This document shows, piece by piece, positions 1-64,000 of a stretch of 64,000 bases of DNA (positions are counted from its first letter, which is position 1; each line of letters opens with the position of its first letter). The stretch comes from Niabella ginsenosidivorans (GTDB taxonomy: Bacteria; Bacteroidota; Bacteroidia; Chitinophagales; Chitinophagaceae): positions 2,294,001 through 2,358,000 of the forward strand of contig NZ_CP015772.1 in assembly GCF_001654455.1 (NCBI RefSeq), in the 5' to 3' direction. The notes beneath the pieces are model-generated. The model was not told the origin of the DNA and made no database searches. It saw nothing but the letters and a program-made list of their open reading frames with translations. The position numbers and the translations under genes were made by a program.

Positions 1-204
1 ATCGGCAATCACCCCCTTTTTGGTAACGGTTTTATCAATCCAGTACCAGTAACAGCCCAGTCGCACATCCCGTGGCGGTTTTCTGAAACCCGCTTCGAGT
101 GCAGCAGTATCCCTATTACTAACAACGCTGTCCCCGAAACGGTTTGTAAAAGCGCTTAAGAAAAGCAGGGGCAAAAAAATAAAACTCAATCCTGTTTGCT
201 TCAT
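1..204 (-). CDS. GH106-type alpha-L-rhamnosidase, N-terminal part only (cut by window edge)
   Basis: A minus-strand reading frame starts with ATG at 204 and stays open to base 1, giving 68 residues. It begins with a hydrophobic signal peptide (about residues 5-20). Residues 48-66 (RLGCYWYWI, then KGVI) match the N-terminal GH106 signature also seen at the start of the mature enzyme encoded at 19198-22365 (GCYWYWL, EGVIKDL). GH106 enzymes remove terminal alpha-L-rhamnose in the periplasm or outside the cell. The start lies 15 bases after the stop of the preceding GH106 gene, so the two are probably co-transcribed and may be tandem paralogues. The catalytic part lies outside the window, so activity cannot be judged. 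Confidence 0.75.
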   Translation of the reverse strand, partial: MKQTGLSFIFLPLLFLSAFTNRFGDSVVSNRDTAALEAGFRKPPRDVRLGCYWYWIDKTVTKKGVIAD

Positions 205-219
205 TATTGTTCTTTTTAA

Positions 220-2670
220 TCAATTCACTTTTAGTTGCTGATAACGGAGCGTTACGGGGCCTAACAAGCCCGCCGGCACCAGTGGAGAATTTTTATTAAA
301 ATAAGACCACGGAATAAAGGTTTTGCGCTCTTTTGAAGGACGCGGTTGTCCGTTGGTGGCCCACTCCGGCAAACCTTTCATCCTTGGCAAGCCGTTCATG
401 GCCGGAGTGCCGTTATTTTCAAGCATTGTCCATTCAAAATCTGCAGGATATTGTTCATCGCCAATAAGGCGGTTCACCCAGGTGTTTGTAACAGCAATCT
501 TAACAGTGTTTTTCCCCGCTTTCAACAAGCGGGTAATGTCTGCCTTGAAAGGCGGCGACCATAATATACCGGCTTTTTTACCATTAATTTCCAAGCCGGC
601 CATATCATATACCGTTCCCAAATCAATCAGGATCCGTTTATCAGATGCGAGGTCTTCTTTTTTTATCGTGATGGTTTGTTCATAAACAGCTGTGCCCGAA
701 AAATATTGGACGGCTTTGTTATGCTCTTTGCTGAAATCGACCAACTTATTCCATTTTCTTGTAAACGTTTTTTCATTTGTTTTAGGATGAAAAGTAATTA
801 TCCACCTATCTTTTAATGCAACAGGTTCTTCATTCAAAACGGCTACTTCCGGTTGTTTGAAATAGGTTGTTTTTTGTGCAGGAAAAACAATAAACATTGA
901 TTGGTCTTTATCCAATTTAATCGTTACAAAAGTTGAATCGCCCTGTTGTTTCCATTGATTGGTTTGTTGAATTATTCCGCGGTAGGCATCCCACAATTCA
1001 GGCACAGCATTCTTTACAGGAAAGGCTATTGTTTTTTCTGTTGCTTCATTTGTGTTGCGCACAAAAAAGATCTCTGCTTCCGGCGTGCTGCGCTGTAATA
1101 CATTAGCGGTACGAACAATGAACGTTCCCTGCTGCAAAAGCATCTGGCAACGGGCGAGGTACGTGAAAAACGCTTTGCCGGGTTCCAACCATGTTTGTGT
1201 GCGGCTGAAATGTGTTCCGTAATGCGCAAAGCTCCAGCCGGGCTGGTAGGCATCACTCAAAGGGTTATGCGCCCAGGAGTGAAGAAAAAATTTGTTAATG
1301 CCGTAAGAAAAGCCCATATCGGCAGGACGTTTCAGCATAGCCGGTGTTTCGGTAAACCTGCAGGCGGCCTCCATGCCAGTAAACGCTTCAGCTGCCACAA
1401 TGCGATGATCATTTTTTGCAGCAGCAGTTGCAAAGCTTCCTTCACCGGAGGGTTCGGTACTATGCACCCAAAATTCAGTAGCAGGTATATCAGCAATTCC
1501 TATCCCTTCAGTCCTATCAAAGGGCGCCTCCCAAATACTGCCATAAGGTTCCCATGCAAATTGAAAACCTGCTTTGTTTACCATGTCTTTTCCAAGCTGA
1601 AAACATTGCAAAAACAAACGATTGATTACTTCTTTATAATCGCTGAGAAAACGATTTGTTTGCGATGAAAATTTTTCGCCAGCAGGATGAATGCCATGCA
1701 TTTCTTCATTAAAAATACTGTCGCCGCGCTCGTATGCTAAGATTACCTGTACAACAGGATCATACCCTTTCACCTTAATAAAATCGTTACGGAAATTTGA
1801 TGACCAGTTCTGATCCCTTGCCTCATAGCTGTCTACCCATATAATGTTGAATGTATTGCCAATATACTGACCCAATCTTTCTTCCAGCGGGTTCAGTACA
1901 TTCTTCCAATGTGCAATGGTTGCTTCCGGATTCATTTTATCGGCCTCCAGCGAAGTGGCCTCTACATCTTCCGGTACGGGATGCGTGTGTATGAGACTGG
2001 GATAATACCCAAAGCGGTAAATTTTCCATTTACCCGCAGGCGCCGCCCAATTTAACCGGTCATTGCTGAATTGATCAGAAATGTCCAGTACATCGCCTGC
2101 AGCAACGCCCTTGCGCAGCGGCACCGCCATAACGGCGACCTCTTTATAATAAGGAGCGGCAACCTCATTCATTTTTGGCTTTGGTAAAGTCACATTCAGC
2201 TTTTGATTCCCTTCAATGATCGTTGTGCTGAAGCCTGCTTCCTGCATTCCTTGTTCGGGTTTGATCCATGGTCCGCCAGTGGTAGACCATCCCGGAGAAT
2301 TATGTATCCCCACTGTCATGTTCAGGCTTTTGGCTTCCGAAAGCGCCAGTTCCAATGCTTCCCAATAGGCTTTGCTGCGGTAATGTTGCTGCGGCCAGGG
2401 ATTCATGGCTGTATCCAGCCAGGATGGCGCATTGAAAATAATAACACCCCCCACTCCTGCCTCCTTCATGGCATGAAGATCTTTAACAACTCCTTCTTTG
2501 GAAAAGTTGGAACCCATCCAATGCCACCAGGCATTGGGACGGTATTCTATGGGAGGATCAGAAAACTTTCCAGCTAATGACCGAAGGGTTTCCGGAGGAT
2601 AGTCTTGGGCCAAAATGGTGTTAACCGCGGAAAAACATACGAATATCAATAAGTAACTGATCTTTCTCAT
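220..2670 (-). CDS. GH106 alpha-L-rhamnosidase, exported
   Basis: 816 residues with a clear signal peptide ending near residue 21 (NTILAQ). The mature start carries the GH106 opening with WWHWMGSNFSKEGV, followed by a (beta/alpha)8-like region in which DSYEARDQNW (about residues 280-290) matches the conserved DSYE..QNW block of the family. The last 150 residues form a beta-sandwich typical of the C-terminal jelly-roll (LDLGTV-like, INGKKAGILWSPPF). It is shorter than many GH106 proteins (900-1100 residues). The family releases terminal L-rhamnose from pectic or other glycans. It sits between a small frameshifted ORF and a second GH106 in the same orientation, at the distal end of the PUL. Which rhamnosidic linkage it cuts cannot be told. 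Confidence 0.9.
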   Translation of the reverse strand: MRKISYLLIFVCFSAVNTILAQDYPPETLRSLAGKFSDPPIEYRPNAWWHWMGSNFSKEGVVKDLHAMKEAGVGGVIIFNAPSWLDTAMNPWPQQHYRSKAYWEALELALSEAKSLNMTVGIHNSPGWSTTGGPWIKPEQGMQEAGFSTTIIEGNQKLNVTLPKPKMNEVAAPYYKEVAVMAVPLRKGVAAGDVLDISDQFSNDRLNWAAPAGKWKIYRFGYYPSLIHTHPVPEDVEATSLEADKMNPEATIAHWKNVLNPLEERLGQYIGNTFNIIWVDSYEARDQNWSSNFRNDFIKVKGYDPVVQVILAYERGDSIFNEEMHGIHPAGEKFSSQTNRFLSDYKEVINRLFLQCFQLGKDMVNKAGFQFAWEPYGSIWEAPFDRTEGIGIADIPATEFWVHSTEPSGEGSFATAAAKNDHRIVAAEAFTGMEAACRFTETPAMLKRPADMGFSYGINKFFLHSWAHNPLSDAYQPGWSFAHYGTHFSRTQTWLEPGKAFFTYLARCQMLLQQGTFIVRTANVLQRSTPEAEIFFVRNTNEATEKTIAFPVKNAVPELWDAYRGIIQQTNQWKQQGDSTFVTIKLDKDQSMFIVFPAQKTTYFKQPEVAVLNEEPVALKDRWIITFHPKTNEKTFTRKWNKLVDFSKEHNKAVQYFSGTAVYEQTITIKKEDLASDKRILIDLGTVYDMAGLEINGKKAGILWSPPFKADITRLLKAGKNTVKIAVTNTWVNRLIGDEQYPADFEWTMLENNGTPAMNGLPRMKGLPEWATNGQPRPSKERKTFIPWSYFNKNSPLVPAGLLGPVTLRYQQLKVN

Positions 2671-2674
2671 CCTT

Positions 2675-2829
2675 TTATTTTTTTATTTGTTTACGTATGA
2701 ACAGCGCCATCTCGTACGTTATACCGGGTTCTGTTTCTATGGTGATGTGTTCGCCCTGGTATAGCCCTGCGCCAATAGCCACGGCTGCAAGCAACAGAGC
2801 AGCAAAAAAATAGTTATTTTAAGCTTCAT
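2675..2829 (-). pseudogene. Small membrane peptide ORF with single-base frameshift
   Basis: An ATG at 2829 begins MKLKITIF and then runs off frame at a T7 tract (minus strand; A7 at 2804-2810). One extra T would restore a 51-residue peptide: a short charged N-terminus, a hydrophobic helix (about residues 7-24, AALLLAAVAIGAGLYQ) and a polar tail ending IRKQIKK at the TAA at 2675-2677. As written, the frame ends after 30 codons. The stop lies just before the downstream GH106 start. I do not recognise the peptide. It may be a true pseudogene, a slippage-regulated ORF or a sequencing error. Confidence 0.5.
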
Positions 2830-2893
2830 TTTTTTTACTTACAAAAATGATGATGGGATTTGTTCAATACATCATCGTATTTTTTTCTGTTCA

Positions 2894-4825
2894 TTAGTTA
2901 TAATACCCTTGTTCAATTAAACCAATGAAACCCAGCAAGGCGCCCCAGTGATAGAATTTATCGCTGTTTCTTACATCATCACCCTGCCCGGTAGTGGCGT
3001 TATAATTTTCAAACACATACCTATCGGCAGTCCATGATTTCAATAATAAGCTCTTCGATTTTTCAGCCAGCTGCCGGCGCACATCGCTGATCACCGGGGT
3101 ATTATAGTTCCGGAGTCCCATATAGACCAGAAAATTAAGGGGCGCCCAAATGCGGCCTCTCCAATATGTATTTTCCTTAAATGCAGGATCGTTTCTAGGT
3201 GTAGCCGGTATCACCCATTCTCCCCAAAACTCGTCCGGGTTCAACAGGTGTTTCTGTAACATGTCTTCTGCCTGCTTATTAGTAGGAAGTCCGGCCAGTA
3301 GTGGATAAAAATTTGTTGGCGATGTTCTTGGGCTGAATGCTTTTGTATCCGTTCGGTAATTGTAGTAAAAAGAGGTTTTATTGTCCCATAAACGATGCAG
3401 GCGGGCGGTATAGGCATTTGCCCTTTGGCGCAGTTCTTCCGCATCTTTACGTTGCCCTAATTCATCGGCGATCCTGGCCAGAAGGTTACAGTCCATAATA
3501 TAAAGACTGTTGAGGCCTACATCATTTAGCTTTTGCTGGTGCCGCTGTTTGTCAAAAGGAACACCTTCATACATCTGTGAATTGTCTAGCCCCGATTCCA
3601 ATGCCCCACCAAAGGTTTCATTTACTCCGTCAAATTCCCACCAGCGGTAAGTAACCGGTTCAAAGGGCGTACTACCCCAGCACAGGAGACCATCGGTTTG
3701 CCTGTTTTGATCCCACCACCTGTTCCATTTCAGAAAATCATCGTATAATAATTCCAGGAACCATTTTTCCTTATACTTCTGATAAATATTCCAGGCGGTA
3801 AACGTTCCCACAGGTGGCTGAGAACGATCGCGCGACTTATAATTACTTTCCGTGTAAAAATTAGGAACAAAGCCCTGTTCGGTTATTCCCCGCGTAATTT
3901 CCACTGCATTGGCATAGGCCAGTGCTTTATTGTCTGTAGACAACATCAGCGAAGCAAAATAAGTGTCCCAGCAAAACAATACAAAGCCGCCCAAAGAAGG
4001 ATTATTGCTCCACCCTACATTCCATATCCGAGATACCGGTGTAATCACTTTATTAATGGTAGGATCATAAATATTATCCCATCCCAGCACATTTTGCATG
4101 GCGTTGTATTCCTCATAGCTCTTACCGTATTTATTTTTGTTAGACAGCACAAAATAATGATAATGCGCGTCCACCCATTGACGGGCCTGCTTTGCCGTAA
4201 GCGCTTTTCCGCAGGTAATAACTACAGGCTGATCTGCAGAAAAGATCATTTCCCCATTCTTATTTTCAATAAAGTCGCCCAGTACCTTTCCCGTCAGCTT
4301 CAGCGTTGTATCGGCAAGCGTCTGCATTGTAAACGTGTTATTCTTTGTGCTGATGGTATTGGCCCGTTGCCAGAGATTCTTTACGGACACCACTACTTTT
4401 CCTCCCCTGGCGTTTTCTGCCTGCGGGGTGATGATGACCACATTGTTCAGGCCCTCGGCTGCGCTTTCTACCCGCAGCTTCAGCCCATTCCATAAAGCGG
4501 TAATATCCGTATAATACCCATCATAGGAATGCGCACCAGGCCGCATCTGCGCCGAGCCTTTTTCTCTGTCGCCAATAAAAAACTGATCCACCCGTTTACC
4601 ATCAGACGTGGCCAAATGAATGTCTACCCCCAACCCATAAGGAAGCAGCACATGGCGCAATACCGATCGGGTATCCCAGGTATTCCACCCCTTTGCTATA
4701 GAGCGCTGCAGTTCATCATATTGCTTACGGGCCGAAGCGGTATTGATCTTATGATCCTGTGCCTGTAATGCAGCGCTGATCAGCCATAGCAGTAAAAAAC
4801 CCATCATACATTTTCTCATCATCAT
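2894..4825 (-). CDS. MGH1-like / GH63-type (alpha/alpha)6 glycosidase, exported
   Basis: 643 residues with a signal peptide (ending AALQAQ). An N-terminal beta-sandwich of about 230 residues precedes an (alpha/alpha)6 barrel. Family marks are FCWDTYFASLML (about 270-285), YWRGRIWAPLNFLVYMGL near 560, ENYNATTGQGDD near 600 and HWGALLGFIGLIE at the end. These are the blocks of mannosylglycerate-hydrolase/GH63/trehalase-like enzymes, which invert alpha-glycosidic bonds. It overlaps no neighbour and lies 28 bases after the GH2 gene. In this PUL it probably removes an alpha-linked sugar from an oligosaccharide in the periplasm. The sugar is not predictable. The first three codons are ATG, so the exact start is uncertain by two residues. 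Confidence 0.8.
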   Translation of the reverse strand: MMMRKCMMGFLLLWLISAALQAQDHKINTASARKQYDELQRSIAKGWNTWDTRSVLRHVLLPYGLGVDIHLATSDGKRVDQFFIGDREKGSAQMRPGAHSYDGYYTDITALWNGLKLRVESAAEGLNNVVIITPQAENARGGKVVVSVKNLWQRANTISTKNNTFTMQTLADTTLKLTGKVLGDFIENKNGEMIFSADQPVVITCGKALTAKQARQWVDAHYHYFVLSNKNKYGKSYEEYNAMQNVLGWDNIYDPTINKVITPVSRIWNVGWSNNPSLGGFVLFCWDTYFASLMLSTDNKALAYANAVEITRGITEQGFVPNFYTESNYKSRDRSQPPVGTFTAWNIYQKYKEKWFLELLYDDFLKWNRWWDQNRQTDGLLCWGSTPFEPVTYRWWEFDGVNETFGGALESGLDNSQMYEGVPFDKQRHQQKLNDVGLNSLYIMDCNLLARIADELGQRKDAEELRQRANAYTARLHRLWDNKTSFYYNYRTDTKAFSPRTSPTNFYPLLAGLPTNKQAEDMLQKHLLNPDEFWGEWVIPATPRNDPAFKENTYWRGRIWAPLNFLVYMGLRNYNTPVISDVRRQLAEKSKSLLLKSWTADRYVFENYNATTGQGDDVRNSDKFYHWGALLGFIGLIEQGYYN

Positions 4826-4853
4826 TGTTATTGTTTATATTTCTTCAAAAAAA

Positions 4854-6683
4854 TTATTGGGAGAGCTGCTGGATGGTCTCCCGGTTTATTTTTTTTATTT
4901 CCTCCTCACTAACCTTTGTTAGCTCCCGGTCGTAGGTCAACAACCCGTTGACTTCGCCTTCTACATCCGTCATTTGTGTATAAACCGCCGCGGAGAAACG
5001 GTTAATCGATTGCAGTATACGGGCATATTCCTGATACTTCAGCAACAGTTCTGACGGGCTATGCAGCAGAGTATCATAACCAAAATTTTCGCCGGATTGC
5101 CACAAATGCCCTTCTACGGCATAGCCGATGCCACCATATTCGCCCAGTACGTTGGCTCGGCCGGCGTCATACAGGAACAATTCGGGCTCCGGATAATGAT
5201 GCAGATCCAACACATCACCAGTATGGTAAAAATTGCCCCCCGAAGCGGGGTTGAGCAGGCGCGAAGGATCATACGCCCTGGTCCACGCCGCTATCTTTTT
5301 GGTATCGAATTGACCCCAGCCTTCATTGAAGGAAATCCACATCACAATACAGGGATATGGCTGCAATGCATCAATGATCTCATTCCATTCCTTCAGGTAA
5401 TTTTCACGGGCCCTGAGCGTTATAGGCGCTTCTTCAACTCCCTCATCTACATATTCTCGCATATAATCCCTGGTTTTCCGCCCCCAGTTATTATCGCCAC
5501 TGGGCATATCCTGCCAAACCAACATTCCTATACGATCACAATGCGTGTACCACCGTGCCGGTTCTACTTTCAGATGTTTTCGGATCATATTATAGCCCAT
5601 GGCTTTGGCTTTCTGTATATCGAACATGAGGGCTTCATCTGTGGGGGCCGTATATAACCCGTCGGGAAACCAGCCCTGGTCAAGCGGTCCAAACTGGAAC
5701 AGATTGCAGTTATTTAATTGCAGGCGCATAATGCCTGACCGATCCCGGCTGGTAGAAATCTTACGCATGGCGCAATAACTCTTTACCTGGTCCGCAAGCC
5801 GGCCCTGACTGTACAAATTAATTTCCAAGTCATAAAGAAAAGGAGCATCGGGCGACCACCATTTGGCAACAGCAACGGGAATATTGAGCGTTTCGGCGGC
5901 CACCGCCCTGAATGTGGACAACAGCTTTCCTTTATCTGATAGCTTTACTTCTATATAATCTCCGGCTGTTATGCTTGTTGTATTTGCTACTACTGAAATC
6001 GTACTACGGTCTATATCAGACCCGATCTTTAAATTGGTAATATACTTGCTGTTCACAGGCTCCAGCCATACCGTTTGCCAAATGCCGGATACCGCCGTAT
6101 ACACAATATTAGCGGGTTGGCTTACCTGTTTACCCCGGGGCTGAAAGTGCCGGTCAGTAGGATCCCACACCCTTACCGTAAGCTCCTGCTCACTGGAAGT
6201 AAGATAGGGAGTAATGTTGAAGCTGAACGGTGCGTACCCGCCTGTATGGCTGCCAATGTGCAGACCGTTGAGGTAAACTTCCGCCTTCCAGTCTACCGCA
6301 CCAAAGTGCAGCAACACTTCTTTGTTTTTCCAGGATTTGGGTATTTTAAATGCACGGTTATACCATAATTCCTGTGTACTCATTACGGTGCCCTGTATAC
6401 CGGAAAGGCCAGATTCTACAGCAAAGGGCACCAGTATTTTTCGGCTATACGCGCCTGGCGCTGCCCGCCCGGCCGGTGTAATGGCAAAGTTCCATAGCCC
6501 GTTGAGGTTCATCCATTCCCTGCGTTCCATTATCGGCCTTGGATATTCCGGCAGCACGTGCTGAGGGTTTACCTGTGCCGTCCACCGTGTTTTTAACCGG
6601 CTGCCTGCCGGCTGCCATTGTGCGCTTAAAGCAGAGACCAGGGTTAAAAAAAAGCCGGCTAAAAATGAGTGCTTCCACAACAT
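4854..6683 (-). CDS. GH2 family beta-glycosidase, exported
   Basis: 609 residues with signal peptide (ending ALSAQ). The domain order is the usual GH2 one: sugar-binding jelly roll (about 45-210, with LNGLWNF and EVYLNG), an immunoglobulin-like domain (215-310) and a TIM barrel (320-600). The acid/base is probably Glu454 in SFNEGW and the nucleophile Glu515 in VLGEYGG. GH2 covers beta-galactosidase, beta-glucuronidase, beta-mannosidase and related retaining enzymes, so the substrate is open. It lacks the long C-terminal domains of LacZ-type proteins. It is one of two GH2 enzymes here, and the other (14696-16858) is a lipoprotein with a different C-terminus, suggesting separate linkages. Confidence 0.88.
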   Translation of the reverse strand: MLWKHSFLAGFFLTLVSALSAQWQPAGSRLKTRWTAQVNPQHVLPEYPRPIMERREWMNLNGLWNFAITPAGRAAPGAYSRKILVPFAVESGLSGIQGTVMSTQELWYNRAFKIPKSWKNKEVLLHFGAVDWKAEVYLNGLHIGSHTGGYAPFSFNITPYLTSSEQELTVRVWDPTDRHFQPRGKQVSQPANIVYTAVSGIWQTVWLEPVNSKYITNLKIGSDIDRSTISVVANTTSITAGDYIEVKLSDKGKLLSTFRAVAAETLNIPVAVAKWWSPDAPFLYDLEINLYSQGRLADQVKSYCAMRKISTSRDRSGIMRLQLNNCNLFQFGPLDQGWFPDGLYTAPTDEALMFDIQKAKAMGYNMIRKHLKVEPARWYTHCDRIGMLVWQDMPSGDNNWGRKTRDYMREYVDEGVEEAPITLRARENYLKEWNEIIDALQPYPCIVMWISFNEGWGQFDTKKIAAWTRAYDPSRLLNPASGGNFYHTGDVLDLHHYPEPELFLYDAGRANVLGEYGGIGYAVEGHLWQSGENFGYDTLLHSPSELLLKYQEYARILQSINRFSAAVYTQMTDVEGEVNGLLTYDRELTKVSEEEIKKINRETIQQLSQ

Positions 6684-6725
6684 GATATTCGCTCTTTACG
6701 ATTTCCTTTTTTATTTACCGATGTT

Positions 6726-8780
6726 TCAGTTATGGTTTACAAAATCTTTTTTAAGAATACCTGCTCCTTTTATAGTAAGTGATTTCCATTTTACCGGCAG
6801 GGCTGTTTTGCGCTGTACAATTCCCTGATCACTGATTTGCAAACCGCCAAAACCAAAGATGACCGCCTGCAACATGCCACCCGCCCCTGTAGCAAAATAG
6901 GGATTGGTGCCTCCCTGTGTTTCTGCCAGTACTCCAAACGGCGGCATTTCATTGGGCTTATAACTTTTCCGGAACAACTCATCCGCTTTCCGGGCATTTC
7001 CTAAACGGGAATAGAGGGTAGCCAACGTAGCATTCCCCATCGCCGGGCCTTCAGGAGACATTTTCGGTTCGTAATAGCTCAGATCCTTTTCAATCTGTGC
7101 TGTGTCTGAAACAATCTCCAAAGGATAGGCCAGCAAGTTCACATCTGCCTGTTTAATATCCACCCCGTTATAGCTTGCATTTTCACGTGTTACCCCGTTA
7201 GGAAATTTAAGAATGGGAATATTATCCGCTACATGGTTCCAGTCGGAATTGGGTTGAATGCCGAGTTCTTTCGCTGCTTGAGTGGCATAACGCAGCGTGG
7301 TAATAGCAATACCATTGGTAAAGGCATTATTGTCTATATTCTCCTGCCATTCATTGGCGCCGATAACGTTGTTGATCTCATAGTTCCCCGGCCCTTTCCG
7401 TTCTACGCGGCTGGCCCAGAAATCAGCTACTTCTTTCAGTATAGGGTAGCCGCGCTCCCGCAGCCAGGTTTTATCTTTGGTAACCTGGTAATACTTCCAG
7501 AAAGCCCAACCCACATCACCGGTAATATGATGCTGGAAAGGACCTGTAAGCGCCCAAACGGGCGTATCTTCCGAACCTCCATCTGAAGACTCCCAGGGAA
7601 ACATCGCCCCTTTATATCCGTGTGCAAAGGCATTTTGCTTTGCAGCATTTAACCGCTGAAAACGGTATTCAAGCATTGACTTTGCGATATTGGGATGCAA
7701 TACCAGCAATGGCGGATACATCCACAATTCGCTGTCCCAAAACACATGGCCATTGTAACCAAGCCCGGACAAACCCATGGGCGAAGGACTATAGGCCGTA
7801 CCCGCGCGGGAAAAGGAATATAAATGATATAATGCGGCATGAATAGCACGTTGTACTTCTTCATCACCTTCCACTACAATATCACTTTTCCAAAGCGCTT
7901 CCCAGGCTGCTTCATGTTTTTCCAACAAGCGTTGTATGCCCTCCAGGTTGGCAAAAATGGTGAGCCGTTCCGCTTCATTGTGCGGATCTTTATACTGTAC
8001 GGTGGATGTGGCAGAAGCTACAATCGCAAACCTGTAGGTCTCGCCCGTTTTTATTTTTTTGCTAAAACGCATCAGATGCCGGTTATAATCCCAATCACCA
8101 TGCGTAACTACAGGCTGCTGATTGCGTGGTTCGGGAAAAATGATGCTGCTGCTGGCCGCCAATGTTATTTTGCCTGAGGGGCTTTTGGCAACGGAAGTCA
8201 GCAAAGGAATATGTGGATCAATTTCGCTGTACAGGTTTCTTATTTCCCGCAAATGATCCGGGGCTTCAATCATGCTTGAAGCAGCAATTACTACCTCTTT
8301 CTTTGCCTTTATTTCCACCACGGCCAGGGAAGTATAGGGCAGATGGCGCAACGACATCAGTTTATGCGTTATGTGCGCATCGGCTATATCAAAATCCGTG
8401 ATCAGTTCAGCTTTTTTCATATTCAACGACTGGCGGTAATTGAAAATATTATCCTTTGACGCAGATATTCCATTAATGCTAAGGCTAAGATTGATATGAT
8501 TGAATATTTTAAGAATATTGGAAACCCTGCCCCGCTGGTAATAATCATATACGCCATTCATCACCACGTCTTTCACTTGCATCGGTTCGGGCGATGATAC
8601 CAACCCAATCATGCCGTTGGCTACGGTAATACCATAATAGTTATTAGGATCAATATTCGATGCAGTGATGGTCCACCCATCTCTTAACTGTGCATGAATC
8701 TGAACGGAGCTGAACATGAGAAAAACGACTATCGTTCTTTTAATAAGTGCAGTACCATACTGCGAATGGTTTAAGATCAT
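6726..8780 (-). CDS. GH65-like glycosidase, exported
   Basis: 684 residues. A signal peptide (about 15-30, ending QIHAQ) follows an unusually long polar N-terminus, so a later non-ATG start is possible. The beta-sandwich N-terminal domain is followed by an (alpha/alpha)6 barrel. The block GYNGHVFWDSELWM (about 341-354) and the catalytic loop GANEWQENIDNNAFTN (474-489) match GH65; Glu477 aligns with the general acid. The sequence resembles the hydrolytic branch of GH65 (glucosylgalactosyl-hydroxylysine glucosidase and kojibiose-hydrolase type) more than the phosphorylases, and an exported location fits hydrolysis. It probably releases an alpha-linked glucose or similar unit from the PUL substrate. 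Confidence 0.82.
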   Translation of the reverse strand: MILNHSQYGTALIKRTIVVFLMFSSVQIHAQLRDGWTITASNIDPNNYYGITVANGMIGLVSSPEPMQVKDVVMNGVYDYYQRGRVSNILKIFNHINLSLSINGISASKDNIFNYRQSLNMKKAELITDFDIADAHITHKLMSLRHLPYTSLAVVEIKAKKEVVIAASSMIEAPDHLREIRNLYSEIDPHIPLLTSVAKSPSGKITLAASSSIIFPEPRNQQPVVTHGDWDYNRHLMRFSKKIKTGETYRFAIVASATSTVQYKDPHNEAERLTIFANLEGIQRLLEKHEAAWEALWKSDIVVEGDEEVQRAIHAALYHLYSFSRAGTAYSPSPMGLSGLGYNGHVFWDSELWMYPPLLVLHPNIAKSMLEYRFQRLNAAKQNAFAHGYKGAMFPWESSDGGSEDTPVWALTGPFQHHITGDVGWAFWKYYQVTKDKTWLRERGYPILKEVADFWASRVERKGPGNYEINNVIGANEWQENIDNNAFTNGIAITTLRYATQAAKELGIQPNSDWNHVADNIPILKFPNGVTRENASYNGVDIKQADVNLLAYPLEIVSDTAQIEKDLSYYEPKMSPEGPAMGNATLATLYSRLGNARKADELFRKSYKPNEMPPFGVLAETQGGTNPYFATGAGGMLQAVIFGFGGLQISDQGIVQRKTALPVKWKSLTIKGAGILKKDFVNHN

Positions 8781-8876
8781 AACTAAAAATTCAGATACTG
8801 TTAAATATATTCCATAATGGCTTTTACGATCAATAAATGCCTTTTTTCATTCGGGTGATTGCTTTTTGCCATATAA

Positions 8877-9118
8877 TTAGCCCAAAGGCGCGCCTTTATT
8901 TTGAAGCTGCTTAAAAAGAAAATAGCTGTCTGCCGGCCCTACTCCATATTTTGCAGCCAGCGCCCGGATCTGCTGCGCATGTTTTTCAGTTCATCATCGC
9001 CTGGCCATTCTTTCTGCAATTCATTTTTTATTCCGGCCGGGTAGTCATCAGCCGCTATCTGTGCCTTAGCTGCAAACAACAGAAAAATACACCAGCATGT
9101 AATACCCGCTTTTTTCAT
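8877..9118 (-). pseudogene. Small secreted protein ORF with single-base frameshift
   Basis: An ATG at 9118 starts a good signal peptide (MKKAGITCWCIFLLFAAKAQ) and a polar mature part. As written it stops at 59 codons. At the A5 tract (plus-strand T5 at 8982-8986) one extra base would join it to a second open frame (QQIRALAAKYGVGPADSYF...) ending at the TAA at 8877-8879, giving an 80-residue secreted protein. Both halves look coding and the join needs exactly one A. I do not recognise the family. It lies between the MGH1-like lipoprotein and GH65 genes, in the same direction. Confidence 0.5.
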
Positions 9119-9146
9119 TTATTTCAATTTAATCCGGTAATTCAAA

Positions 9147-10469
9147 TTATTTATTCCTGTCTGCTTCCGGAAGTTCAAGAAGCATCCATTTATTGTCCGT
9201 TACCCCCTCCAAAACCTGCTGCACACAGAGGTTCCAGCCGATAAAACCGACAAATTTTCCGCTTTCATCTACATAATCGGCGGCGGGGGCCAACGGCTGT
9301 CCTGTATCCGCATTATAATTTTCATGCATGCTGCCACAGGTTTTTATATCCTGAAGCAGCAGTCTGCCCAGGGTTTGACCCATCCACTTTATTTCATCCT
9401 CAAATCCATAATTTTTTAACCCGATATGATATAAATAATTTGCAATAGGCCAAACTGGTCCCTGCCAGTTGGAAAAAGGAACAATTATATTCTTATTGTT
9501 ATAGTCTGGGTCTTGCAGAGAGAGGGAGCGGAAACCGTATTTTGCCTTCATCTGCTTTGGATTGATGAGATAGCGCTTGATCATGTCTACGCCTTCCGCA
9601 TCCGGAGCCAGTTTCTGGATTAAAGGAATAAAGCTAGAATAGCTGATTCGTTTATAAAAGGCGCCGGTTTCGCGGTCAACCGTATAATAAATCTGATCTT
9701 CCTTACACCACAAATATTTATTAATAGCATCTTTTAGCTGGGCGGCCTTCTGCATAAGCAGGGCGTAATCCTCATTCTTACCCAGTTTTTGAGCAATCAG
9801 TGCCTGGGCTATTATTTCCCTTAACTGAAAAGTGCTGGCATCTGGCGCTAGGAACGAACGGTGATCTTCCTCCGTAAAATAATTCATGGCAACATTATTA
9901 TCGGCACCGCTTTGCATGGCATTATCCCAGAAATAAAGGTTATAGGTACTGTCCAGCTGTGTTTTATCGCGATAGGCCAATACTTTCATTAACGCATTAT
10001 AGTGCGGCGCCACCCAACTAAAATCATTCAGCTTTAAAGAAGCGAAGTACACGCCTTGGGAAAGGAAAGGCTTCATGGCGAATTTGCCAAAGATCGTCCG
10101 CGGGCCTTTTGTTGTGGCACAGGCAGATACATATCCTGAGCTGTCAATACCGGCAATTAGGTTGAGCGCCCAGAACTTCAGGTATTCCGGTTTACCTGTA
10201 TTGGCCAGATGATTGCCAATAAAAAAGCCATCCCAATCCCACATCTGTTTGTAAAATCCTGCCGGAATGAGGTACGGATATTGAAGATAGCCCTCGGCCG
10301 GCTGAATGACCTTTGGTTCAAGCCGGTTAAATTCGGCAACCAGTTCCGTTTTTAATTTTTTCAATTTGCCCCCGCTTACCGGGTCCGTATGCTTCTTTTT
10401 TTCCAGCTTACATCCTACCAGGGAAATAAGCACGATAGATATAGCTACCGCTTTAAACCTCCATTTCAT
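9147..10469 (-). CDS. MGH1-like / GH63-type glycosidase lipoprotein
   Basis: I use the ATG at 10469 because it begins a clean lipoprotein signal (MKWRFKAVAISIVLISLVGC, lipid-attached Cys20). A start 11 codons upstream is possible but adds a polar extension. The 440-residue product lacks the N-terminal sandwich of the larger paralogue at 2894-4825 and is essentially the (alpha/alpha)6 barrel: MWDWDGFFIGNH (about 75-86), PFSNWQGPVWPIANYLYHI near 335 and SMHENYNADTGQP near 385. These are the GH37/GH63/MGH1 signatures of inverting alpha-glycosidases. As a lipoprotein it may sit on the outer membrane or face the periplasm. Substrate unknown. Confidence 0.8.
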   Translation of the reverse strand: MKWRFKAVAISIVLISLVGCKLEKKKHTDPVSGGKLKKLKTELVAEFNRLEPKVIQPAEGYLQYPYLIPAGFYKQMWDWDGFFIGNHLANTGKPEYLKFWALNLIAGIDSSGYVSACATTKGPRTIFGKFAMKPFLSQGVYFASLKLNDFSWVAPHYNALMKVLAYRDKTQLDSTYNLYFWDNAMQSGADNNVAMNYFTEEDHRSFLAPDASTFQLREIIAQALIAQKLGKNEDYALLMQKAAQLKDAINKYLWCKEDQIYYTVDRETGAFYKRISYSSFIPLIQKLAPDAEGVDMIKRYLINPKQMKAKYGFRSLSLQDPDYNNKNIIVPFSNWQGPVWPIANYLYHIGLKNYGFEDEIKWMGQTLGRLLLQDIKTCGSMHENYNADTGQPLAPAADYVDESGKFVGFIGWNLCVQQVLEGVTDNKWMLLELPEADRNK

Positions 10470-10511
10470 TTGTGTATTATTGTTGATCTTACCTGTTTGC
10501 ATTAAAATTGT

Positions 10512-10846
10512 TTATGATGATTTTTTTATCAGGAGCCCGTTTTGCTCACAGATGGCCAACGTGTCTTTCTGAGTTTGCGTAAGGCAATAGGGCGTTTTTC
10601 ATAAGCCGCATCGCTCCTGCCCCAATACGCACCGGCAGGGGCGTACCAATTTGCTATAGAGCTGATGCCCATATAACCTGCTCCTGTATGGCTCCCCACA
10701 TCACCGCCGTATTCGGCATTAACGCTACCATGTTCTTTGAGGCAGATTTTAATAGAAGCCAACAATTTTTCATACGGGTCTTTTTGCTGTACCTGAAGCT
10801 GGCTGATCCCCCCGACAAACAAAATTTCAATAAGATTGCGTTTCAT
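10512..10846 (-). pseudogene. Short ORF of unknown family with single-base frameshift
   Basis: The frame from the ATG at 10846 (or an upstream ATG at 10858) encodes a weak signal-like N-terminus followed by a Gly/Ala/Tyr-rich stretch (GAGYMGISSIANWYAPAGAY). It stays open to 10529 as written, but the tail after SDAAYEK looks non-coding. One extra base in the A5 tract (plus-strand T5 at 10595-10599) would switch to a frame reading TPYCLTQTQKDTLAICEQNG and ending at 10512. That would give about 111 residues. I do not recognise the protein. It begins right after the GH78 stop and ends before the MGH1-like gene. It may be a remnant of a longer enzyme. Confidence 0.4.
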
Positions 10847-10861
10847 TTCTGCTATCATAAT

Positions 10862-13339
10862 TTAATGGGCGTACTGAACTTCATACCGCCCTGAGGGGAA
10901 CCGGTAAAGGATTGTTTCTGCCTTGTTTTCTATGACCGGAAAAGTTGCCTGACCGAACGATTTGCCATTTATTCTTATCGCTTTTCCTTTTGGTAAAGCC
11001 ACACAGCCCGAAGCGTTTGGCGGGATGGTTATTTTCCAAATCAATTTTCCGTTTTCATTTTTCCAGTTGCTTTCTGCTTTACCATAGGGGGTTTCAATGG
11101 AGGCCTTCGCCCATGCCAGCAGGCCCATCATTGTTGGTTCATAACGGATCACTTTAAACCCCGGCCCTGATTCATCGGGGCAAATGCCTGCCACATCCTC
11201 ATAGAACCAGGCATCATAAGCGCCCAGCATTGGGTGGTTGAGCGAATAGGTTCCTTCCCTTAAACAGGAATCCTTGCTTGCTGCACTTATGGGCAAGATT
11301 TCCCAAAGCGAGGTAGCACCTGCGCTTGCCCACATATATTCAAAACTGTAGGCTCCTTTTTTAGTAAAAACATTGTAAGCAGCAGCAGCATTTCCAAAAC
11401 GGGAAAGCGCTTTGCCGATTCGTCCCATGCCAAAAATGCCCGTATGTAAAAAATTATGATATTTTTCCTTCATGTTCCGTACAATGGCGGCTGACACCGC
11501 CTTTTCATCACCCGGAGGTACCAGCCCAAAATCCAAAGCCAGCGCATCAGCGGTCTGGCTGCCAAAGGTTTTATTGATGTGGTCATAAAATGCCGTAACA
11601 AAGGCATGGGCAATCTTTGTTTTTAATGCACTGTAATACTGCTGGTCTTCCTTATGCCCCAGGATAGCCGCCGTTTTCTGCAGAATGCCCGCGTCCAGAT
11701 AATGAAAGGCTGTAGCACTTAACGGAATGGGCGTATCAATAGTTTTATTGCCCCCGGGTGGGCACCAGTCTCCCAATCCGAACGGAACAATGTGTTTTAT
11801 TTTTAGTGAGTCCTGCATGGACAACGTTTCAATATGTGCTACCCACTGCTTCATTGCGGGATAATATTTGCGGAGTATTTCCGCATCTCCGTAATACAAA
11901 TAGGTTTGCCAGGGCAGCTGTACCACGGCCGTTCCCCAATCGGGCGACGCCACACCACAGGTGCGCCTACCGGGGGCTACCATATAGGGCAGGCCGGCGG
12001 GTTTATCGGCCCAGTAAAACAGGGCGTTGGAATATTTATGAAAGAGAGTGTTTTCTTCAAAGCCGGCGGATGAGGAATGTATATCTTCCAGATACTTTTC
12101 CCAAAAATCCTTCATCTCAAAATTGAGATTTTCGAAGGGCGCTACCGTATGCGCATCCCCTAACCACCCACATTTTTCACGTTGCGGACAATCTACAGGC
12201 AATCCCTGTATATTGCTCAATGCCGTTCGCACTGCCAGCTCATGCAGGCGGTTGATCTGCTGATCAGCGCATACAAACAGACCGCGCCTTTTCAGATCCG
12301 AATGAATGGTTACCATTTTCAGCCAATTCAGATGGGGAACCGTAGCGGCACCGGAGAGCTCCAGGTACCGGTAACCATGATAGGTAAAACGGGGATGCCA
12401 GATTTCTGTTCCGGCGCCCGCGCAAATATATTCGTCTGTTTGTACCACACCAGTAGCAAAAACACCCGTTGTAGCAAAATTGACCGTACTGTCCTTGTTC
12501 AGCAGTTCACCCATTCGCATGGTAAGACGGGTGCCCCGGGGCTGTTTTACGGTAATTTGCGGGATGCCGGTACTGTTTATCTCAAAATCGAAAATGTAAT
12601 TTCCATTAGCCGTTTTCCACATTTTTACCGGCCTGAGCTCCTGTTGCATCCGTACCGGGTTCATTTTTTGCAGGCGCAGCTCTTTGGGGATGACGCCTGT
12701 AGCTGTTACAGCACTGTTCCACCCCGCTATTGATGTTCCTGGCAGCGACCATCCTTTTATTTCTTTTCTCGCATCATACGCTTCACCGGCATAAACGTTG
12801 TTTTGTATAACCGGGCTTTCGTGCCATTGCCAGGATCTGTCTGAAATAAGGGTTTCTCTGGTGCCATCTGCATAAGTAAGCTCCAGTTGCAAAATAAAAA
12901 TGGGGTTCCCATATTTTGCCCACCCACCCCATACTTTGTCCTGACCATAAAAACCATTGCCCAGCAACACTCCCAGGCAGTTTGCTCCTTTTTTTAACCG
13001 GGTAGTTATGTCAAAAGCAGTGTACAGCGCATATTGCTCATAATTGGTTTGTGCAGGGTCCAGCATTCGCGACGGATCAACAAGCACCCCATTGAGGTAG
13101 AGGTCGCCATATCCCAGGCCGCAGAAGTAAACCACCGCGCTCTTTATTTTTTTATCTGCGCGAAAAACTTTTCGGAATAGGGGCATCGGCCGGTCATTTC
13201 CTAACCCGGAAGTAATCCATTGCGCCTGCCAGCTCTTTAATGCCGGCTGCCCCAACAGAACAATCGGGCCCGGCAAACCGAACATCAGCAACCATGCAAC
13301 CTGTATTATTCTTTTTTTTTGCTTATTCATTAATTTCAT
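10862..13339 (-). CDS. GH78 alpha-L-rhamnosidase, exported
   Basis: 825 residues with a signal peptide (ending VLLGQ). It shows the full GH78 architecture: N-terminal carbohydrate-binding sandwich domains (about 35-350, with YFCGLGYGDLYLNG), an (alpha/alpha)6 catalytic barrel (350-740) and a C-terminal beta-sandwich. The loop DCPQREKCGWLGDAH (383-397) is the GH78 catalytic loop, with Glu388 the likely acid. HPMLGAYDAWFYED near 700 is another family block. The N-terminus is encoded over a run of ten T/A bases, yet the frame is intact. It stops two bases before the GH43 gene's downstream edge, so the genes are tightly packed. GH78 and GH106 together give complementary rhamnosidase activities. 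Confidence 0.92.
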   Translation of the reverse strand: MKLMNKQKKRIIQVAWLLMFGLPGPIVLLGQPALKSWQAQWITSGLGNDRPMPLFRKVFRADKKIKSAVVYFCGLGYGDLYLNGVLVDPSRMLDPAQTNYEQYALYTAFDITTRLKKGANCLGVLLGNGFYGQDKVWGGWAKYGNPIFILQLELTYADGTRETLISDRSWQWHESPVIQNNVYAGEAYDARKEIKGWSLPGTSIAGWNSAVTATGVIPKELRLQKMNPVRMQQELRPVKMWKTANGNYIFDFEINSTGIPQITVKQPRGTRLTMRMGELLNKDSTVNFATTGVFATGVVQTDEYICAGAGTEIWHPRFTYHGYRYLELSGAATVPHLNWLKMVTIHSDLKRRGLFVCADQQINRLHELAVRTALSNIQGLPVDCPQREKCGWLGDAHTVAPFENLNFEMKDFWEKYLEDIHSSSAGFEENTLFHKYSNALFYWADKPAGLPYMVAPGRRTCGVASPDWGTAVVQLPWQTYLYYGDAEILRKYYPAMKQWVAHIETLSMQDSLKIKHIVPFGLGDWCPPGGNKTIDTPIPLSATAFHYLDAGILQKTAAILGHKEDQQYYSALKTKIAHAFVTAFYDHINKTFGSQTADALALDFGLVPPGDEKAVSAAIVRNMKEKYHNFLHTGIFGMGRIGKALSRFGNAAAAYNVFTKKGAYSFEYMWASAGATSLWEILPISAASKDSCLREGTYSLNHPMLGAYDAWFYEDVAGICPDESGPGFKVIRYEPTMMGLLAWAKASIETPYGKAESNWKNENGKLIWKITIPPNASGCVALPKGKAIRINGKSFGQATFPVIENKAETILYRFPSGRYEVQYAH

Positions 13340-13341
13340 TC

Positions 13342-14646
13342 TTATTCAAACTTTATCCAATCAATATCAAAAAGATCTTTTCCGGGCTGCCCATGAAATT
13401 GCAGCCAAAGTGCCTGTATTCCTGCAAGACCTGTTACCTCGCAGGAAATGGTGCTCCAGCTACCATCTGCCGGAACGGTTATACTGCCCCGTGGCCCGTG
13501 CCAGGGGTAATTATCTATAATATCAATACGCCCGCCGGCCCTGGCGCGTACCCGTATATTGCAATGCCGCACCCCATTTCCGTAATTGATAAACTTCCAG
13601 GCGGCCCGGTCGCCATTCCGGATCGCCATTAAAGCCTCGTTTTGAGATGTACCCTGCATCAACTGGATCCGTACATTTCCAAACAACAAACAGGCGCGTT
13701 CTGCATCAATTTTTTTAGTGGCTGTTAAAGGAGCTCCCGCTCCCTGCGAGGTCATGAACACTTCCGGAATGCTGCCATCCGGCCGAAAAGTAATAGGCTC
13801 TATACAGGCTTTCCGCATGGTAGCGCTGTTATGTGTAGCGCGGTGATACAGCACATACCATTTTCCATGGAAGGCTACTACCGACCCATGATTATTCCAT
13901 ACAGCAGGATCGCAGCCGGCATTATCAATAATTACTCCGCCATATTTAAAAGGTCCCAGCGGTGAATGAGCAGTTGCATAACCGATGCAGGTAGGTCGGT
14001 CCTGGCGTCCGATATGACTATACACCATATAATAGATGCCCTTACGTTTAAAAACAAAAGCCCCTTCATGAAAAAAATGTTTTTTTTCGGTTACCAGGCC
14101 CTCTACTATGGACGTGGTATCAATGGTTTTCATATCCGGATTCATGCGCGCGCCTTTGGCCTCAAACTGGCCCCAGTAATAGTAGGCCTGGCCGTCATCA
14201 TCTATAAACACGGCTGGGTCAATCTGCGCGGGACCCGTAATCTTCAGCCCGTTGCGAAAGGGGCCCTCCGGCCTTTTACTTGTAACCACGCCTTCCGTAC
14301 CATCCGGCAAACAATAATACAGGTAATACCTGCCATTCCGGTAGCACATATCCGGGGCATAAAGCGGACCGTTTGCATACTGCGCTCCATCATTTTTACT
14401 GGCTGCAGTAAATATGTTCTCCTGCAACTGCCAGCTGTGCAGATCTGCCGATGAAAGCAGGTGATATCGGTCTGAGCAATAGTATTCCGTAGATTCATCC
14501 AGTGAACCGTAGATGTATAGCTTCCCGTCTGGTCCTACCCTGCCTGCCGGATCGGCGATGTACACTCCCGGCGGCAAAACAGGATTCTGCGCCGGCAGAA
14601 CCTCGGTCAATAATAAACAGGCTGCTATTAAAACAATCCTTTTCAT
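13342..14646 (-). CDS. GH43 family glycosidase with C-terminal CBM6-like domain
   Basis: I choose the ATG at 14646 because it starts a standard signal peptide (MKRIVLIAACLLLTEVLPAQ). An earlier ATG at 14676 adds ten polar residues. The five-bladed beta-propeller carries the three GH43 acids: Asp32 (IADPAGRV), Asp143 (QIDPAVF) and Glu194 (HEGAFVF). The last 120 residues form a beta-sandwich resembling CBM6 (GDRAAWKFINYGNGV, WLQFHGQPGKDLFDIDWI). GH43 includes arabinofuranosidases, xylosidases and galactan enzymes. In a rhamnose-rich PUL an arabinofuranosidase or exo-galactosidase role is plausible but unproven. Its stop is almost contiguous with the GH78 gene. Confidence 0.88.
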   Translation of the reverse strand: MKRIVLIAACLLLTEVLPAQNPVLPPGVYIADPAGRVGPDGKLYIYGSLDESTEYYCSDRYHLLSSADLHSWQLQENIFTAASKNDGAQYANGPLYAPDMCYRNGRYYLYYCLPDGTEGVVTSKRPEGPFRNGLKITGPAQIDPAVFIDDDGQAYYYWGQFEAKGARMNPDMKTIDTTSIVEGLVTEKKHFFHEGAFVFKRKGIYYMVYSHIGRQDRPTCIGYATAHSPLGPFKYGGVIIDNAGCDPAVWNNHGSVVAFHGKWYVLYHRATHNSATMRKACIEPITFRPDGSIPEVFMTSQGAGAPLTATKKIDAERACLLFGNVRIQLMQGTSQNEALMAIRNGDRAAWKFINYGNGVRHCNIRVRARAGGRIDIIDNYPWHGPRGSITVPADGSWSTISCEVTGLAGIQALWLQFHGQPGKDLFDIDWIKFE

Positions 14647-14695
14647 CAGTTTATTTTTTATGTTTACCGGAATCATCGAAAATCAATATCCTATT

Positions 14696-16858
14696 TCATT
14701 CAATCATTTTTTGTGTTACTGCCTGATCATTTGCTAACGATGGGCATATCCCGTAAACTGAATACTTCTCTCCATCCAATACAATTGCCGCTTTTAATAA
14801 ATAATTGCCTTCAACGGCGGGAAGTTCAATATTGAATGGCACCACTTTTACCTGATAGCCATCAACCGTTACCTGCTGCCGCAATACCGAAACCACTTTA
14901 TTATCCTTTAGAAGCGTTAGCGCCAGCTCCTGCTTAAAGGTTGTTTCTCGGTCATTTGTTATAGAAACCGGCACTTGCAATCTTCCTAATGCCGGGTATT
15001 GTTTTTCCCATACATCAATCATCAACCCCACGGGGGCAAAAGCAGACTTTACATATTTGTAAAAGCTGGGGTCAAAGGTCAGCGCTTTAACATCCGAAAA
15101 ATTATCGGAGGTTTCTCCAGGCGGCTGGCCCGGCCGGGAGTAGCCCAATCCGCAGAAATGCATGACCCCTGCCGTTTGCCGGTGCGCTCTCCAGTATTCC
15201 GTTTCCATTGCCAAGTGCCGGGCATAAATATAAAGGCGCTCCTCCGGTGTTAGCCTGTTATTGTTCCAAAGCGTTTTATACACCGGCTCCGTCAGTCGCG
15301 TTATTGTTCCATTACGGTTTAGCCATAACCAGCCATATTCATTTATAAAGCGGACATTGGGAAAGCGCTCCATTCCTTTCGGGATCAATTCTCTTGAATT
15401 GGCGTTGGCATCATTTAAATCTTCGCTCACATAGCTGAACAGGTCTTTCTTATAGCCCTGCTCACTCGGCTTATTGCCCATGAAATAAGTAATAAACAGG
15501 TATGGATGCGATTCTATAGGATCTGTTTCTGTAGCAGGTTTTGCCCAGCCGTTCTCCCATGGACGGTTACTGAGATCAAGATGCCGCACCTCATTAATAG
15601 CTTTTCCTGTTTCAGGTGTGGTAGATTCATTATTCGCATCCCATATAACTACGCAGGGATGATTCCACCGTTCACGCATCCAACGGCGAAATTCTTCGGT
15701 CAGCTGTGTTGACCGCAGCGGTTGCAGCTGCTTGCCGGAAATCGGGAATTCATCCTGCACCATCATGCCCAGGCTGTCGCATAGCTGGTACCATTGTTCG
15801 GGTACAGGGCCAATGTGAAAGCGGACCATCTGCCAGTTCATTGTTTTATACCGGCTGATCAGCTTTGCCACCCATTCCTTATTCCAGGGTAGCGTACCAC
15901 GGTCCGCATCTTCCAGAAACCGGTTAAAGGCTACATTGGTGCCCAGCAGGTAGGTGGTTTTTTCGTTCAGTAATGCGACTCCCTTTTGCGGATTAAAACG
16001 AAAAGAGCGCATGCCAAAAGTCACTTTCTTGCTATCAGCACGGGTATGCAGCGTCAGTTCATACAAGAAGGGACTTTCCGGCGTCCATAGGTGTGCATCC
16101 GGTATATTGATCTCGAAATCAGCGGTTATATCCTCCGCCCCTTTTTGCATGATTAAAGGCGGTACCCGACCTTTGGCTACTTTGCGACCACCGGTTTTTT
16201 CGGTAACCGTATACCCGATATCCCATCCTTTCGAAGTATTGCTTTCAATTTCAGCAAGCACGCGCACCTTTTTTTTATGAATGTCCGGCGCACATTGCAC
16301 ATTTCTGATAAAGGGTTTATGCGCCAGCGTCAGCTCCACTTCATCATATATGCCGGGTATATAGCGATCGATTTCATAATCATGCCCATTTTGGATCGTA
16401 TCTGGTAACTGGTCGCGACAGCCCACGCCAATGATAATACTGTTTATGGCATTGGCTTTTACATAGGGTTTTAGATCAAAATACGCAGGCGTGAAGCTAT
16501 AAAGATTTTCACCAACATACTGATCATTAATATATACTTTGGTATGATACCTTGCCTTAAATACTTTAAGACGGATAATGTCAAACGAAGTATCTGCAAG
16601 ATCAAACCTGCGTTTATACCAGTACCAGCCACCTTTATATAAAGCACCCGCGGTGTCTACTGACGGTGCCGCCAGATCCACCAGACCGGGCACCGGTACC
16701 ACGGATGTATAACGTACCGGCAGCGCGCCATTGGTTTTTGCAAGTTGCCATTCTCCGTTCAGGCTTATGACCTGCCTGCTAACGGCCGGCCGCTTACAGG
16801 ATGCCAATAGCAATACCGTAAACCCCGCCAGGAAAAATAGCTGCGCTTTTATTTTCAT
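14696..16858 (-). CDS. GH2 family beta-glycosidase lipoprotein
   Basis: 720 residues. The signal ends in a lipobox (VLLLASC, Cys21). The sugar-binding jelly roll (about 30-190, SLNGEWQL, VYINDQYVG), immunoglobulin-like domain (195-300) and TIM barrel (305-600) are in GH2 order. Candidate acid/base is the Glu in WDANNESTTPE and nucleophile the Glu in RFINEYGWLWL. A further C-terminal sandwich of about 110 residues follows. The NNES variant and the extra domain separate it from the smaller GH2 at 4854-6683. It is probably an outer-membrane or periplasmic exo-beta-glycosidase. Sugar specificity is not predictable from sequence. Confidence 0.87.
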   Translation of the reverse strand: MKIKAQLFFLAGFTVLLLASCKRPAVSRQVISLNGEWQLAKTNGALPVRYTSVVPVPGLVDLAAPSVDTAGALYKGGWYWYKRRFDLADTSFDIIRLKVFKARYHTKVYINDQYVGENLYSFTPAYFDLKPYVKANAINSIIIGVGCRDQLPDTIQNGHDYEIDRYIPGIYDEVELTLAHKPFIRNVQCAPDIHKKKVRVLAEIESNTSKGWDIGYTVTEKTGGRKVAKGRVPPLIMQKGAEDITADFEINIPDAHLWTPESPFLYELTLHTRADSKKVTFGMRSFRFNPQKGVALLNEKTTYLLGTNVAFNRFLEDADRGTLPWNKEWVAKLISRYKTMNWQMVRFHIGPVPEQWYQLCDSLGMMVQDEFPISGKQLQPLRSTQLTEEFRRWMRERWNHPCVVIWDANNESTTPETGKAINEVRHLDLSNRPWENGWAKPATETDPIESHPYLFITYFMGNKPSEQGYKKDLFSYVSEDLNDANANSRELIPKGMERFPNVRFINEYGWLWLNRNGTITRLTEPVYKTLWNNNRLTPEERLYIYARHLAMETEYWRAHRQTAGVMHFCGLGYSRPGQPPGETSDNFSDVKALTFDPSFYKYVKSAFAPVGLMIDVWEKQYPALGRLQVPVSITNDRETTFKQELALTLLKDNKVVSVLRQQVTVDGYQVKVVPFNIELPAVEGNYLLKAAIVLDGEKYSVYGICPSLANDQAVTQKMIE

Positions 16859-16871
16859 TTTTAGTACATCT

Positions 16872-19208
16872 TTAAAGTTGCCGTATTTTTAATGTGTACG
16901 GGTGGCCGGAAAGGCGGTTCCTGTTCCTTAACAAATCTTCCGGTATACGCACCTGCACACCAGTGGATGTTGCCGTCCATTCCAGCGGTTTCTCATACCC
17001 CAATATACTTATGGTGGTTCCTGCTTTTGCTATTATTGATTTCAGAACAATTTCAGGGGCTGTGCTATCTTTTACAAAAGCATAAACGCATTTACCGTCT
17101 TTGCTTTGTGTAAAACGGATGGTACCTTCTTTCCATATACCTCTGGCACGGGTATTATAAATCCCTTCGCCATTAACGGCCAGCCATCGCCCGGTTGCTT
17201 CCAGCTGCTCAATGGCTTTTGGATGAAACTGACCTGTTGCATCTGGTCCTATACCTACCATAAAACTACCTCCTTTGGCTACCGCGTCCACAAGATTATT
17301 GATGATCCAGCTTGCTCCTTTATACTTGCTGCTATCTTTATCATAGGAAAAAGAGGAAGCTAACGGATAAATAACCATCCAGGGCATATTGGTATTTTCC
17401 TTATCCCCCGGCACAAAGCCTTCGGGGGTATAATAATCGCCATAATTGCCAATGCCCCGCCCGCGGATCATAATGTCTGGCTGCAGTTGCCTAATCATTT
17501 TTACAGTAGCTTTTGTTTCTTCCCATACGTCTGCCCCCAGCCACTGATCCAAGCACAGCATATCAATTTTACCATAATTCGTCAACAGCTCATGAAGCTG
17601 TTCCCGATGGCGGCTTACCATACGCTGTGGTTCCTCTGCAGAGCGTTCGGGCGTCATTTTTTTTGTAGAATCAAAATGGATATCATTGCCATACATCGCC
17701 GTATTTGTCTTTACACTCATGGTGGTTAGCGGGTGACCGTTATAGGGCCTGAAATCCGCATCATACCAATCGGGGTGTGAATAATACAGATCGATCTTTA
17801 TGCCGCTGGCATGGGCCGCATCTGTTAGCTCCTTTACAACATCGCGTTTAAACGGCGTTTCCATAATACTATAGGCCAAGTTGCAATCCTCAATGGGGTT
17901 TGCGGGATGCAAATAATTTGCCCGGCGCCGGACCCGCGTTTTAGTGTTGAACATTGAAAAGCCTTCATGATGCTTGGTGGTAAAAGCAAACGCCTGCAGC
18001 CCAGAACGCTTAAAAAAGCGCATCCACTCAGCCGCATCAAACCGGGTTGGATTAAAGGTTTTGTAAAGCTGGTTGTATTCCTGCTTCTTTTTATCTGGCA
18101 GGTTGAGGAATCCCCAGGACTCTCCGTTCATCTGCCAGATGGAATAAATGCCCCAATGGATGCGCACTGAAAATTTAATATCGCGGAATGCTTCATAAGC
18201 CGCTTCAGAAGCGTGCAAGTAATCAGCGTCCGGCTCCCGCCCCGTATAATTGCTCACTGCTTTGTAGTGGTAATCGGTTTCCGGCAGGTACCTATTACGG
18301 TTCCTGTCCTGCACTATGGCAGCACCCTGCTCTTTTACTTCATCGAATACAAAAGGAGCTGCACCTGTGATACAGGTGGACGTAATAGCTGGACTAATAT
18401 ATTTTTCAATATACTCCACCATGCGGTTGAGCCCACCAAAATGGGTGGTGTAGGGATATTTTGCAGGATTATACATTAAATCGGTCATATCGCTCATCAG
18501 CACGGTATTATACCCCCTGCGCTTCATGGCCCGCAGTCCAAAAGAACGGTTCATAATACACATATTGGTATGCACCCCGCACAGGATCACATTCTTTATA
18601 CCGTTTTTTTGAAAGTAAGCATCCATCTCACCGCCCGAATCACTGATCAGGTCTTTATCATTAATCTGCAAAGCATCAATTTGTTTGGTCCAGGCGCGAT
18701 GCGGCGCTGCCTCTGCGTTTGGGCAACCTTCATCATAGAACTCAACGGGCCACGGCACCCCGGCTTCTGAAAGCAATTTTACATCACTATAAACGATCTC
18801 GTTTTTACGCCGGTTCCCGTATTGCAACAATTTCTGACGTTGCGGATAATTTTTATAATAATTCATACACTCACTTGGCGCGTGCACAATGGTGATTCCT
18901 TTTGAACGGGCGATGGTGATCATCTTATTCAGCGCCGGTGCCAGTTCCGCCACATTTTTTGTAGCATAAGGGCACCAATGCTGATCCCACATATCACAGA
19001 TGATGATAGCTGTTTCAGCAGGGTCCCATTTTTCGGTTCGGTTGCTTAATACATACGTGCCCTTCCCTGAATCCGCAGGAATCAGGCGCTGCGTGGATAC
19101 CAGCAGTTCCTGCGCATGGCCGGCATTCCCTAACCCTGCGCAAAACAGCAACAAACCCATTATTTTTCTTATTCTATTCACTACAGAAAATTTAAGGTTA
19201 ATAATCAT
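16872..19208 (-). CDS. Two-domain fusion: isochorismatase-like cysteine hydrolase + GH29 alpha-L-fucosidase
   Basis: One uninterrupted frame. I take the ATG at 19208, which overlaps the preceding GH106 stop by 11 bases; starts at 19223 and 19160 are possible. After a signal peptide (ending NAGHAQ), the first domain (about 60-275) is isochorismatase-like: IIICDMWDQHWC has the catalytic Asp and CGVHTNMCI the catalytic Cys. The usual triad Lys is not obvious near ISDSGGEMDAYF. The second domain (about 335-780) is GH29: IHWGIYSIW, TTKHHEGFSMFNT, and KIDMLCLDQWL with the Asp that aligns with the fucosidase nucleophile, then a C-terminal sandwich. The fucosidase should release alpha-L-fucose. The role of the amidohydrolase-type domain is unknown. 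Another GH29 is encoded at 23335-24723. Confidence 0.85.
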   Translation of the reverse strand: MIINLKFSVVNRIRKIMGLLLFCAGLGNAGHAQELLVSTQRLIPADSGKGTYVLSNRTEKWDPAETAIIICDMWDQHWCPYATKNVAELAPALNKMITIARSKGITIVHAPSECMNYYKNYPQRQKLLQYGNRRKNEIVYSDVKLLSEAGVPWPVEFYDEGCPNAEAAPHRAWTKQIDALQINDKDLISDSGGEMDAYFQKNGIKNVILCGVHTNMCIMNRSFGLRAMKRRGYNTVLMSDMTDLMYNPAKYPYTTHFGGLNRMVEYIEKYISPAITSTCITGAAPFVFDEVKEQGAAIVQDRNRNRYLPETDYHYKAVSNYTGREPDADYLHASEAAYEAFRDIKFSVRIHWGIYSIWQMNGESWGFLNLPDKKKQEYNQLYKTFNPTRFDAAEWMRFFKRSGLQAFAFTTKHHEGFSMFNTKTRVRRRANYLHPANPIEDCNLAYSIMETPFKRDVVKELTDAAHASGIKIDLYYSHPDWYDADFRPYNGHPLTTMSVKTNTAMYGNDIHFDSTKKMTPERSAEEPQRMVSRHREQLHELLTNYGKIDMLCLDQWLGADVWEETKATVKMIRQLQPDIMIRGRGIGNYGDYYTPEGFVPGDKENTNMPWMVIYPLASSFSYDKDSSKYKGASWIINNLVDAVAKGGSFMVGIGPDATGQFHPKAIEQLEATGRWLAVNGEGIYNTRARGIWKEGTIRFTQSKDGKCVYAFVKDSTAPEIVLKSIIAKAGTTISILGYEKPLEWTATSTGVQVRIPEDLLRNRNRLSGHPYTLKIRQL

Positions 19209-22200
19209 AGGCCCGGATCTCAACAGGGCCCAGCAGGCCGGATGGCTGAAGTGGCGTATCCGCCTTAAAGTGATTCACGATCGTCCATGTCTGACGTTCC
19301 TCTTCCGGAAGCCTCAGATCCCCTATCAATCGATTCTGCCAGTTATTTGCTACCGTTACTTCCAGTGTGTTGGCGCCGCTTTTCAGATACGGCGTTATAT
19401 TCAGGCGGTATGGCGTTGTCCATACCCCGCCGATGTATTGCCCGTTGAGCCTGATTGTTGCCATCACCATTACCTTACCCAGATCGAGGTACAGTTTTTT
19501 CTGTGGTAAATTGTTTATTGTGAAAGTGGTTGTATATACGGCCTCTCCGGAGAAATATTTTATACTATCATTTTTAAAACGGGTCCAATCCTCTAGCTTT
19601 TGAAGCGTTACCGGGTTTTTAACAGCCCGCCGGTCTTTTGCGTCCTGAAACGCTACCTGCCACGGAGTATTTATCGTATAAACAACTTCCTTATCCGGGA
19701 AGTTGGGTTTGTTTACAACCGGAGCGTTGCTCTTACGGAATACAATGAACACACTTTCATAGTTTTCCAGTTCAACGGGTATTTCAATGCCTTTGCCGGC
19801 AGCCCTAAACTGCGGAAGGCTGCGGCGCTCCCCTGTAAGCGGGTTCCAGAGCTCAGGCTGCAAACCTTCCGGCACACGGAAGCTTGCCTGGAAAAATATC
19901 TTTTTATCTGTCTGATTGGTCAGGTAATAGATCTCCCCGTCGTTCAGCGTTCTATGAATAAAGGCTACCGAATCCTGCAACGTCTTAAAGTCCGGTTCCA
20001 CACCCGTTTCATAGAGCGCTTTTTGTAGACTGGTTCCCCTGTTAAATACTTTTCCCCGTCCATATATTTTACCGGCAAAAAGCGCTTTTCCCAGGTTTTT
20101 CACTTCATCATCTGCTGCCGGATAATTTTGCAGGCTGGGGGAATATTCCGGTGCACTGCCGTAAACTGAAAGCCCGGCTTTTACCAGCCCGCTTATTTTT
20201 TTCAGCAGCTCAGGTCGCATAGACTTCTGATCGGGCAACACAAGCATGCGATAACGCATACCTCCTTCTAACACTAAATATCCATCTTTTACCGAAGCCC
20301 TGTTCATAAGTACTTCCGCATTGATATAATCAAAGGAGTATCCTTTAGGCAATGCCGGATTGGTTATCCCACGCATCTTGGGGGCGTCTTCTCCTATAAA
20401 ATAGGCAACATCCGCTACATAGGTTCCCTGTTGCAATAGCAGGTTGGAACGCCGCAGATAACCGGTAAATACATCCATTTGGGGGAACCATGTATTTTTC
20501 CGCTGGAAATCATTTCCGAACCAGGCGCTTATGCCCGGGTTTTTATCTTCATAAGGCTGATGGATATATACATGCAATAATGACGCGTTAATGCCTTCTG
20601 CAAAAAAACGGTCGATGCGTGGTTTCATTAAAGAAGGGTAAAGCCCAAAATTTGGTCCACCACTGGTATTGGATTCTGCCCACACGCGGGTTTTGCCATA
20701 AATATGCGCGGCGGATGAAGCGTCCCGATTTTCAATATCGCCTAATTCTCCTGAGCTCCAGAATTCGCCCCCCACTTCATCTGCCTGCCCGCCATACATC
20801 AGAAACTCACTTGGAAAGCCCCAGTGCCCGTAATTTTCCAGCCAGGTGGTTAGCCCATGACGATGACTGATCTTTGTAAGGCCACCCACATAATCATAAG
20901 CAACGCGGTCAGCAATCAGCCGCCGCAGATCCCAGAGAAAACGTGCGGATACATCTTCATTTCCTACTACCTTACCATACATTGCCGGTAAATAAGGCGT
21001 TGGGTCATAGCCATAGGTCTTTTTGAAAACGGCGGGCATATCATCCGTCCAGTTCTGCCCTCCCGTTTCATAGCTGTCCTGCACGGCAATCTTAAAGGTT
21101 TTGCGATCCACCGCTGGTATGCGCCGCAGAATCTCTCCCAAGAACGCATCAAAGTGGGCGGCTACATGCTTACTGCTCATCTTGTCCACTTCAAGCCCGG
21201 TAGCATCGGGTGTGGCCGGGCTGTTGACGGTTCCGGTCGTTTTCATTTCCAGCAGTGAAACCGTCCATGCTCCTTTTGGCGCTTCCCAGGTAAGCACTCC
21301 TTTATCAGATACAAATTTTGTTAGGTCCAGCACCTGATCCGGGCGGATCTTAAAACCTCCGGATTTGTTATACCAATCCTGTTGGTTCCACATATAAGTA
21401 TTCCAGAAAGGCAAAGGACGCTGGAACATTTTTGCCAGAGTCTGCTCCGGATAGCGTTCCACAACCGGTTCAGAGGAAAGGGCAACGCTGATTTCCGGAT
21501 TTTTTGAATAATAATCAACAGGTGTATCCAGCCAGATACGGTATTCTTTTCCTTTTGTTTCGGGCAGTGAAATGACCACCGGAGCATAGGGGTCAAAGCC
21601 TACAATGTTCTGATAGTTGCTACGGTCTATTTCAATAGTACGGATTGTTTTAAATGCATTATTCTCCCATACCTGGATCCACGCATTTGTTCTGATATAA
21701 TCTTTAGTACGAAACACCAGGCTGCGAATGGTTTTTGTACTGTCTGCCGGAATGCGTACGTCTACCGGCTCCCGCCCGTTTAATGAAAAGGCTTTTGTAA
21801 TACTGTATACATTTTTATCAACAGGGTATGCCAGTACCTTTACTAATTGCGTGGTATCTGAAAAGCCCGGAAATTTAAAGGCAATTTTCTTACCACCAGC
21901 AAATTGCGTATCTGTAGCAGCAAGGTAGCGCATGCTTTGATCAGACTTTACCCATGGTCCGCCTGACTGGCTCCAGCCCGGGCTATTGAATATACCTATT
22001 TCAATATCAAGCTCTGTTGCCGTTTTTAAGGCAACATGTAAAATATTCCACCACTCCGGGGTAAACACTTTTACCTTGCCATAAGGAATATCGTTTAATC
22101 CTATATTACCGATATATGCCCTGGTAATACCCGCCTTTTTCATGGCATGCAGGTCTTTGATGACGCCTTCCCGGGATATGTTATCCGAGAGCCAGTACCA

Positions 22201-22365
22201 ATAGCATCCGATACGAATGCTGTCTGGCAATTGCTGAAATCCTTTTTCAATACTCACCAGCGATGCTGCCGGCTGCGCCTTGCAAGGCAGCCCTGGTAAC
22301 CCCAGAAGCCCTAAAAGCGTAACCATCATGCCTATTCTTTTGATGCACTCCATATATTGTTTCAT
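19198..22365 (-). CDS. GH106 alpha-L-rhamnosidase, full length
   Basis: The frame is open from 22485, but the first 40 codons read as non-coding leader and include a repeat-like stretch. The ATG at 22365 (MKQYMECIKRIG) gives a signal peptide ending in CKAQ and a 1055-residue protein, close to typical GH106 length. Family marks are IGCYWYWLSDNISREGV near the mature N-terminus, SPGWSQSGGPWVK, VQDSYETGGQNWTDD near residue 440, WAESNTSGGPNFG near 600, and a C-terminal jelly roll (YLDLGKVMVMATIRLNG). It should remove terminal L-rhamnose. Its stop overlaps the start of the isochorismatase-GH29 gene, suggesting translational coupling. Confidence 0.92.
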   Translation of the reverse strand: MKQYMECIKRIGMMVTLLGLLGLPGLPCKAQPAASLVSIEKGFQQLPDSIRIGCYWYWLSDNISREGVIKDLHAMKKAGITRAYIGNIGLNDIPYGKVKVFTPEWWNILHVALKTATELDIEIGIFNSPGWSQSGGPWVKSDQSMRYLAATDTQFAGGKKIAFKFPGFSDTTQLVKVLAYPVDKNVYSITKAFSLNGREPVDVRIPADSTKTIRSLVFRTKDYIRTNAWIQVWENNAFKTIRTIEIDRSNYQNIVGFDPYAPVVISLPETKGKEYRIWLDTPVDYYSKNPEISVALSSEPVVERYPEQTLAKMFQRPLPFWNTYMWNQQDWYNKSGGFKIRPDQVLDLTKFVSDKGVLTWEAPKGAWTVSLLEMKTTGTVNSPATPDATGLEVDKMSSKHVAAHFDAFLGEILRRIPAVDRKTFKIAVQDSYETGGQNWTDDMPAVFKKTYGYDPTPYLPAMYGKVVGNEDVSARFLWDLRRLIADRVAYDYVGGLTKISHRHGLTTWLENYGHWGFPSEFLMYGGQADEVGGEFWSSGELGDIENRDASSAAHIYGKTRVWAESNTSGGPNFGLYPSLMKPRIDRFFAEGINASLLHVYIHQPYEDKNPGISAWFGNDFQRKNTWFPQMDVFTGYLRRSNLLLQQGTYVADVAYFIGEDAPKMRGITNPALPKGYSFDYINAEVLMNRASVKDGYLVLEGGMRYRMLVLPDQKSMRPELLKKISGLVKAGLSVYGSAPEYSPSLQNYPAADDEVKNLGKALFAGKIYGRGKVFNRGTSLQKALYETGVEPDFKTLQDSVAFIHRTLNDGEIYYLTNQTDKKIFFQASFRVPEGLQPELWNPLTGERRSLPQFRAAGKGIEIPVELENYESVFIVFRKSNAPVVNKPNFPDKEVVYTINTPWQVAFQDAKDRRAVKNPVTLQKLEDWTRFKNDSIKYFSGEAVYTTTFTINNLPQKKLYLDLGKVMVMATIRLNGQYIGGVWTTPYRLNITPYLKSGANTLEVTVANNWQNRLIGDLRLPEEERQTWTIVNHFKADTPLQPSGLLGPVEIRAYDY

Positions 22366-22440
22366 CCGTATATTTTTAGTTTTATTTTTTGCCGGGCTGA
22401 TACAAAACAATATCAGCCGGAGGTTTAAATAATCGTGAAT

Positions 22441-22502
22441 CCTCAGATGGAGCCAAAATATCTCTAAATTGCAGAGGCTCCTCAACTGCGCTTGGAGTGA
22501 CG
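22441..22502. repeat. Possible interspersed intergenic repeat
   Basis: The stretch around 22471-22502 contains CTCCTCAACTGCGCTTGGAG followed by TGACGG. This resembles a type of GC-rich extragenic repeat (read as TCACTCC.AGCGCAGT.GAGGAG) that is dispersed in many Bacteroidota genomes. Only one copy is seen in this window, so the call rests on recalled similarity, not on an internal repeat. It lies upstream of the GH106 start and after the decayed M64 gene, where a rearrangement scar would be unsurprising. Confidence 0.3.
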
Positions 22503-22571
22503 GTTTAAAATATTCGTGTTCAACCCAGAATCTGTCATTTAACAGGTCTGCCCGAAGCTCCTAGCCCTGAT

Positions 22572-23293
22572 CTACTTTACATTATAAGCTTTATCATATT
22601 TCAGAAATTTTTTAAATGAACAACGTACGCCGGCAATCGTATGGGTCCTTTTATAAATGAGCCACCTCGAAACCGCATTGTAATAAATTAGGTTGTTCCT
22701 GCTATTGCCTACCATAATAGACCAATTTTCAGAACGCCATATACCATTGGCTTCGCCAAAGCCGCCTTCATAGGCTCCTACATCTTCATACTCTTTAAGG
22801 CCGCATTCAGCGCCGGTACCGCGGCCTTTATAAAACTTAAGGCCGCCTTAAAATCAGCTCCTTTGGATGATCCTGATCCAAAGGCCGTTTTTGTACCAGG
22901 TGTTGTACCACTTTCTTTGGATTCCGCCACAACAACATATATGTCAAAATAGTTTTTAAAATCCTTAATAACCGGGTTAATCAAAAAAGAATCCGCCAAC
23001 GCATGGCATGTTTTTTCAAAGAAGCCTCCTTTTTTATTATCGCTGCGGTTAAACCCATCGCCAATGATCACTACAGGTACGCCTTTTCCTTTTGTATGTC
23101 TATGCAGGATAAAGCAATCCTTGTTTTCCCAATACTCCTGTATGCTATCTGCCCCAAAAGCCCGAAACGCAGCATTGTTTACCCATGTAGCTATAGTGGC
23201 GGTACAGCCAAATGCTTCCCTATAGAAAAACAATGCTCCTATACAGGTGAGGACAGCTGTAACGATCCAGCAATGCAATACATTCTTTAACAT
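22572..23293 (-). pseudogene. M64-type peptidase pseudogene with internal deletion and frame change
   Basis: The ATG at 23293 opens a 171-codon frame whose residues 85-165 match the intact M64 peptidase at 24909-26018 (GVPVVIIGDGF versus GVPIVIVGEC; KNYFDIYVVVAES in both). The frame then ends at KSMKM. The other frame over the same bases and beyond, to the TAG at 22572-22574, reads GLKEYEDVGAYEGG ... YYNAVSRWLIYKR, matching the C-terminus of the intact protein (YEEIGAYQVQDG ... YYNAMSRWMIYRR). About 110 residues, including the zinc motif, are missing at the join near 22800. The gene therefore cannot encode an active protease. It is a decayed paralogue two genes away from the intact copy. Confidence 0.8.
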
Positions 23294-23334
23294 TAACGAT
23301 CTTTGCGTTGGCGGTTTCTTTTAAATTTTAGAGA

Positions 23335-24723
23335 TTACTTCATGAATAATTCTATAACTGGTACTTCCACACCCGGTTTTTCAACTGATAACCACAATAC
23401 CAGGTCCTTTGCTGAGGGATCTGCCGCGTTACTGCCTGATGCTTCATATTTTATTTCTGATCCGTCATTGAGCAATTGCGCATAGCTGATCTTATCTTTC
23501 AATCCCGGAAGACTCAATCTTTTAAGAGGCCATTCCAAAATATGTACATATAACCGTTTTGTACGAGAGTTATAGGTAAGCAGGCAGTTAGGAGGTGCTT
23601 TCAGACCTGCGGGTGCCTGGGTACAGCCGTATATAGTCCTGCTATGGAATTTCATCCAACGCCCCAGCCCCTCCAGCCGCTCATTGGCCCGTTCGTCAAA
23701 AGCGCCCCTGGAAGTAGGCCCTACATTAAGCAGCAGGTTGCCTCCTTTACTTACTGTTTCTATAAGCATTACCACTAGTTGGTGAACCGTTTTCCAGGAA
23801 TGTTCATCCCTGTAATAGCCCCAGGATCCGGAAAAAGTCTGACAGGTTTCCCAGGGAACCTGTTGCCCCCTAACCAAAGGCCATTCTTGCGGCATTTCCT
23901 GCTCCGGTGTTATATAATCCCAGCCCCAGTGTGTACTGTCCAGATCCAGCCTGTTATTGACCAGGCAGGCAGGCTGCAAGCGGCGGATCAATTGTAACAG
24001 ACCTTCGGAATCCCAGTCTGCATGCCCCTTTCCGTTTTTGCCGGGATAAGAAAAATCTAAAAACAACTCATCAATGCGCCCGTAATTGGTTAATAATTCT
24101 GTTAACTGATCTTTTATATACCGGCGATATACATCCAGATTGCGCAAGGCGTTCTGCCGCTGCCGCTCCATACTATCCACTGGCGCGAGGGGATGATTTA
24201 CATCATAGGTAAATTGAGGATGGTGCCAGTCAATCAGCGAATAATAAAAGCCAATCCGGATGCCCCGGGCCCGGAAGGCATTTACAAGGGCCCGAAGCAG
24301 GTCTTTTCCATACACCGTATTTGTAACTTTGAAATCTGTGCACTTCGTATCCCACAGGCAAAACCCTTCATGATGTTTTGTAGTAATGACCACGTATTTT
24401 ATACCCGCCGCCTTCGCTTTTTCTGCCCATTCTTCAGGATCAAACAAATCAGGATCAAAATGATCAAAATATTTCTGGTAATCAGTGGCGGTTATCTTCT
24501 CATTCCATTGTACCCATTCATGCCGTGCAGGCAACGAATAAAGACCAAAGTGAAGAAACAAGCCCAGCCGGTCGTGCGTCCACCATGCCATTCGTTTTTC
24601 CTTTTCCGCGCTGGTTTCTTTTGCCCATGTTGGCGTGTTCTGGGCATGCAAAGCTTCTTTTGCCAGGAAGATGCATAAAAAAATTAAAAATATATTTCTG
24701 CTATTTAACATTCGTTGTTTCAA
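23335..24723 (-). CDS. GH29 alpha-L-fucosidase, exported
   Basis: 462 residues with signal peptide (ending EALHAQ; starts at codon 1 or 5 are both possible). The TIM barrel carries LGLFLHFGLYSLP, TTKHHEGFCLWDT (115-127) and RIDELFLDFSY (216-226), where Asp223 is the likely nucleophile. A short C-terminal beta domain follows. GH29 enzymes are retaining exo-alpha-L-fucosidases. The sequence is much shorter than the fusion at 16872-19208 and differs in the active-site segment (LFLDF versus LCLDQ), so the two probably act on different fucosyl linkages. It lies between the decayed M64 gene and a decayed glycosidase tail. Confidence 0.92.
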   Translation of the reverse strand: MKQRMLNSRNIFLIFLCIFLAKEALHAQNTPTWAKETSAEKEKRMAWWTHDRLGLFLHFGLYSLPARHEWVQWNEKITATDYQKYFDHFDPDLFDPEEWAEKAKAAGIKYVVITTKHHEGFCLWDTKCTDFKVTNTVYGKDLLRALVNAFRARGIRIGFYYSLIDWHHPQFTYDVNHPLAPVDSMERQRQNALRNLDVYRRYIKDQLTELLTNYGRIDELFLDFSYPGKNGKGHADWDSEGLLQLIRRLQPACLVNNRLDLDSTHWGWDYITPEQEMPQEWPLVRGQQVPWETCQTFSGSWGYYRDEHSWKTVHQLVVMLIETVSKGGNLLLNVGPTSRGAFDERANERLEGLGRWMKFHSRTIYGCTQAPAGLKAPPNCLLTYNSRTKRLYVHILEWPLKRLSLPGLKDKISYAQLLNDGSEIKYEASGSNAADPSAKDLVLWLSVEKPGVEVPVIELFMK

Positions 24724-24731
24724 TTTTTTGT

Positions 24732-24839
24732 TTATGGTATAATAGCTATCCCTACCTGTATGCTGCGGTTACAAATATGTTTGGGTGTATAAAGTTCAAA
24801 TGACACTTTCCGATCTTTTGGCCATGCGGGCAGCATATG
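24732..24839 (-). pseudogene. C-terminal remnant of a DUF5703-type glycosidase
   Basis: A 35-codon open stretch ending at the TAA at 24732-24734 reads HMLPAWPKDRKVSFELYTP. This closely matches the tail of the intact enzyme at 26048-28267 (YLLPAFPKNWNVSFRLYAP). A stop codon sits immediately upstream in frame, and nothing else of the protein is present. It is best read as the last piece of a deleted paralogue, left between the GH29 and M64 genes. Confidence 0.65.
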
Positions 24840-24908
24840 CTAAAACTCATTAGCATTAAAGACAAAAAGTTGCGGCGACAATACAAAGGCAGTTCACTAA
24901 TTTCATTG

Positions 24909-26018
24909 TTATTTATTATTATACAATTTGTCAAATTCCAGAAAATCGTTGAATAACGTATCTAATTCTCCGGATTGATAAATTCTTGGTTTGCCTGTTG
25001 GGCTATTGGGGTCGCTATCCTGATCATAAAATTTAGTTCCATCATATATGCGGCGGTAAATCATCCAGCGAGACATTGCATTATAATAATAATCGTCATT
25101 GGCGTTATCTACCATTATAGAATGTATTTCTGGCCGCCAAACCCCGTCTTGCACCTGGTAGGCGCCTATTTCTTCATAGCCGGTTTTGCCTATAAAGTTT
25201 TTCCAGGGAACTTTTGATAAATCGTTCGTATTTGAAACGTTCTCAACCATATTCCAGGATTGCCAATTCCAATCATAAGCCGCATCGCCGCCAGGATATT
25301 CATCGGCAAGAGAAGCGAAACCGTGTCCACAAAATTCATGCATCATCCAATATTTGCTAACATTTCCCTCTGCTGCAGAATACCATGCCATGCCACAATT
25401 TCCTGCTGGCATACCAAACTGTGCCCATCCACCGGCTTCACCATTAAATACCACCATCCATGAGCGGTTAAACACGGGGCCTAAAGCCGGAATTGCCTGT
25501 ACTGTAAAGGCATTGGCAGCATCAAAATTACAACCTGCAGTAGTTGTTGTTCCAAACTTTCCGGGGGTTCCGCCGTTGTTTCCATCCTGTATTCCACTTA
25601 CAGGCGATTCAGCTACAACTACATAAATATCAAAATAGTTACGAAAGTTTTTGATGATATCGTTTTTTAAGAATGCCGACGCCATCATTTTTGCTGTAGT
25701 TTCCCACAAGCCATTGTCTTTATTATCTTCATAACTGTAGCATTCGCCTACAATTACTATTGGAACACCTTGCCCGTATCCTGATTTATGTTCCCAAACT
25801 TTGAAAGCACTTCCATCCGTCCAATAACTTCCGCTTTCTGGTTTAGGATCCAGCAAAGTCACCTCTTCAGAAGGGTTTTTATCATACTGAAGCAGCAGCT
25901 TTGCCGTATCTTCTTTATCATTTTCTTTTGGTATGCTGCCAGGGTTTCTACTGCACGATATCAGTAATGTGGCAGCAATGGCTATTACCATTATGCCTGA
26001 TAAATTCAATACGCTCAT
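24909..26018 (-). CDS. M64 (IgA-peptidase-like) zinc peptidase lipoprotein
   Basis: 369 residues with a lipobox (TLLISC, Cys22). Residues 85-145 and 185-365 match the peptidase M64 family. The metal site reads MMHEFCGHGFASLADEY (about 226-241): His227, Glu228 and His232, then the Asp-Glu-Tyr usual for this family. There are three residues between Glu228 and the second His, one more than in a classic HExxH. M64 members cut proteins; some, such as the Clostridium ramosum enzyme, cut IgA. In a glycan PUL it may trim a protein that carries the glycan. A decayed paralogue lies at 22572-23293. Confidence 0.8.
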   Translation of the reverse strand: MSVLNLSGIMVIAIAATLLISCSRNPGSIPKENDKEDTAKLLLQYDKNPSEEVTLLDPKPESGSYWTDGSAFKVWEHKSGYGQGVPIVIVGECYSYEDNKDNGLWETTAKMMASAFLKNDIIKNFRNYFDIYVVVAESPVSGIQDGNNGGTPGKFGTTTTAGCNFDAANAFTVQAIPALGPVFNRSWMVVFNGEAGGWAQFGMPAGNCGMAWYSAAEGNVSKYWMMHEFCGHGFASLADEYPGGDAAYDWNWQSWNMVENVSNTNDLSKVPWKNFIGKTGYEEIGAYQVQDGVWRPEIHSIMVDNANDDYYYNAMSRWMIYRRIYDGTKFYDQDSDPNSPTGKPRIYQSGELDTLFNDFLEFDKLYNNK

Positions 26019-26047
26019 TTTTACTTTTTTAGTTGTTAAAAAATAAT

Positions 26048-28267
26048 CTATTCAGTTTGTTTTAAAACAGAAATTTGTTCCCTATATGAAAGTTTTCCTT
26101 GCCGATAATCTGCATTAATGATTGTATAACCTGGTGCATAAAGCCTAAACGATACATTCCAATTCTTCGGAAACGCAGGCAGCAAATAATTTTTACCCTT
26201 ATATGTTTGCAATAACATATATTGAATCGTTAATAATAAATTGCTTCCATGATCCTGGTCGGGCGTCCAGTCATAATTTGGGCCCCACATTGCCGGAAAA
26301 CGGTAATTGGAATTTGTGTTTGCTATTTTTTCTTTCAGCATGGCTGGCAAAGAATCTGTAAGGCCCAGTATGGCGGCTATTTGTCCGTCCTGCCCCCATC
26401 CTTTATTCAAATTGTTTACACGGTGTTTGTAGGTACGTATTCCTGTTTCTTTTAAATCATTTGAAAAATTTGATACGCCAAATGGGAACACAGCATATAG
26501 TTCAGGATTTTCCACATTGCAGGCAACGTTTAAATATTCTTCTGCAGGAATAAATATATTACCTTCAACCGTTGCTTTTTGCGGAACAGGAGGCAATGTT
26601 TTGATGAGCGTATCAAAGAATGCTTTATCATTTTTCTCCATCAAATTCCCGGGCAAATCTTTTAAAGCATTCAGTACACAATGTAGGCCCGCAACGCAAG
26701 GCAAATCATTTACCACGTTATACCAATATGTTTCGATAGACTGTGTTGGCGTTATACGCATTTTATTACGGTCTGCAACAAAGCGGCTATTAAAATACAG
26801 TAGTGCCTGTTTTATAAAAGGCAAGGCTTTTCCCTGCAAAAATGCAGTGTCGTTTGTGTAAGCATAATAATCAAGCATCATCTTACTCAGTTCAAGCGAC
26901 TGCACCCAGATAAATCTTATGTATTCATTGGTTACATCTTTTGGCGTAACACCTGTTCTGTCCCAGCCGTAATCACCATTGCTGTATGTGCCAAACACGG
27001 AAATTGTTTCAGGAATAAAAAGTCCTTCCGCATCATAAAATTTCTGCGCCATTGTTTTAAACGCGTCTGTTCTATCGAGATAAAATTTGAAAAACGATTG
27101 CATCAAATTAAAATCGCCGGACGCAAACATAGCGTAGTAAGGAAGTCGTGTATTTTGCCACCAAAAATCGTTGCCCCAATTCCTGTAATCAGAACTAAGT
27201 GGATATGCTGCGTTGGTATATTGCGGCTCTGTTGTAAAAATGGAACCATTGAATTTTACAGGAAAATTTCCACGTCCGCTGCATGCGGCCATGTATCGCT
27301 GCAAGATGTATGATTGTGTGAGTTTATAGCCAAATGCCTTATCGCCTGGAATATTTATATAAACATAACTTTTGTTCCAGAATGCGCCCCACCATTTTTT
27401 ACTGTTATCCAATGCCGCCGTTAATGATGACTGACCAGCAATTGCCGCTATTTGCTTTTTCCATTCGTCAACAGATTTTACTTGTGATGAATGCGCAGTT
27501 ATTTTAAGCATTGCTTTTATAAGAGCGACTTTTGATGATAATGTTGAATCATTTGATTTAACAAACGCTTTCCCCGACATGGCAACACCGAAAACTCGGT
27601 TGCTTATCAGGTCGGGAAAGTTTTGTTTTTGTGCAAGCAGATTCTGATGCCGCACTGTTAAATCATACAACTGTGAACCTTTATTTGCATGACACCATTC
27701 AACTATATTTTTAGCTGGAAGAAAAGTATCGGCACTCTCTTCAAGTTTCAGAGCAGGTGGAAGCGGGTTGGTTGTCCATGCAGAAAAACTTTCTTCTGCT
27801 GTTATGATATGTGGCACTTTTCTCCATGACTCTGCCGTAACAGTTATTTCTCTTTTCTGTTTGCTATCGAATGTTATGTATGCAACATTGTTTGAAGCAT
27901 CCATGAATAAGCGAATAGTTGCGTCGCCTGCTTTTATTTCAATTACGCCTTCATTTAACAATAAGGTTTGAACAAAAGGCTTGCCCTGCTTAAACGGGTT
28001 TGGTGAGAGATGCACCCGTACCCTTCCTAATTTCATCAACCGGTTTGCTTCACTAATGGCATCTGTTCTTGATAAATAAAATAATAAATCACCGCCTTCT
28101 TCTACCCAAACATTCATTCCCAACTCACCATTTCCCAATGGCATAGAACCGGCTGAATTCTGAGAAGGCATATTCCATACTACATTATAATCGCTCACCT
28201 GCTGCGCGTGTAGCCCTGCCGGCAGGCAACAGAAAAACATTCCTAAAAATTTCAGTAACCGCTTCAT
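26048..28267 (-). CDS. DUF5703-domain (alpha/alpha)6 glycosidase-like protein, exported
   Basis: I use the ATG at 28267 (MKRLLKFLGMFFCCLPAGLHAQ, a standard signal peptide). An upstream ATG at 28306 adds 13 polar residues. The mature N-terminus (VVWNMPSQNSAGSMPLGNGE) is the DUF5703 signature, which resembles the beta-domain of GH95 and other six-hairpin enzymes. An (alpha/alpha)6 barrel follows (GNDFWWQNTRLPYYAMFASG near 380) and a C-terminal domain with YLLPAFPKNWNVSFRLYAPG. 739 residues fits the group. The activity of DUF5703 proteins is, as far as I know, not firmly assigned. By fold it should be an exo-glycosidase on the PUL glycan. Confidence 0.78.
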   Translation of the reverse strand: MKRLLKFLGMFFCCLPAGLHAQQVSDYNVVWNMPSQNSAGSMPLGNGELGMNVWVEEGGDLLFYLSRTDAISEANRLMKLGRVRVHLSPNPFKQGKPFVQTLLLNEGVIEIKAGDATIRLFMDASNNVAYITFDSKQKREITVTAESWRKVPHIITAEESFSAWTTNPLPPALKLEESADTFLPAKNIVEWCHANKGSQLYDLTVRHQNLLAQKQNFPDLISNRVFGVAMSGKAFVKSNDSTLSSKVALIKAMLKITAHSSQVKSVDEWKKQIAAIAGQSSLTAALDNSKKWWGAFWNKSYVYINIPGDKAFGYKLTQSYILQRYMAACSGRGNFPVKFNGSIFTTEPQYTNAAYPLSSDYRNWGNDFWWQNTRLPYYAMFASGDFNLMQSFFKFYLDRTDAFKTMAQKFYDAEGLFIPETISVFGTYSNGDYGWDRTGVTPKDVTNEYIRFIWVQSLELSKMMLDYYAYTNDTAFLQGKALPFIKQALLYFNSRFVADRNKMRITPTQSIETYWYNVVNDLPCVAGLHCVLNALKDLPGNLMEKNDKAFFDTLIKTLPPVPQKATVEGNIFIPAEEYLNVACNVENPELYAVFPFGVSNFSNDLKETGIRTYKHRVNNLNKGWGQDGQIAAILGLTDSLPAMLKEKIANTNSNYRFPAMWGPNYDWTPDQDHGSNLLLTIQYMLLQTYKGKNYLLPAFPKNWNVSFRLYAPGYTIINADYRQGKLSYREQISVLKQTE

Positions 28268-28350
28268 TTTTGTGTAATCCGTGTGCTGTTCATTTATTGA
28301 ATCCATGCAATGACTATGGTTCTGCGTTCTTTATTATTCATTCAAATCTT

Positions 28351-30195
28351 TTATGGAATCATATTCCTATGCAGCAGCCCGAAATAAACCAGCCCAAAAA
28401 GCCCGGCGTTCCACCCCTGCAACTGATAGCCCATATTCTCTCCTGTACTGCTGTTGATGTATTCATTAGGCGACCAATCGCCGGAAGCAACCAGATCGGC
28501 GTGGGCTACTTTTTTTACCAAATCAATGGCTTCTTTTTCCCTGCCGGCACGTATCCGTGCCCAACAGTCCATAAAGCTTAGCCAGGGCCAAACTCCTCCA
28601 TTATGATATGTACCCGGAGCATAACCAAACGATGCCGGATAATAAGGATATGTTTCAGCAATACCATAAGAGGTCATGCTGATGCTATTTAAGGAAGCAA
28701 TTATTTCCAATGCCCTTTTCTCTGGTACCACATTAAACAAAATACCAATTGCCTGATCCTGAAGCAGCTTATCGTTCACTTCCCCGTTCTTCCATATCTG
28801 GTTGTAATAATGACCATTCCATAAGCCTCCTTCCGCAACTGGCTTATTCATAAAATAAAACCCTTTCTGATACGCCAACCGGTACCGGTTCCCGCTTTCT
28901 GCATCATTGCATTCACCGGCCAACACTTCCATTTGTTTAAGCGCAGCCAAATAGATCAAACAAGAAAAGGGAGCATATTTACGACCTTCCACACCTTTTA
29001 CATCTTTCCAGTCGCCCCAGAAAGATACCTGTACCGGTAACCCGTTTCCATCTGTATCCCGGGCTATCAGCCAATCCATCGCTTTTTTAAGTGAAGGCCA
29101 CCAACTGAGCAGCTGTTTTCTGTTATGATATAATTGATAATAGCGCACCGCACGTAACACAAAGAACGCGTTAATGTCAATATCATCGTTCCGCTCTATC
29201 AGCGGAAAAATTGTTGTTGGTATCTTTCCTGATGATTGCTGCTGTTCAATGCTTTCTTCAATCATTTTTTTTTCCAGATCTTTGAACAAAACCAGGTGCA
29301 GCCAGGAAGTCCAGTAGCTGTCCCGCTGGTTCAGTTCGGCATATCCCATAGTAAGCACTTCCCCGTTTTTGGTATACCGGGTTAACGAAATACCCGGAAC
29401 CATATACCAGCGCAGGTAATGATCCAGCTCCCGGTCGCCAATTTGAGGAATTGCATGGCTGAACAATTCTGTACTTGCTTTTAAAGCCGACCATTGCCGG
29501 TATCCAAAATCTGTGATTTCACTTACGGACCGGAACCGGTTTGCTGCATTCCACTCATCATCATAAAAGGCAAGCATTACCCTGACCCTACGATGCTCCT
29601 TTGCTTTCAGAGACAGCTTTATAGAAAGTGCTCCATTTTTCCATACTGTTTCAGCGTCGCTGCTCAGCTGAAAATCACTGGCCATTATTCCTGAATAGCC
29701 TGAAGCTTTAAAAGCTTGCGCATTACGGGCCAGCGAATCTGGTGTTATTTTTATTTCAAAATCTTCCTGTGGCCCGGCATTGAAACAATTCAGTTCAAGA
29801 AGCAGCACGGGCAGGGACGCCGTTTCTGCATCATTTACCGCTAAAGGGCAGAAGGATAAAGTATTGATCTGTGTTGTGATCAGTTCTGACTGGCCATAGG
29901 CGCTTTTTACAAACGGGAAACTGCGTTCTACTTTCTTTTCTTTAAACCCGGAGAACGAATGCTGCCGTTTTCCTTTTTCTATACTGAACAGAATGCTGCC
30001 TCTGTCTTTAAGCCATTCTCCCAGGGTGCCGGGGTTTTGAAAGACCCGTTTAAAAAAGCCCCCGTCTTCTGAAGCATTCACCGTCATTGCAAAATTGGCA
30101 ACAGGATACCCGTCAATAACCAGAGGGCTATGGGAAGCGCATTCCCCGGTAAATACAGCAATCGTCAATGTAAAAAAAAGTAAACACCACCTCAT
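28351..30195 (-). CDS. Six-hairpin glycosidase-like protein, exported
   Basis: 614 residues with a signal peptide (about 1-20). An N-terminal beta-sandwich (about 25-230) precedes an (alpha/alpha)6 barrel with NQRDSYWTSWLHLVL (about 295-310), FWGDWKDVKGVEGRKYAPFS near 395, GVWPWLSFMDCWAR near 540 and EYINSSTGENMGYQLQGW near 585. The pattern resembles glycogen-debranching-enzyme C-terminal, GH63 and GH116-type barrels, but I cannot place it in one CAZy family. It is the first enzyme gene downstream of the SusC1/SusD1 pair and probably acts on the imported oligosaccharide. Confidence 0.7.
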   Translation of the reverse strand: MRWCLLFFTLTIAVFTGECASHSPLVIDGYPVANFAMTVNASEDGGFFKRVFQNPGTLGEWLKDRGSILFSIEKGKRQHSFSGFKEKKVERSFPFVKSAYGQSELITTQINTLSFCPLAVNDAETASLPVLLLELNCFNAGPQEDFEIKITPDSLARNAQAFKASGYSGIMASDFQLSSDAETVWKNGALSIKLSLKAKEHRRVRVMLAFYDDEWNAANRFRSVSEITDFGYRQWSALKASTELFSHAIPQIGDRELDHYLRWYMVPGISLTRYTKNGEVLTMGYAELNQRDSYWTSWLHLVLFKDLEKKMIEESIEQQQSSGKIPTTIFPLIERNDDIDINAFFVLRAVRYYQLYHNRKQLLSWWPSLKKAMDWLIARDTDGNGLPVQVSFWGDWKDVKGVEGRKYAPFSCLIYLAALKQMEVLAGECNDAESGNRYRLAYQKGFYFMNKPVAEGGLWNGHYYNQIWKNGEVNDKLLQDQAIGILFNVVPEKRALEIIASLNSISMTSYGIAETYPYYPASFGYAPGTYHNGGVWPWLSFMDCWARIRAGREKEAIDLVKKVAHADLVASGDWSPNEYINSSTGENMGYQLQGWNAGLFGLVYFGLLHRNMIP

Positions 30196-30261
30196 AAATA
30201 AAAAAGTTTTGTATGCGATTTTACCTCCTACGAGTTAGTCAATCCTCAGTCTGTTCATCTG

Positions 30262-30298
30262 AATAAGGCTCCTTTACCAATTAAAAGGAGCCGTTATT
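30262..30298 (-). terminator. Hairpin between susD1 and the enzyme genes
   Basis: AATAAGGCTCCTTT (30262-30275) pairs with AAAGGAGCCGTTATT (30284-30298), leaving an 8-base loop and one bulge. On the transcribed minus strand no long T run follows, so it may be a processing or stabilising hairpin, or a partial terminator, instead of a full stop. It lies about 55 bases after the susD1 stop and about 65 before the next start. Confidence 0.5.
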
Positions 30299-30352
30299 CT
30301 ATTGTTCTTACTTATTAAAAACTCCTCATAATTACACAGTGCTAAAAGACAC

Positions 30353-31897
30353 CTAGTACCCGGGGTTTTGTGTAACCACACTTGGGTTCTTGATCTGTTC
30401 GCTATACGGCACCGGATATAAAAGCATATAATTCTGAATATTGTAGGAACGGGAAGTAAATTCCCATCCCGGGTTGCGATAACTGGACGGATCTGCCTTT
30501 TCAATCGTTGCATAGGCTTTCATTACCGGAAGCGCACGATCTGTACGCAGCAGATCAAACCAGCGATGTCCTTCAAAAGCCAGTTCAATACGCCGCTCCC
30601 GTTCAATAGCCAGGCGAAAAGCTTCCTGATTTGGAATATCCGCCGCGGTAAAAGGCTTTGTAAGACCGGCACGTGCCCTTACCTGGTTGAGCAGGTCAAA
30701 AGCTTCGCCACCGGCCGTGTATCCTTTTTCATTAAGCGCCTCGGCCAACATCAGCAATACATCTGCATATCTGTAAATAACCATATTACAGGGGTTCTGC
30801 TGACGGGCTGATCGGTCTGTATAAACAATCCACTTTTTTATGTAGGCCACGGGATCCTTGGAAGACTGACCGGGAATAGGCAAATCTACCACGCCTACAG
30901 ATATGTTTTTTCGCTTATCCGCGGGATCATAATATCCGTTTTTCAGCAGGTCTTTGGTTGGAATATTCCATTGTGTTCCGTTGCCTGAACCTCCGTCATT
31001 TACGATGGCATTCCATGCAACATCACCCAACGGCACCCAACTAAATACGAGTGCATTATTGCCCGTTGTCGGGTCGGAGCTGTACTGTACCTCAAAAATG
31101 GATTCAACACCATTCTTATGTGCAGGATTAAAACAGTTGGCATAATCCGGTTCCAGCGCATATCCCTTAATCTGACGCAGCGCTGTTATGGCACCATCAT
31201 AATCTTTACGTGTAAGCTGCACCTTGGCCAACAATGTTAAGGCAGCACCTTTAGTAATACGCCCTTTTTCTGCAGTTCCATAAGCGTCCGGGAGGTTTTC
31301 AACCGCAAAATTGGCGTCCTCAATAATCGCATTATAAACATCGTTTATAGGTGAGCGGGGTATTGTAAAGGCTTCCCCTGCTTTTTCAACAGGCTTTAAA
31401 AGGAGTGGTACATCTCCATAAAAACGCACCAGGTTGAAGTAATGGAATGCCCGGGCAAAACGGGCCTCTGCCTCCATCCGCTCTTTTAGCCCAGCTGTAG
31501 TAATAATGCCTTCCGGAGCATTATTTAATAAATCCAGAAACGTATTAATTTTATAAATAGCACCATAACCTGCAACCCAGTAACCATTAACCAGATTTGT
31601 GGAAGTCATATAAAACTCATCCAGTTCCTCAAAAGGCACGGTGCCGGTGCCCCTGTTGCCTATATTGAACTGGTCCGTTGTATTATCCGACCGTAGCTCG
31701 CCCATTACATATATACTAGGCAATACATCCCGGTATCCTGAATACACCGCATTCAGGGTGGAGAGATAATCATTTTCCGATTTATAAAAATTATTTGAAG
31801 ACAAGGTCAATTCCGGCTGAAGATCTAAAAAAGACTTTGAGCAGGACGTCATCAATACCGCTATAGAAAGCGTCAGTAGTATAGATTGTTTTTTCAT
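30353..31897 (-). CDS. SusD/RagB-family glycan-binding lipoprotein (pair 1)
   Basis: 514 residues. The signal ends in a lipobox (AVLMTSC, Cys19) followed by SKSFLDLQPE, the usual SusD mature start. TPR-like helices and the loop-rich binding lobe follow, with family blocks such as AEARFARAFHYFNLVRFYGDVPL near 135-155 and the C-terminal ERRIELAFEGHRWFDLLR. SusD proteins cap the TonB-dependent SusC channel on the outer face of the outer membrane and bind the oligosaccharide. Its start lies 11 bases after the susC1 stop, the normal pairing. It precedes the enzyme run. Confidence 0.95.
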   Translation of the reverse strand: MKKQSILLTLSIAVLMTSCSKSFLDLQPELTLSSNNFYKSENDYLSTLNAVYSGYRDVLPSIYVMGELRSDNTTDQFNIGNRGTGTVPFEELDEFYMTSTNLVNGYWVAGYGAIYKINTFLDLLNNAPEGIITTAGLKERMEAEARFARAFHYFNLVRFYGDVPLLLKPVEKAGEAFTIPRSPINDVYNAIIEDANFAVENLPDAYGTAEKGRITKGAALTLLAKVQLTRKDYDGAITALRQIKGYALEPDYANCFNPAHKNGVESIFEVQYSSDPTTGNNALVFSWVPLGDVAWNAIVNDGGSGNGTQWNIPTKDLLKNGYYDPADKRKNISVGVVDLPIPGQSSKDPVAYIKKWIVYTDRSARQQNPCNMVIYRYADVLLMLAEALNEKGYTAGGEAFDLLNQVRARAGLTKPFTAADIPNQEAFRLAIERERRIELAFEGHRWFDLLRTDRALPVMKAYATIEKADPSSYRNPGWEFTSRSYNIQNYMLLYPVPYSEQIKNPSVVTQNPGY

Positions 31898-31908
31898 GCC
31901 TGTATTAT

Positions 31909-34900
31909 TTAAAAAGAGATGTTTGTTCCAAATGTTACTGTTCTTGCCAACGGATAGATCTGAATATAATTACCCATCTGCAGATCTGTACCGGCAAAAT
32001 TTCCTTCAGGATTATTTAATGGCGACTTGCAGAACATGGCGGCATTCTGAACAGAAATATAGAAGCGGGCATTTGTAAAAACTTTACCTTTTTGAAGTAA
32101 GAATTTAGGCAACGTATAGCCTAAAGTAACATTGTTAATTGACAAATAAGATGCATCCCAGATCCACGTACTGTTTCCCAAACGAACATATTGCAGCTGA
32201 TTGTCGTGATCCACTGTAGTTGGCATAATGCCCTTGCCGGGCTGTTCGGGCGATTTCCAGCGATCCAGTACGCTGGTCTCCAGATTGAACACGCCGTCCA
32301 TATTATGAATAAACTGGAACTGGTTCACGTTCACCTGTGCGCCCCAGGAGCCGTTTATCAGCATGCTCAGATCAAAGTTCCGGTACTTTACATTATTAGT
32401 CATCCCGAAAATGAACTTAGGATGAGGATTGCCGATGATAGTGCGGTCATCCGGCGTTATTTGCCCGTCATTATTGGTATCCTGTATTTTTAAAGAGCCC
32501 GCATACGCATAAGGATTATGATTATGATCTGCCTCCGCTTCTGCCTGATCTTTATAAACCCCAAGTATCTTGTACCCTCTGAACATAGAAATCGGTTGCC
32601 CTACTGCGGTGTAGCCTGATCCATTAAACTCATCCCCAACCTCTATAGGATCTGCAAAATCATTCAGCGCAAGAACCTTATTCTTATTGAACGTAATATT
32701 AAAACCGGTATTCCACTGAAAGTCCTCCCTGTTAAAGTTGACTGAATTAACAGTAAACTCCCAGCCTTTATTCTCCACCTCCCCCATATTTGTTAAAACG
32801 CTAACGGCCCCAAGCAGCACGGGTGTTGGGCGGTTTAACAAAAGATCATAGGTTCTGCGGTTATAATAATCAACAGTAAAGCTCAGGCGACGGTCTAGAA
32901 TACTCAGGTCCAGCCCAAAATCATATTCTTTATTCTTTTCCCAGGTAAGCCCTTTATCTACATAAGCCGGGTAGCGGCCTGTTGCCAAATTATTACTAAA
33001 GGTATAATTGGCATTTACAAGTGCCGGATAATAAGCAAAAGAACTGCCGATATTGGCGTTGCCTGTATAACCATAGCTGGCCCTTAGTTTTAATACATTT
33101 ATATCCCTGATCTTTTTAAGAAATGATTCATTGGCCACATCCCAGCCAACAGATACAGAGGGGAATGTACCCCAGCGCCCTGATTGTGAAAAACGGGAGG
33201 AACCATCGCGCCGGATGGACGCGTTAAAATAATACCGGTTATCAAAATTATAATTGATCCTGGCCAGATAAGATTCTATCGCATACTTAAATGCGTCGCT
33301 GCCATCATCCGCAACTCCGGATGTACCCATGGCCTGGCGGTATACATAAGGAATCCTGTCATCAGGGTAATTCCATGCCTCCAGGTGGTCTGCATCATAA
33401 TCCTGCTTTTGTGCAGAATGGCCGGCCATAGCGTCAATTTCATGTTTGCCGCCAAATTTTTTGGTATAGGAAAGATAATTTTCAATCAGAAAATTGCGCA
33501 TTTCATCGCGTGAAGACTTTCCGTAAGACCAGGATTGATCTACTTCCGTCATCCAGTTACCCGTCCACATATCAGGGCTGCCAATGGATTGTGGGAAAAA
33601 ATACCTGGAACGTGAAAAGTTCATATCTGCCCCAATAACATTTTTCAGATAAAAGCCCTCTGCCAGTTGAATATCTACATTAGCGCTTGTTAATAACCGG
33701 AAATCATTTCTATAATCTGTAACATTATCGGTTACCAGATACCAGTTATTGTACAAAAAATTACCAATTTCCGCATCCCCGATGGTTTTGTTTAAACTGC
33801 CGTCAGAATTGCGCGCCGCAATTGTTGGATTGGGCAGATACAGTGAGTTCAGTAGATCGCTGTTAAACGTTTGCCGCAGGTTATAGCTTGGGTTAACACG
33901 CAAACCAATTTTCAGGAATGGAAATGGATTGGATTCTGTATTCAATCTTAATGAATACCGTTTATAGCCCGTATTCCTCATTACGCCATCTACGGAATAG
34001 TAGTCAAACGAAAGAAACATATTGCTTTTTGGCGTTCCGCTGGTAATAGTAACGTTATATTGCTCAGTAGGAGCAGTGCGGGTTATATTGTCGAACCAGT
34101 TCTCCCCCGTTCCTTTATAATTTACATACTTCCGGTAGCCCGCATAGGTGTCAGGAATATTATTTGGATCAAATGTGCCCCCGGCATCTTCTATCCAGGC
34201 TTTTACTCTTTCCAGCTGGTATTGCGCATATTGCTCTCCGTTTAACATGTGAAACTTTCCACGTTCCGGAATGGTCTGAAATCCGTAATACGCCCCTACT
34301 TCCAGTTTCAGCTTTTCTTTATTTTTTCCTGATTTTGTTGTAACAAGCACTACGCCATTTGATCCCCGGGATCCATAGATGGCAGTTGAGGCCGCATCCT
34401 TAAGAATCGTAATGGATTCGATATCTGATGGATTCAGGAAAGAAAGCACATCTGTTACCTGATCATAGCCCGGCGCCTCAATCGGCATACCATCAATAAC
34501 ATACAACGGATCATTTTTAGCGTTGATGGATCCTATTCCACGCACCCGTATATTGATGCCTGACCCTGGCCGTCCCTGGGGCTGAAGTACCTGCACCCCT
34601 GCAGCCTGCCCCTTAATGAGCTGCTCCATACTGGACGTCTTCAGGTTTTCAAAATTCTTGGCCTGGATAGTGGAAAGAGAAGAGGTTAGGGACCGGCGAT
34701 CTTTTGTACCATACCCAATAACCACTACTTCATCAATATCCTGTACATCCTGCTCCATTACCACATTAACGGTATGCCGATCTCTAACAGGAACCCGTTG
34801 GCTCTGATAGCCTACCAGTGAAAACAAAAGCACTGCATTTCCTTCAACAGCGTTGATCTTGTACTGCCCGTCCTCTTCGCTTACCGTTTTATGGGAGCTT

Positions 34901-35070
34901 CCTTCCAGGGAAACCGTTACGCCGCTGAGCGGTAAATTGGAAGTGTCCGTTATAATACCGGAAATACTATTTCTGTCTTGCGCCTGTAATTGCAGTGCGC
35001 TTATACAGAGTACTAATAAAGCGAATAAATTTTTTTTAAACAACTTTAATTGGTTTATTAAAAGATTCAT
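31909..35070 (-). CDS. SusC/RagA-family TonB-dependent transporter (pair 1)
   Basis: I use the ATG at 35070 (MNLLINQLKLFKK); an ATG 4 codons earlier is possible. After the signal peptide (ending LQLQAQ) there is a carboxypeptidase-regulatory-like domain (about 35-115), the motif DEVVVIGYGT, the plug (about 125-240, with GVQVLQPQGRPGSG and GSRGSNGVVLVTT) and a 22-strand barrel to the final AR.VTFGTNISF. About 1053 residues is typical. It imports oligosaccharides across the outer membrane using TonB energy. It is expressed from the shared-element promoter at 35694-35761 through a leader of about 600 bases. Confidence 0.95.
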   Translation of the reverse strand: MNLLINQLKLFKKNLFALLVLCISALQLQAQDRNSISGIITDTSNLPLSGVTVSLEGSSHKTVSEEDGQYKINAVEGNAVLLFSLVGYQSQRVPVRDRHTVNVVMEQDVQDIDEVVVIGYGTKDRRSLTSSLSTIQAKNFENLKTSSMEQLIKGQAAGVQVLQPQGRPGSGINIRVRGIGSINAKNDPLYVIDGMPIEAPGYDQVTDVLSFLNPSDIESITILKDAASTAIYGSRGSNGVVLVTTKSGKNKEKLKLEVGAYYGFQTIPERGKFHMLNGEQYAQYQLERVKAWIEDAGGTFDPNNIPDTYAGYRKYVNYKGTGENWFDNITRTAPTEQYNVTITSGTPKSNMFLSFDYYSVDGVMRNTGYKRYSLRLNTESNPFPFLKIGLRVNPSYNLRQTFNSDLLNSLYLPNPTIAARNSDGSLNKTIGDAEIGNFLYNNWYLVTDNVTDYRNDFRLLTSANVDIQLAEGFYLKNVIGADMNFSRSRYFFPQSIGSPDMWTGNWMTEVDQSWSYGKSSRDEMRNFLIENYLSYTKKFGGKHEIDAMAGHSAQKQDYDADHLEAWNYPDDRIPYVYRQAMGTSGVADDGSDAFKYAIESYLARINYNFDNRYYFNASIRRDGSSRFSQSGRWGTFPSVSVGWDVANESFLKKIRDINVLKLRASYGYTGNANIGSSFAYYPALVNANYTFSNNLATGRYPAYVDKGLTWEKNKEYDFGLDLSILDRRLSFTVDYYNRRTYDLLLNRPTPVLLGAVSVLTNMGEVENKGWEFTVNSVNFNREDFQWNTGFNITFNKNKVLALNDFADPIEVGDEFNGSGYTAVGQPISMFRGYKILGVYKDQAEAEADHNHNPYAYAGSLKIQDTNNDGQITPDDRTIIGNPHPKFIFGMTNNVKYRNFDLSMLINGSWGAQVNVNQFQFIHNMDGVFNLETSVLDRWKSPEQPGKGIMPTTVDHDNQLQYVRLGNSTWIWDASYLSINNVTLGYTLPKFLLQKGKVFTNARFYISVQNAAMFCKSPLNNPEGNFAGTDLQMGNYIQIYPLARTVTFGTNISF

Positions 35071-35082
35071 ATTCCAATACAT

Positions 35083-35687
35083 TTTGTAGTAAATAAGCGA
35101 TAAGCATTTATGCTCATCAGGTCTGTCGGCTGAAGTTCTTTTGTTGAGTACAGTATGCTACCATACTCGCAAAATCTCCTCTTCCCCGGCAATAGCCAGG
35201 TCTTTAATGTTCGTCAATCATCCATTTAAAACTTGATTAGCGGATTTATGACAATTTCTTTTTTGATACCGATTTTTGTTCTCTCAGAACAGCTGCAACT
35301 CCTTAAAATAAGCTGTACCTCTTAAGCTGCTCCAAAACTGTCCTTAACGGACCTGTTGGGTTTCCTCGTCTGGACCTCTGTTTTACAAACAAAGAAACAA
35401 TCACCAGAGGTACAGCAATAAATTAGAGCAATCGCAATCAAATAATTAATGTAAGGATCAGTGCCTGGCGGAGAATCAACTGTATTAAGCATCAAATCTG
35501 AAATCATCCATTTTCAGTAATCAATCTCGGGGTATCGCAATACATACCTGATAAACTACCGTACAATAACTCCTGAATACTAACGGATCTCGATTCAATT
35601 GCAGCATCCTTAAAATATGCTCCTGACGGAGACCTTACACGAAGCAACAAACACTGATAAAACATATAGCTTGCAATTTATATTTAC
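35083..35687 (-). other. Long 5' leader of susC1 with long-range inverted repeat
   Basis: About 600 bases between the predicted promoter and the susC1 start hold no convincing gene. The 11-mer GCTGTACCTCT (35312-35322) has its exact reverse complement AGAGGTACAGC at 35406-35416, which could close an 83-base loop in the RNA. The 14-mer ATCGGTATCAAAAA occurs on the minus strand at 35260-35273 and again, on the plus strand, in the susC2 leader (40997-41010). This may be an RNA-level control region or the scar of a deleted gene. Confidence 0.4.
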
Positions 35688-35693
35688 CAATAG

Positions 35694-35761
35694 CTAAATT
35701 ACTTGCGTAAGGCTGTTGAAACTCCCTTAATGCCATCAAAAAATGATGCTTTTATAACATA
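35694..35761 (-). promoter_or_regulatory. Predicted promoter P1 of susC1 with shared operator element
   Basis: Read on the minus strand: a 43-base block (35719-35761) containing the 16-mer TATGTTATAAAAGCAT at its upstream end and finishing with GTTT. After 17 bases comes TAATTTAG (35694-35701), 7 of 8 matches to the Bacteroidota -7 element TAnnTTTG. The same layout with an identical 16-mer occurs at 40907-40974 upstream of susC2, and a diverged form at 46685-46752. GTTT would be the -33 box and the block above it the activator site. Confidence 0.6.
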
Positions 35762-35950
35762 TTATATCCTTGCAATACGCCTAAAATGCAATAGATTTTA
35801 TATTTTGTATACCGCTTTATTTTTTGTTGACCGGAAGTAATCAACAACCGTTTTGTTAGGATTGGGGGAACCCGGAATAATCAAAACAGCAAAGTTGCCT
35901 GTACTGCAATACATAGGTAATCCTGAATATGAATACGAAAGACGCAAAAC

Positions 35951-35983
35951 AAAATAGCTTCGCTATACAGGCGAAGCTATTTT
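35951..35983 (-). terminator. Rho-independent terminator after susD2
   Basis: AAAATAGCTTCGC (35951-35963) and GCGAAGCTATTTT (35971-35983) form a perfect 13-bp stem with a 7-base loop, followed on the minus strand by GTTTTG. It lies 19 bases after the susD2 stop. It ends the susC2-susD2 unit and so makes susC1 depend on its own promoter. Confidence 0.85.
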
Positions 35984-36001
35984 ATGAATAGAAAAATACG
36001 A

Positions 36002-37750
36002 TTATTTATAACCGGGATTCTGCTCCAGTTTTGGGTTGGCATTGATTGCACTTGCAGGAACCGGGAATCTGTTAAGGTACTCTTTTCCTGGCCCATCAGC
36101 AGGGTGATCCCACCATGCTTCGGTAGTGAATTTATTCCAACGCACCAGGTCCGTACGCCTACGGCCCTCGCCAATGAATTCAATCAGCCACTCATCCAAA
36201 AAACGGTACTCATCCAGGTTTCCGGCCGTAGCAGGATTAGGATCATTTCCCCCGGCGAAATAGCGCTTGCGTACTTCATTGATAAGATTAGCAGCCGTTG
36301 GTTTGTCGCCTAAACGCCACTTGCATTCCGCAAGCATGTACTGTATTTCTGTAAAACGTATCACAGGCACTTCAGGATTAAATCGAAGGGCATTGTCCGC
36401 TTCATTGGGAATAGGTGAATGTTTTAAAAGTCGTACACCTGAATTTTCTTCGCCATAGAGTGCCCCTTCTTTTCTTCCATTCGGATAACGTGTTCCGTTC
36501 GGGTCGGGCGCAAGCTGCGCCACCTGATCAACCATAGGAATGATGGTACCTTTGGGATATTCACGACTGCCATCCGCAATACAGGAAACGCCTGTGTGAG
36601 GATTTGTCAGCACTCCTGCTAAAAACATACCTGTATATTGCCCGTTGCCATTATAAACATAGTTTTTCTTACGCAGATCTGTTGCTTCAAATTTATCATA
36701 AGGGCTTCCTAATTTGAAAGGGCCGCCTAGGTTGCCGGCTACTTTAAGATAATGCTTACCATTAATATCTTGTGAAGGAAGCAAACAGAGCCCGTTCCAT
36801 GACATAGCACCAGGGTTATCCAGGTACATCCAGGTATTGTAATGGGTAGAGTACTGAGGTGTTCCACCGCCCACTTCGCGTTTGCTGTTTTCACTGGGTA
36901 CTACCCACATCAATTCAGGAGAAGTGGCATTAGAAAAGCCAAATATTTCCTGATAAGAACCAGCCAATGCATAAGGCCCGTACTCGCCATTTTTAATTTT
37001 TGTACAGATCTCAGCACATTTAGTATACATTTCTTCGCCCGTATACGGCCTGGCGTTGAAATATAATTTTGCCAATAAAGCCGCAGCGGTACCCTGGGAA
37101 ACATATCCTTTTTCTGCATCGCCCGATGCTTTTTTAGGCAAAGTGGGCAATGCTTCCAAAAGCAGCCCTTCAATAAACTCAAAGGTTTGTTTATCTGTAG
37201 CTCGTGATTGCAGTTCTGTTTGATTGGATGTATACAAAGGCATACCGCCAAATGCATCAAGCCCGATCATATAGAAATAGGCAACAAGCACTTTTATTTG
37301 ATTGAGCATTGACTCGCGTATTCCTTCAGGAAAACCCAATGCGTCAAAATCAACATTTTTGTCAATGTCTTCCACAGCGCTCCAGGCCTGAGCAATGCTC
37401 TCTGAAATAGCATCCCAAGTGTAATTCCAATAACCGTCAGTAGCTGGGGAAAACTGATGCGTAAAATGGTTGAGATAAAAACCACCATCATACCAGTCGC
37501 CATTACGGTTTGGCATCAGCAACTCATCGCTTGCCAGTGTATTCAATACTGTAAAACGCGCATAAGGAACACCCCCCTGATAAGTGGCCCAGCTTGTAAA
37601 CGGACGGGCAAAACGTTGATAGACTTTATCCTGACTGTCAAAAAAATTAGAAGGTGATACCTGCGAATAATATTCCGGATCAATGCTACAGCCCTGCAAA
37701 ACAGACATGCATATAGTCATTATTATAACTGATTTAAATATCTTTTTCAT
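36002..37750 (-). CDS. SusD/RagB-family glycan-binding lipoprotein (pair 2)
   Basis: The ATG at 37750 (MKKIFKSVII) is chosen; the frame extends two codons upstream only to a TTG. The lipobox VLQGC is followed by SIDPEYYSQVSPSNFF, the SusD mature start. 582 residues is longer than SusD1 (514). C-terminal family blocks are present (RFTEIQYMLAECKWRLG, FIGEGRRRTDLVRWNKF). Residues after 400 are rich in Asn/Gly/Pro loops that may form the binding face. Sequence identity to SusD1 is low by eye, so the two pairs probably bind different parts of the glycan. The start lies close to the susC2 stop. Confidence 0.95.
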   Translation of the reverse strand: MKKIFKSVIIMTICMSVLQGCSIDPEYYSQVSPSNFFDSQDKVYQRFARPFTSWATYQGGVPYARFTVLNTLASDELLMPNRNGDWYDGGFYLNHFTHQFSPATDGYWNYTWDAISESIAQAWSAVEDIDKNVDFDALGFPEGIRESMLNQIKVLVAYFYMIGLDAFGGMPLYTSNQTELQSRATDKQTFEFIEGLLLEALPTLPKKASGDAEKGYVSQGTAAALLAKLYFNARPYTGEEMYTKCAEICTKIKNGEYGPYALAGSYQEIFGFSNATSPELMWVVPSENSKREVGGGTPQYSTHYNTWMYLDNPGAMSWNGLCLLPSQDINGKHYLKVAGNLGGPFKLGSPYDKFEATDLRKKNYVYNGNGQYTGMFLAGVLTNPHTGVSCIADGSREYPKGTIIPMVDQVAQLAPDPNGTRYPNGRKEGALYGEENSGVRLLKHSPIPNEADNALRFNPEVPVIRFTEIQYMLAECKWRLGDKPTAANLINEVRKRYFAGGNDPNPATAGNLDEYRFLDEWLIEFIGEGRRRTDLVRWNKFTTEAWWDHPADGPGKEYLNRFPVPASAINANPKLEQNPGYK

Positions 37751-37768
37751 AATCAAAAATTCAATTGT

Positions 37769-40711
37769 TTAAAAAGTCAATTGCATGCCCAGAGTAAATG
37801 TGCGTGTTTGAGGATAAACCGAGGCCCATTCTACGCCGCCTTCCCAACCGGTAATATCAACCTCAGGGTTCAGACCTTTATATTTTGTAATGCGGAACAC
37901 GTTATTACCTGTTAGGTAAAATCTTGCGGACTCCATAATTTTTAAAAGCTTTTTCGTATTCAGCTTATAGCCCAGGGTAAAATTCTGAAGTTTTAGGAAG
38001 GTACCGTCCTGAAGGAAGTAATCACTTTCAAGCACCTGCCCCTGTATCGCCCCGTTTTTTGTATACGCATCAAGCAACTGGTTGCGCAAGCCACCAGGCA
38101 AACCGGCCTGCATGCCCATTTCATGCTCAATGGCATTGTATATGTCGTATTTAATCCAGCTGGTAAAGGTTAAGCCCAGTGAGAAGTTTTTATATTGCAG
38201 ATCATGCGTCCAACCTATGATTGCCTTAGGAATATAATTACCAATATAGCGTTTATCTTCAAGATTTTTGCCGTCAACTTCGGGTACAATCTTATTACCA
38301 TCCTTATCCAGCGCTATAAAACGCCCTTCGTTATCTACACCCGCGTATTGATACAACCAGAACGATCCTACCCGTGCATTTTCTTCAATACGGTGAAGAT
38401 CACCTGCACGGCCTACATAAGCACCTGTATAATAGGTTTGATTCCCCCATAAGGAACCGATCTTGGTAACATTATGGCTAACATTTGCTTTCATCGTATA
38501 GTCCCAGTTGCCGGCAGATACAACGTTCCCGCCAATTTCAAACTCCCATCCATTGTTTTTTAACGTACCTATATTTTTATACATCTGTGCCTGAACATAA
38601 GGAGGTTGTGGTACATCCACATTGTATATCAAACCCACTACGTTACGCGTGTACAAATCCAGTTTACCAAACAGGCGGCTATTAAACAGCACGAAATCTA
38701 TCCCAAGGTTCCACTCATGTTTTTCTTCCCATCCCAAATCCGGGTTGATGTTTTGGGTAATGCCATAGGAATAGGCCCAATTGCCATTTGGCAAAGGATA
38801 ATATGAATCAGCCCCATACATTGTTGCTGCGTAATCGGCAGAGAAGCCTTCATTGCCCGTTACACCATAAGAAGCACGGATCTTCAGGTCATTAATCGCA
38901 GCAATGTTTTGCATAAAGCTTTCTTGTGAAAGACGCCATGCTCCTGACACCTGCCAGAAATTACCCCAGCGTTTGTTGGCTGCAAATTTTGACGAGCCTT
39001 CGCGACGGAAAGTACCCGAAAGCAAATACCGGTCTTTAAATGAATAGTTGATACGGCCAAAATAAGCCAGCAGCTTTTGTGTGATCTGTTTTGACGATTG
39101 CATTTCAGCCTTGTTGGCAACAGCAGGATTGTTTAGGTTGATACCGGAGCCAATATCCCACATTTTAATACCATCTACAGCAAAGCCATAGTTTTTCATC
39201 CCAAACATTTCTCCGTTAAATTCATAGTAGCTGTAACCCGCAGCCGCGTTAACAGAATGGTCGCCAAGTGTATTGTTATAAGAGAAATAACCATCCGTAT
39301 TCAACCGGTTTTCTTTCTGGAATCTCAGCTCGGCAGTACCTTGCCCGCTAACGTTTTGATATTCCGTTACAGTAGTGGTGGATGGCGCATAATAATGAAA
39401 TTCGCTTTGGCGGTTCTCAAAACCTACGTTATGATGGTACGCCAATCCTTTTATCGGCTTGATGTTGAGCGTAAGTGCCACATCGGGACGGAACCATTTA
39501 TCCAATTGGTTATTGGTGATCAGCTCCGCATCGCGGATGGTATTGGGATCATCCAATCCGTTACGCGGGTTCCATTGCGTAAGGTCATAAGGAGAGCGTG
39601 TAGGATTTACCGCCAACAAAGTGCCAACGCCAGGCGACGACAAATCGCGGTTCGCCTGCCGGTAGGCAACGTGTGTTCCAATTTCCAACCAGCCATCTAT
39701 AAGCTTAAAATCGCCGTTGATGCGTCCGCTGTAGTCAATCCGGTCATCTCCCGAAAGTACTCCCCGGTTGTCTTCATAAGCTGCCGTAGCATAAAGTTTA
39801 GCTGTTGCAGTTCCGCCCTGAATATTCACCACATGGCGTTGCGAAGTAGGGTTCTTGCTCATGCCCTCTTCCCACCAGTCAATATCATATCCATAATTAG
39901 TAGCTCCTGGTTTGTATTTCAAATATTCCTCTGCGTTCATCACGCGGGGTTTTCCAAAATCCTGCTTGAAAATAACTTCGCCTATATATGAAATTTTCAT
40001 TTTTCCTTCCTGCGCTTTTTTAGTAGTGATCACAATAACGCCACCGGTAGCCCGGGTACCATAAATAGCACCTGCCGCAGCATCTTTCAATACGTCGATG
40101 GATTGAATATCTTCCAACGCCACTGAGCGCAGATCGCCACCAGGCATACCATCGATCACTACCAAAGGTTCACGTGATGTATTTACCGAAGCCATACCCC
40201 GTAACTGCAACGCAGTAGCCGAGTTAGGGCTGGCCGTTTCCTGAACCACCAAACTGCTAACCTTACCTTTGAGTGCATTGGCTATTGTAGCACCATTTAC
40301 ACCAGGCACCAGGTCTTTTGCTTTAAGCGAAGTAATGGAGCTCGTCAGGTTTTTCTTTTCTAGTGTACCATAACCCACTACTACCACTTCGTTCAACTGG
40401 GCCACGTCGGGGTTAAGGGCAACATCTACAGTTGAACGCGACCCGACAACTTCCTCATGCGTTTCCAACCCAACGGCCGAAAACACTAATGTACCTCCTT
40501 CAGCGGGTACGGCAAGCTTGTAAGCGCCTTTGGCATCCGTATTTGTGCCGTTATGCATGCCTTTTACAATCACATTTACTCCGGAAACAGGTAAGTTGTC
40601 TTTTGTTGTCGTTACTGTTCCGGTAATCGTTCGCTCCTGTGCCCATGCCCTTCCTTCAAGGAGAAGAATAAACAACAGCATGAACCCATTCATTAAGCAA
40701 ATCCTCTTCAT
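37769..40711 (-). CDS. SusC/RagA-family TonB-dependent transporter (pair 2)
   Basis: 980 residues with a signal peptide (ending GRAWAQ), carboxypeptidase-regulatory-like domain (about 28-108, TGTVTTTKDNLPVSGVNV), the motif NEVVVVGYGT (about 109-118), plug (120-235, GTRATGGVIVITT) and outer-membrane barrel ending TFTLGMQLTF. It is about 70 residues shorter than SusC1. It is the first gene of the PUL, transcribed from the predicted promoter at 40907-40974, and is separated from susC1 by a strong terminator. Together with SusD2 it should form an import complex. Confidence 0.95.
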   Translation of the reverse strand: MKRICLMNGFMLLFILLLEGRAWAQERTITGTVTTTKDNLPVSGVNVIVKGMHNGTNTDAKGAYKLAVPAEGGTLVFSAVGLETHEEVVGSRSTVDVALNPDVAQLNEVVVVGYGTLEKKNLTSSITSLKAKDLVPGVNGATIANALKGKVSSLVVQETASPNSATALQLRGMASVNTSREPLVVIDGMPGGDLRSVALEDIQSIDVLKDAAAGAIYGTRATGGVIVITTKKAQEGKMKISYIGEVIFKQDFGKPRVMNAEEYLKYKPGATNYGYDIDWWEEGMSKNPTSQRHVVNIQGGTATAKLYATAAYEDNRGVLSGDDRIDYSGRINGDFKLIDGWLEIGTHVAYRQANRDLSSPGVGTLLAVNPTRSPYDLTQWNPRNGLDDPNTIRDAELITNNQLDKWFRPDVALTLNIKPIKGLAYHHNVGFENRQSEFHYYAPSTTTVTEYQNVSGQGTAELRFQKENRLNTDGYFSYNNTLGDHSVNAAAGYSYYEFNGEMFGMKNYGFAVDGIKMWDIGSGINLNNPAVANKAEMQSSKQITQKLLAYFGRINYSFKDRYLLSGTFRREGSSKFAANKRWGNFWQVSGAWRLSQESFMQNIAAINDLKIRASYGVTGNEGFSADYAATMYGADSYYPLPNGNWAYSYGITQNINPDLGWEEKHEWNLGIDFVLFNSRLFGKLDLYTRNVVGLIYNVDVPQPPYVQAQMYKNIGTLKNNGWEFEIGGNVVSAGNWDYTMKANVSHNVTKIGSLWGNQTYYTGAYVGRAGDLHRIEENARVGSFWLYQYAGVDNEGRFIALDKDGNKIVPEVDGKNLEDKRYIGNYIPKAIIGWTHDLQYKNFSLGLTFTSWIKYDIYNAIEHEMGMQAGLPGGLRNQLLDAYTKNGAIQGQVLESDYFLQDGTFLKLQNFTLGYKLNTKKLLKIMESARFYLTGNNVFRITKYKGLNPEVDITGWEGGVEWASVYPQTRTFTLGMQLTF

Positions 40712-40906
40712 ACTTTAAATTGGTTTGGTTTGGTAAATTGAAGTTTCCTCATTTTTTAAGCGGTATTTGTGTTTATTCAGCAATCGTGGTTTAAGTTATG
40801 GCGTAAGCTTAAACTGAATAAAAACTCCTGTATGGCTTAACTAATAAAAGAAATTGCTGCTGAAAGTAAATAACGGAAGTCGCTAACCTTTGGCAGCAAT
40901 GCAGTG

Positions 40907-40974
40907 TAAAAGTAATTGGATCACGTCCCCTAAACTTCCTCAAAAAAGGCAAAAAAATATGCTTTTATAACATA
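40907..40974 (-). promoter_or_regulatory. Predicted promoter P2 of susC2 with shared operator element
   Basis: On the minus strand the block 40932-40974 opens with the 16-mer TATGTTATAAAAGCAT (identical to the copy at 35746-35761), continues through a T-rich tract and ends in GTTT. TACTTTTA (40907-40914) follows after 17 bases and matches TAnnTTTG at 7 of 8 positions. Predicted transcription would start near 40900, leaving a leader of about 190 bases before susC2. Confidence 0.6.
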
Positions 40975-40996
40975 CGGCGTTCCTGTTTTACAACGA

Positions 40997-41043
40997 ATCG
41001 GTATCAAAAATCATTTCTCGTCACAGTCAGTTCGAACACTGAC
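40997..41043. promoter_or_regulatory. Upstream 14-mer and palindrome before promoter P2
   Basis: ATCGGTATCAAAAA at 40997-41010 is repeated, inverted, in the susC1 leader (35260-35273). It is followed by the palindrome GTCAGT-TCGAAC-ACTGAC (41026-41043), which could be a protein site or a small hairpin. Both lie upstream of the shared element, between it and the terminator of the sugar operon. The rest of the gap 40712-41251 holds the susC2 leader and nothing else I can name. Confidence 0.3.
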
Positions 41044-41141
41044 CGTGGTGTGGGCCGAACAAACCACTTGTGATTGCGAACATCTAATAAAATTGATCGT
41101 CAATTACAATGGCCATTTCATTATTCGGATATTCTCATTAA

Positions 41142-41176
41142 AAAACCCTTTACAATGCTTAATAGTAAAGGGTTTT
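41142..41176 (-). terminator. Rho-independent terminator after the sugar operon
   Basis: AAAACCCTTTAC (41142-41153) pairs perfectly with GTAAAGGGTTTT (41165-41176), an 11-base loop between them; the minus strand continues into AAT after TTTT. It lies about 75 bases after the cyclase stop and ends the six-gene operon before the PUL promoter. Confidence 0.75.
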
Positions 41177-41251
41177 GTAGAAAAAACGTTGCTTCTATTG
41201 CAATAACTGCTCTCTGTTAAGACAATTTGTGCTCGCTTCTTTCTTGTTTTT

Positions 41252-41884
41252 TTATTCATCAACCATTGCCACAGCGCGAATTGGTGAGCCGTCTCTCCCT
41301 TTAAAGTTCAACGGAAACCCAATGAAAGTAAACTGATCCGGAAGTTGATCAAGATTTGCTAATGACTCAACAATCACAATCTCATTAGGCAATAAAATGT
41401 CGTGATGGATCTCATACCAGTCTTTACTGGGTGTGGGCGTATCCATACCTAAAAAACGGATGCCACATTCGGCCAGATATTTCCCCGCCTCCTGGGTAAG
41501 CGAAGGAAAATCGGAATAAAAATTTTCTTTTCCGAATTGCCGATACCAGCCTGTTTCATAAATGATCCTTGCACCTCTCTGTAAAACAGACCGGTAAGGT
41601 ATAAAATCATCGGGGGTAATTTCTTCATTTGCCTGTTTCGGTATCCGGATGAGATGTGTTGTACCATAAAACCAATCCAGTGGCATCTGATCAAGTGTTT
41701 TGCCTTCGTCCAAAAAATGATACATAGCATCTACGTGTGTTCCCTGATGGCTTCCCATACTGACCTGCGTAATATTATATTTAAGCGTTTTGGTAGTACC
41801 ATGCGGTATAATACTCAGCTTGGGGTCCCAGGGAAAAGTTTGCTGTCCGTGCTCTAATGGATGGGAAAGATCTATCAATTTCAT
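41252..41884 (-). CDS. Cyclase / kynurenine-formamidase-like metal hydrolase
   Basis: 210 residues, no signal peptide, so cytoplasmic. MKLIDLSHPLEHGQQTFPWDP at the start and HQGTHVDAMYHF (about 45-57) give the metal-binding His/Asp pattern of the putative-cyclase family (PF04199), which includes kynurenine formamidase and isatin hydrolase and opens amide or lactone-like bonds. Residues near 145-150 (LGMDTPTPS) are also typical. It is the last gene of an operon of dehydrogenases and a transporter. A lactonase step in oxidative sugar breakdown would fit this setting, but that is inference. Nothing points to tryptophan degradation nearby. Confidence 0.75.
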   Translation of the reverse strand: MKLIDLSHPLEHGQQTFPWDPKLSIIPHGTTKTLKYNITQVSMGSHQGTHVDAMYHFLDEGKTLDQMPLDWFYGTTHLIRIPKQANEEITPDDFIPYRSVLQRGARIIYETGWYRQFGKENFYSDFPSLTQEAGKYLAECGIRFLGMDTPTPSKDWYEIHHDILLPNEIVIVESLANLDQLPDQFTFIGFPLNFKGRDGSPIRAVAMVDE

Positions 41885-41934
41885 ATTGGATTCGTTTTAT
41901 AGTTTATGATATTACCAACGACAGCGTTGACGCC

Positions 41935-42795
41935 TTATTTATTTGTATGTGTTAATTGATATTTTTTTGGGGTAAGCCCTGTAATTTTTTTAAACTGTTC
42001 ATTAAAATTGGACAGATTTTGAAACCCGCTCTCATAACACACTTCGGTAACGGCCCTGTCTTCCTGCATCAGCAGTTTACACGCATATCCTACCTTAAGT
42101 TCAATTATGAATTGCCGGAAGGGTTTGCGCATACGGCTTTTAAAATACCTACTGAAGGCTGAAGGCGACATGTGAGCTACTTCTGCAACCTCAACAAGGT
42201 TAATGTCCTTATGAAAATTATTCATAATATATTCATAAATCTTTCTTAACCGTTCTGAACCGGGGTCTTCAATTGATTTAACAAACACTTCACTTGATAG
42301 TTCTACAAGATCCTCAGAAGTGGAAAGGATATCCAGTAACGACAACAGCAACCTGATCTTTTCAATACCCTTTGTTTTTTCCATAGCCAGCAGTAATTCG
42401 GTCAGCACCACTTTTGTTTTTCCTGTGATCCTGATCCCCCTGTGTGAACGCTCCAGCAATGCGAGAACATTTTTCATTTCGGGCGATTCAAAAAACCGGT
42501 GCCCCCACATATCCTCCAAAAAATGCAGTACTAGCGCTTCTGCCTTTTTATAATTTTTTATACCCTCATTACGCCAGGTATGGGGAAGGTTCTTTCCAAT
42601 AAATATCAGATCTCCGGCGGCAAAAGAATCAATATGATCTCCTACCATACGGGTACCATTGCTTTCCAGGATTAATGTAAGCTCGTATTCGTCGTGAAAA
42701 TGCCAGATTGCCGGGAACCGGTCCTCATGCACGTATCTGTTAACCGCAAAAGATTCAGAATCGGTCTTCTGGACTTTCATTAATTTAGGAATCAT
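41935..42795 (-). CDS. AraC-family transcriptional regulator with cupin sensor domain
   Basis: 286 residues. The N-terminal half (about 15-100, FPAIWHFHDEYELTLILES, GDLIFIGKNLPHTW) is a cupin ligand-binding fold as in RhaS/RhaR-type regulators. The C-terminal 100 residues hold two helix-turn-helix motifs (VAEVAHMSPSAFSRYFK and VCYESGFQNLSNFNEQFK) and end with LTPKKYQ. Such proteins sense a sugar and activate promoters from sites next to the -35/-33 box. It is the only DNA-binding regulator in the PUL and operon region, so it is the best candidate to bind the element shared by three promoters. A weak half-site-like sequence sits at 42805-42817, just upstream of its own start. Confidence 0.9.
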   Translation of the reverse strand: MIPKLMKVQKTDSESFAVNRYVHEDRFPAIWHFHDEYELTLILESNGTRMVGDHIDSFAAGDLIFIGKNLPHTWRNEGIKNYKKAEALVLHFLEDMWGHRFFESPEMKNVLALLERSHRGIRITGKTKVVLTELLLAMEKTKGIEKIRLLLSLLDILSTSEDLVELSSEVFVKSIEDPGSERLRKIYEYIMNNFHKDINLVEVAEVAHMSPSAFSRYFKSRMRKPFRQFIIELKVGYACKLLMQEDRAVTEVCYESGFQNLSNFNEQFKKITGLTPKKYQLTHTNK

Positions 42796-42865
42796 AAATA
42801 ACCAATGGTTTTATGACCTAAACATAATATAAAATCCGGCAAAACGCTATAAATACATTATTTTT

Positions 42866-43861
42866 TTAGCTTTTAGCGTAAATAATGAGTAATACGCCAA
42901 TAATGTAGCAACAAAACATGCTGTACAATAGCCAGGACGTACCCGGCGGAGCATTCCGAAACTCTTTCCATACAAAAACACCCCAGATTGCTGCCACCAT
43001 GGCATTTCCCTGCCCCAACCCAAAAGAGATGGCAAAGCCCGCATTTCCTGCTGAAAGGATGCTGAATGTAAGGCCCAGCCCCCAAACGGCACCTGCAAGA
43101 ACACCCATAAGATGCCTGAAAACGGAACCGGCGAGGTAGTCTTTAAACCCCAACGGCTTTCCCTGAAAAGGTTTTTTCATGAGTAGGGTATTCAACAGCA
43201 GGTTGCTTATGAGCACACCAAAAGCAAAACAACAAGTTGCCGAATAAGGCCCCAGCCTGCCCGACTCTGGCACTTTAAAATTAGGGTACATGGCGGCGGC
43301 AACAAACCGGTAAAAACATCCAAAAAGTATCCCTGCCAATAAAGAAAGAATAATTCCCTTGCCGGAAAATTTATGATTTCCAGAAACCCTGCGGTGTGAA
43401 ACAGAAGATAACAAAATTGCGGCGGCAATAAATATTACCCCGCCAAACAGGTAAACCGGCTTTCCTGCAGGTAAGGCAATATAATTAACAACAACACCCA
43501 GAATCAACCCGGTACCGGCTCCAATTGAAAATGCAACCGCCATACCTGCAATAGCAATGGCTGCTACAAACAGAATATTGGCCGCGTTAAAAATAACCCC
43601 TCCTATAGCAGCCGATATGAGATTGTTTAAATCCGCCTGACGCAGATCCTCCATAAAACTGCTTCCATAATTGCCAAACGACCCTAAAGTAAAAGCAAGA
43701 AGTAAGGTTACCGCCACAATACCCAATACATAATCCCAATAAAACAGTTCAAACCGCCATGAAGCGCCCGCCATCTTTTGCAATACCGGCCAGGAACCCC
43801 AGCAGATCATTGTAATAAATAGCAATATTATGGCAATGGAATACGTTTCTGCAACAAACAT
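42866..43861 (-). CDS. DMT/ureide-permease-type (GRP-like) transporter
   Basis: 331 residues with about ten hydrophobic helices and no cleaved signal; an inner-membrane protein. The opening ICWGSWPVLQK and FELFYWDYVLGI are typical of the ureide-permease/GRP sugar branch of the drug/metabolite transporter superfamily, as are AISFGLGQGNAM and IWGVFVWKEF near the C-terminus. In Bacteroidota such permeases are often labelled multidrug DMT, but operon context indicates uptake of a sugar or sugar acid. It is encoded between the 2-hydroxyacid dehydrogenase and the AraC regulator. Confidence 0.8.
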   Translation of the reverse strand: MFVAETYSIAIILLFITMICWGSWPVLQKMAGASWRFELFYWDYVLGIVAVTLLLAFTLGSFGNYGSSFMEDLRQADLNNLISAAIGGVIFNAANILFVAAIAIAGMAVAFSIGAGTGLILGVVVNYIALPAGKPVYLFGGVIFIAAAILLSSVSHRRVSGNHKFSGKGIILSLLAGILFGCFYRFVAAAMYPNFKVPESGRLGPYSATCCFAFGVLISNLLLNTLLMKKPFQGKPLGFKDYLAGSVFRHLMGVLAGAVWGLGLTFSILSAGNAGFAISFGLGQGNAMVAAIWGVFVWKEFRNAPPGTSWLLYSMFCCYIIGVLLIIYAKS

Positions 43862-43897
43862 AGTTTTTAGTTTTTTAACCGGTCTTCAGTTCCTGTT

Positions 43898-44851
43898 TTA
43901 TATCACCCTGTTTTTAAGCGGTTCTGACTGCAGCCCCCGGAGCACTTCCGCAGCCGCCATTTGTTGCAAAGCCGGCACGCTGCGCTCACTATACCAGGCT
44001 GTGTGCGATGTAAGCACTGCATGCTCCACGCCCCATAAAGGATGTGTTTCCGGTAACGGCTCATTTTCAAACACATCCAGCCCTGCCACTACCCGCCGTT
44101 TTGAAAGTGCCGCAGCCAATGCTTCCGTATCAATAAGTCCGCCCCTAGAAGTATTGATAATAATTGCGCCCTGCTTCATTTGCTCAATGGTTGCCGCGTT
44201 TATTATATGCTGCGTTTCAGCCGTAAGCGGAAGGTGTAATGAAATAATATCGGCTCCGGATATCAGCTCCTCAAAACTCAAAGCTGCAACCCCGGCTTCC
44301 TTTAACTGAAAGGGGTTGATCTTTGGATCATAGGCTCCTACTTTAAAACCCAAAGACTTTGCGCTTTTAAGAACTTCCCTGGCAATGCGGCCAAAACCGA
44401 TAGTACCAAACAGCATATCCCGAAAAGCCGGCATTCTGTAAGGAGGCACGATCTTCCACTCGCCTTTTTTGAGCCGGTTATTGATCTCGCCCAATTGACG
44501 CGAAAGCGAAAGTGCAAGAGCGAGTGTATGATCGGCTACTTCATTTATACAATAATCCGGCACATTACAGACCGGTATTGATTTTTGCTTGGCTGCATTT
44601 AAATCCACATTATCCACCCCAATACCGTATCGCACTATAATCTTACATTTATTAAGGTGTGCAATCAGGCGGGCACTTATAGGCGCCCACTGAACCAGTA
44701 AGGCATCAGCATCTGTGCAAGCTTCAATCAATTCATCTTCCGTGCTGGTTTCCAGTGCTACTAAATCATAGCCATGCTCCCGGAACATTTTTAACTCCTG
44801 TTCAAGATCTTTAAATCCATAATCGGTTATTACAATCTTTCCTTTGCTCAT
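43898..44851 (-). CDS. D-isomer-specific 2-hydroxyacid dehydrogenase family protein
   Basis: 317 residues, cytoplasmic. The N-terminal catalytic lobe ends in VRYGIGVDNVD. The NAD-binding lobe has GFGRIAREVLKSAKSLGFK, a GxGxx(G/A) dinucleotide motif. Active-site residues are visible: Arg in NTSRGGLID, Glu in VFENEPLP and His in LTSHTAWYSE. It resembles the CtBP/phosphoglycerate-dehydrogenase-like branch. It should interconvert a 2-keto acid and a D-2-hydroxy acid with NAD(H). It starts 8 bases after the zinc dehydrogenase stop, so the genes are co-translated. The likely substrate is an intermediate of oxidative sugar breakdown. Confidence 0.88.
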   Translation of the reverse strand: MSKGKIVITDYGFKDLEQELKMFREHGYDLVALETSTEDELIEACTDADALLVQWAPISARLIAHLNKCKIIVRYGIGVDNVDLNAAKQKSIPVCNVPDYCINEVADHTLALALSLSRQLGEINNRLKKGEWKIVPPYRMPAFRDMLFGTIGFGRIAREVLKSAKSLGFKVGAYDPKINPFQLKEAGVAALSFEELISGADIISLHLPLTAETQHIINAATIEQMKQGAIIINTSRGGLIDTEALAAALSKRRVVAGLDVFENEPLPETHPLWGVEHAVLTSHTAWYSERSVPALQQMAAAEVLRGLQSEPLKNRVI

Positions 44852-44859
44852 TTGAACTG

Positions 44860-45909
44860 TTATTTATCTGAATGGTTCTTTGCTGGTTCCATAACCAACA
44901 CCGATTTTATATGAGACCCCTTTGCCTCCATCATATCATAAAAAGCAGTAATACCATTTTCTAAATTATAGTAGTTGATCCATGAGGTCATGTCAACCTT
45001 TCCTGAAGCGATCAGGCTGACAGCATCTCGCATATCCTCCTGTGTTGCGGCGTAACTTCCAACCGCCTGTTTCTCAGCCAGTACCAGATCATAGCTTTCC
45101 AGCGATTTGCTGTTTTGGTGAAGTCCGATCATTAACAGAACACCTCCGGGCTTTAATACCTTCAACCCATATTGGTTTGTTTGGGCGGATCCAACTGCAT
45201 CCACAACCAGATCAATAGAAGCGCCTCCTGACATTTCAGATAGTGTAGCTACCAGCTCCTGACGGGAAGGATTAATTACCCCGGAAGCTCCCAGCTTTTG
45301 GGCAATTGACAGCCGGTCTTCTAAAAGATCGGCTACAAAAACATGGACCTGCCGCATAGATCTGAATGCCTGCAAAGCCATAAGCCCTATTGGTCCGGCG
45401 CCGATGATGAGCATATTATTGACGGGAATATGTTTACTAAGCTTTACCAGGTGTACACCGTTAGCCAGTGGCTCTGCCAGGCAAGCCGCATGAAAAGGAA
45501 CCATTTCCGGCAATGGTATCAAACAATGCGCCGGTACATTCACATATTCGGCAAATGCCCCGTTGCGCTGCATTCCAAATACCTGCCGGTTTTGACAAAG
45601 GTTTGTTTTTCCGGAAGTACACAACTCACAATGCCCGCAGGGAACAATGGCGTTACTTACTACCCGGTCTCCTTTTTTCCAATCAGCCACAGATTCCCCT
45701 ACATCAACAATGACACCACTAAATTCATGACCCATTATTAATGGCGGCACCCGCCGGCTACTATGCGATTTAAAGGTTTCCAGCTCACTGCCACAGATGC
45801 CACAGGCGGCTACTTTTATCAGTACCTCGTTCTTTGCCATGTAAGGGACCTGCTGATCTGTAATTTCCAACAGATCATGTTTGGGGTAAAAAAGTGTTTT
45901 CATCGTCAT
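44860..45909 (-). CDS. Zinc-dependent medium-chain alcohol/polyol dehydrogenase
   Basis: 349 residues. CGICGSELETFKSH (about 37-50) and GHEFSGVIVDVG (about 60-71) carry the catalytic zinc ligands; CGHCELCTSGKTNLC (about 93-107) has four Cys for the structural zinc. The Rossmann motif is GAGPIGLMALQAF near 170. The product resembles sorbitol, threonine and galactitol dehydrogenases. It oxidises a secondary alcohol of a polyol or sugar with NAD(P). ATG codons at 45909 and 45903 follow directly on the SDR stop, so translation is coupled. Substrate not readable. Confidence 0.9.
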   Translation of the reverse strand: MTMKTLFYPKHDLLEITDQQVPYMAKNEVLIKVAACGICGSELETFKSHSSRRVPPLIMGHEFSGVIVDVGESVADWKKGDRVVSNAIVPCGHCELCTSGKTNLCQNRQVFGMQRNGAFAEYVNVPAHCLIPLPEMVPFHAACLAEPLANGVHLVKLSKHIPVNNMLIIGAGPIGLMALQAFRSMRQVHVFVADLLEDRLSIAQKLGASGVINPSRQELVATLSEMSGGASIDLVVDAVGSAQTNQYGLKVLKPGGVLLMIGLHQNSKSLESYDLVLAEKQAVGSYAATQEDMRDAVSLIASGKVDMTSWINYYNLENGITAFYDMMEAKGSHIKSVLVMEPAKNHSDK

Positions 45910-46656
45910 TTACTTTGCCAGATATCCTCCATCCACCAATAAATCGCTTCCTGTTATGAAGGAAGCGTCATCACTTGCCAGAAAGGCAGCAGCAGCAGCA
46001 ACTTCCTCCGGCCTTCCCTGCCGCCCCAATAAATGCATGGCAGCAGCCCTGCGATCTTCTGCCTCAATATCCAATCCCAGTTTTTCGCATGAATCAATAA
46101 ATGCCCTGGTATAGATATAACCCGGGCACAGCGTGTTCACCCGTATTCCAAAGGGTGCCAGATCCTGTGCCCAGCATTTCGCCAGTCCCCTGAGCGCAAA
46201 TTTGGTTGCATTATATGTTGCAAAGTTTGCCTGCCCGATAAATCCGCTGACCGATGATATATTTATAATACTTCCTTTGCCAATTTCCTGCATTTGCGGA
46301 ACGATATACTTTGTTATTAATGAAGTACCGCAAATATTTACAGCATTGATGCGCTCCCAATCTTCCGCACTTGCATCAACACCTTTAAAAATAAAACAGG
46401 CGGCGGCGTTCACCAGTATGCTCACTTTGCCCAGTTCCTCCGCGATAGCAGCACAGACAGCGGTTACCGCACCTTCGTTACTGATATCGACCTGCCAGTA
46501 GCGTGCGCCGATCGAGCTGGCTTTCGCTTCTGTATCAGGAGCTACATCCAGCAAAACAACAGAACACCCTTCCTCTGATAAACGGCTGGCTATGGCAAAG
46601 CCTAAATCCCCCAAACCTCCGGTAACGACAGCAATCTGATTTTTTAACCCTTTCAT
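45910..46656 (-). CDS. SDR-family NAD(P)-dependent oxidoreductase
   Basis: 248 residues of the classical short-chain dehydrogenase type. VTGGLGDLGFA (about 12-22) is the cofactor loop; NAAACFI, the Ser in NISSVSGF (about 135-142) and YNATK (about 153-157) make the NAAG-like and Ser-Tyr-Lys sites; LRVNTLCPGYI-like and LVDGGY end the fold. Family members in such operons include L-fucose, L-rhamnose and 2-keto-3-deoxy-L-fuconate dehydrogenases, which suits the rhamnose/fucose-rich PUL, but the exact role is not proven. It is the first gene of the operon, 29 bases after the predicted -7 box of P3. Confidence 0.9.
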   Translation of the reverse strand: MKGLKNQIAVVTGGLGDLGFAIASRLSEEGCSVVLLDVAPDTEAKASSIGARYWQVDISNEGAVTAVCAAIAEELGKVSILVNAAACFIFKGVDASAEDWERINAVNICGTSLITKYIVPQMQEIGKGSIINISSVSGFIGQANFATYNATKFALRGLAKCWAQDLAPFGIRVNTLCPGYIYTRAFIDSCEKLGLDIEAEDRRAAAMHLLGRQGRPEEVAAAAAFLASDDASFITGSDLLVDGGYLAK

Positions 46657-46684
46657 AATGTTATTTTACAATTCGTTAATAAAA

Positions 46685-46752
46685 CAAATTTAGTTCCCGT
46701 TGTTGTAAAAAAACTACGCTTTCATGCCTAAAAAAGATACTTGGATAACATG
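46685..46752 (-). promoter_or_regulatory. Predicted promoter P3 of the sugar operon with diverged shared element
   Basis: On the minus strand: CATGTTATCCAAGTAT (46737-46752, 12 of 16 identical to the element in P1 and P2), a T6 tract, GGCAT, and GTTT at 46711-46714. After 18 bases comes TAAATTTG (46685-46692), an exact TAnnTTTG -7 element. Predicted transcription would start about 20 bases before the SDR gene. This is the best-formed of the three related promoters. Confidence 0.65.
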
Positions 46753-46794
46753 ACAAGCTAGATTTCAATATTTTTAAGTTAAAATGTCTTATAT

Positions 46795-47028
46795 CTATTC
46801 CAACTGGCTAAACACAGCCGGGTTATGCACCACTTCACTTCCAAGCATTCTGAAATCGCTATATGATTCTGCACCGTAATCTTTATAGGCCGGTTTAGAT
46901 GCATAAATAAAATCAATATGTTCTGCGGTATTTAGATCTTTGATCTCCGTGACAAAATATGCAGTTTTACGCAAGTTTGAATTAAAGTTTTGGATGGTCT
47001 CTATAGCAAGAAATGTATAAGCAATGCC
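46795..47028 (-). pseudogene. C-terminal tail of an unidentified gene
   Basis: A 77-codon open stretch without ATG, ending at the TAG at 46795-46797, has protein-like composition (RKTAYFVTEIKDLNTAEHID, then KPAYKDYGAESYSDF). A stop lies directly upstream in frame; another frame just upstream reads MRPLFAAGHFKALLIHF. I do not recognise the family. It looks like the last third of a decayed cytoplasmic protein. The rest of the gap 46657-47101 holds promoter P3. Confidence 0.45.
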
Positions 47029-47101
47029 TTAAAATGCCCGGCAGCAAATAAAGGGCGCATTACTATATTTCTATTCTACAATAACGGAAGCCTGTCGTCT
47101 G

Positions 47102-47914
47102 TTAATATTCGTAAAACTCACGCAGCTTTATGCGCTTATATTGGCTGTGTATTTCCCGCTTCAGAAAGTATCGGTGAGAGAAGCCCGTCAATACGACGAT
47201 TCGTTTCGCCGGATTTTGTTTAACAATTGCAACGATATTTTTTGCCATAGTTTTATTTCGCAAATCCCAAAAGTGTGACAGGCTGCTATAAGCATTTCGT
47301 ACACTTACTTTTGTTCCCAAAATTGTGGTTACAAATAGTTTTGAGAATTCATCCCTTTGATTTATAACTTTTCTGATTTTGTGGTGTTGGTAAATCTGTT
47401 TCCTTTTCGCGAGCTTATCGAGCTCAGAACTATTAAATTCAGAAGCTGGCTTGTTAGCATAACTATTCAATTCTTCTGTAAGCGAGTAGTATTTTTTTAC
47501 AATTTTAGTTTGACGTTTTCTCAAAAGTTTATTTCTATATAAACTATCCAGTAACTTCCCGGTTAAATTTTGCGATTGTTTAATTCCATGCTGCAGGCGA
47601 TAAGTATCCCGGTTTTCGTAATCAAAATGTGAGGCAATAGTTAAAGGATGTAGTTCAATATACCGGGCTATAGCAACCGGTTCGTTCTCTTTTGATTTGT
47701 ATTTCAGCCCGAATTTTTCATCAAACGTTTTTGAAAATAGCCCACTATCCAGCTCAAGAAGGATAATATCAGGCTTTACCTTTTCAAGAATGGTGAAAAG
47801 GGTGTCTGCATTAAAGCTTTCTGACGCAACGTGGGCATTACCAATAATAGTAAGTTCCTGGCTGAAAAGGTAAGCCGGGAAAATCAGAGCGATTAAAGTT
47901 ATAACACCTCTCAT
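47102..47914 (-). CDS. Secreted TIKI/TraB/ChaN-like protein
   Basis: 270 residues with a signal peptide (ending YLFSQ). The order is ELTIIGNAHVASESFNADT, then VKPDIILLELDSG, a long charged helical middle (about 110-200) and a C-terminal block NKTMAKNIVAIVKQNP followed by RIVVLTGFSHRYF. The GxxH near the start, the ILLELD strand and the GFSHRYF end match the Tiki/TraB/haem-binding-uptake superfamily, as in DUF5694-like proteins; some members are metalloproteases. Role unknown. It does not share an obvious operon with the sugar genes. Confidence 0.6.
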   Translation of the reverse strand: MRGVITLIALIFPAYLFSQELTIIGNAHVASESFNADTLFTILEKVKPDIILLELDSGLFSKTFDEKFGLKYKSKENEPVAIARYIELHPLTIASHFDYENRDTYRLQHGIKQSQNLTGKLLDSLYRNKLLRKRQTKIVKKYYSLTEELNSYANKPASEFNSSELDKLAKRKQIYQHHKIRKVINQRDEFSKLFVTTILGTKVSVRNAYSSLSHFWDLRNKTMAKNIVAIVKQNPAKRIVVLTGFSHRYFLKREIHSQYKRIKLREFYEY

Positions 47915-48146
47915 TGTAGAATTTTCCTATATACTACACGCCTGAATGCCTGCAATGTTACACCGCCAGGCTAATGAGAGCGGATTTTTACTTTCAAAAG
48001 ATATGGGTTTCCCCCGGTAATATTCAAATATCTTAATTTATGCTTTCATAAAATTATAGATACCAATGGTGGTTTTCGATACTTTCTTTTTTTTTCACTT
48101 TATGTATTCATCAATCCGGAAGTATAAATCAGGATTGGCTTTTGAA

Positions 48147-48524
48147 TTAGTTTTTTCGCCGGAAAATTGCTTTTTCCTCTAAAGTCGCAGGGTCAAAACC
48201 TGGATAATAGGTTTCCTTGGTAAAGGTAACAACGTTGGGTATATTCTCTTTTATGGCATAGGACACTACATCATTAGCAAGCCGCAGTTGTCTTGCTAAT
48301 TCTTCGTTCAGGGTGTCGGCCATTCCATATTCCTCCGGGGAGTCTGACAAAATCCGTATGTGTTTACGATGCCAGTATTTGAGCGGGATAGCGATTTCGG
48401 TGTTGAGAGGGAGGAATTTTTCTGTTTTCGCAATACTGAAGAAGATCAGAGCGGTACCATCTTTTCTTGCCTTGCTCTTTAGGCAAATGGGTTTAATTGG
48501 TAACAGTTCGATTGATTTACTTTC
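48147..48524 (-). pseudogene. Truncated tyrosine-integrase N-terminus
   Basis: An open frame of 125 codons runs from 48524 to a stop at 48147. Its only ATG is internal (48350), so the true start is lost or non-ATG. The translation begins SIELLPIKPICLKSKARKDG and continues with KTEKFLPLNTEIAIPLKYW. This is the pattern of the arm-DNA-binding domain of Bacteroidota phage-type integrases (three strands, then xxxxxIxxxxWxxxxxxI), followed by the helical linker (LNEELARQLRLANDVVSYAI). The core-binding and catalytic domains are missing. It is a remnant of an integrated mobile element. Confidence 0.6.
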
Positions 48525-48709
48525 TTAATCCTGCTTACAGGAAAGAAGAATGATCTTGAATGACAATAGCTGCCTGCTTCAATGCGCTTACAACCTGCGT
48601 TTAAAACCGTTGAGTCCCGGCTTTCGTCATTTTTATTTTGCCTGCTGGTTCAGGTGAACGTATTTGTCAAAAATTACATCTCTTTGTCAAATCCCGCCTG
48701 TCGTCTAAT

Positions 48710-49002
48710 ACGATAGTGAAATTTATTATAGACCTAAACAAAGCATTGCTACTAAAAACCGGGGCATTAAAATTCCTCCAAAGCAGATGGGATCTATTGA
48801 TTCTCAACACCCTTGTATTTCCAGGAAGCACCAAAAGAAAAGGCACATGCGGCAAATGCTCCCGCGGAAATAGTGCCTTCCTGCTGGTGAGGCAGGGAAT
48901 AGCGCTGATAATCCTCCATCTGCGCTTCCGCCATTGGCGGAAGTCTGCGTTCCGAAGGTCCGGAACAGCGGGGACGTAACACGATAGTGAAATTCATTAC
49001 AG
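48710..49002. repeat. Pair of 22-bp direct repeats with an internal palindrome
   Basis: ACGATAGTGAAATTTATTAT (plus AG) at 48710-48731 recurs as ACGATAGTGAAATTCATTAC (plus AG) at 48981-49002, 20 of 22 identical. Between them is the near-perfect palindrome CTTCCGCCA-T-TGGCGGAAG (48925-48943). There is no convincing gene between them. Next to the integrase remnant, these may be ends of a lost element. The remaining bases of 48525-49424 hold only the fragment below. Confidence 0.45.
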
Positions 49003-49141
49003 GTCAATAAAAGGGTTGCATTTTTGCGGGAAACTTTTTGGTCTGATTAAAATGCCATTTCCGTATAAACCGTCAATCCAACTATCTTTGAAAAACCAGC
49101 ACAATGTAAGCCCGCTCCCAAATGTTGATGAACGTAGCTAA

Positions 49142-49279
49142 TTGATTGCAACTGCTGTAATAGAGAGGATAAAAGTTAAAATAAAAAGGAAACTGGGTTT
49201 ACAGGAATCGTACAAACAATGTAAGATGAAGTTATGGCCGGAAGATCCTGACCGATTGCGGGATTTCTGCCGGAACTAA
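49142..49279 (+). pseudogene. C-terminal fragment of an unidentified gene
   Basis: A 45-codon plus-strand stretch, ending at the TAA at 49277-49279, reads IERIKVKIKRKLGLQESYK and then MKLWPEDPDRLRDFCRN. It has a protein-like mix of charged and hydrophobic residues, but no start and no upstream continuation (stop at 49139-49141). I do not recognise it. It fits the picture of a decayed mobile segment. Confidence 0.3.
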
Positions 49280-49424
49280 GGCCAAATGGCAAAAGCCGGA
49301 ACTTTTACAATAGAAGGCTGAGAAAATTAAATCGCTTCACAACGAACCGCTATTAAAATTTTCTTTATTATAGTAATGCCGGCTGTAGCCTTCTAATAAA
49401 ATAAAGCTAATCATAAAACGTCTG

Positions 49425-49814
49425 TTATGCTTTTACTTCTTCATTACAATATCGCAGCTGGTACCAAAGCAGTCCGGAAAGATAAGCTGCATGGATCAGC
49501 TGCGCTTCAATAGCGTTCCAGTTCTCAATGGAGCAGCTACCCAATATCAGCAGTGTCATCAAAGCAAGGCCTGCAAAAATGCTGTATTTAACTTTAAAAC
49601 CGATCAGCAGGGCCAGTCCGATCAATAGCTCTAAAAAAGGTAAAATATAGCCAAATGTCAGCGTTAGAGAAGCCGGCAATACCGATTTTTCCATTGTAGT
49701 TACCATCCAATTGCTGAAGGCTGCAAGCTTAGGTATTCTTACCAGACCATGTCCCGATAAGGATACAGCCACCGGAAGGCGTAAAAAGAAAAATATTGTT
49801 TTAAGATCTTTCAT
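49425..49814 (-). CDS. DoxX-family membrane protein
   Basis: 129 residues with four hydrophobic segments (about 7-22, 45-68, 72-92, 105-120) and the DoxX-like features FLRLPVAVSLSGHGLVRIPK and FGYILPFLELLIGLALLIG. An inner-membrane protein. DoxX members are found in quinone/redox-linked and stress contexts, but function here is unknown. It stands alone between the decayed region and the terminator of the TPR gene. Confidence 0.8.
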   Translation of the reverse strand: MKDLKTIFFFLRLPVAVSLSGHGLVRIPKLAAFSNWMVTTMEKSVLPASLTLTFGYILPFLELLIGLALLIGFKVKYSIFAGLALMTLLILGSCSIENWNAIEAQLIHAAYLSGLLWYQLRYCNEEVKA

Positions 49815-49940
49815 ATACTATTTTATTTTTACCGTGTGCTGTTTTAGAAACAGGACTATTCAGCAATTTACTATTTTATTCCATTGCGGCACTGGAAGCG
49901 TACTCAACAATGCTCTAAAAACGATGGTGCCTTATATTCT

Positions 49941-49974
49941 AAAAAAAGCGGCAGTTGACGCATCAACTACCGCT
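49941..49974 (-). terminator. Rho-independent terminator after the TPR gene
   Basis: On the minus strand AGCGGTAGTTGA and TCAACTGCCGCT form a 12-bp stem (one mismatch) with a TGCG loop, followed directly by T7 (plus-strand A7 at 49941-49947). It is a textbook terminator about 35 bases after the stop at 50008. Confidence 0.9.
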
Positions 49975-50007
49975 CTGAAAAAACAAGAACTGAAAACCGC
50001 TCTCTTC

Positions 50008-51321
50008 TTACTTCAGGCTTTTATATAAACTGTCATATTTTTTCTCCAGTGCATTGTATTTTGCTTTATCTGCACCTTTTGCATCCTGGCCTATAAAGAA
50101 ATAATACTGGGCAAGGTTACCGGCAATAATATAGTATTGGCGTTTTTGAACATTATCCAGGGGATTTACTTTGCTCAGCATATCCGCAGCCTTCTCAAAA
50201 TTTTCAGCAGCTAATGCATACTCATCAACATAGGCTTTTTTTGCATCAGCATATTTTTGCTTATCTGCAGCAGTGGCTTTTGCTCCTTTGCCATCCAGCT
50301 CTTTTTCAGCAGCACGCATTGCATCTTCCAGGCTACTGGCCTTGCTCATATAGTGATCGCCCATCAACAATATTGGCTGAATCTCTGAGGATTTGATGGA
50401 GCTGGCTTTCTTTAAGGCAGTGATCATTTTGCCTTCCAGCTCATCATAATTGGCAGGTTTTGCTTCCCCTTCTTTTGAACGGTCCAGTTTTTCAAAGATC
50501 GCTTCACCTAAAGCCAGGTTGGCATTATAATCATCCGGAGTGGAAGCTACGATCTTTTCCAGATTGGCCACCTTTTCTTCAAAACTGCTGCTGCCGCCGA
50601 TAGCGAAATCTAATTTATTATAGCTAAAGAACGGGCTTTGAGGGTATAATTCTTTGCCCAGGGCCTTGTATTTTTCAAAATTTGCATCGTCATTTTTAGC
50701 AGCGTAATAACGCACCAGGCTCTGATAAATAGTGCTGTCTTTAGGCTCATGCACCTTTAGATCAGCCAGGCGGGTATTGTATTTGGCAGCCTCATCAGTC
50801 TTTTTTACGGTTTCGGCCAATATACCGGCATAATAATTAGCGTTGGTATCAATCGGGCCCGGCAGGTTGATCTTCTTTGCAATTAAAACATCCGACAGAT
50901 CTACCACATTTTTAAATTTATTGTACGCCGCTTCATAATTTTTGGCATTGATATCAGCCACACCGCTGTTAAAATAAGCTGCATACAACTGATAAGGTGC
51001 ATTTTTATAAGTATCCAGATCCTTCATAGAAGGATCCATTTCCCGGTACTTTGAAAAAGCGGCAAATGCTTCTTCCCTGTTCTTTTCTGCATCAGCAGCT
51101 TTGGAACTATCCAGCGCATCAGCAGCGAACAGGTACGTTTTAATGATATAACCTTCTGGTTTTGAAAAGAATTTTTCATTTGTTGATTCCTTGTCATAGG
51201 CTTTATGCGCTTCTGCCAGGTTATTGGTTAACAGGGCTGCTTTAATGCCATCATATTTCTGAGCATAACCGGCTGCTGCACTCATTACAGCTACCCCGAT
51301 AAGAAAAAGCTTTTTCATCAT
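50008..51321 (-). CDS. Exported TPR-repeat protein
   Basis: 437 residues with a signal peptide (MMKKLFLIGVAVMSAAAGYA). The rest is helical and Ala/Lys/Tyr-rich with several TPR-like units (for example YFNSGVADINAKNYEAAYNKF about 115-135, and YNANLALGEAIFEKLDRS about 260-277). TPR arrays bind partner proteins, so this is probably a periplasmic scaffold. No catalytic motif is seen. It is downstream of gyrA in the same direction, but a hairpin at 51389-51420 lies between them. Confidence 0.8.
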   Translation of the reverse strand: MMKKLFLIGVAVMSAAAGYAQKYDGIKAALLTNNLAEAHKAYDKESTNEKFFSKPEGYIIKTYLFAADALDSSKAADAEKNREEAFAAFSKYREMDPSMKDLDTYKNAPYQLYAAYFNSGVADINAKNYEAAYNKFKNVVDLSDVLIAKKINLPGPIDTNANYYAGILAETVKKTDEAAKYNTRLADLKVHEPKDSTIYQSLVRYYAAKNDDANFEKYKALGKELYPQSPFFSYNKLDFAIGGSSSFEEKVANLEKIVASTPDDYNANLALGEAIFEKLDRSKEGEAKPANYDELEGKMITALKKASSIKSSEIQPILLMGDHYMSKASSLEDAMRAAEKELDGKGAKATAADKQKYADAKKAYVDEYALAAENFEKAADMLSKVNPLDNVQKRQYYIIAGNLAQYYFFIGQDAKGADKAKYNALEKKYDSLYKSLK

Positions 51322-51388
51322 TTTTTCGTTAAAATTTTAATTAGTAATACGTTTTGACCCGGATTTACAATCCAGATGCTGAATAATT

Positions 51389-51420
51389 ATGCGGCAATTT
51401 TCGTTCCGAAATTGCCGCAT
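51389..51420 (-). terminator. Hairpin terminator after gyrA
   Basis: ATGCGGCAATTT (51389-51400) pairs perfectly with AAATTGCCGCAT (51409-51420) around an 8-base loop. It starts 8 bases after the gyrA stop. The T tail on the minus strand is short (AATTATTC), so termination strength is uncertain. Confidence 0.75.
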
Positions 51421-51427
51421 CAGGACA

Positions 51428-54055
51428 TTAATTTCCCTGTTTTTCATCATTATTTTCTTTTTCTTCCTCCTCAGAAGATGCATTTGTATCCTTTTCAGTT
51501 GTATATGAACCGGTAATTGCTTCCGGAGATGTACCTGTTTCTGCCGTATCCTGGCTTACTGTGCCTTCTTCAGGCTCTTCCTGCTCATCTACCTTACTTA
51601 TGGCTGCGATCTGGTCGTCATCTTCCAGGCGGATCAGTTTTACACCCTGGGTAGCCCTTCCCAGCTCGCTGATACCACTTACCGGCATCCGTATTGTAAT
51701 GCCGCTTTTACAGGTGATCAGCAGATCCTGGGTTTCATCTACATCCAAAAGCCCTACCAGCGGGCCTGTTTTTTCAGTAACATTGATGGTTTTAACCCCT
51801 TTTCCGCCCCGGTTGGTAAAACGGTATTCATCCACTTTTGTCCGTTTTCCATATCCTTTTTCACTTACTACCAGCACCGATTTTTGGGTATCCACCGCCA
51901 GGCAGATCAGCCCGATCACCTCATCTTTTTCATCATCCACTTCAATTCCGGCAACTCCTATGGCGCCACGGCCTGTAGCCCTTACCTTTTCTTCAGAAAA
52001 ACGGATAGCGCGCCCGCTTTTTACGGCCATCATAATTTCGCAGTTCCCGTCCGTCATTCTTGCCTCTAATAACTGATCGCCTTCATTAATAGTGATCGCG
52101 TTCACACCAGTTAACCGCGGCCGGCTAAAGTCTGCCAGCGCGGTTTTCTTTATGACACCTTTTTGGGTACAGAGCACAATATTGTGCTTATTTACAAATT
52201 CTTCGTTTTTGAGATCGTTCACATCAATGATGGCACGGATCTTATCATCCGGAGGCAATTGCATCAGGTTCTGGATAGCCCTTCCTTTACCTGTTTTTTC
52301 ACCTTCGGGTATTTCGTAAACATTCAGCCAGTAGCATCTGCCTTTTTCTGTAAAAAATAAAAGCGTATGATGTGTTGATGCTACAAACAGGTGCTCGATA
52401 TAATCTTCATCACGTGTTTTTCCACCCATTACACCACGGCCGCCCCTGCGCTGCGCACGATAATCATCAGCCGGAGTACGTTTTATATAACCCAGATGCG
52501 ATATAGTGATCACCACATCTTCTTCTTTTATGAGGTCTTTTATGGAAACTTCATTATCCAGGTAAGTAATTTCTGATTTACGCGCATCTCCGAACTTCTC
52601 TTTTATTTCTGTCAGCTCTTTTTTAATGATATCGAAACGCATCGCTTCATTGGCCAGTACCTCTTTTAAATGGGCGATCAGGGCCATCAGTTCGTCATAT
52701 TCGGCTTTGATCTTTTCACGTTCCATTCCGGTCAAACGCTGCAAACGCAGTTCCAGTATGGCTTTAGCCTGAATTTCATCAATGCCCCAGCCAGCGTTGA
52801 TCAGGTTATCTTTTGCAACATCAGGAGTGGGTGAATTACGGATCAGGCGGATCACCTCATCCAGGTGATCCAGGGCAATCAGGTATCCCTGTAAAATATG
52901 CGCCCGCTTTTCTGCCTCTTTTAATTCAAATTGTGTGCGGCGGATCACCACATCATGACGGAACTCAACAAATTCGCTGATGAGCTCTTTCAGGTTCATT
53001 ACTTTGGGCCGCCCCCTGGTAATGGCTACGTTATTGATACCATAAGAGGTTTGCAGATCCGTATTCTTATACAACTGGTTAATGACCACATTGGCAATCG
53101 CATCCCGTTTCAGGTCGATAACAATACGTGTTCCTTCCTTTTTGTTAGACTCATTGTTTACGTGCGCAATGCCATCAATGATCTTATTGTTAACGAGTTC
53201 GCCTATGCGGTTTGTCAGCGCATCCCGGTTTACCTGATAAGGCACTTCAGAAATAACGATCTGCTCTCTGCCGCTGGGCTTGGTATCAACACGTACTTTA
53301 CCCCGCAGCACTACTCTTCCCCTGCCGGTATGCATGCCGGCCTTAATCCCTTCCATCCCGTAAATGATGCCGCCGGTGGGGAAATCGGGCGCTTTTACAT
53401 GCTGCATCAGTTCATCAATAGTAATATCGTTATTATCGATGTAAGCAACACAGCCATCGATCACTTCAGAAAGATTATGCGGCATTACGTTGGTCGCCAT
53501 ACCTACCGCAATACCGCTGGATCCGTTGATCAGTAATTGAGGGATTCTGGTAGGCAGTACTACCGGTTCTTTTTCTGAGTCGTCAAAATTCAGCTGAAAG
53601 TCTACGGTATCCTTTTCAATATCATCCAGCATATGCTCTGCCAGCTTCTGAAGACGCACCTCTGTATAACGCATTGCTGCGGGCCCGTCGCCATCCTGGT
53701 TACCAAAATTACCCTGCCCGTCTACCATGGTGTACCGCATGCTCCAGTCCTGGGCCATGCGCACCATAGCATCATAAACAGAGCTATCGCCATGCGGGTG
53801 GTATTTACCCAATACTTCCCCTACCACACGGGCCGATTTCTTATAGGGTTTATTGGCGTTTAGTCCCAGTTCATTCATGGCGTACAGAATACGGCGGTGA
53901 ACCGGTTTTAAACCATCTCTTACATCAGGTAAAGCACGGCCAACAATTACGGACATCGAATAATCGATGTAGGCCGTTTTCATTTGTTCTTCAATATTTA
54001 CAGGAATGATGCGGTTTGCATCCTGTGTGCCTTGCGGTTCTAAATTTTCTTCCAT
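51428..54055 (-). CDS. gyrA: DNA gyrase subunit A
   Basis: 875 residues. The N-terminal breakage-reunion domain has Tyr130 in [10 protein letters not shown] as the DNA-linking tyrosine. The quinolone-determining stretch [12 protein letters not shown] has Ser91 and Asp95, the sensitive-type residues at the Escherichia coli 83 and 87 positions. A GyrA box, QRRGGRGV, begins the C-terminal beta-pinwheel near residue 555, which tells gyrase from topoisomerase IV. The last 60 residues are an acidic, disordered tail ([10 protein letters not shown]). With GyrB it introduces negative supercoils. It stands alone between terminators. Confidence 0.97.
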
Positions 54056-54220
54056 TAAATTATTCTAAATCATTCAAATTAGTGCAAAACGCGCTACGTG
54101 CAAATTTAACTTTTTCAGGCCGTATTTCCGATTCCGGTACCCTGTTTTTTCTGATAATTATCCACGGCCTGAATTCCTTTATCAACAGGTATTTCCGGCT
54201 GAAAACGGCGGCAAAATCAT

Positions 54221-54248
54221 AAAAAAACCGGCCTGGGTCGGGCCGGTT
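54221..54248 (-). terminator. Rho-independent terminator after metK
   Basis: AACCGGCC (54226-54233) pairs with GGCCGGTT (54241-54248) around a 7-base loop, and on the minus strand the stem is followed by a T7 run. It lies about 22 bases after the metK stop. Confidence 0.9.
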
Positions 54249-54269
54249 CCTTTAATATAAAGATTACTG

Positions 54270-55523
54270 CTATTTCAATTGAAAAGCCTTTTTTACTTTG
54301 TTTACATAATCCAGTTTTTCCCAGGTAAACAATTCTACTTTTTTGGTCACTTTTTTACCGTCGGGAGCTACAAAAACCTTTTCTACTATTTGTGGTTCCT
54401 TACCCATATGGCCGTAGGCTGCAGTTTCACTGTAAATAGGGTTTCTCAGCTTCAGGCGCTGCTCAATAAAATAAGGGCGCATATCAAACAATCCTTCTAC
54501 TATTTTGCTGATCTCTCCGTCTGTTAAAGCAACTTTTGCGGTACCATAAGTGTTCACGTTAATGCTGGTAGGCTGTGCTACACCGATCGCATAAGAAACC
54601 TGTACCAGCACTTCATCGCAAAGCCCTGCCGCAACAAGGTTCTTGGCAATATGACGTGTTGCATAAGCTGCAGAACGGTCTACTTTGCTGGGGTCTTTTC
54701 CACTGAATGCTCCGCCACCGTGAGCCCCTTTTCCTCCATAGGTATCTACAATGATCTTTCTGCCCGTTAAACCGGTATCTCCGTGAGGACCGCCAATTAC
54801 AAAGTTGCCGGTTGGATTGATATGGTACTTGATCTTGTTATTAAAAAAATGTTTGTATTGAGGGTATTTTTTAATTACACGGGGAATCAGGATCTCTTTT
54901 ACGTCTTTTGTTATTTTCGCCTGCATTTTTGCTTCTGTATCAAATTCATCGTGCTGGGTAGAAATTACAATGGCCTCTATGCGAACCGGTTTGTTCTGAT
55001 CATCATATTCTAAGGTAACCTGGCTCTTGGAATCGGGGCGCAGGTAAGTAATCTTTTTGTTTTCCCGGCGTAATGCTGCCAGTTCAATCAGCAGGGTGTG
55101 CGCCAGATCCAGTGCCAGTGGCATATAATTGGCTGTTTCATTGGTGGCATAACCAAACATCATTCCCTGGTCGCCGGCGCCCTGGTCTTCTTTTTTCTGG
55201 CGTTCAACGCCCTGGTTAATATCAGAAGACTGTTCATGTATAGCTGAAAGCACTCCGCAGGAATTGGCTTCAAACATATATTCGCTTTTGGTATAGCCGA
55301 TCTTGCTGACTACGCTGCGGGCAATATTCTGAACATCCAGGTAGGCCTTTGATTTTACTTCCCCGGCCAGAACAACCTGACCTGTGGTCACTAAAGTTTC
55401 GCAGGCAACTTTCGACTGCGGGTCAAACGCTAAAAAGTTATCAATAAGCGCGTCAGAGATCTGATCCGCCACTTTATCGGGGTGCCCTTCAGACACACTT
55501 TCGGAAGTAAACAAATAAGGCAT
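54270..55523 (-). CDS. metK: S-adenosylmethionine synthase
   Basis: The ATG at 55523 is chosen because the family begins [19 protein letters not shown]; the 18 upstream codons overlap the previous terminator and are not conserved. 417 residues. Hallmarks are [26 protein letters not shown] (about 115-127) and [19 protein letters not shown] (about 275-293), the ATP/methionine and phosphate sites. It makes S-adenosylmethionine from methionine and ATP in the cytoplasm. metZ, which makes homocysteine, is about 4 kb away in the opposite orientation. Confidence 0.97.
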
Positions 55524-55557
55524 AAACGATTGGGTTATTAAAAAGTCTACAAAAATT

Positions 55558-55582
55558 AACGGGTGCAAATATAGCACCCGTT
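55558..55582 (-). terminator. Hairpin terminator after the DUF4270 gene
   Basis: AACGGGTGC (55558-55566) pairs with GCACCCGTT (55574-55582) around AAATATA; on the minus strand AATTTTTG follows. It lies between the DUF4270 stop and the metK start, so the metK promoter must lie inside or just after it. Confidence 0.8.
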
Positions 55583-55604
55583 GTCTTTTAAATAAAATAT
55601 AAAC

Positions 55605-57209
55605 TTAAAGTTTCGAATAAACGATCCGGAGCTTCATCCGCTGCGAAGGATGATCTCCCCCACCCAGGCGTACACGCCCCCAGGCGGGCACATAAATCTG
55701 CTGGCCGGTTGCTGAAACCGGGAACGAAAGCCGCTGTGTGATCTGGGCATAGGGGCCATCCACATCCCCTATCCGCAAAGCGGTATATGCCGGGGCATAC
55801 AACCGCATATTGTACAGCGGAACAATGCCATTTACCAGCTTCTGCACATAGGGGGTTAAATTGAACCTCCACTGTTTTACAGTATTGCCCGCCGGATCTT
55901 TTGTATAATAATACGTTTGATTGCTGCCACTGGAAGGCACGCTATAAAAGCCGTTCACTCCGGAAATTGAATAAACATAAGAAAGCCCATCACTTGATAT
56001 CTGCGATGTGACCGGGAAGCAATAAGGCATTAGTTTATAACTCATCAGCGTTGAATCATATGCATCCAGGAACAGGTCTGAAGGCGGACTGAACACCGTA
56101 TCTGACGGGTCATAAACAGACTCCATCTGAAGTTCCGCCAGGTGTATCACGCTGTTCGGGAAGCCTTTCAGGCCCGGAATCTGAACAGAGGCATAGGTAC
56201 CGGGGGTGGATTGAATGAACAGCATCTGTGCGGGTGAAGGATCCGCAACAGCAGCCTCTGCCGGACTGCCGGAATAATCGCGCTGAATAGCGCTGGCCAC
56301 GGCATCGGAGCTGCCTAAGGTAATGCTTGCATAACTGGTATCTATTTTACCGGCAGTACCAGGATCATCATACCGGTAGTACACCAGCAGGCGTGTCTGG
56401 CTGCCGGAAGCATCAGGAGAGCTGGTAGTGGGTTCAATAGCCATCAGCCCGTTTCCTCCGGTTGATTGAATAGCAAAACCTTTAAAATAAGTTCTGAAAG
56501 TAGAATCATTATGATAGGGTGCGCTGGCACCGGCAGAATCATAAGACAACAGCCGTTGCCCGAAGCTGTTATCCAGCCTTATACGGATCTCATGTGCTGT
56601 GCTGGCAGTATCAGGATAATTGATCACTTGGAAACTGTCTGCAAGATTCCTGGGGGTAACCATTACGGAACCCAGCACACCCGCCGTTGGAAAGGTTTGT
56701 GATAACTGGTAGCTGGAGTCGGCCCTGAAATCGGCAGACTGGGCAATTTCAGATACCTGAATATTCTGGGGAGTCAGTGTATCACCATAAGTAAAACTGT
56801 GTTTCAATACCAGGATCACTGAATCTAGGTACAGTTTTCCGGGAACATTTTTGAAAGGATATCCTGTGGGTGACAACTGCAGGTATAATTGCGCATTGGT
56901 TTTACCAAACAACGGATCATTGCCGATATTACCCATCATCTGGTAAAAGGCCACGCCGGTTCTGAATGTGTCTGCATCCAGTGCAAACTGGCCGTTAGTG
57001 GTCACCACATCAATGGTCGTATCAAAAGTATGCACATTATCTATAGGAGGCAGTACGTTCCTGCCGAGCTCCGTAGCCATGTTGATTTTACTACAGGAAA
57101 ACAGGAATATAACAGCAACCAGCGTGGTAATGCTAAGCGCAAATAAAAGCGTTCTTTTCACAGAAAATATTGAATTTAATAGCCTGATTATATAAAAATT
57201 AGCTCGCAA
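55605..57209 (-). CDS. DUF4270 lipoprotein
   Basis: 534 residues if the ATG at 57209 is used, which overlaps the preceding GT5-like stop by 11 bases; a GTG at 57161 would give a more usual signal. The hydrophobic segment ends in a lipobox (VIFLFSC). The mature protein is beta-rich with DUF4270 features (LGRNVLPPIDNV near the N-terminus, DSVILVLKHSFTYGDT near 135). DUF4270 proteins are exported Bacteroidota lipoproteins of unknown role, often encoded next to a starch-synthase-like gene and panC, as here. Confidence 0.85.
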   Translation of the reverse strand: MRANFYIIRLLNSIFSVKRTLLFALSITTLVAVIFLFSCSKINMATELGRNVLPPIDNVHTFDTTIDVVTTNGQFALDADTFRTGVAFYQMMGNIGNDPLFGKTNAQLYLQLSPTGYPFKNVPGKLYLDSVILVLKHSFTYGDTLTPQNIQVSEIAQSADFRADSSYQLSQTFPTAGVLGSVMVTPRNLADSFQVINYPDTASTAHEIRIRLDNSFGQRLLSYDSAGASAPYHNDSTFRTYFKGFAIQSTGGNGLMAIEPTTSSPDASGSQTRLLVYYRYDDPGTAGKIDTSYASITLGSSDAVASAIQRDYSGSPAEAAVADPSPAQMLFIQSTPGTYASVQIPGLKGFPNSVIHLAELQMESVYDPSDTVFSPPSDLFLDAYDSTLMSYKLMPYCFPVTSQISSDGLSYVYSISGVNGFYSVPSSGSNQTYYYTKDPAGNTVKQWRFNLTPYVQKLVNGIVPLYNMRLYAPAYTALRIGDVDGPYAQITQRLSFPVSATGQQIYVPAWGRVRLGGGDHPSQRMKLRIVYSKL

Positions 57210-58011
57210 GATCGTGATAGAGTTGTAAATACTCTGTTAAATCAGAATCTTCCTTAAACAAAAGGGTCTTCTTACCGCGTACTTTCGAAAATTCTGCAAC
57301 CAGCTTTTTATCCACCTCTGCAGATCCGAAGGTTATGGCGTCAGAAAAAGTAGCGCCACCCCGCATAAGGGCAACGTTCGTTCCGTCTTTAAATACTTCC
57401 AGGTCTTTTTCTTTAAGAGAAGGATGGATCAGTGCCTTGGAAATGAATCCTTTTCCCAGCTTCTCTTTAAAAGTCGTTTCGCCAATGGTATACACAATTT
57501 TACTGTGCGCAAAAACCGGCTCCTTTTTATAAACGGTTTTCAGGTAAAAGGGAATTAACCCCGTCATCCAGCCGCTGCAATGGATTACATCCGGCGACCA
57601 GCCAAATTTCTTAACTGTTTCCAGGGCGCCCTTGCAATAAAAAACGGTTCTTAAATCATTATCTTCAAACCATTTATCATTTTCATCATGAAAAAGGAAC
57701 TTACGTTTGAACAATTCCTCATTTTCCAGGAAATAGACCTGCAGACGGGCGCTTGGCAAAGAGGCTACTTTAATCTGCAAAGGCATATCATCATTATCAA
57801 CCGTTACGTTAATGCCCGAAAGTCTTACTACCTCATGTAACCGATGGCGGCGTTCATTAATGCTGCCAAAACGCGGCATGATGCAACGTACCTCAAAATT
57901 GTTATCGTTAGCTTTAATAGCAAGTTTATTAACGGTTTCAGAGAATTCTGTCAATTCAAGATAGGGTGACATTTCATTGGCTATAAATAAGATTCTTTTC
58001 TTTGCTGACAT
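57199..58011 (-). CDS. Starch/glycogen-synthase-like protein (GT5 N-terminal domain only)
   Basis: 270 residues. KKRILFIANEMSPYLELTEF and the middle ELFKRKFLFHDENDKWFEDND plus DVIHCSGWMTGLIPFYLKT match the N-terminal ADP-glucose-binding half of bacterial glycogen synthase. The C-terminal GT-B domain is absent, so it is about half the length of GlgA and may not be a catalytic synthase. This short form next to panC and DUF4270 is a recurring Bacteroidota arrangement. Its promoter is predicted at 58035-58042, divergent from panC. Confidence 0.8.
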   Translation of the reverse strand: MSAKKRILFIANEMSPYLELTEFSETVNKLAIKANDNNFEVRCIMPRFGSINERRHRLHEVVRLSGINVTVDNDDMPLQIKVASLPSARLQVYFLENEELFKRKFLFHDENDKWFEDNDLRTVFYCKGALETVKKFGWSPDVIHCSGWMTGLIPFYLKTVYKKEPVFAHSKIVYTIGETTFKEKLGKGFISKALIHPSLKEKDLEVFKDGTNVALMRGGATFSDAITFGSAEVDKKLVAEFSKVRGKKTLLFKEDSDLTEYLQLYHDLAS

Positions 58012-58034
58012 GTCTTAGAAACTTTTAAAGTGTG

Positions 58035-58042
58035 CAAAGTTA
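58035..58042 (-). promoter_or_regulatory. -7 promoter element of the GT5-like gene
   Basis: On the minus strand TAACTTTG is an exact TAnnTTTG element 24 bases before the start codon at 58011. No well-spaced -33 box was found. Confidence 0.5.
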
Positions 58043-58096
58043 CATTATTATAGGCAAACAGGCTTATAATTTGATGCTAATATTCTATTTTGCAGA

Positions 58097-58951
58097 ATGA
58101 TCCTGTTTAAAAAGAAAGATGATATTCAGCAGTTTATTGCTGTTTTACATAAAAAAAACAAGAAAATAGGCTTTGTTCCCACCATGGGTGCCCTTCATAT
58201 GGGGCATATCAGCCTTATACAGGCGGCCCGCAAAAAATGTGATCTTGTGGTATGCAGTATTTTTGTAAACCCTACCCAGTTTAATGATAAAAAAGACCTG
58301 GAAAAGTATCCCAGGACCATTGAAAAGGACATTGATCTGCTTATAAAGAACGACTGTGATGTGCTGTTTTACCCGGATGAAGCCACGATTTATCCGGAGG
58401 GTACCGGCATGCGAAAGCAGTTTCAACTGGGAGCCATTGAATCTGTTCTGGAAGGGAAATACCGTCCCGGGCATTTCCAGGGAGTAGCCGATGTGGTCAG
58501 CCGTTTGTTTGAGATCATAAAGCCTGACGAAGTGTTTTTCGGGCAAAAAGACCTGCAGCAAACCCGGGTAATTGCCCACCTGATCAATAATACTCCTGAT
58601 TTTAAGAAGATACGGATGAATATTGTTTCCACCTTAAGGGAGCCTGGCATGCTGGCCATGAGCAGCAGGAATACAAGGTTAACACCCGAACAGTTAGAAA
58701 AAGCACCTGCTATTTATAAAGCATTGAGGTTCCTAAAGAAGCATATTGCCAAAGGCGATCTTACCTCCCTGCTGAATGCAGCTACCAAACAACTGACAGA
58801 AAAAGGATTCAGACCGGAATATGTTACCATTGTAAAAAGTGAGACCCTGGAAGCGGTTGATAACTGGGACGGCCATACTCCACTTACCGGTCTGGTAGCT
58901 GCGTTTTTGGGTGAGGTGCGCCTGATTGATAATTTAGAACTGACTGATTAG
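58097..58951 (+). CDS. panC: Pantothenate synthetase
   Basis: 284 residues. All family motifs are visible: PTMGALHMGH (28-37) with the HxGH-type nucleotide site, FVNPTQF (about 57-63), GQKDLQQTRVI (about 155-165) and MSSRN (KMSKS-like, about 193-197). It joins pantoate and beta-alanine using ATP, the last step to pantothenate, the coenzyme A precursor. It is divergent from the GT5-like gene with an 85-base gap. panB and panD are not nearby. Confidence 0.96.
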   Translation: MILFKKKDDIQQFIAVLHKKNKKIGFVPTMGALHMGHISLIQAARKKCDLVVCSIFVNPTQFNDKKDLEKYPRTIEKDIDLLIKNDCDVLFYPDEATIYPEGTGMRKQFQLGAIESVLEGKYRPGHFQGVADVVSRLFEIIKPDEVFFGQKDLQQTRVIAHLINNTPDFKKIRMNIVSTLREPGMLAMSSRNTRLTPEQLEKAPAIYKALRFLKKHIAKGDLTSLLNAATKQLTEKGFRPEYVTIVKSETLEAVDNWDGHTPLTGLVAAFLGEVRLIDNLELTD

Positions 58952-58971
58952 GAAAGATGCTAAAATTGAGA

Positions 58972-58979
58972 TAATTTTG
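58972..58979 (+). promoter_or_regulatory. -7 promoter element of the OsmC-like gene
   Basis: TAATTTTG is an exact TAnnTTTG element 20 bases before the ATG at 58999. It lies in the short gap after panC, so the OsmC-like gene may be transcribed independently. Confidence 0.45.
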
Positions 58980-58998
58980 GCCCTTAAATTGAAACAGG

Positions 58999-59424
58999 AT
59001 GGCAAAGGTTGTATTAAAAAGAGTAAAAGGGGATTATGGATTTGATACAGTAAATGAAAATGGCACTGTTATTAAATTGGATACCAACGCGGAAATGGGC
59101 GGAACAGAATACGGCGCCCGTCCCATGCAGGTTTTGTTAAATGCCCTTGCCGGTTGTGCAAGCATTGATGTGATCAGTATATTAAAAAAACAACGCCAGG
59201 AGATTACAGACTATACAGTTACGGTAACAGGCGAAAGAGAACCGGGGGTTGAGCCTTCCTTATGGAAACATATTGAAATGGTTTTTGAGATTTCAGGTAA
59301 AGTTGATGAAGGCAAAGCCCGGCGCGCAGTAGAAATATCAATGAATAAATACTGCTCAGTGGCCGTTACGCTTACAAAAGCCGGAGCTGCCATTGATACA
59401 AAAGTGATCATTCACAACGCATAA
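58999..59424 (+). CDS. OsmC/Ohr-family protein
   Basis: 141 residues of the OsmC fold. A first half of beta strands (GDYGFDTVNENG) is followed by GARPMQVLLNALAGCASIDV, where Cys54 is the first redox Cys, and a second Cys in MNKYCSVAVTL (about 118) completes the thiol pair. Such proteins reduce organic or fatty-acid hydroperoxides, often with a lipoyl partner. It resembles the YhfA-type branch more than true Ohr. Cytoplasmic. Confidence 0.85.
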   Translation: MAKVVLKRVKGDYGFDTVNENGTVIKLDTNAEMGGTEYGARPMQVLLNALAGCASIDVISILKKQRQEITDYTVTVTGEREPGVEPSLWKHIEMVFEISGKVDEGKARRAVEISMNKYCSVAVTLTKAGAAIDTKVIIHNA

Positions 59425-59439
59425 TCCTTTGCATTCCTT

Positions 59440-59516
59440 TAGTTTTGCAAACCAGACCCGTTTTTAACCGGAATGATCTTTCCTGATTGTTCCCTGCTAA
59501 AAGCAGATCCGTTTTT
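59440..59516 (+). promoter_or_regulatory. metZ promoter and leader with hairpin
   Basis: TAGTTTTG (59440-59447) is an exact TAnnTTTG element about 90 bases before the metZ start. The leader contains TTTAACCGGAATG and then CTGCTAAAAGCAG (59493-59505), a 5-bp hairpin, with T6 a few bases later. The hairpin plus T run could end transcription from the OsmC-like gene or act in attenuation. A faint likeness to the SAM-II riboswitch is treated separately. Confidence 0.4.
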
Positions 59517-59538
59517 TATAGTTTAAGAATTTTTATTA

Positions 59539-60717
59539 ATGAGTGATAGAAAATTACACCCGTCTACATTGGCGGTACGTGCTCAGATGGAGCGGACCCA
59601 CCAGATGGAGCACTCTGCTCCCCTGTTCCTGACCAGTAGTTTTGCGTTCAACACAGCTGAAGACATGCGGGCTGCTTTTGCCGATGAAGTGGAAGCCAAT
59701 ATTTACAGCCGTTACAGTAACCCTAATGTAGATGAATTTGCCAATAAGATGGCTTTGCTGGAAGGTGCCGAAGCCGGTTTTGCCGTAGCCAGTGGTATGG
59801 CTGCCGTGTCAATGTCCTTTTTTGCATTACTGAAAGCCGGTGATCATCTGGTATGCTGCAGTTCCATGTTTGGAGGTACCAATACGGTAGTTACAAAGTT
59901 CCTGCCCCGTTTTGGCATTGAGTATACCCTGGTGCCGGCTGGCGATATCACTGCCTGGGAGGCTGCTATAAAGCCCAATACCAGAATGATCTATCTGGAA
60001 ACGCCTACCAATCCCCAACTGGAGCTGATAGACCTGGAAGCGGTGGGCCAACTGGCTAAAAAGCACAACATTATTTACAATGTAGACAACTGCTTTGCAA
60101 CTCCCGTATTACAGACACCTGTTGATTTTGGAGCCGACCTCGTCATCCATTCTGCAACCAAGTGGCTCGACGGGCAGGGACGTGTTTTAGGTGGGGTGAT
60201 CGTAGGTAAAAAGGAATTGATCCATGATATTTACTTATTCTGCCGGAACACCGGTCCCGCCCTGTCCCCGTTCAATTCCTGGGTGCTTTCAAAAAGCCTG
60301 GAAACGCTGGATGTGCGCATCCGGAGGCATTCCGAAAACGCACTGGCAATAGCCCGGCATTTTGAAAAGCATCCCAAGTTAAAATGGATAAAGTATCCCT
60401 TCCTTCCCTCCCACCCGCAATATGAAATTGCAATAAAACAAATGAAGGCAGGCGGCGGCATTGTATGCTTTGAATTGGCCGGCGGACTGGAAAGCGGCCG
60501 GAAGTTCATGGATGCATTGGAAATTTTATCCTTAACACCCAATCTCGGCGATTCCAGGAGCATTGCCTCTCACCCCGCAAGCACCACCCACTCAAAACTG
60601 CCACTGGCAGATCAGCTGGCAGTAGGAATTACCCCCGGGCTGATCCGGATCTCAGTTGGGCTGGAGCATCCTGATGATATTATTTATGATATAGAACAGG
60701 CATTGGAGAAGGCGTAA
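59539..60717 (+). CDS. metZ: O-succinylhomoserine sulfhydrylase (PLP trans-sulfuration family)
   Basis: 392 residues of the Cys/Met-metabolism PLP family. SRYSNPN (57-63) and ASGMAA (84-89) bind the phosphate; HSATKWLDGQGR (204-215) carries the PLP Lys208. The DGQGR form after Lys is typical of MetZ; MetB has NGHSD there. C-terminal SLGDSR-like and HPASTTHSKL (about 352-361) are also present. It makes homocysteine from an activated homoserine ester and sulfide. It has its own promoter and long leader. Confidence 0.9.
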   Translation: MSDRKLHPSTLAVRAQMERTHQMEHSAPLFLTSSFAFNTAEDMRAAFADEVEANIYSRYSNPNVDEFANKMALLEGAEAGFAVASGMAAVSMSFFALLKAGDHLVCCSSMFGGTNTVVTKFLPRFGIEYTLVPAGDITAWEAAIKPNTRMIYLETPTNPQLELIDLEAVGQLAKKHNIIYNVDNCFATPVLQTPVDFGADLVIHSATKWLDGQGRVLGGVIVGKKELIHDIYLFCRNTGPALSPFNSWVLSKSLETLDVRIRRHSENALAIARHFEKHPKLKWIKYPFLPSHPQYEIAIKQMKAGGGIVCFELAGGLESGRKFMDALEILSLTPNLGDSRSIASHPASTTHSKLPLADQLAVGITPGLIRISVGLEHPDDIIYDIEQALEKA

Positions 60718-60970
60718 GGGAGGATTGAGTTATCACTGGTCAGTTCTTAGCAATCAGTTGATACAGTCCGAAATTTCAATGCTGATCGCTGAAATAAGTG
60801 GTAAGAAATTTTAAACCCGCCTAAAGGAACGGGCAGGTAAGTAATAAAAGAGGGGCTGCCGCTGTCAGAAGGCTCGTTGAATATAGAAACAACATTTGTT
60901 AACAAACAAATGGGTCCGCCTTTTCAGAACATAACACTGATAACAGAAATCTCAATTCTGAGCTCCCGGC
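60718..60970. other. Gap between metZ and holA, no gene seen
   Basis: Both genes end here (convergent). The gap has a weak inverted repeat, CATTTGT and ACAAATG around a GTTAAC, near 60893-60912, and a GC-rich patch near 60818-60838. No strong terminator with a T run and no RNA gene are evident. Confidence 0.4.
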
Positions 60971-61966
60971 TCACAGCATTATCTTCACCACCATTTCCTT
61001 GAGCAGTTCTGCATCATCTACCCTTACCGTATTGATTCCAATGCTTTTCAGATTGTATTGATGCAACAGCAACAGTATTTTTTCCACGCCTAAGTAGCCA
61101 TAGGTTCTGGAAGCCTGCGCATAGCTTTTATAAAAATAAGTATGAACGCCGATCTGCTTTGCAATGGTGTCATCAGACCCTGAAGCACCATGGATCATAA
61201 ACACCTTGCTGAAGAAAGCATAAAGAGACGGCAGCACCAGTTGAATAGGTGCCGCCTTGGGGTTATCGCCAAAATACCGTATAACACGGATGGCCTTGGG
61301 CAGATCTTTTAAGGCAATAGCCGTTTGCAGCTCAAAAATATTAAAGTCCTTGCTGATTCCTACATAGTTTTCAATATCCTCTTCTGTGATGGATTTGCGG
61401 CCTTTCAGGTTGATGAGGATCTTTTGCACTTCATTTTCAATACGCGCCAGATCATTGCCGATATGATCTACCAGCAACATAACCGCTTTAGGCGTTATAT
61501 CAAATCCCAGCTTTGCAACCAGCGTGGTCACCCATTCAGGAAGAGCGCTGTCGTATATTTTTTTGGTGCTTAAAAATTCTGATTTTTCTTTTACCAGTTT
61601 TGCAAACTTTGTCCGGGCGTCTAATTTTTTTTCCTTATAGGCAACAATAAAAATAGTGGAAGCCAGTGGTTGCTGGAAGTAGGCTTCCAGCTTTTCCATT
61701 TCCCTCAGTTGCTGGGCCTCCTTTAAAATAACCACCTGCCTGTCTGAAAACATAGGATATTTCCTGCAGGTATTTACAATGTCTGCCCAGTTAGCATCCT
61801 TACCATAAAATACAGTAAGATTAAAGGAAGCCTCACTTTCATTAAGAATCTTTTCTTCGGCATAGTTTACCAGCTGATCTATATAGTAATCCTCTTCTCC
61901 TTCCAGCCAATAAATTGGTTTATAAACCTTTTTATTCCAGTCGTTCAGAATTTTTTCAACGCTCAT
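60971..61966 (-). CDS. holA: DNA polymerase III subunit delta
   Basis: 331 residues from the ATG at 61966 (MSVEKILNDWNKK); an ATG three codons upstream is also possible. KPIYWLEGEEDYYIDQ at the start is the family opening in Bacteroidota, FSDRQVVILKEAQQL (about 75-90) follows, and LVDHIGNDLARIENEVQKIL (about 180-200) is the conserved helical block before the clamp-loader collar domain. Delta opens the sliding clamp as part of the clamp loader. The fold and length (about 330-345) agree. It stands alone. Confidence 0.9.
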   Translation of the reverse strand: MSVEKILNDWNKKVYKPIYWLEGEEDYYIDQLVNYAEEKILNESEASFNLTVFYGKDANWADIVNTCRKYPMFSDRQVVILKEAQQLREMEKLEAYFQQPLASTIFIVAYKEKKLDARTKFAKLVKEKSEFLSTKKIYDSALPEWVTTLVAKLGFDITPKAVMLLVDHIGNDLARIENEVQKILINLKGRKSITEEDIENYVGISKDFNIFELQTAIALKDLPKAIRVIRYFGDNPKAAPIQLVLPSLYAFFSKVFMIHGASGSDDTIAKQIGVHTYFYKSYAQASRTYGYLGVEKILLLLHQYNLKSIGINTVRVDDAELLKEMVVKIML

Positions 61967-62155
61967 GAATTGCAAGATAGTGTTTTTAACAATTTGTAAA
62001 TATTATATAAAAGCGCATATGTTTTCAGGCAAATGATCCTTTGGCATAATTTGTGTTTCCTATGATAAATGACATCCAATACATATTTATTTTTTATATA
62101 TTGTTTGGGGTATCTATAACACATAAAACTATTATTATTAAAATTTTGATGAATT

Positions 62156-63157
62156 ATGGCAAACACGAATTATCCATCTGCATCTTCGCAAAGTTCCGGT
62201 CCATCTTCCCGAACGCCCAATAGCAACAACACTGGCAGGAATGTATTGATCGGCCTGTTGGTGGCAGCACTATTAGGCACCTGGGGCTATATCCTCTGGA
62301 GCAAAAATTCGCCTTCGGCGCCTGGCTCTTCTGAAAGCAGCAGCACTGAGGTTGCAACGGCCATGTCAGAGTCAGACTCTTTAAGGCAAATGTTTAACCT
62401 TGCTGAAATGCGCCTGGATTCAATAACCGGAGCCAATAACAGTTTACAGGGAGAAAAGACAGCTTTACAGAAAGAGATCGATAGCCGTAAGGCTGAAATT
62501 ACAAGAATCCTGAACGATAAAAACGCTACCGCTTCTGACCTGCAGAAAGCCCGTCATTTGATTGGCGAATTAAACGGCCAGATCGGAAAACTGGAAGCAC
62601 AGGTGGCACAGTTAAGAGGCGAGAACCAGGAACTGACTGCTAAGAACACCCATCTTACACAGGAAAAAGATGTACTGAGCCAGAACCTGGACACAAGAAC
62701 AAAAGAAAATGATGCCCTGGCCAATACAGTGGATGTAGGAAGTACCCTATCCGCCTCAGGAATGACGATCACCCCTTTAAAAGAAAAGAAAAACGGAAAG
62801 GAAAAGGAAACCAGCTTTGCGCGCAGGGTAGATATTTTACGTGTTTCCTTTAATGTTGAAAACCGGATCACTACTTCCGGCCCGGCCGACCTTTATGTGA
62901 TTGTTACAGACCCCAAAGGCAATGTTATTCAAAATGCACAACTGTCTTCCGGCTCAATGACCACACGCCAGGATGGCGACAGGAATTTTACAGCAAAAGT
63001 TCCTGTTGAATATGAGCAGGGCACCCGCAAGGGAGTGTCCTTCCCGATCCAGAACCCCGATGGTTTTATTCCGGGTGACTATAAAATTGAAGTGTACCAC
63101 AACGGTTTTAAAATTGGTGAAGGTGTGCGCAGTTTAAGAAAAGGAATTTTCGGTTAA
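62156..63157 (+). CDS. Coiled-coil protein with single membrane helix, unknown function
   Basis: 333 residues. A Ser/Pro/Asn-rich cytoplasmic N-terminus (1-27) precedes one membrane helix (about 29-48, NVLIGLLVAALLGTWGYILW). Residues 75-190 form a long coiled coil (NSLQGEKTALQKEIDSR and so on), then a beta-rich C-terminal domain (about 205-330: DLYVIVTDPKGNV, GDYKIEVYHNGFKIG). The product is probably anchored in the inner membrane with the coil and domain in the periplasm. I do not recognise the family. It ends at a bidirectional terminator. Confidence 0.75.
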   Translation: MANTNYPSASSQSSGPSSRTPNSNNTGRNVLIGLLVAALLGTWGYILWSKNSPSAPGSSESSSTEVATAMSESDSLRQMFNLAEMRLDSITGANNSLQGEKTALQKEIDSRKAEITRILNDKNATASDLQKARHLIGELNGQIGKLEAQVAQLRGENQELTAKNTHLTQEKDVLSQNLDTRTKENDALANTVDVGSTLSASGMTITPLKEKKNGKEKETSFARRVDILRVSFNVENRITTSGPADLYVIVTDPKGNVIQNAQLSSGSMTTRQDGDRNFTAKVPVEYEQGTRKGVSFPIQNPDGFIPGDYKIEVYHNGFKIGEGVRSLRKGIFG

Positions 63158-63178
63158 TCCCCGGCAGGAATTAAGATT

Positions 63179-63217
63179 AAAAAAAGGTGTCTCATATTTT
63201 GATGAGACACCTTTTTT
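63179..63217. terminator. Bidirectional Rho-independent terminator
   Basis: AAAAAGGTGTCTCA (63181-63194) and TGAGACACCTTTTT (63203-63216) form a 14-bp perfect stem with an 8-base loop and flanking A and T runs. It sits between two convergent genes and can stop transcription from both sides. Confidence 0.92.
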
Positions 63218-63236
63218 AATACATAAAAGCGATGAT

Positions 63237-64000
63237 CTATAATTGCAATGGCAACAGGATCTGATCAATTTTATGCAACGTTCCGTTTACATAAAACTGG
63301 TCACTTGAGCCATTCGGTTCAGGGAGCGGGTTGATGATTACATTCGCTGGCGCAGGATTCACGGCTCCTTTAACGGTAAGGGTGCTTACAGACGGACCAG
63401 TAAAACTTGCCCTGATTTTCAATTTCGGGGCTTCAGCGCCTAAAGCCAGGCTTAAGAGTGTGGGTATATCTGTTTCTGCGGATGGGAAATTGTTGGTAAA
63501 ATAAGTGGCGCCAACTATATGATACGCCAGCAATCCTCTTATAGTTTGGGCCGTTAAAATGTTGATCACTGTCGGGTTGGTAAATACAGCAGGAGTAGAA
63601 GCAATCGCCGTTGCCTGCTCAATTGCCGCTGCCGCAGGAACGCCAGCCAGTGCCAACTTCTGGTAGATCAATCCTGTAAGCGTTGTTTTAAATACGGCGT
63701 CAGTAGGCGCCAATAAGGTAATATTGGGCCCAAACGATGAAAATAACGCAACCATTGATTTTTCAGGGTCTTTTGCGTCCTGCGCGTTCAGGCCGCTGTC
63801 GGCCCTTTCCACTGCAGCCTTTAAATAAGTGAGATCCGGTGCTTCGCTGATACGCTGCCACAATACTCGTTGTGGCGGCATTACTACTGCGCCCGTTGGA
63901 TAATAAACGCCGTTGCCGGCTTCCTTTTTTGCTCCTGTTACCGGCACATTATTCACATAGCTGAATGTACCTGTTTTTGACAGGAAAACGGACAGCCGGG
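63237..64000 (-). CDS. Fasciclin-domain protein, C-terminal part (cut by window edge)
   Basis: The frame is open from the stop at 63237 to the window end, giving 254 residues; the N-terminus is outside. ITLLAPTDAVFKTTL and the block LAYHIVGATYFTNNFPSAET, then VNGTLHKIDQILLP at the end, are the H1, YH and H2 features of a fasciclin (FAS1) domain of about 190 residues with an Ala-rich insertion. FAS1 proteins are usually extracellular adhesion proteins; in Bacteroidota they are often lipoproteins. No in-frame ATG lies between 63954 and 64000. Confidence 0.85.
   Translation of the reverse strand, partial: RLSVFLSKTGTFSYVNNVPVTGAKKEAGNGVYYPTGAVVMPPQRVLWQRISEAPDLTYLKAAVERADSGLNAQDAKDPEKSMVALFSSFGPNITLLAPTDAVFKTTLTGLIYQKLALAGVPAAAAIEQATAIASTPAVFTNPTVINILTAQTIRGLLAYHIVGATYFTNNFPSAETDIPTLLSLALGAEAPKLKIRASFTGPSVSTLTVKGAVNPAPANVIINPLPEPNGSSDQFYVNGTLHKIDQILLPLQL

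Follow-up and report, generated by a model that had tools for sequence, protein, structure and literature searches.

At the araBAD promoter of Escherichia coli, AraC, a protein with a cupin and two HTH motifs, binds a pair of direct half-sites spaced by 21 bp, of which the downstream one touches the −35 region. The Bacteroidota sigma-A promoter consensus has a TTTG box at −33. Its −7 box, TAnnTTTG, spans positions −12 to −5 (PMC9723704, available sections), and in Zobellia galactanivorans deletion of CgrA (ZGAL_3159) slows growth on carrageenan (PMC5698469, available sections). Here we describe a locus of Niabella ginsenosidivorans in which two susC promoters and the promoter of a dehydrogenase operon share a 43 bp block; this block is very probably the operator of the AraC protein encoded at 41935–42795, which would activate the whole glycan-to-oxidation regulon.

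Results

The window, that is, the whole 64,000-nucleotide stretch that was analysed, contains a PUL, with two susCD pairs and GH78, GH106, GH43, GH2, GH29 and GH65 family domains, and an sdr operon with gaps of 0–70 bp between genes (Table 1). A Pfam scan of 34 of the 39 ORFs taken as genes (70 were listed, and the other five genes were judged by eye from their first residues) revealed no hybrid two-component sensor or ECF/anti-sigma pair, in agreement with the earlier note, and no hybrid sensor kinase adjoining the PUL, as in HTCS-controlled loci, was found among these 34. The lists of nearest solved relatives are headed by a glucose 1-dehydrogenase for the SDR, by threonine dehydrogenases for the zinc enzyme and by a metal-dependent hydrolase and kynurenine formamidases for the cyclase, and sequence alone does not decide the sugar pathway. 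Between positions 30000 and 49500 no known RNA element reached the Rfam gathering score. Generic scans for sigma-70 promoters (28 vs 27.9) and terminators (12 vs 12.0) stayed at the shuffle level.

Table 1. Operators, promoter elements, genes and candidate terminators of the locus (window coordinates)
Feature	Position	Strand	Remarks
Operator 1 (43 bp), susC1 promoter	35719..35761	−	half-sites ~35744–35760 and ~35723–35739; GTTT at −33, 35719–35722
−7 box TAATTTAG, susC1 promoter	35694..35701	−	17 bp after GTTT
Operator 2 (43 bp), susC2 promoter	40932..40974	−	half-sites ~40957–40973 and ~40936–40952 (latter degenerate)
−7 box TACTTTTA, susC2 promoter	40907..40914	−	17 bases after GTTT
Operator 3 (43 bp), sdr operon promoter	46710..46752	−	half-sites ~46735–46751 and ~46714–46730
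−7 box TAAATTTG, sdr operon promoter	46685..46692	−	18 bp after GTTT
sdr	45910..46656	−	short-chain dehydrogenase, first operon gene
adh	44860..45909	−	zinc-binding alcohol/polyol dehydrogenase family
hadh	43898..44851	−	D-2-hydroxyacid dehydrogenase family
Permease	42866..43861	−	inner membrane, ureide permease / sugar transport type
araC	41935..42795	−	AraC-family regulator, cupin-like and HTH_18; proposed activator, fifth gene of sdr operon
Cyclase	41252..41884	−	PF04199 cyclase / metal-dependent hydrolase, last operon gene
Inverted repeat, 18 bp (89%)	41139..41179	−	after sdr operon, candidate terminator
susC2	37769..40711	−	TonB-dependent SusC/RagA protein
susD2	36002..37756	−	
Inverted repeat, perfect 13 bp	35951..35983	−	downstream of susD2, candidate terminator separating the susCD units
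susC1	31909..35082	−	TonB-dependent SusC/RagA protein
susD1	30353..31897	−	

The earlier note had pointed to an element shared by three promoters, and its letters were all found where it placed them. The 16-mer ATGCTTTTATAACATA occurs exactly at 35746–35761 and 40959–40974, and as ATACTTGGATAACATG (12/16) at 46737–46752; on the plus strand each block starts with AAACT and the three carry A6, A7 and A6 tracts, respectively, while on the minus strand GTTT precedes the −7 boxes at the distances listed in Table 1. These boxes match the sigma-A −7 consensus at 7/8, 7/8 and 8/8, and the −33 position is occupied by GTTT in place of TTTG. From the predicted promoter, the susC1 leader would be about 600 nt long.

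The third intergenic region fitted the block equally well in 4 of 1000 shuffles, and a 16-mer common to the two susC intergenic regions arose in 1 of 2000 dinucleotide shuffles. The three blocks exceed chance, but not because of the 16-mer, since five different 16-mers are exactly repeated within the window; moreover, allowing up to three mismatches, it gave 191 genome matches compared with 109 for the reversed control (6 vs 1.33 expected in the window). The 16-mer, weak alone, was dropped as the unit of evidence. A palindromic reading of TATGTTATAAAAGCATA was also weak: by eye, 6 of 8 base pairs match in the susC2 copy, and copies 1 and 3 have fewer.

With a 45-position operator model trained on eight sites, the three window blocks included, these blocks were the only strong matches in their own genome (E 1.5e-8, 2.5e-9 and 2.0e-7 for operators 1, 2 and 3), the next one having an E of 0.113. 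In a separate scan, a fourth own site, outside the training set, was found at C1:2286439-2286504 (E 1.7e-5; next match E 0.0095), 7.5 kb left of the window and before a rhamnosidase-like gene. Only the three blocks and this site stand out, and the random matches across the genome that, according to the earlier note, would speak against the regulon were not seen.

Alignment of 14 sites resolved the block into a 21 bp direct repeat that ends at the −33 position, with a TAnnTTTG-like −7 box 16–18 bp further on. Self-identity at an offset of 21 was 0.526; shuffling the columns gave 0.327±0.064, and 5 of 2000 shuffles attained the observed value. The half-sites, 21 bp apart, have the approximate consensus G-w-T-A-T-n-w-A-A-n-n-A-T-A; a direct repeat with a spacing of about 21 bp, as would be expected for binding by an AraC/XylS regulator, is present in the conserved operator sequence. 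The repeat is clearest in relatives, and its second half-site is degenerate in the susC2 copy of the window (GCCTTTTTTGAGG). The description in the earlier note did not include this second half-site. GTTT closes the operator at all 14 sites, with its column identical in 12 and shifted by one base in W_sdr and G239_susC, and a TAnnTT box lies 16–18 bp past it in 14/14. Likewise, every one of the 14 abuts the −33/−35 element, as expected of a class II-type site, and TTTG was missing by eye from columns 42–48 in 13, the exception being G028_susC.

Mean pairwise identity was 0.73 in the operator and 0.80 in the −7 box, compared with 0.25–0.33 in flanks and spacer. The same pattern was observed among the three window sites (0.65–0.67 vs 0.25–0.41) and among eight promoters of non-orthologous genes (0.69–0.74 vs 0.25–0.32). 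The direct repeat, the near-fixed distance to the −7 box (14/14) and the finding that operator and −7 box are conserved while flanks and spacer are not support the earlier proposal of a putative activator site directly above the −33 box.

The AraC protein has 286 aa and a cupin-HTH build. Its C-terminal double HTH matched PF12833 (HTH_18, E 6.3e-21) and PF00165 (1.7e-13), and in the structure model (pLDDT 80.5) this part matched 3oou by Foldseek (TMt 0.89). The N-terminal domain matched Cupin_2 with an E of 4.9e-5 and 23.4 bits, under the Pfam cut-off of 27.2, and the model matched domains of AraC (2arc) and RhaR (5u93/5u9e) at TMt 0.57–0.66. By the double HTH and the cupin-like effector domain, as judged from profiles and model, the protein is assigned to the AraC/XylS family. 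The first recognition helix reads SP(T/S)(A/S)F here and SYSGF in three 41% relatives.

The relatives compared were few, six genomes from two genera besides the own one. A matrix built from the three window blocks alone found the block before GH78/susC operons of relatives with the same AraC protein (56–65% identity), scoring 27.4–39.8 at 11 sites in the six relatives. The fourth own site scored 28.4, and no other position in these 13 loci (255,712 bases) exceeded 16.9. At the level of sequence, this comparison settles that the blocks are real. In three genomes (G394, G123 and G239) a site precedes a susCD pair on another contig than araC, and in G359 one precedes a susCD pair 185 kb away from the first site. 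Neither these distant sites nor the fourth own site were visible from the window.

When 294 family genomes were scanned, matches at E≤1e-4 fell in exactly the five with araC at at least 56% identity, a coincidence with odds of 1 in C(294,5) = 5.7e-11; as all five positive genomes had contributed training sites to the model used (R2), the scan tests specificity, not sensitivity. An exception to this restriction came from a separate scan: G336 carries a well-formed site (E 5.5e-5) but has no close araC and, over 3.4 kb on the strand of the site, no ORF of 100 aa. In the scan of the 294 genomes, matches at E 6.2e-4 to 9.4e-4 occurred in four that do not have a close araC. More distant AraC relatives were rejected as carriers of the same operator: relatives at E≤1e-30 occur in 189 of the 294 genomes, and the operator (E≤1e-4) only in the five with at least 56% identity. 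Look-alikes of 13–19 bits adjoin some 41–42% relatives.

G272 has araC and the operator in common with the window, but not the sdr operon, while G279, G380 and G185 have the sdr operon and lack both araC and operator at the locus. The co-occurrence across the 294 genomes and these four genomes support the AraC protein as the likely regulator, as the earlier note had suspected.

Discussion

The observation made in the earlier note was right, and its interpretation largely holds. We infer that the AraC protein binds the block and activates transcription. A dimer would bind the two direct half-sites, whose 21 bp spacing would align both monomers along one face of the DNA. The downstream half-site ends at GTTT (−33), with the −7 box 16–18 bp later; bound there, the protein would switch on transcription by sigma-A RNA polymerase from promoters that mostly have no −33 TTTG. 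AraC activates polymerase from a comparable place at araBAD. Weighing against this model are the degenerate second half-site of the susC2 copy, the one-base shift of GTTT at two sites, the site in G336, the four weaker matches in genomes without a close araC, the long susC1 leader and the small number of relatives. The regulated units would be susC1D1, susC2D2, the sdr-adh-hadh-permease-araC-cyclase operon and the rhamnosidase-like gene left of the window, and perhaps the glycosidase genes behind susC1D1. Since araC lies inside a regulated operon, we predict autoregulation and hence self-amplification of the switch. Rhamnose, or a compound released when a rhamnose-containing glycan is broken down, is the probable inducer and would be sensed in the cytoplasm. 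The two-part site of these four promoters recurs before similar genes in relatives with the same AraC protein, and therefore one simple intracellular sensor probably switches on every step between glycan import and sugar oxidation.

Chance likeness of AT-rich promoter DNA, which the five exact 16-mer repeats might suggest, has a negligible probability: the blocks are specific, conserved and, G336 excepted, confined at E≤1e-4 to genomes with this araC, and we consider it refuted by their recurrence in relatives and by the three-site matrix. Hardly more credible are copies of one recently duplicated promoter without regulatory meaning, an origin that would explain the exact 16-mer common to the two susC blocks, but not why the three window sites, and the eight promoters of non-orthologous genes, are alike in operator and −7 box and differ in flanks and spacer.

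It is improbable, to a lesser degree, that a genuine operator serves a different regulator, such as a Crp-type global protein or another AraC protein of the genome. The own genome has 46 HTH_18 matches, and the upstream half of the operator resembles the Bacteroides Crp consensus TATGTTnTAnAACATA (PMC3878776, available sections); however, with up to two mismatches this palindrome occurs at 44 genome places, compared with 53 for the reversed control, and at none of the three sites, so that a Crp-type regulon was rejected. Moreover, the site of a global regulator would not be confined to one locus, the second half-site would be left unexplained, and, of the window proteins compared, AraC alone has a close match (at least 56%) both in the sdr-type loci and in those of G272 and G123:C6. 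Somewhat less improbable, though still unlikely, is that the AraC protein binds but represses or acts both ways, since dual-acting AraC proteins are known and a protein on the downstream half-site, which touches the −33 position, could block polymerase. Against this, the site adjoins −33 without covering the −7 box, TTTG is absent at the 13 of 14 sites noted above and araC lies within the regulated operon, all of which fit activation, and two AraC-type regulators of sugar use in Bacteroidota, CgrA (PMC5698469) and Bacteroides RhaR, are both positive in the available descriptions.

With the AraC protein as activator, the results suggest that import across the outer membrane, hydrolysis, inner-membrane uptake and oxidation may be governed as a single unit by a one-component sensor. 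They provide a defined operator, a candidate regulator and a short target list for Chitinophagaceae, as well as a 70 bp model with which other genomes can be searched for targets of this AraC clade, and they predict that in relatives the distant susCD pair and the oxidative operon vary in step with one soluble protein. More tentatively, and with somewhat more doubt than confidence, we propose that a Chitinophagaceae clade of small AraC proteins is a portable master switch for whole glycan routes, in which araC and the 43 bp operator travel between unrelated PULs, recruit distant susCD pairs in trans and are missing together in relatives that keep the same enzymes. The unrelated PULs would be the GH78-sdr type and the GH2/GH127/E1-dehydrogenase type of G272, which has a look-alike locus in G123. 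If true, PUL control would have, in addition to membrane-bound sensors and sigma/anti-sigma pairs, a third mode that responds to a cytoplasmic product and amplifies itself.

The kind of system is known, while the regulon as such appears to be new; neither the operator nor AraC control of a Chitinophagaceae PUL was found named in titles and abstract starts of open-licence papers. The protein resembles E. coli AraC in its cupin and HTH domains, and its proposed operator resembles the araBAD site in direct half-sites 21 bp apart and in the placement of the second at the −35 region; the E. coli structures 2arc and 1xja were among the matches of its model, although the sugar and the promoter class differ. 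According to the available sections of the papers cited, CgrA likewise belongs to the AraC family, lies in a PUL and is required for normal growth with its glycan, and the carrageenan-induced regulon takes in a susCD pair away from the PUL; the glycan is another, however, and the PUL of CgrA is without susCD (PMC5698469). Bacteroides RhaR shares the AraC family, a predicted direct-repeat site with a 21 bp period, rhamnose and positive control, but its regulon comprises just one operon, which encodes cytoplasmic enzymes and a transporter (PMC3870299, PMC3878776), whereas here two susCD systems and a rhamnosidase-like gene would be included. For hybrid two-component systems with an AraC-type output domain, PUL promoters contain direct repeats with a mean spacing of 21 bp, but their sensors are membrane-anchored (PMC3878776), in contrast to the small cupin-HTH protein found here. 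Finally, ManR of B. thetaiotaomicron is one cytoplasmic regulator whose predicted targets are a SusC/SusD-like system, extracellular mannosidases, uptake and catabolism, a breadth like that proposed for the AraC protein, but it belongs to the GntR family and acts on mannosides (PMC3878776).

Predicted operator sites in the window and its genome

The earlier note had proposed that the promoters of susC1, susC2 and the sdr operon share a 42–43 bp block, bound by the AraC protein just above the −33 box. Re-reading the sequence confirmed its description throughout: the coordinates, the A tracts, the match at 12 of 16 bases and the distances of 17, 17 and 18 bp to the −7 boxes. Of 2000 shuffles, one gave the two susC intergenic regions a 16-mer in common; the fit of the third region was equalled in 4 of 1000. 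The 16-mer alone is nevertheless unimpressive evidence, because five distinct 16-mers recur exactly inside the window and, with up to three mismatches, it gave 191 matches in the genome vs 109 for the reversed pattern.

Using an operator-only model (R1; 45 positions, eight sites including the three window sites), the only strong matches in the own genome (a single contig of 5.63 Mb) were the three blocks on which it was partly trained (E 2.5e-9, 1.5e-8 and 2.0e-7; next 0.113). A matrix built from the three window blocks alone separated 11 sites in six relatives (scores 27.4–39.8) from any other position in 13 loci (≤16.9). With this matrix a fourth site in the own genome reached 28.4, an orphan G336 site 29.2 and a diverged site on G123:C6 14.2.

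The window spans C1:2294001-2358000 of the single contig. The fourth site, 7.5 kb left of the window, had an E of 0.113 under R1 and 1.7e-5 (next 0.0095) under R2, a 70-position model of 14 sites. It lies upstream of a gene with GH78-type domains and behind a minus-strand gene row (GH106, GH78, GH30) starting inside the left edge of the window. The predicted regulon thus probably includes at least four promoters in the own genome.

Positions of sites and genes (L, fetched stretches; G, genomes; C, contigs)
Feature	Location	Strand	Sequence
Operator before susC1	alignment columns 3-45	minus	TATGTTATAAAAGCATCATTTTTTGATGGCATTAAGGGAGTTT
Operator before susC2	alignment columns 3-45	minus	TATGTTATAAAAGCATATTTTTTTGCCTTTTTTGAGGAAGTTT
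Operator before sdr	alignment columns 3-45	minus	CATGTTATCCAAGTATCTTTTTTAGGCATGAAAGCGTAGTTTT
Fourth own site	C1:2286439-2286504		
Orphan site, G336	L219:1930-1972 (G336:C12:387929-387971)	plus	
Second araC, G123	L063:9711-10571		
Diverged operator, G123	L155:16621-16663		
Look-alike sites	L073:7910, L074:7907, L075:3379, L126:7895, L076:7905	minus	TGTCAAAA...TTTG and variants
Different AraC-type gene, G279	L147:5445-6332		
Fumarylacetoacetate-hydrolase-family gene, G185	L141:9206-10018		
Poorly defined glycosidase-like proteins	window 28351-30195, 26048-28306, 2894-4825, 9147-10502		
Predicted susC1 leader	window 35083-35693	minus	

Co-occurrence of operator and araC

Among the matches listed for 294 family genomes, araC relatives of 56–65% identity were present in G272, G028, G123 (two copies) and G239, all further matches being at ≤45%. 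The closest araC genes found on named contigs (59%) belong to Chitinophagaceae MAGs. Among 12 genomes searched in G028's genus, five carried a close araC, which added G359 (two copies) and G394. Across the class, 395 sampled genomes yielded no araC above 44% identity outside the own genome (E≤1e-70).

R1 was compared across 21 genomes, all with some match at E≤0.5. The best E was 1.0e-9 to 2.3e-6 in all six genomes with a close araC; among the remaining 15 it was 5.5e-5 in G336 and 0.0088 or worse in the other 14, and no close araC was found in the 11 of these 15 that were searched (G309, G335, G358 and G379 lay outside the search). With R2 and stricter filters, matches at E≤1e-4 among the 294 family genomes were confined to G000 (the own genome), G028, G123, G239 and G272, exactly those with an araC of ≥56% identity. 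As the training sites came from all five, this run measures specificity only. Four genomes without a close araC followed at 6.2e-4 to 9.4e-4.

In G336, where no close araC was found, the operator site is well formed and has a TATTTTTA −7 box, and no ORF of 100 aa follows on its strand for 3.4 kb; it is possibly a relic or a small-RNA promoter.

With the three-block matrix, clear top matches were the susC-operon and GH78 promoters in G028 and the GH78 promoter in G123, G239 and G359. The G279, G380 and G185 loci gave no notable match, nor did the first stretches around araC of G272 and G123:C6. A later G272 stretch contained a site before the susC heading the same-strand gene row that leads to araC, and other later stretches had a site before GH78 in G394 and a diverged one upstream of the susC that shares its gene row with the second G123 araC. 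R1 added sites upstream of a susCD pair elsewhere, on contigs other than that of araC (G394:C38, G123:C2, G239:C20) or 185 kb from the first site (G359:C23).

The sdr, cyclase, adh, hadh and permease genes (53–82% identity) lie behind a GH78 rhamnosidase, with araC at the locus, in G028, G123, G239, G359 and G394, except that no permease was found in the G239 stretch examined. The same genes are kept, with this araC and the operator absent at the locus, in G279 and G380 (L137, L138; behind GH78) and in G185 (L141; other order, sdr first). A different AraC-type gene lies near the G279 locus, which suggests regulator replacement. In G279 and G380 a SusC judged by eye to be alike in length and N-terminus adjoins the sdr operon, which supports a putative shared function.

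Promoter anatomy and the proposed regulator

When shifted by 21 bp against itself, the operator showed an identity of 0.526 over the 14 sites of the alignment, compared with 0.327±0.064 for shuffled columns (5/2000 reached it), the majority bases agreeing at G4/G25, T6/T27, A7/A28, T8/T29, A11/A32, A12/A33, A15/A36, T16/T37 and A17/A38. The terminal GTTT was in an identical column in 12 of 14 sites and one base off in W_sdr (the window's sdr site) and G239_susC, and the following TAnnTT was in an identical column in all 14; the sigma-A −7 box is given in PMC9723704 as TAnnTTTG at −12 to −5. Mean likeness was 73% in the operator, 80% in the −7 box and 25–33% in spacer and flanks, and 69, 74 and 25–32%, respectively, for eight promoters of non-orthologous genes. 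Likeness is thus restricted to two blocks, the pattern that selection would produce and recent descent would not. The predicted susC1 transcript would have a leader of ~600 nt, in which no ORF of 100 aa on that strand and no Rfam match were found.

In the AraC protein a C-terminal HTH_18 domain is accompanied by a weak match to cupin. Its structure model (pLDDT 80.5) matched single AraC, RhaR and HTH domains better than full-length AraC-family proteins, for which overall TM was low (0.32–0.42). What we take to be the first recognition helix reads SP(T/S)(A/S)F in nine close sequences, the window's included, and SYSGF in three 41% relatives; the second is near identical in all of them. Beside five 41–42% araC relatives (Mucilaginibacter, Pontibacter, Niastella), look-alike sites ~90–110 bp before araC, oriented away from it, mostly have TGTCAAAA where close-clade sites have TGTTATAA. 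These sites and the helix difference would fit a common ancestor with shifted specificity, although they are suggestive only. The second araC of G123 (59% identity) lies in another PUL, where the diverged operator precedes the susC gene; the two form a natural pair in which a change of specificity could be studied.

Predicted regulon and known systems

Among the targets would be two susCD systems for import across the outer membrane, a rhamnosidase-like gene, three dehydrogenases and a permease of the inner membrane. Operator 3 would drive a tightly packed operon (gaps of 0, 8, 36, 70 and 50 bp) in which araC is the fifth gene, so that positive feedback is expected. The PUL contains GH78 and GH106, and in relatives the operator is followed first by GH78, which points to a rhamnose glycan. 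The fumarylacetoacetate-hydrolase-family gene inserted in the G185 operon hints at a non-phosphorylating deoxysugar route. The PUL behind susC1 also encodes poorly defined glycosidase-like proteins (GH116-like, DUF5703, MGH1-like).

A literature search, mostly of titles and abstract beginnings, listed no paper describing this operator or a Chitinophagaceae PUL under AraC control. The 21-bp period is the same as that of the direct repeats predicted for Bacteroides HTCS and RhaR sites (PMC3878776, PMC3870299), and Bacteroides RhaR, the nearest known system by sugar and family, is described with a single target operon (PMC3878776). Control of an entire glycan route by a single cytoplasmic regulator is a kind of system already known, since such regulons have been described for ManR of B. 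thetaiotaomicron (PMC3878776) and for the AraC protein CgrA of Zobellia, whose carrageenan regulon includes a distant susCD pair (PMC5698469); the present one would be another case, with a well-defined predicted operator.
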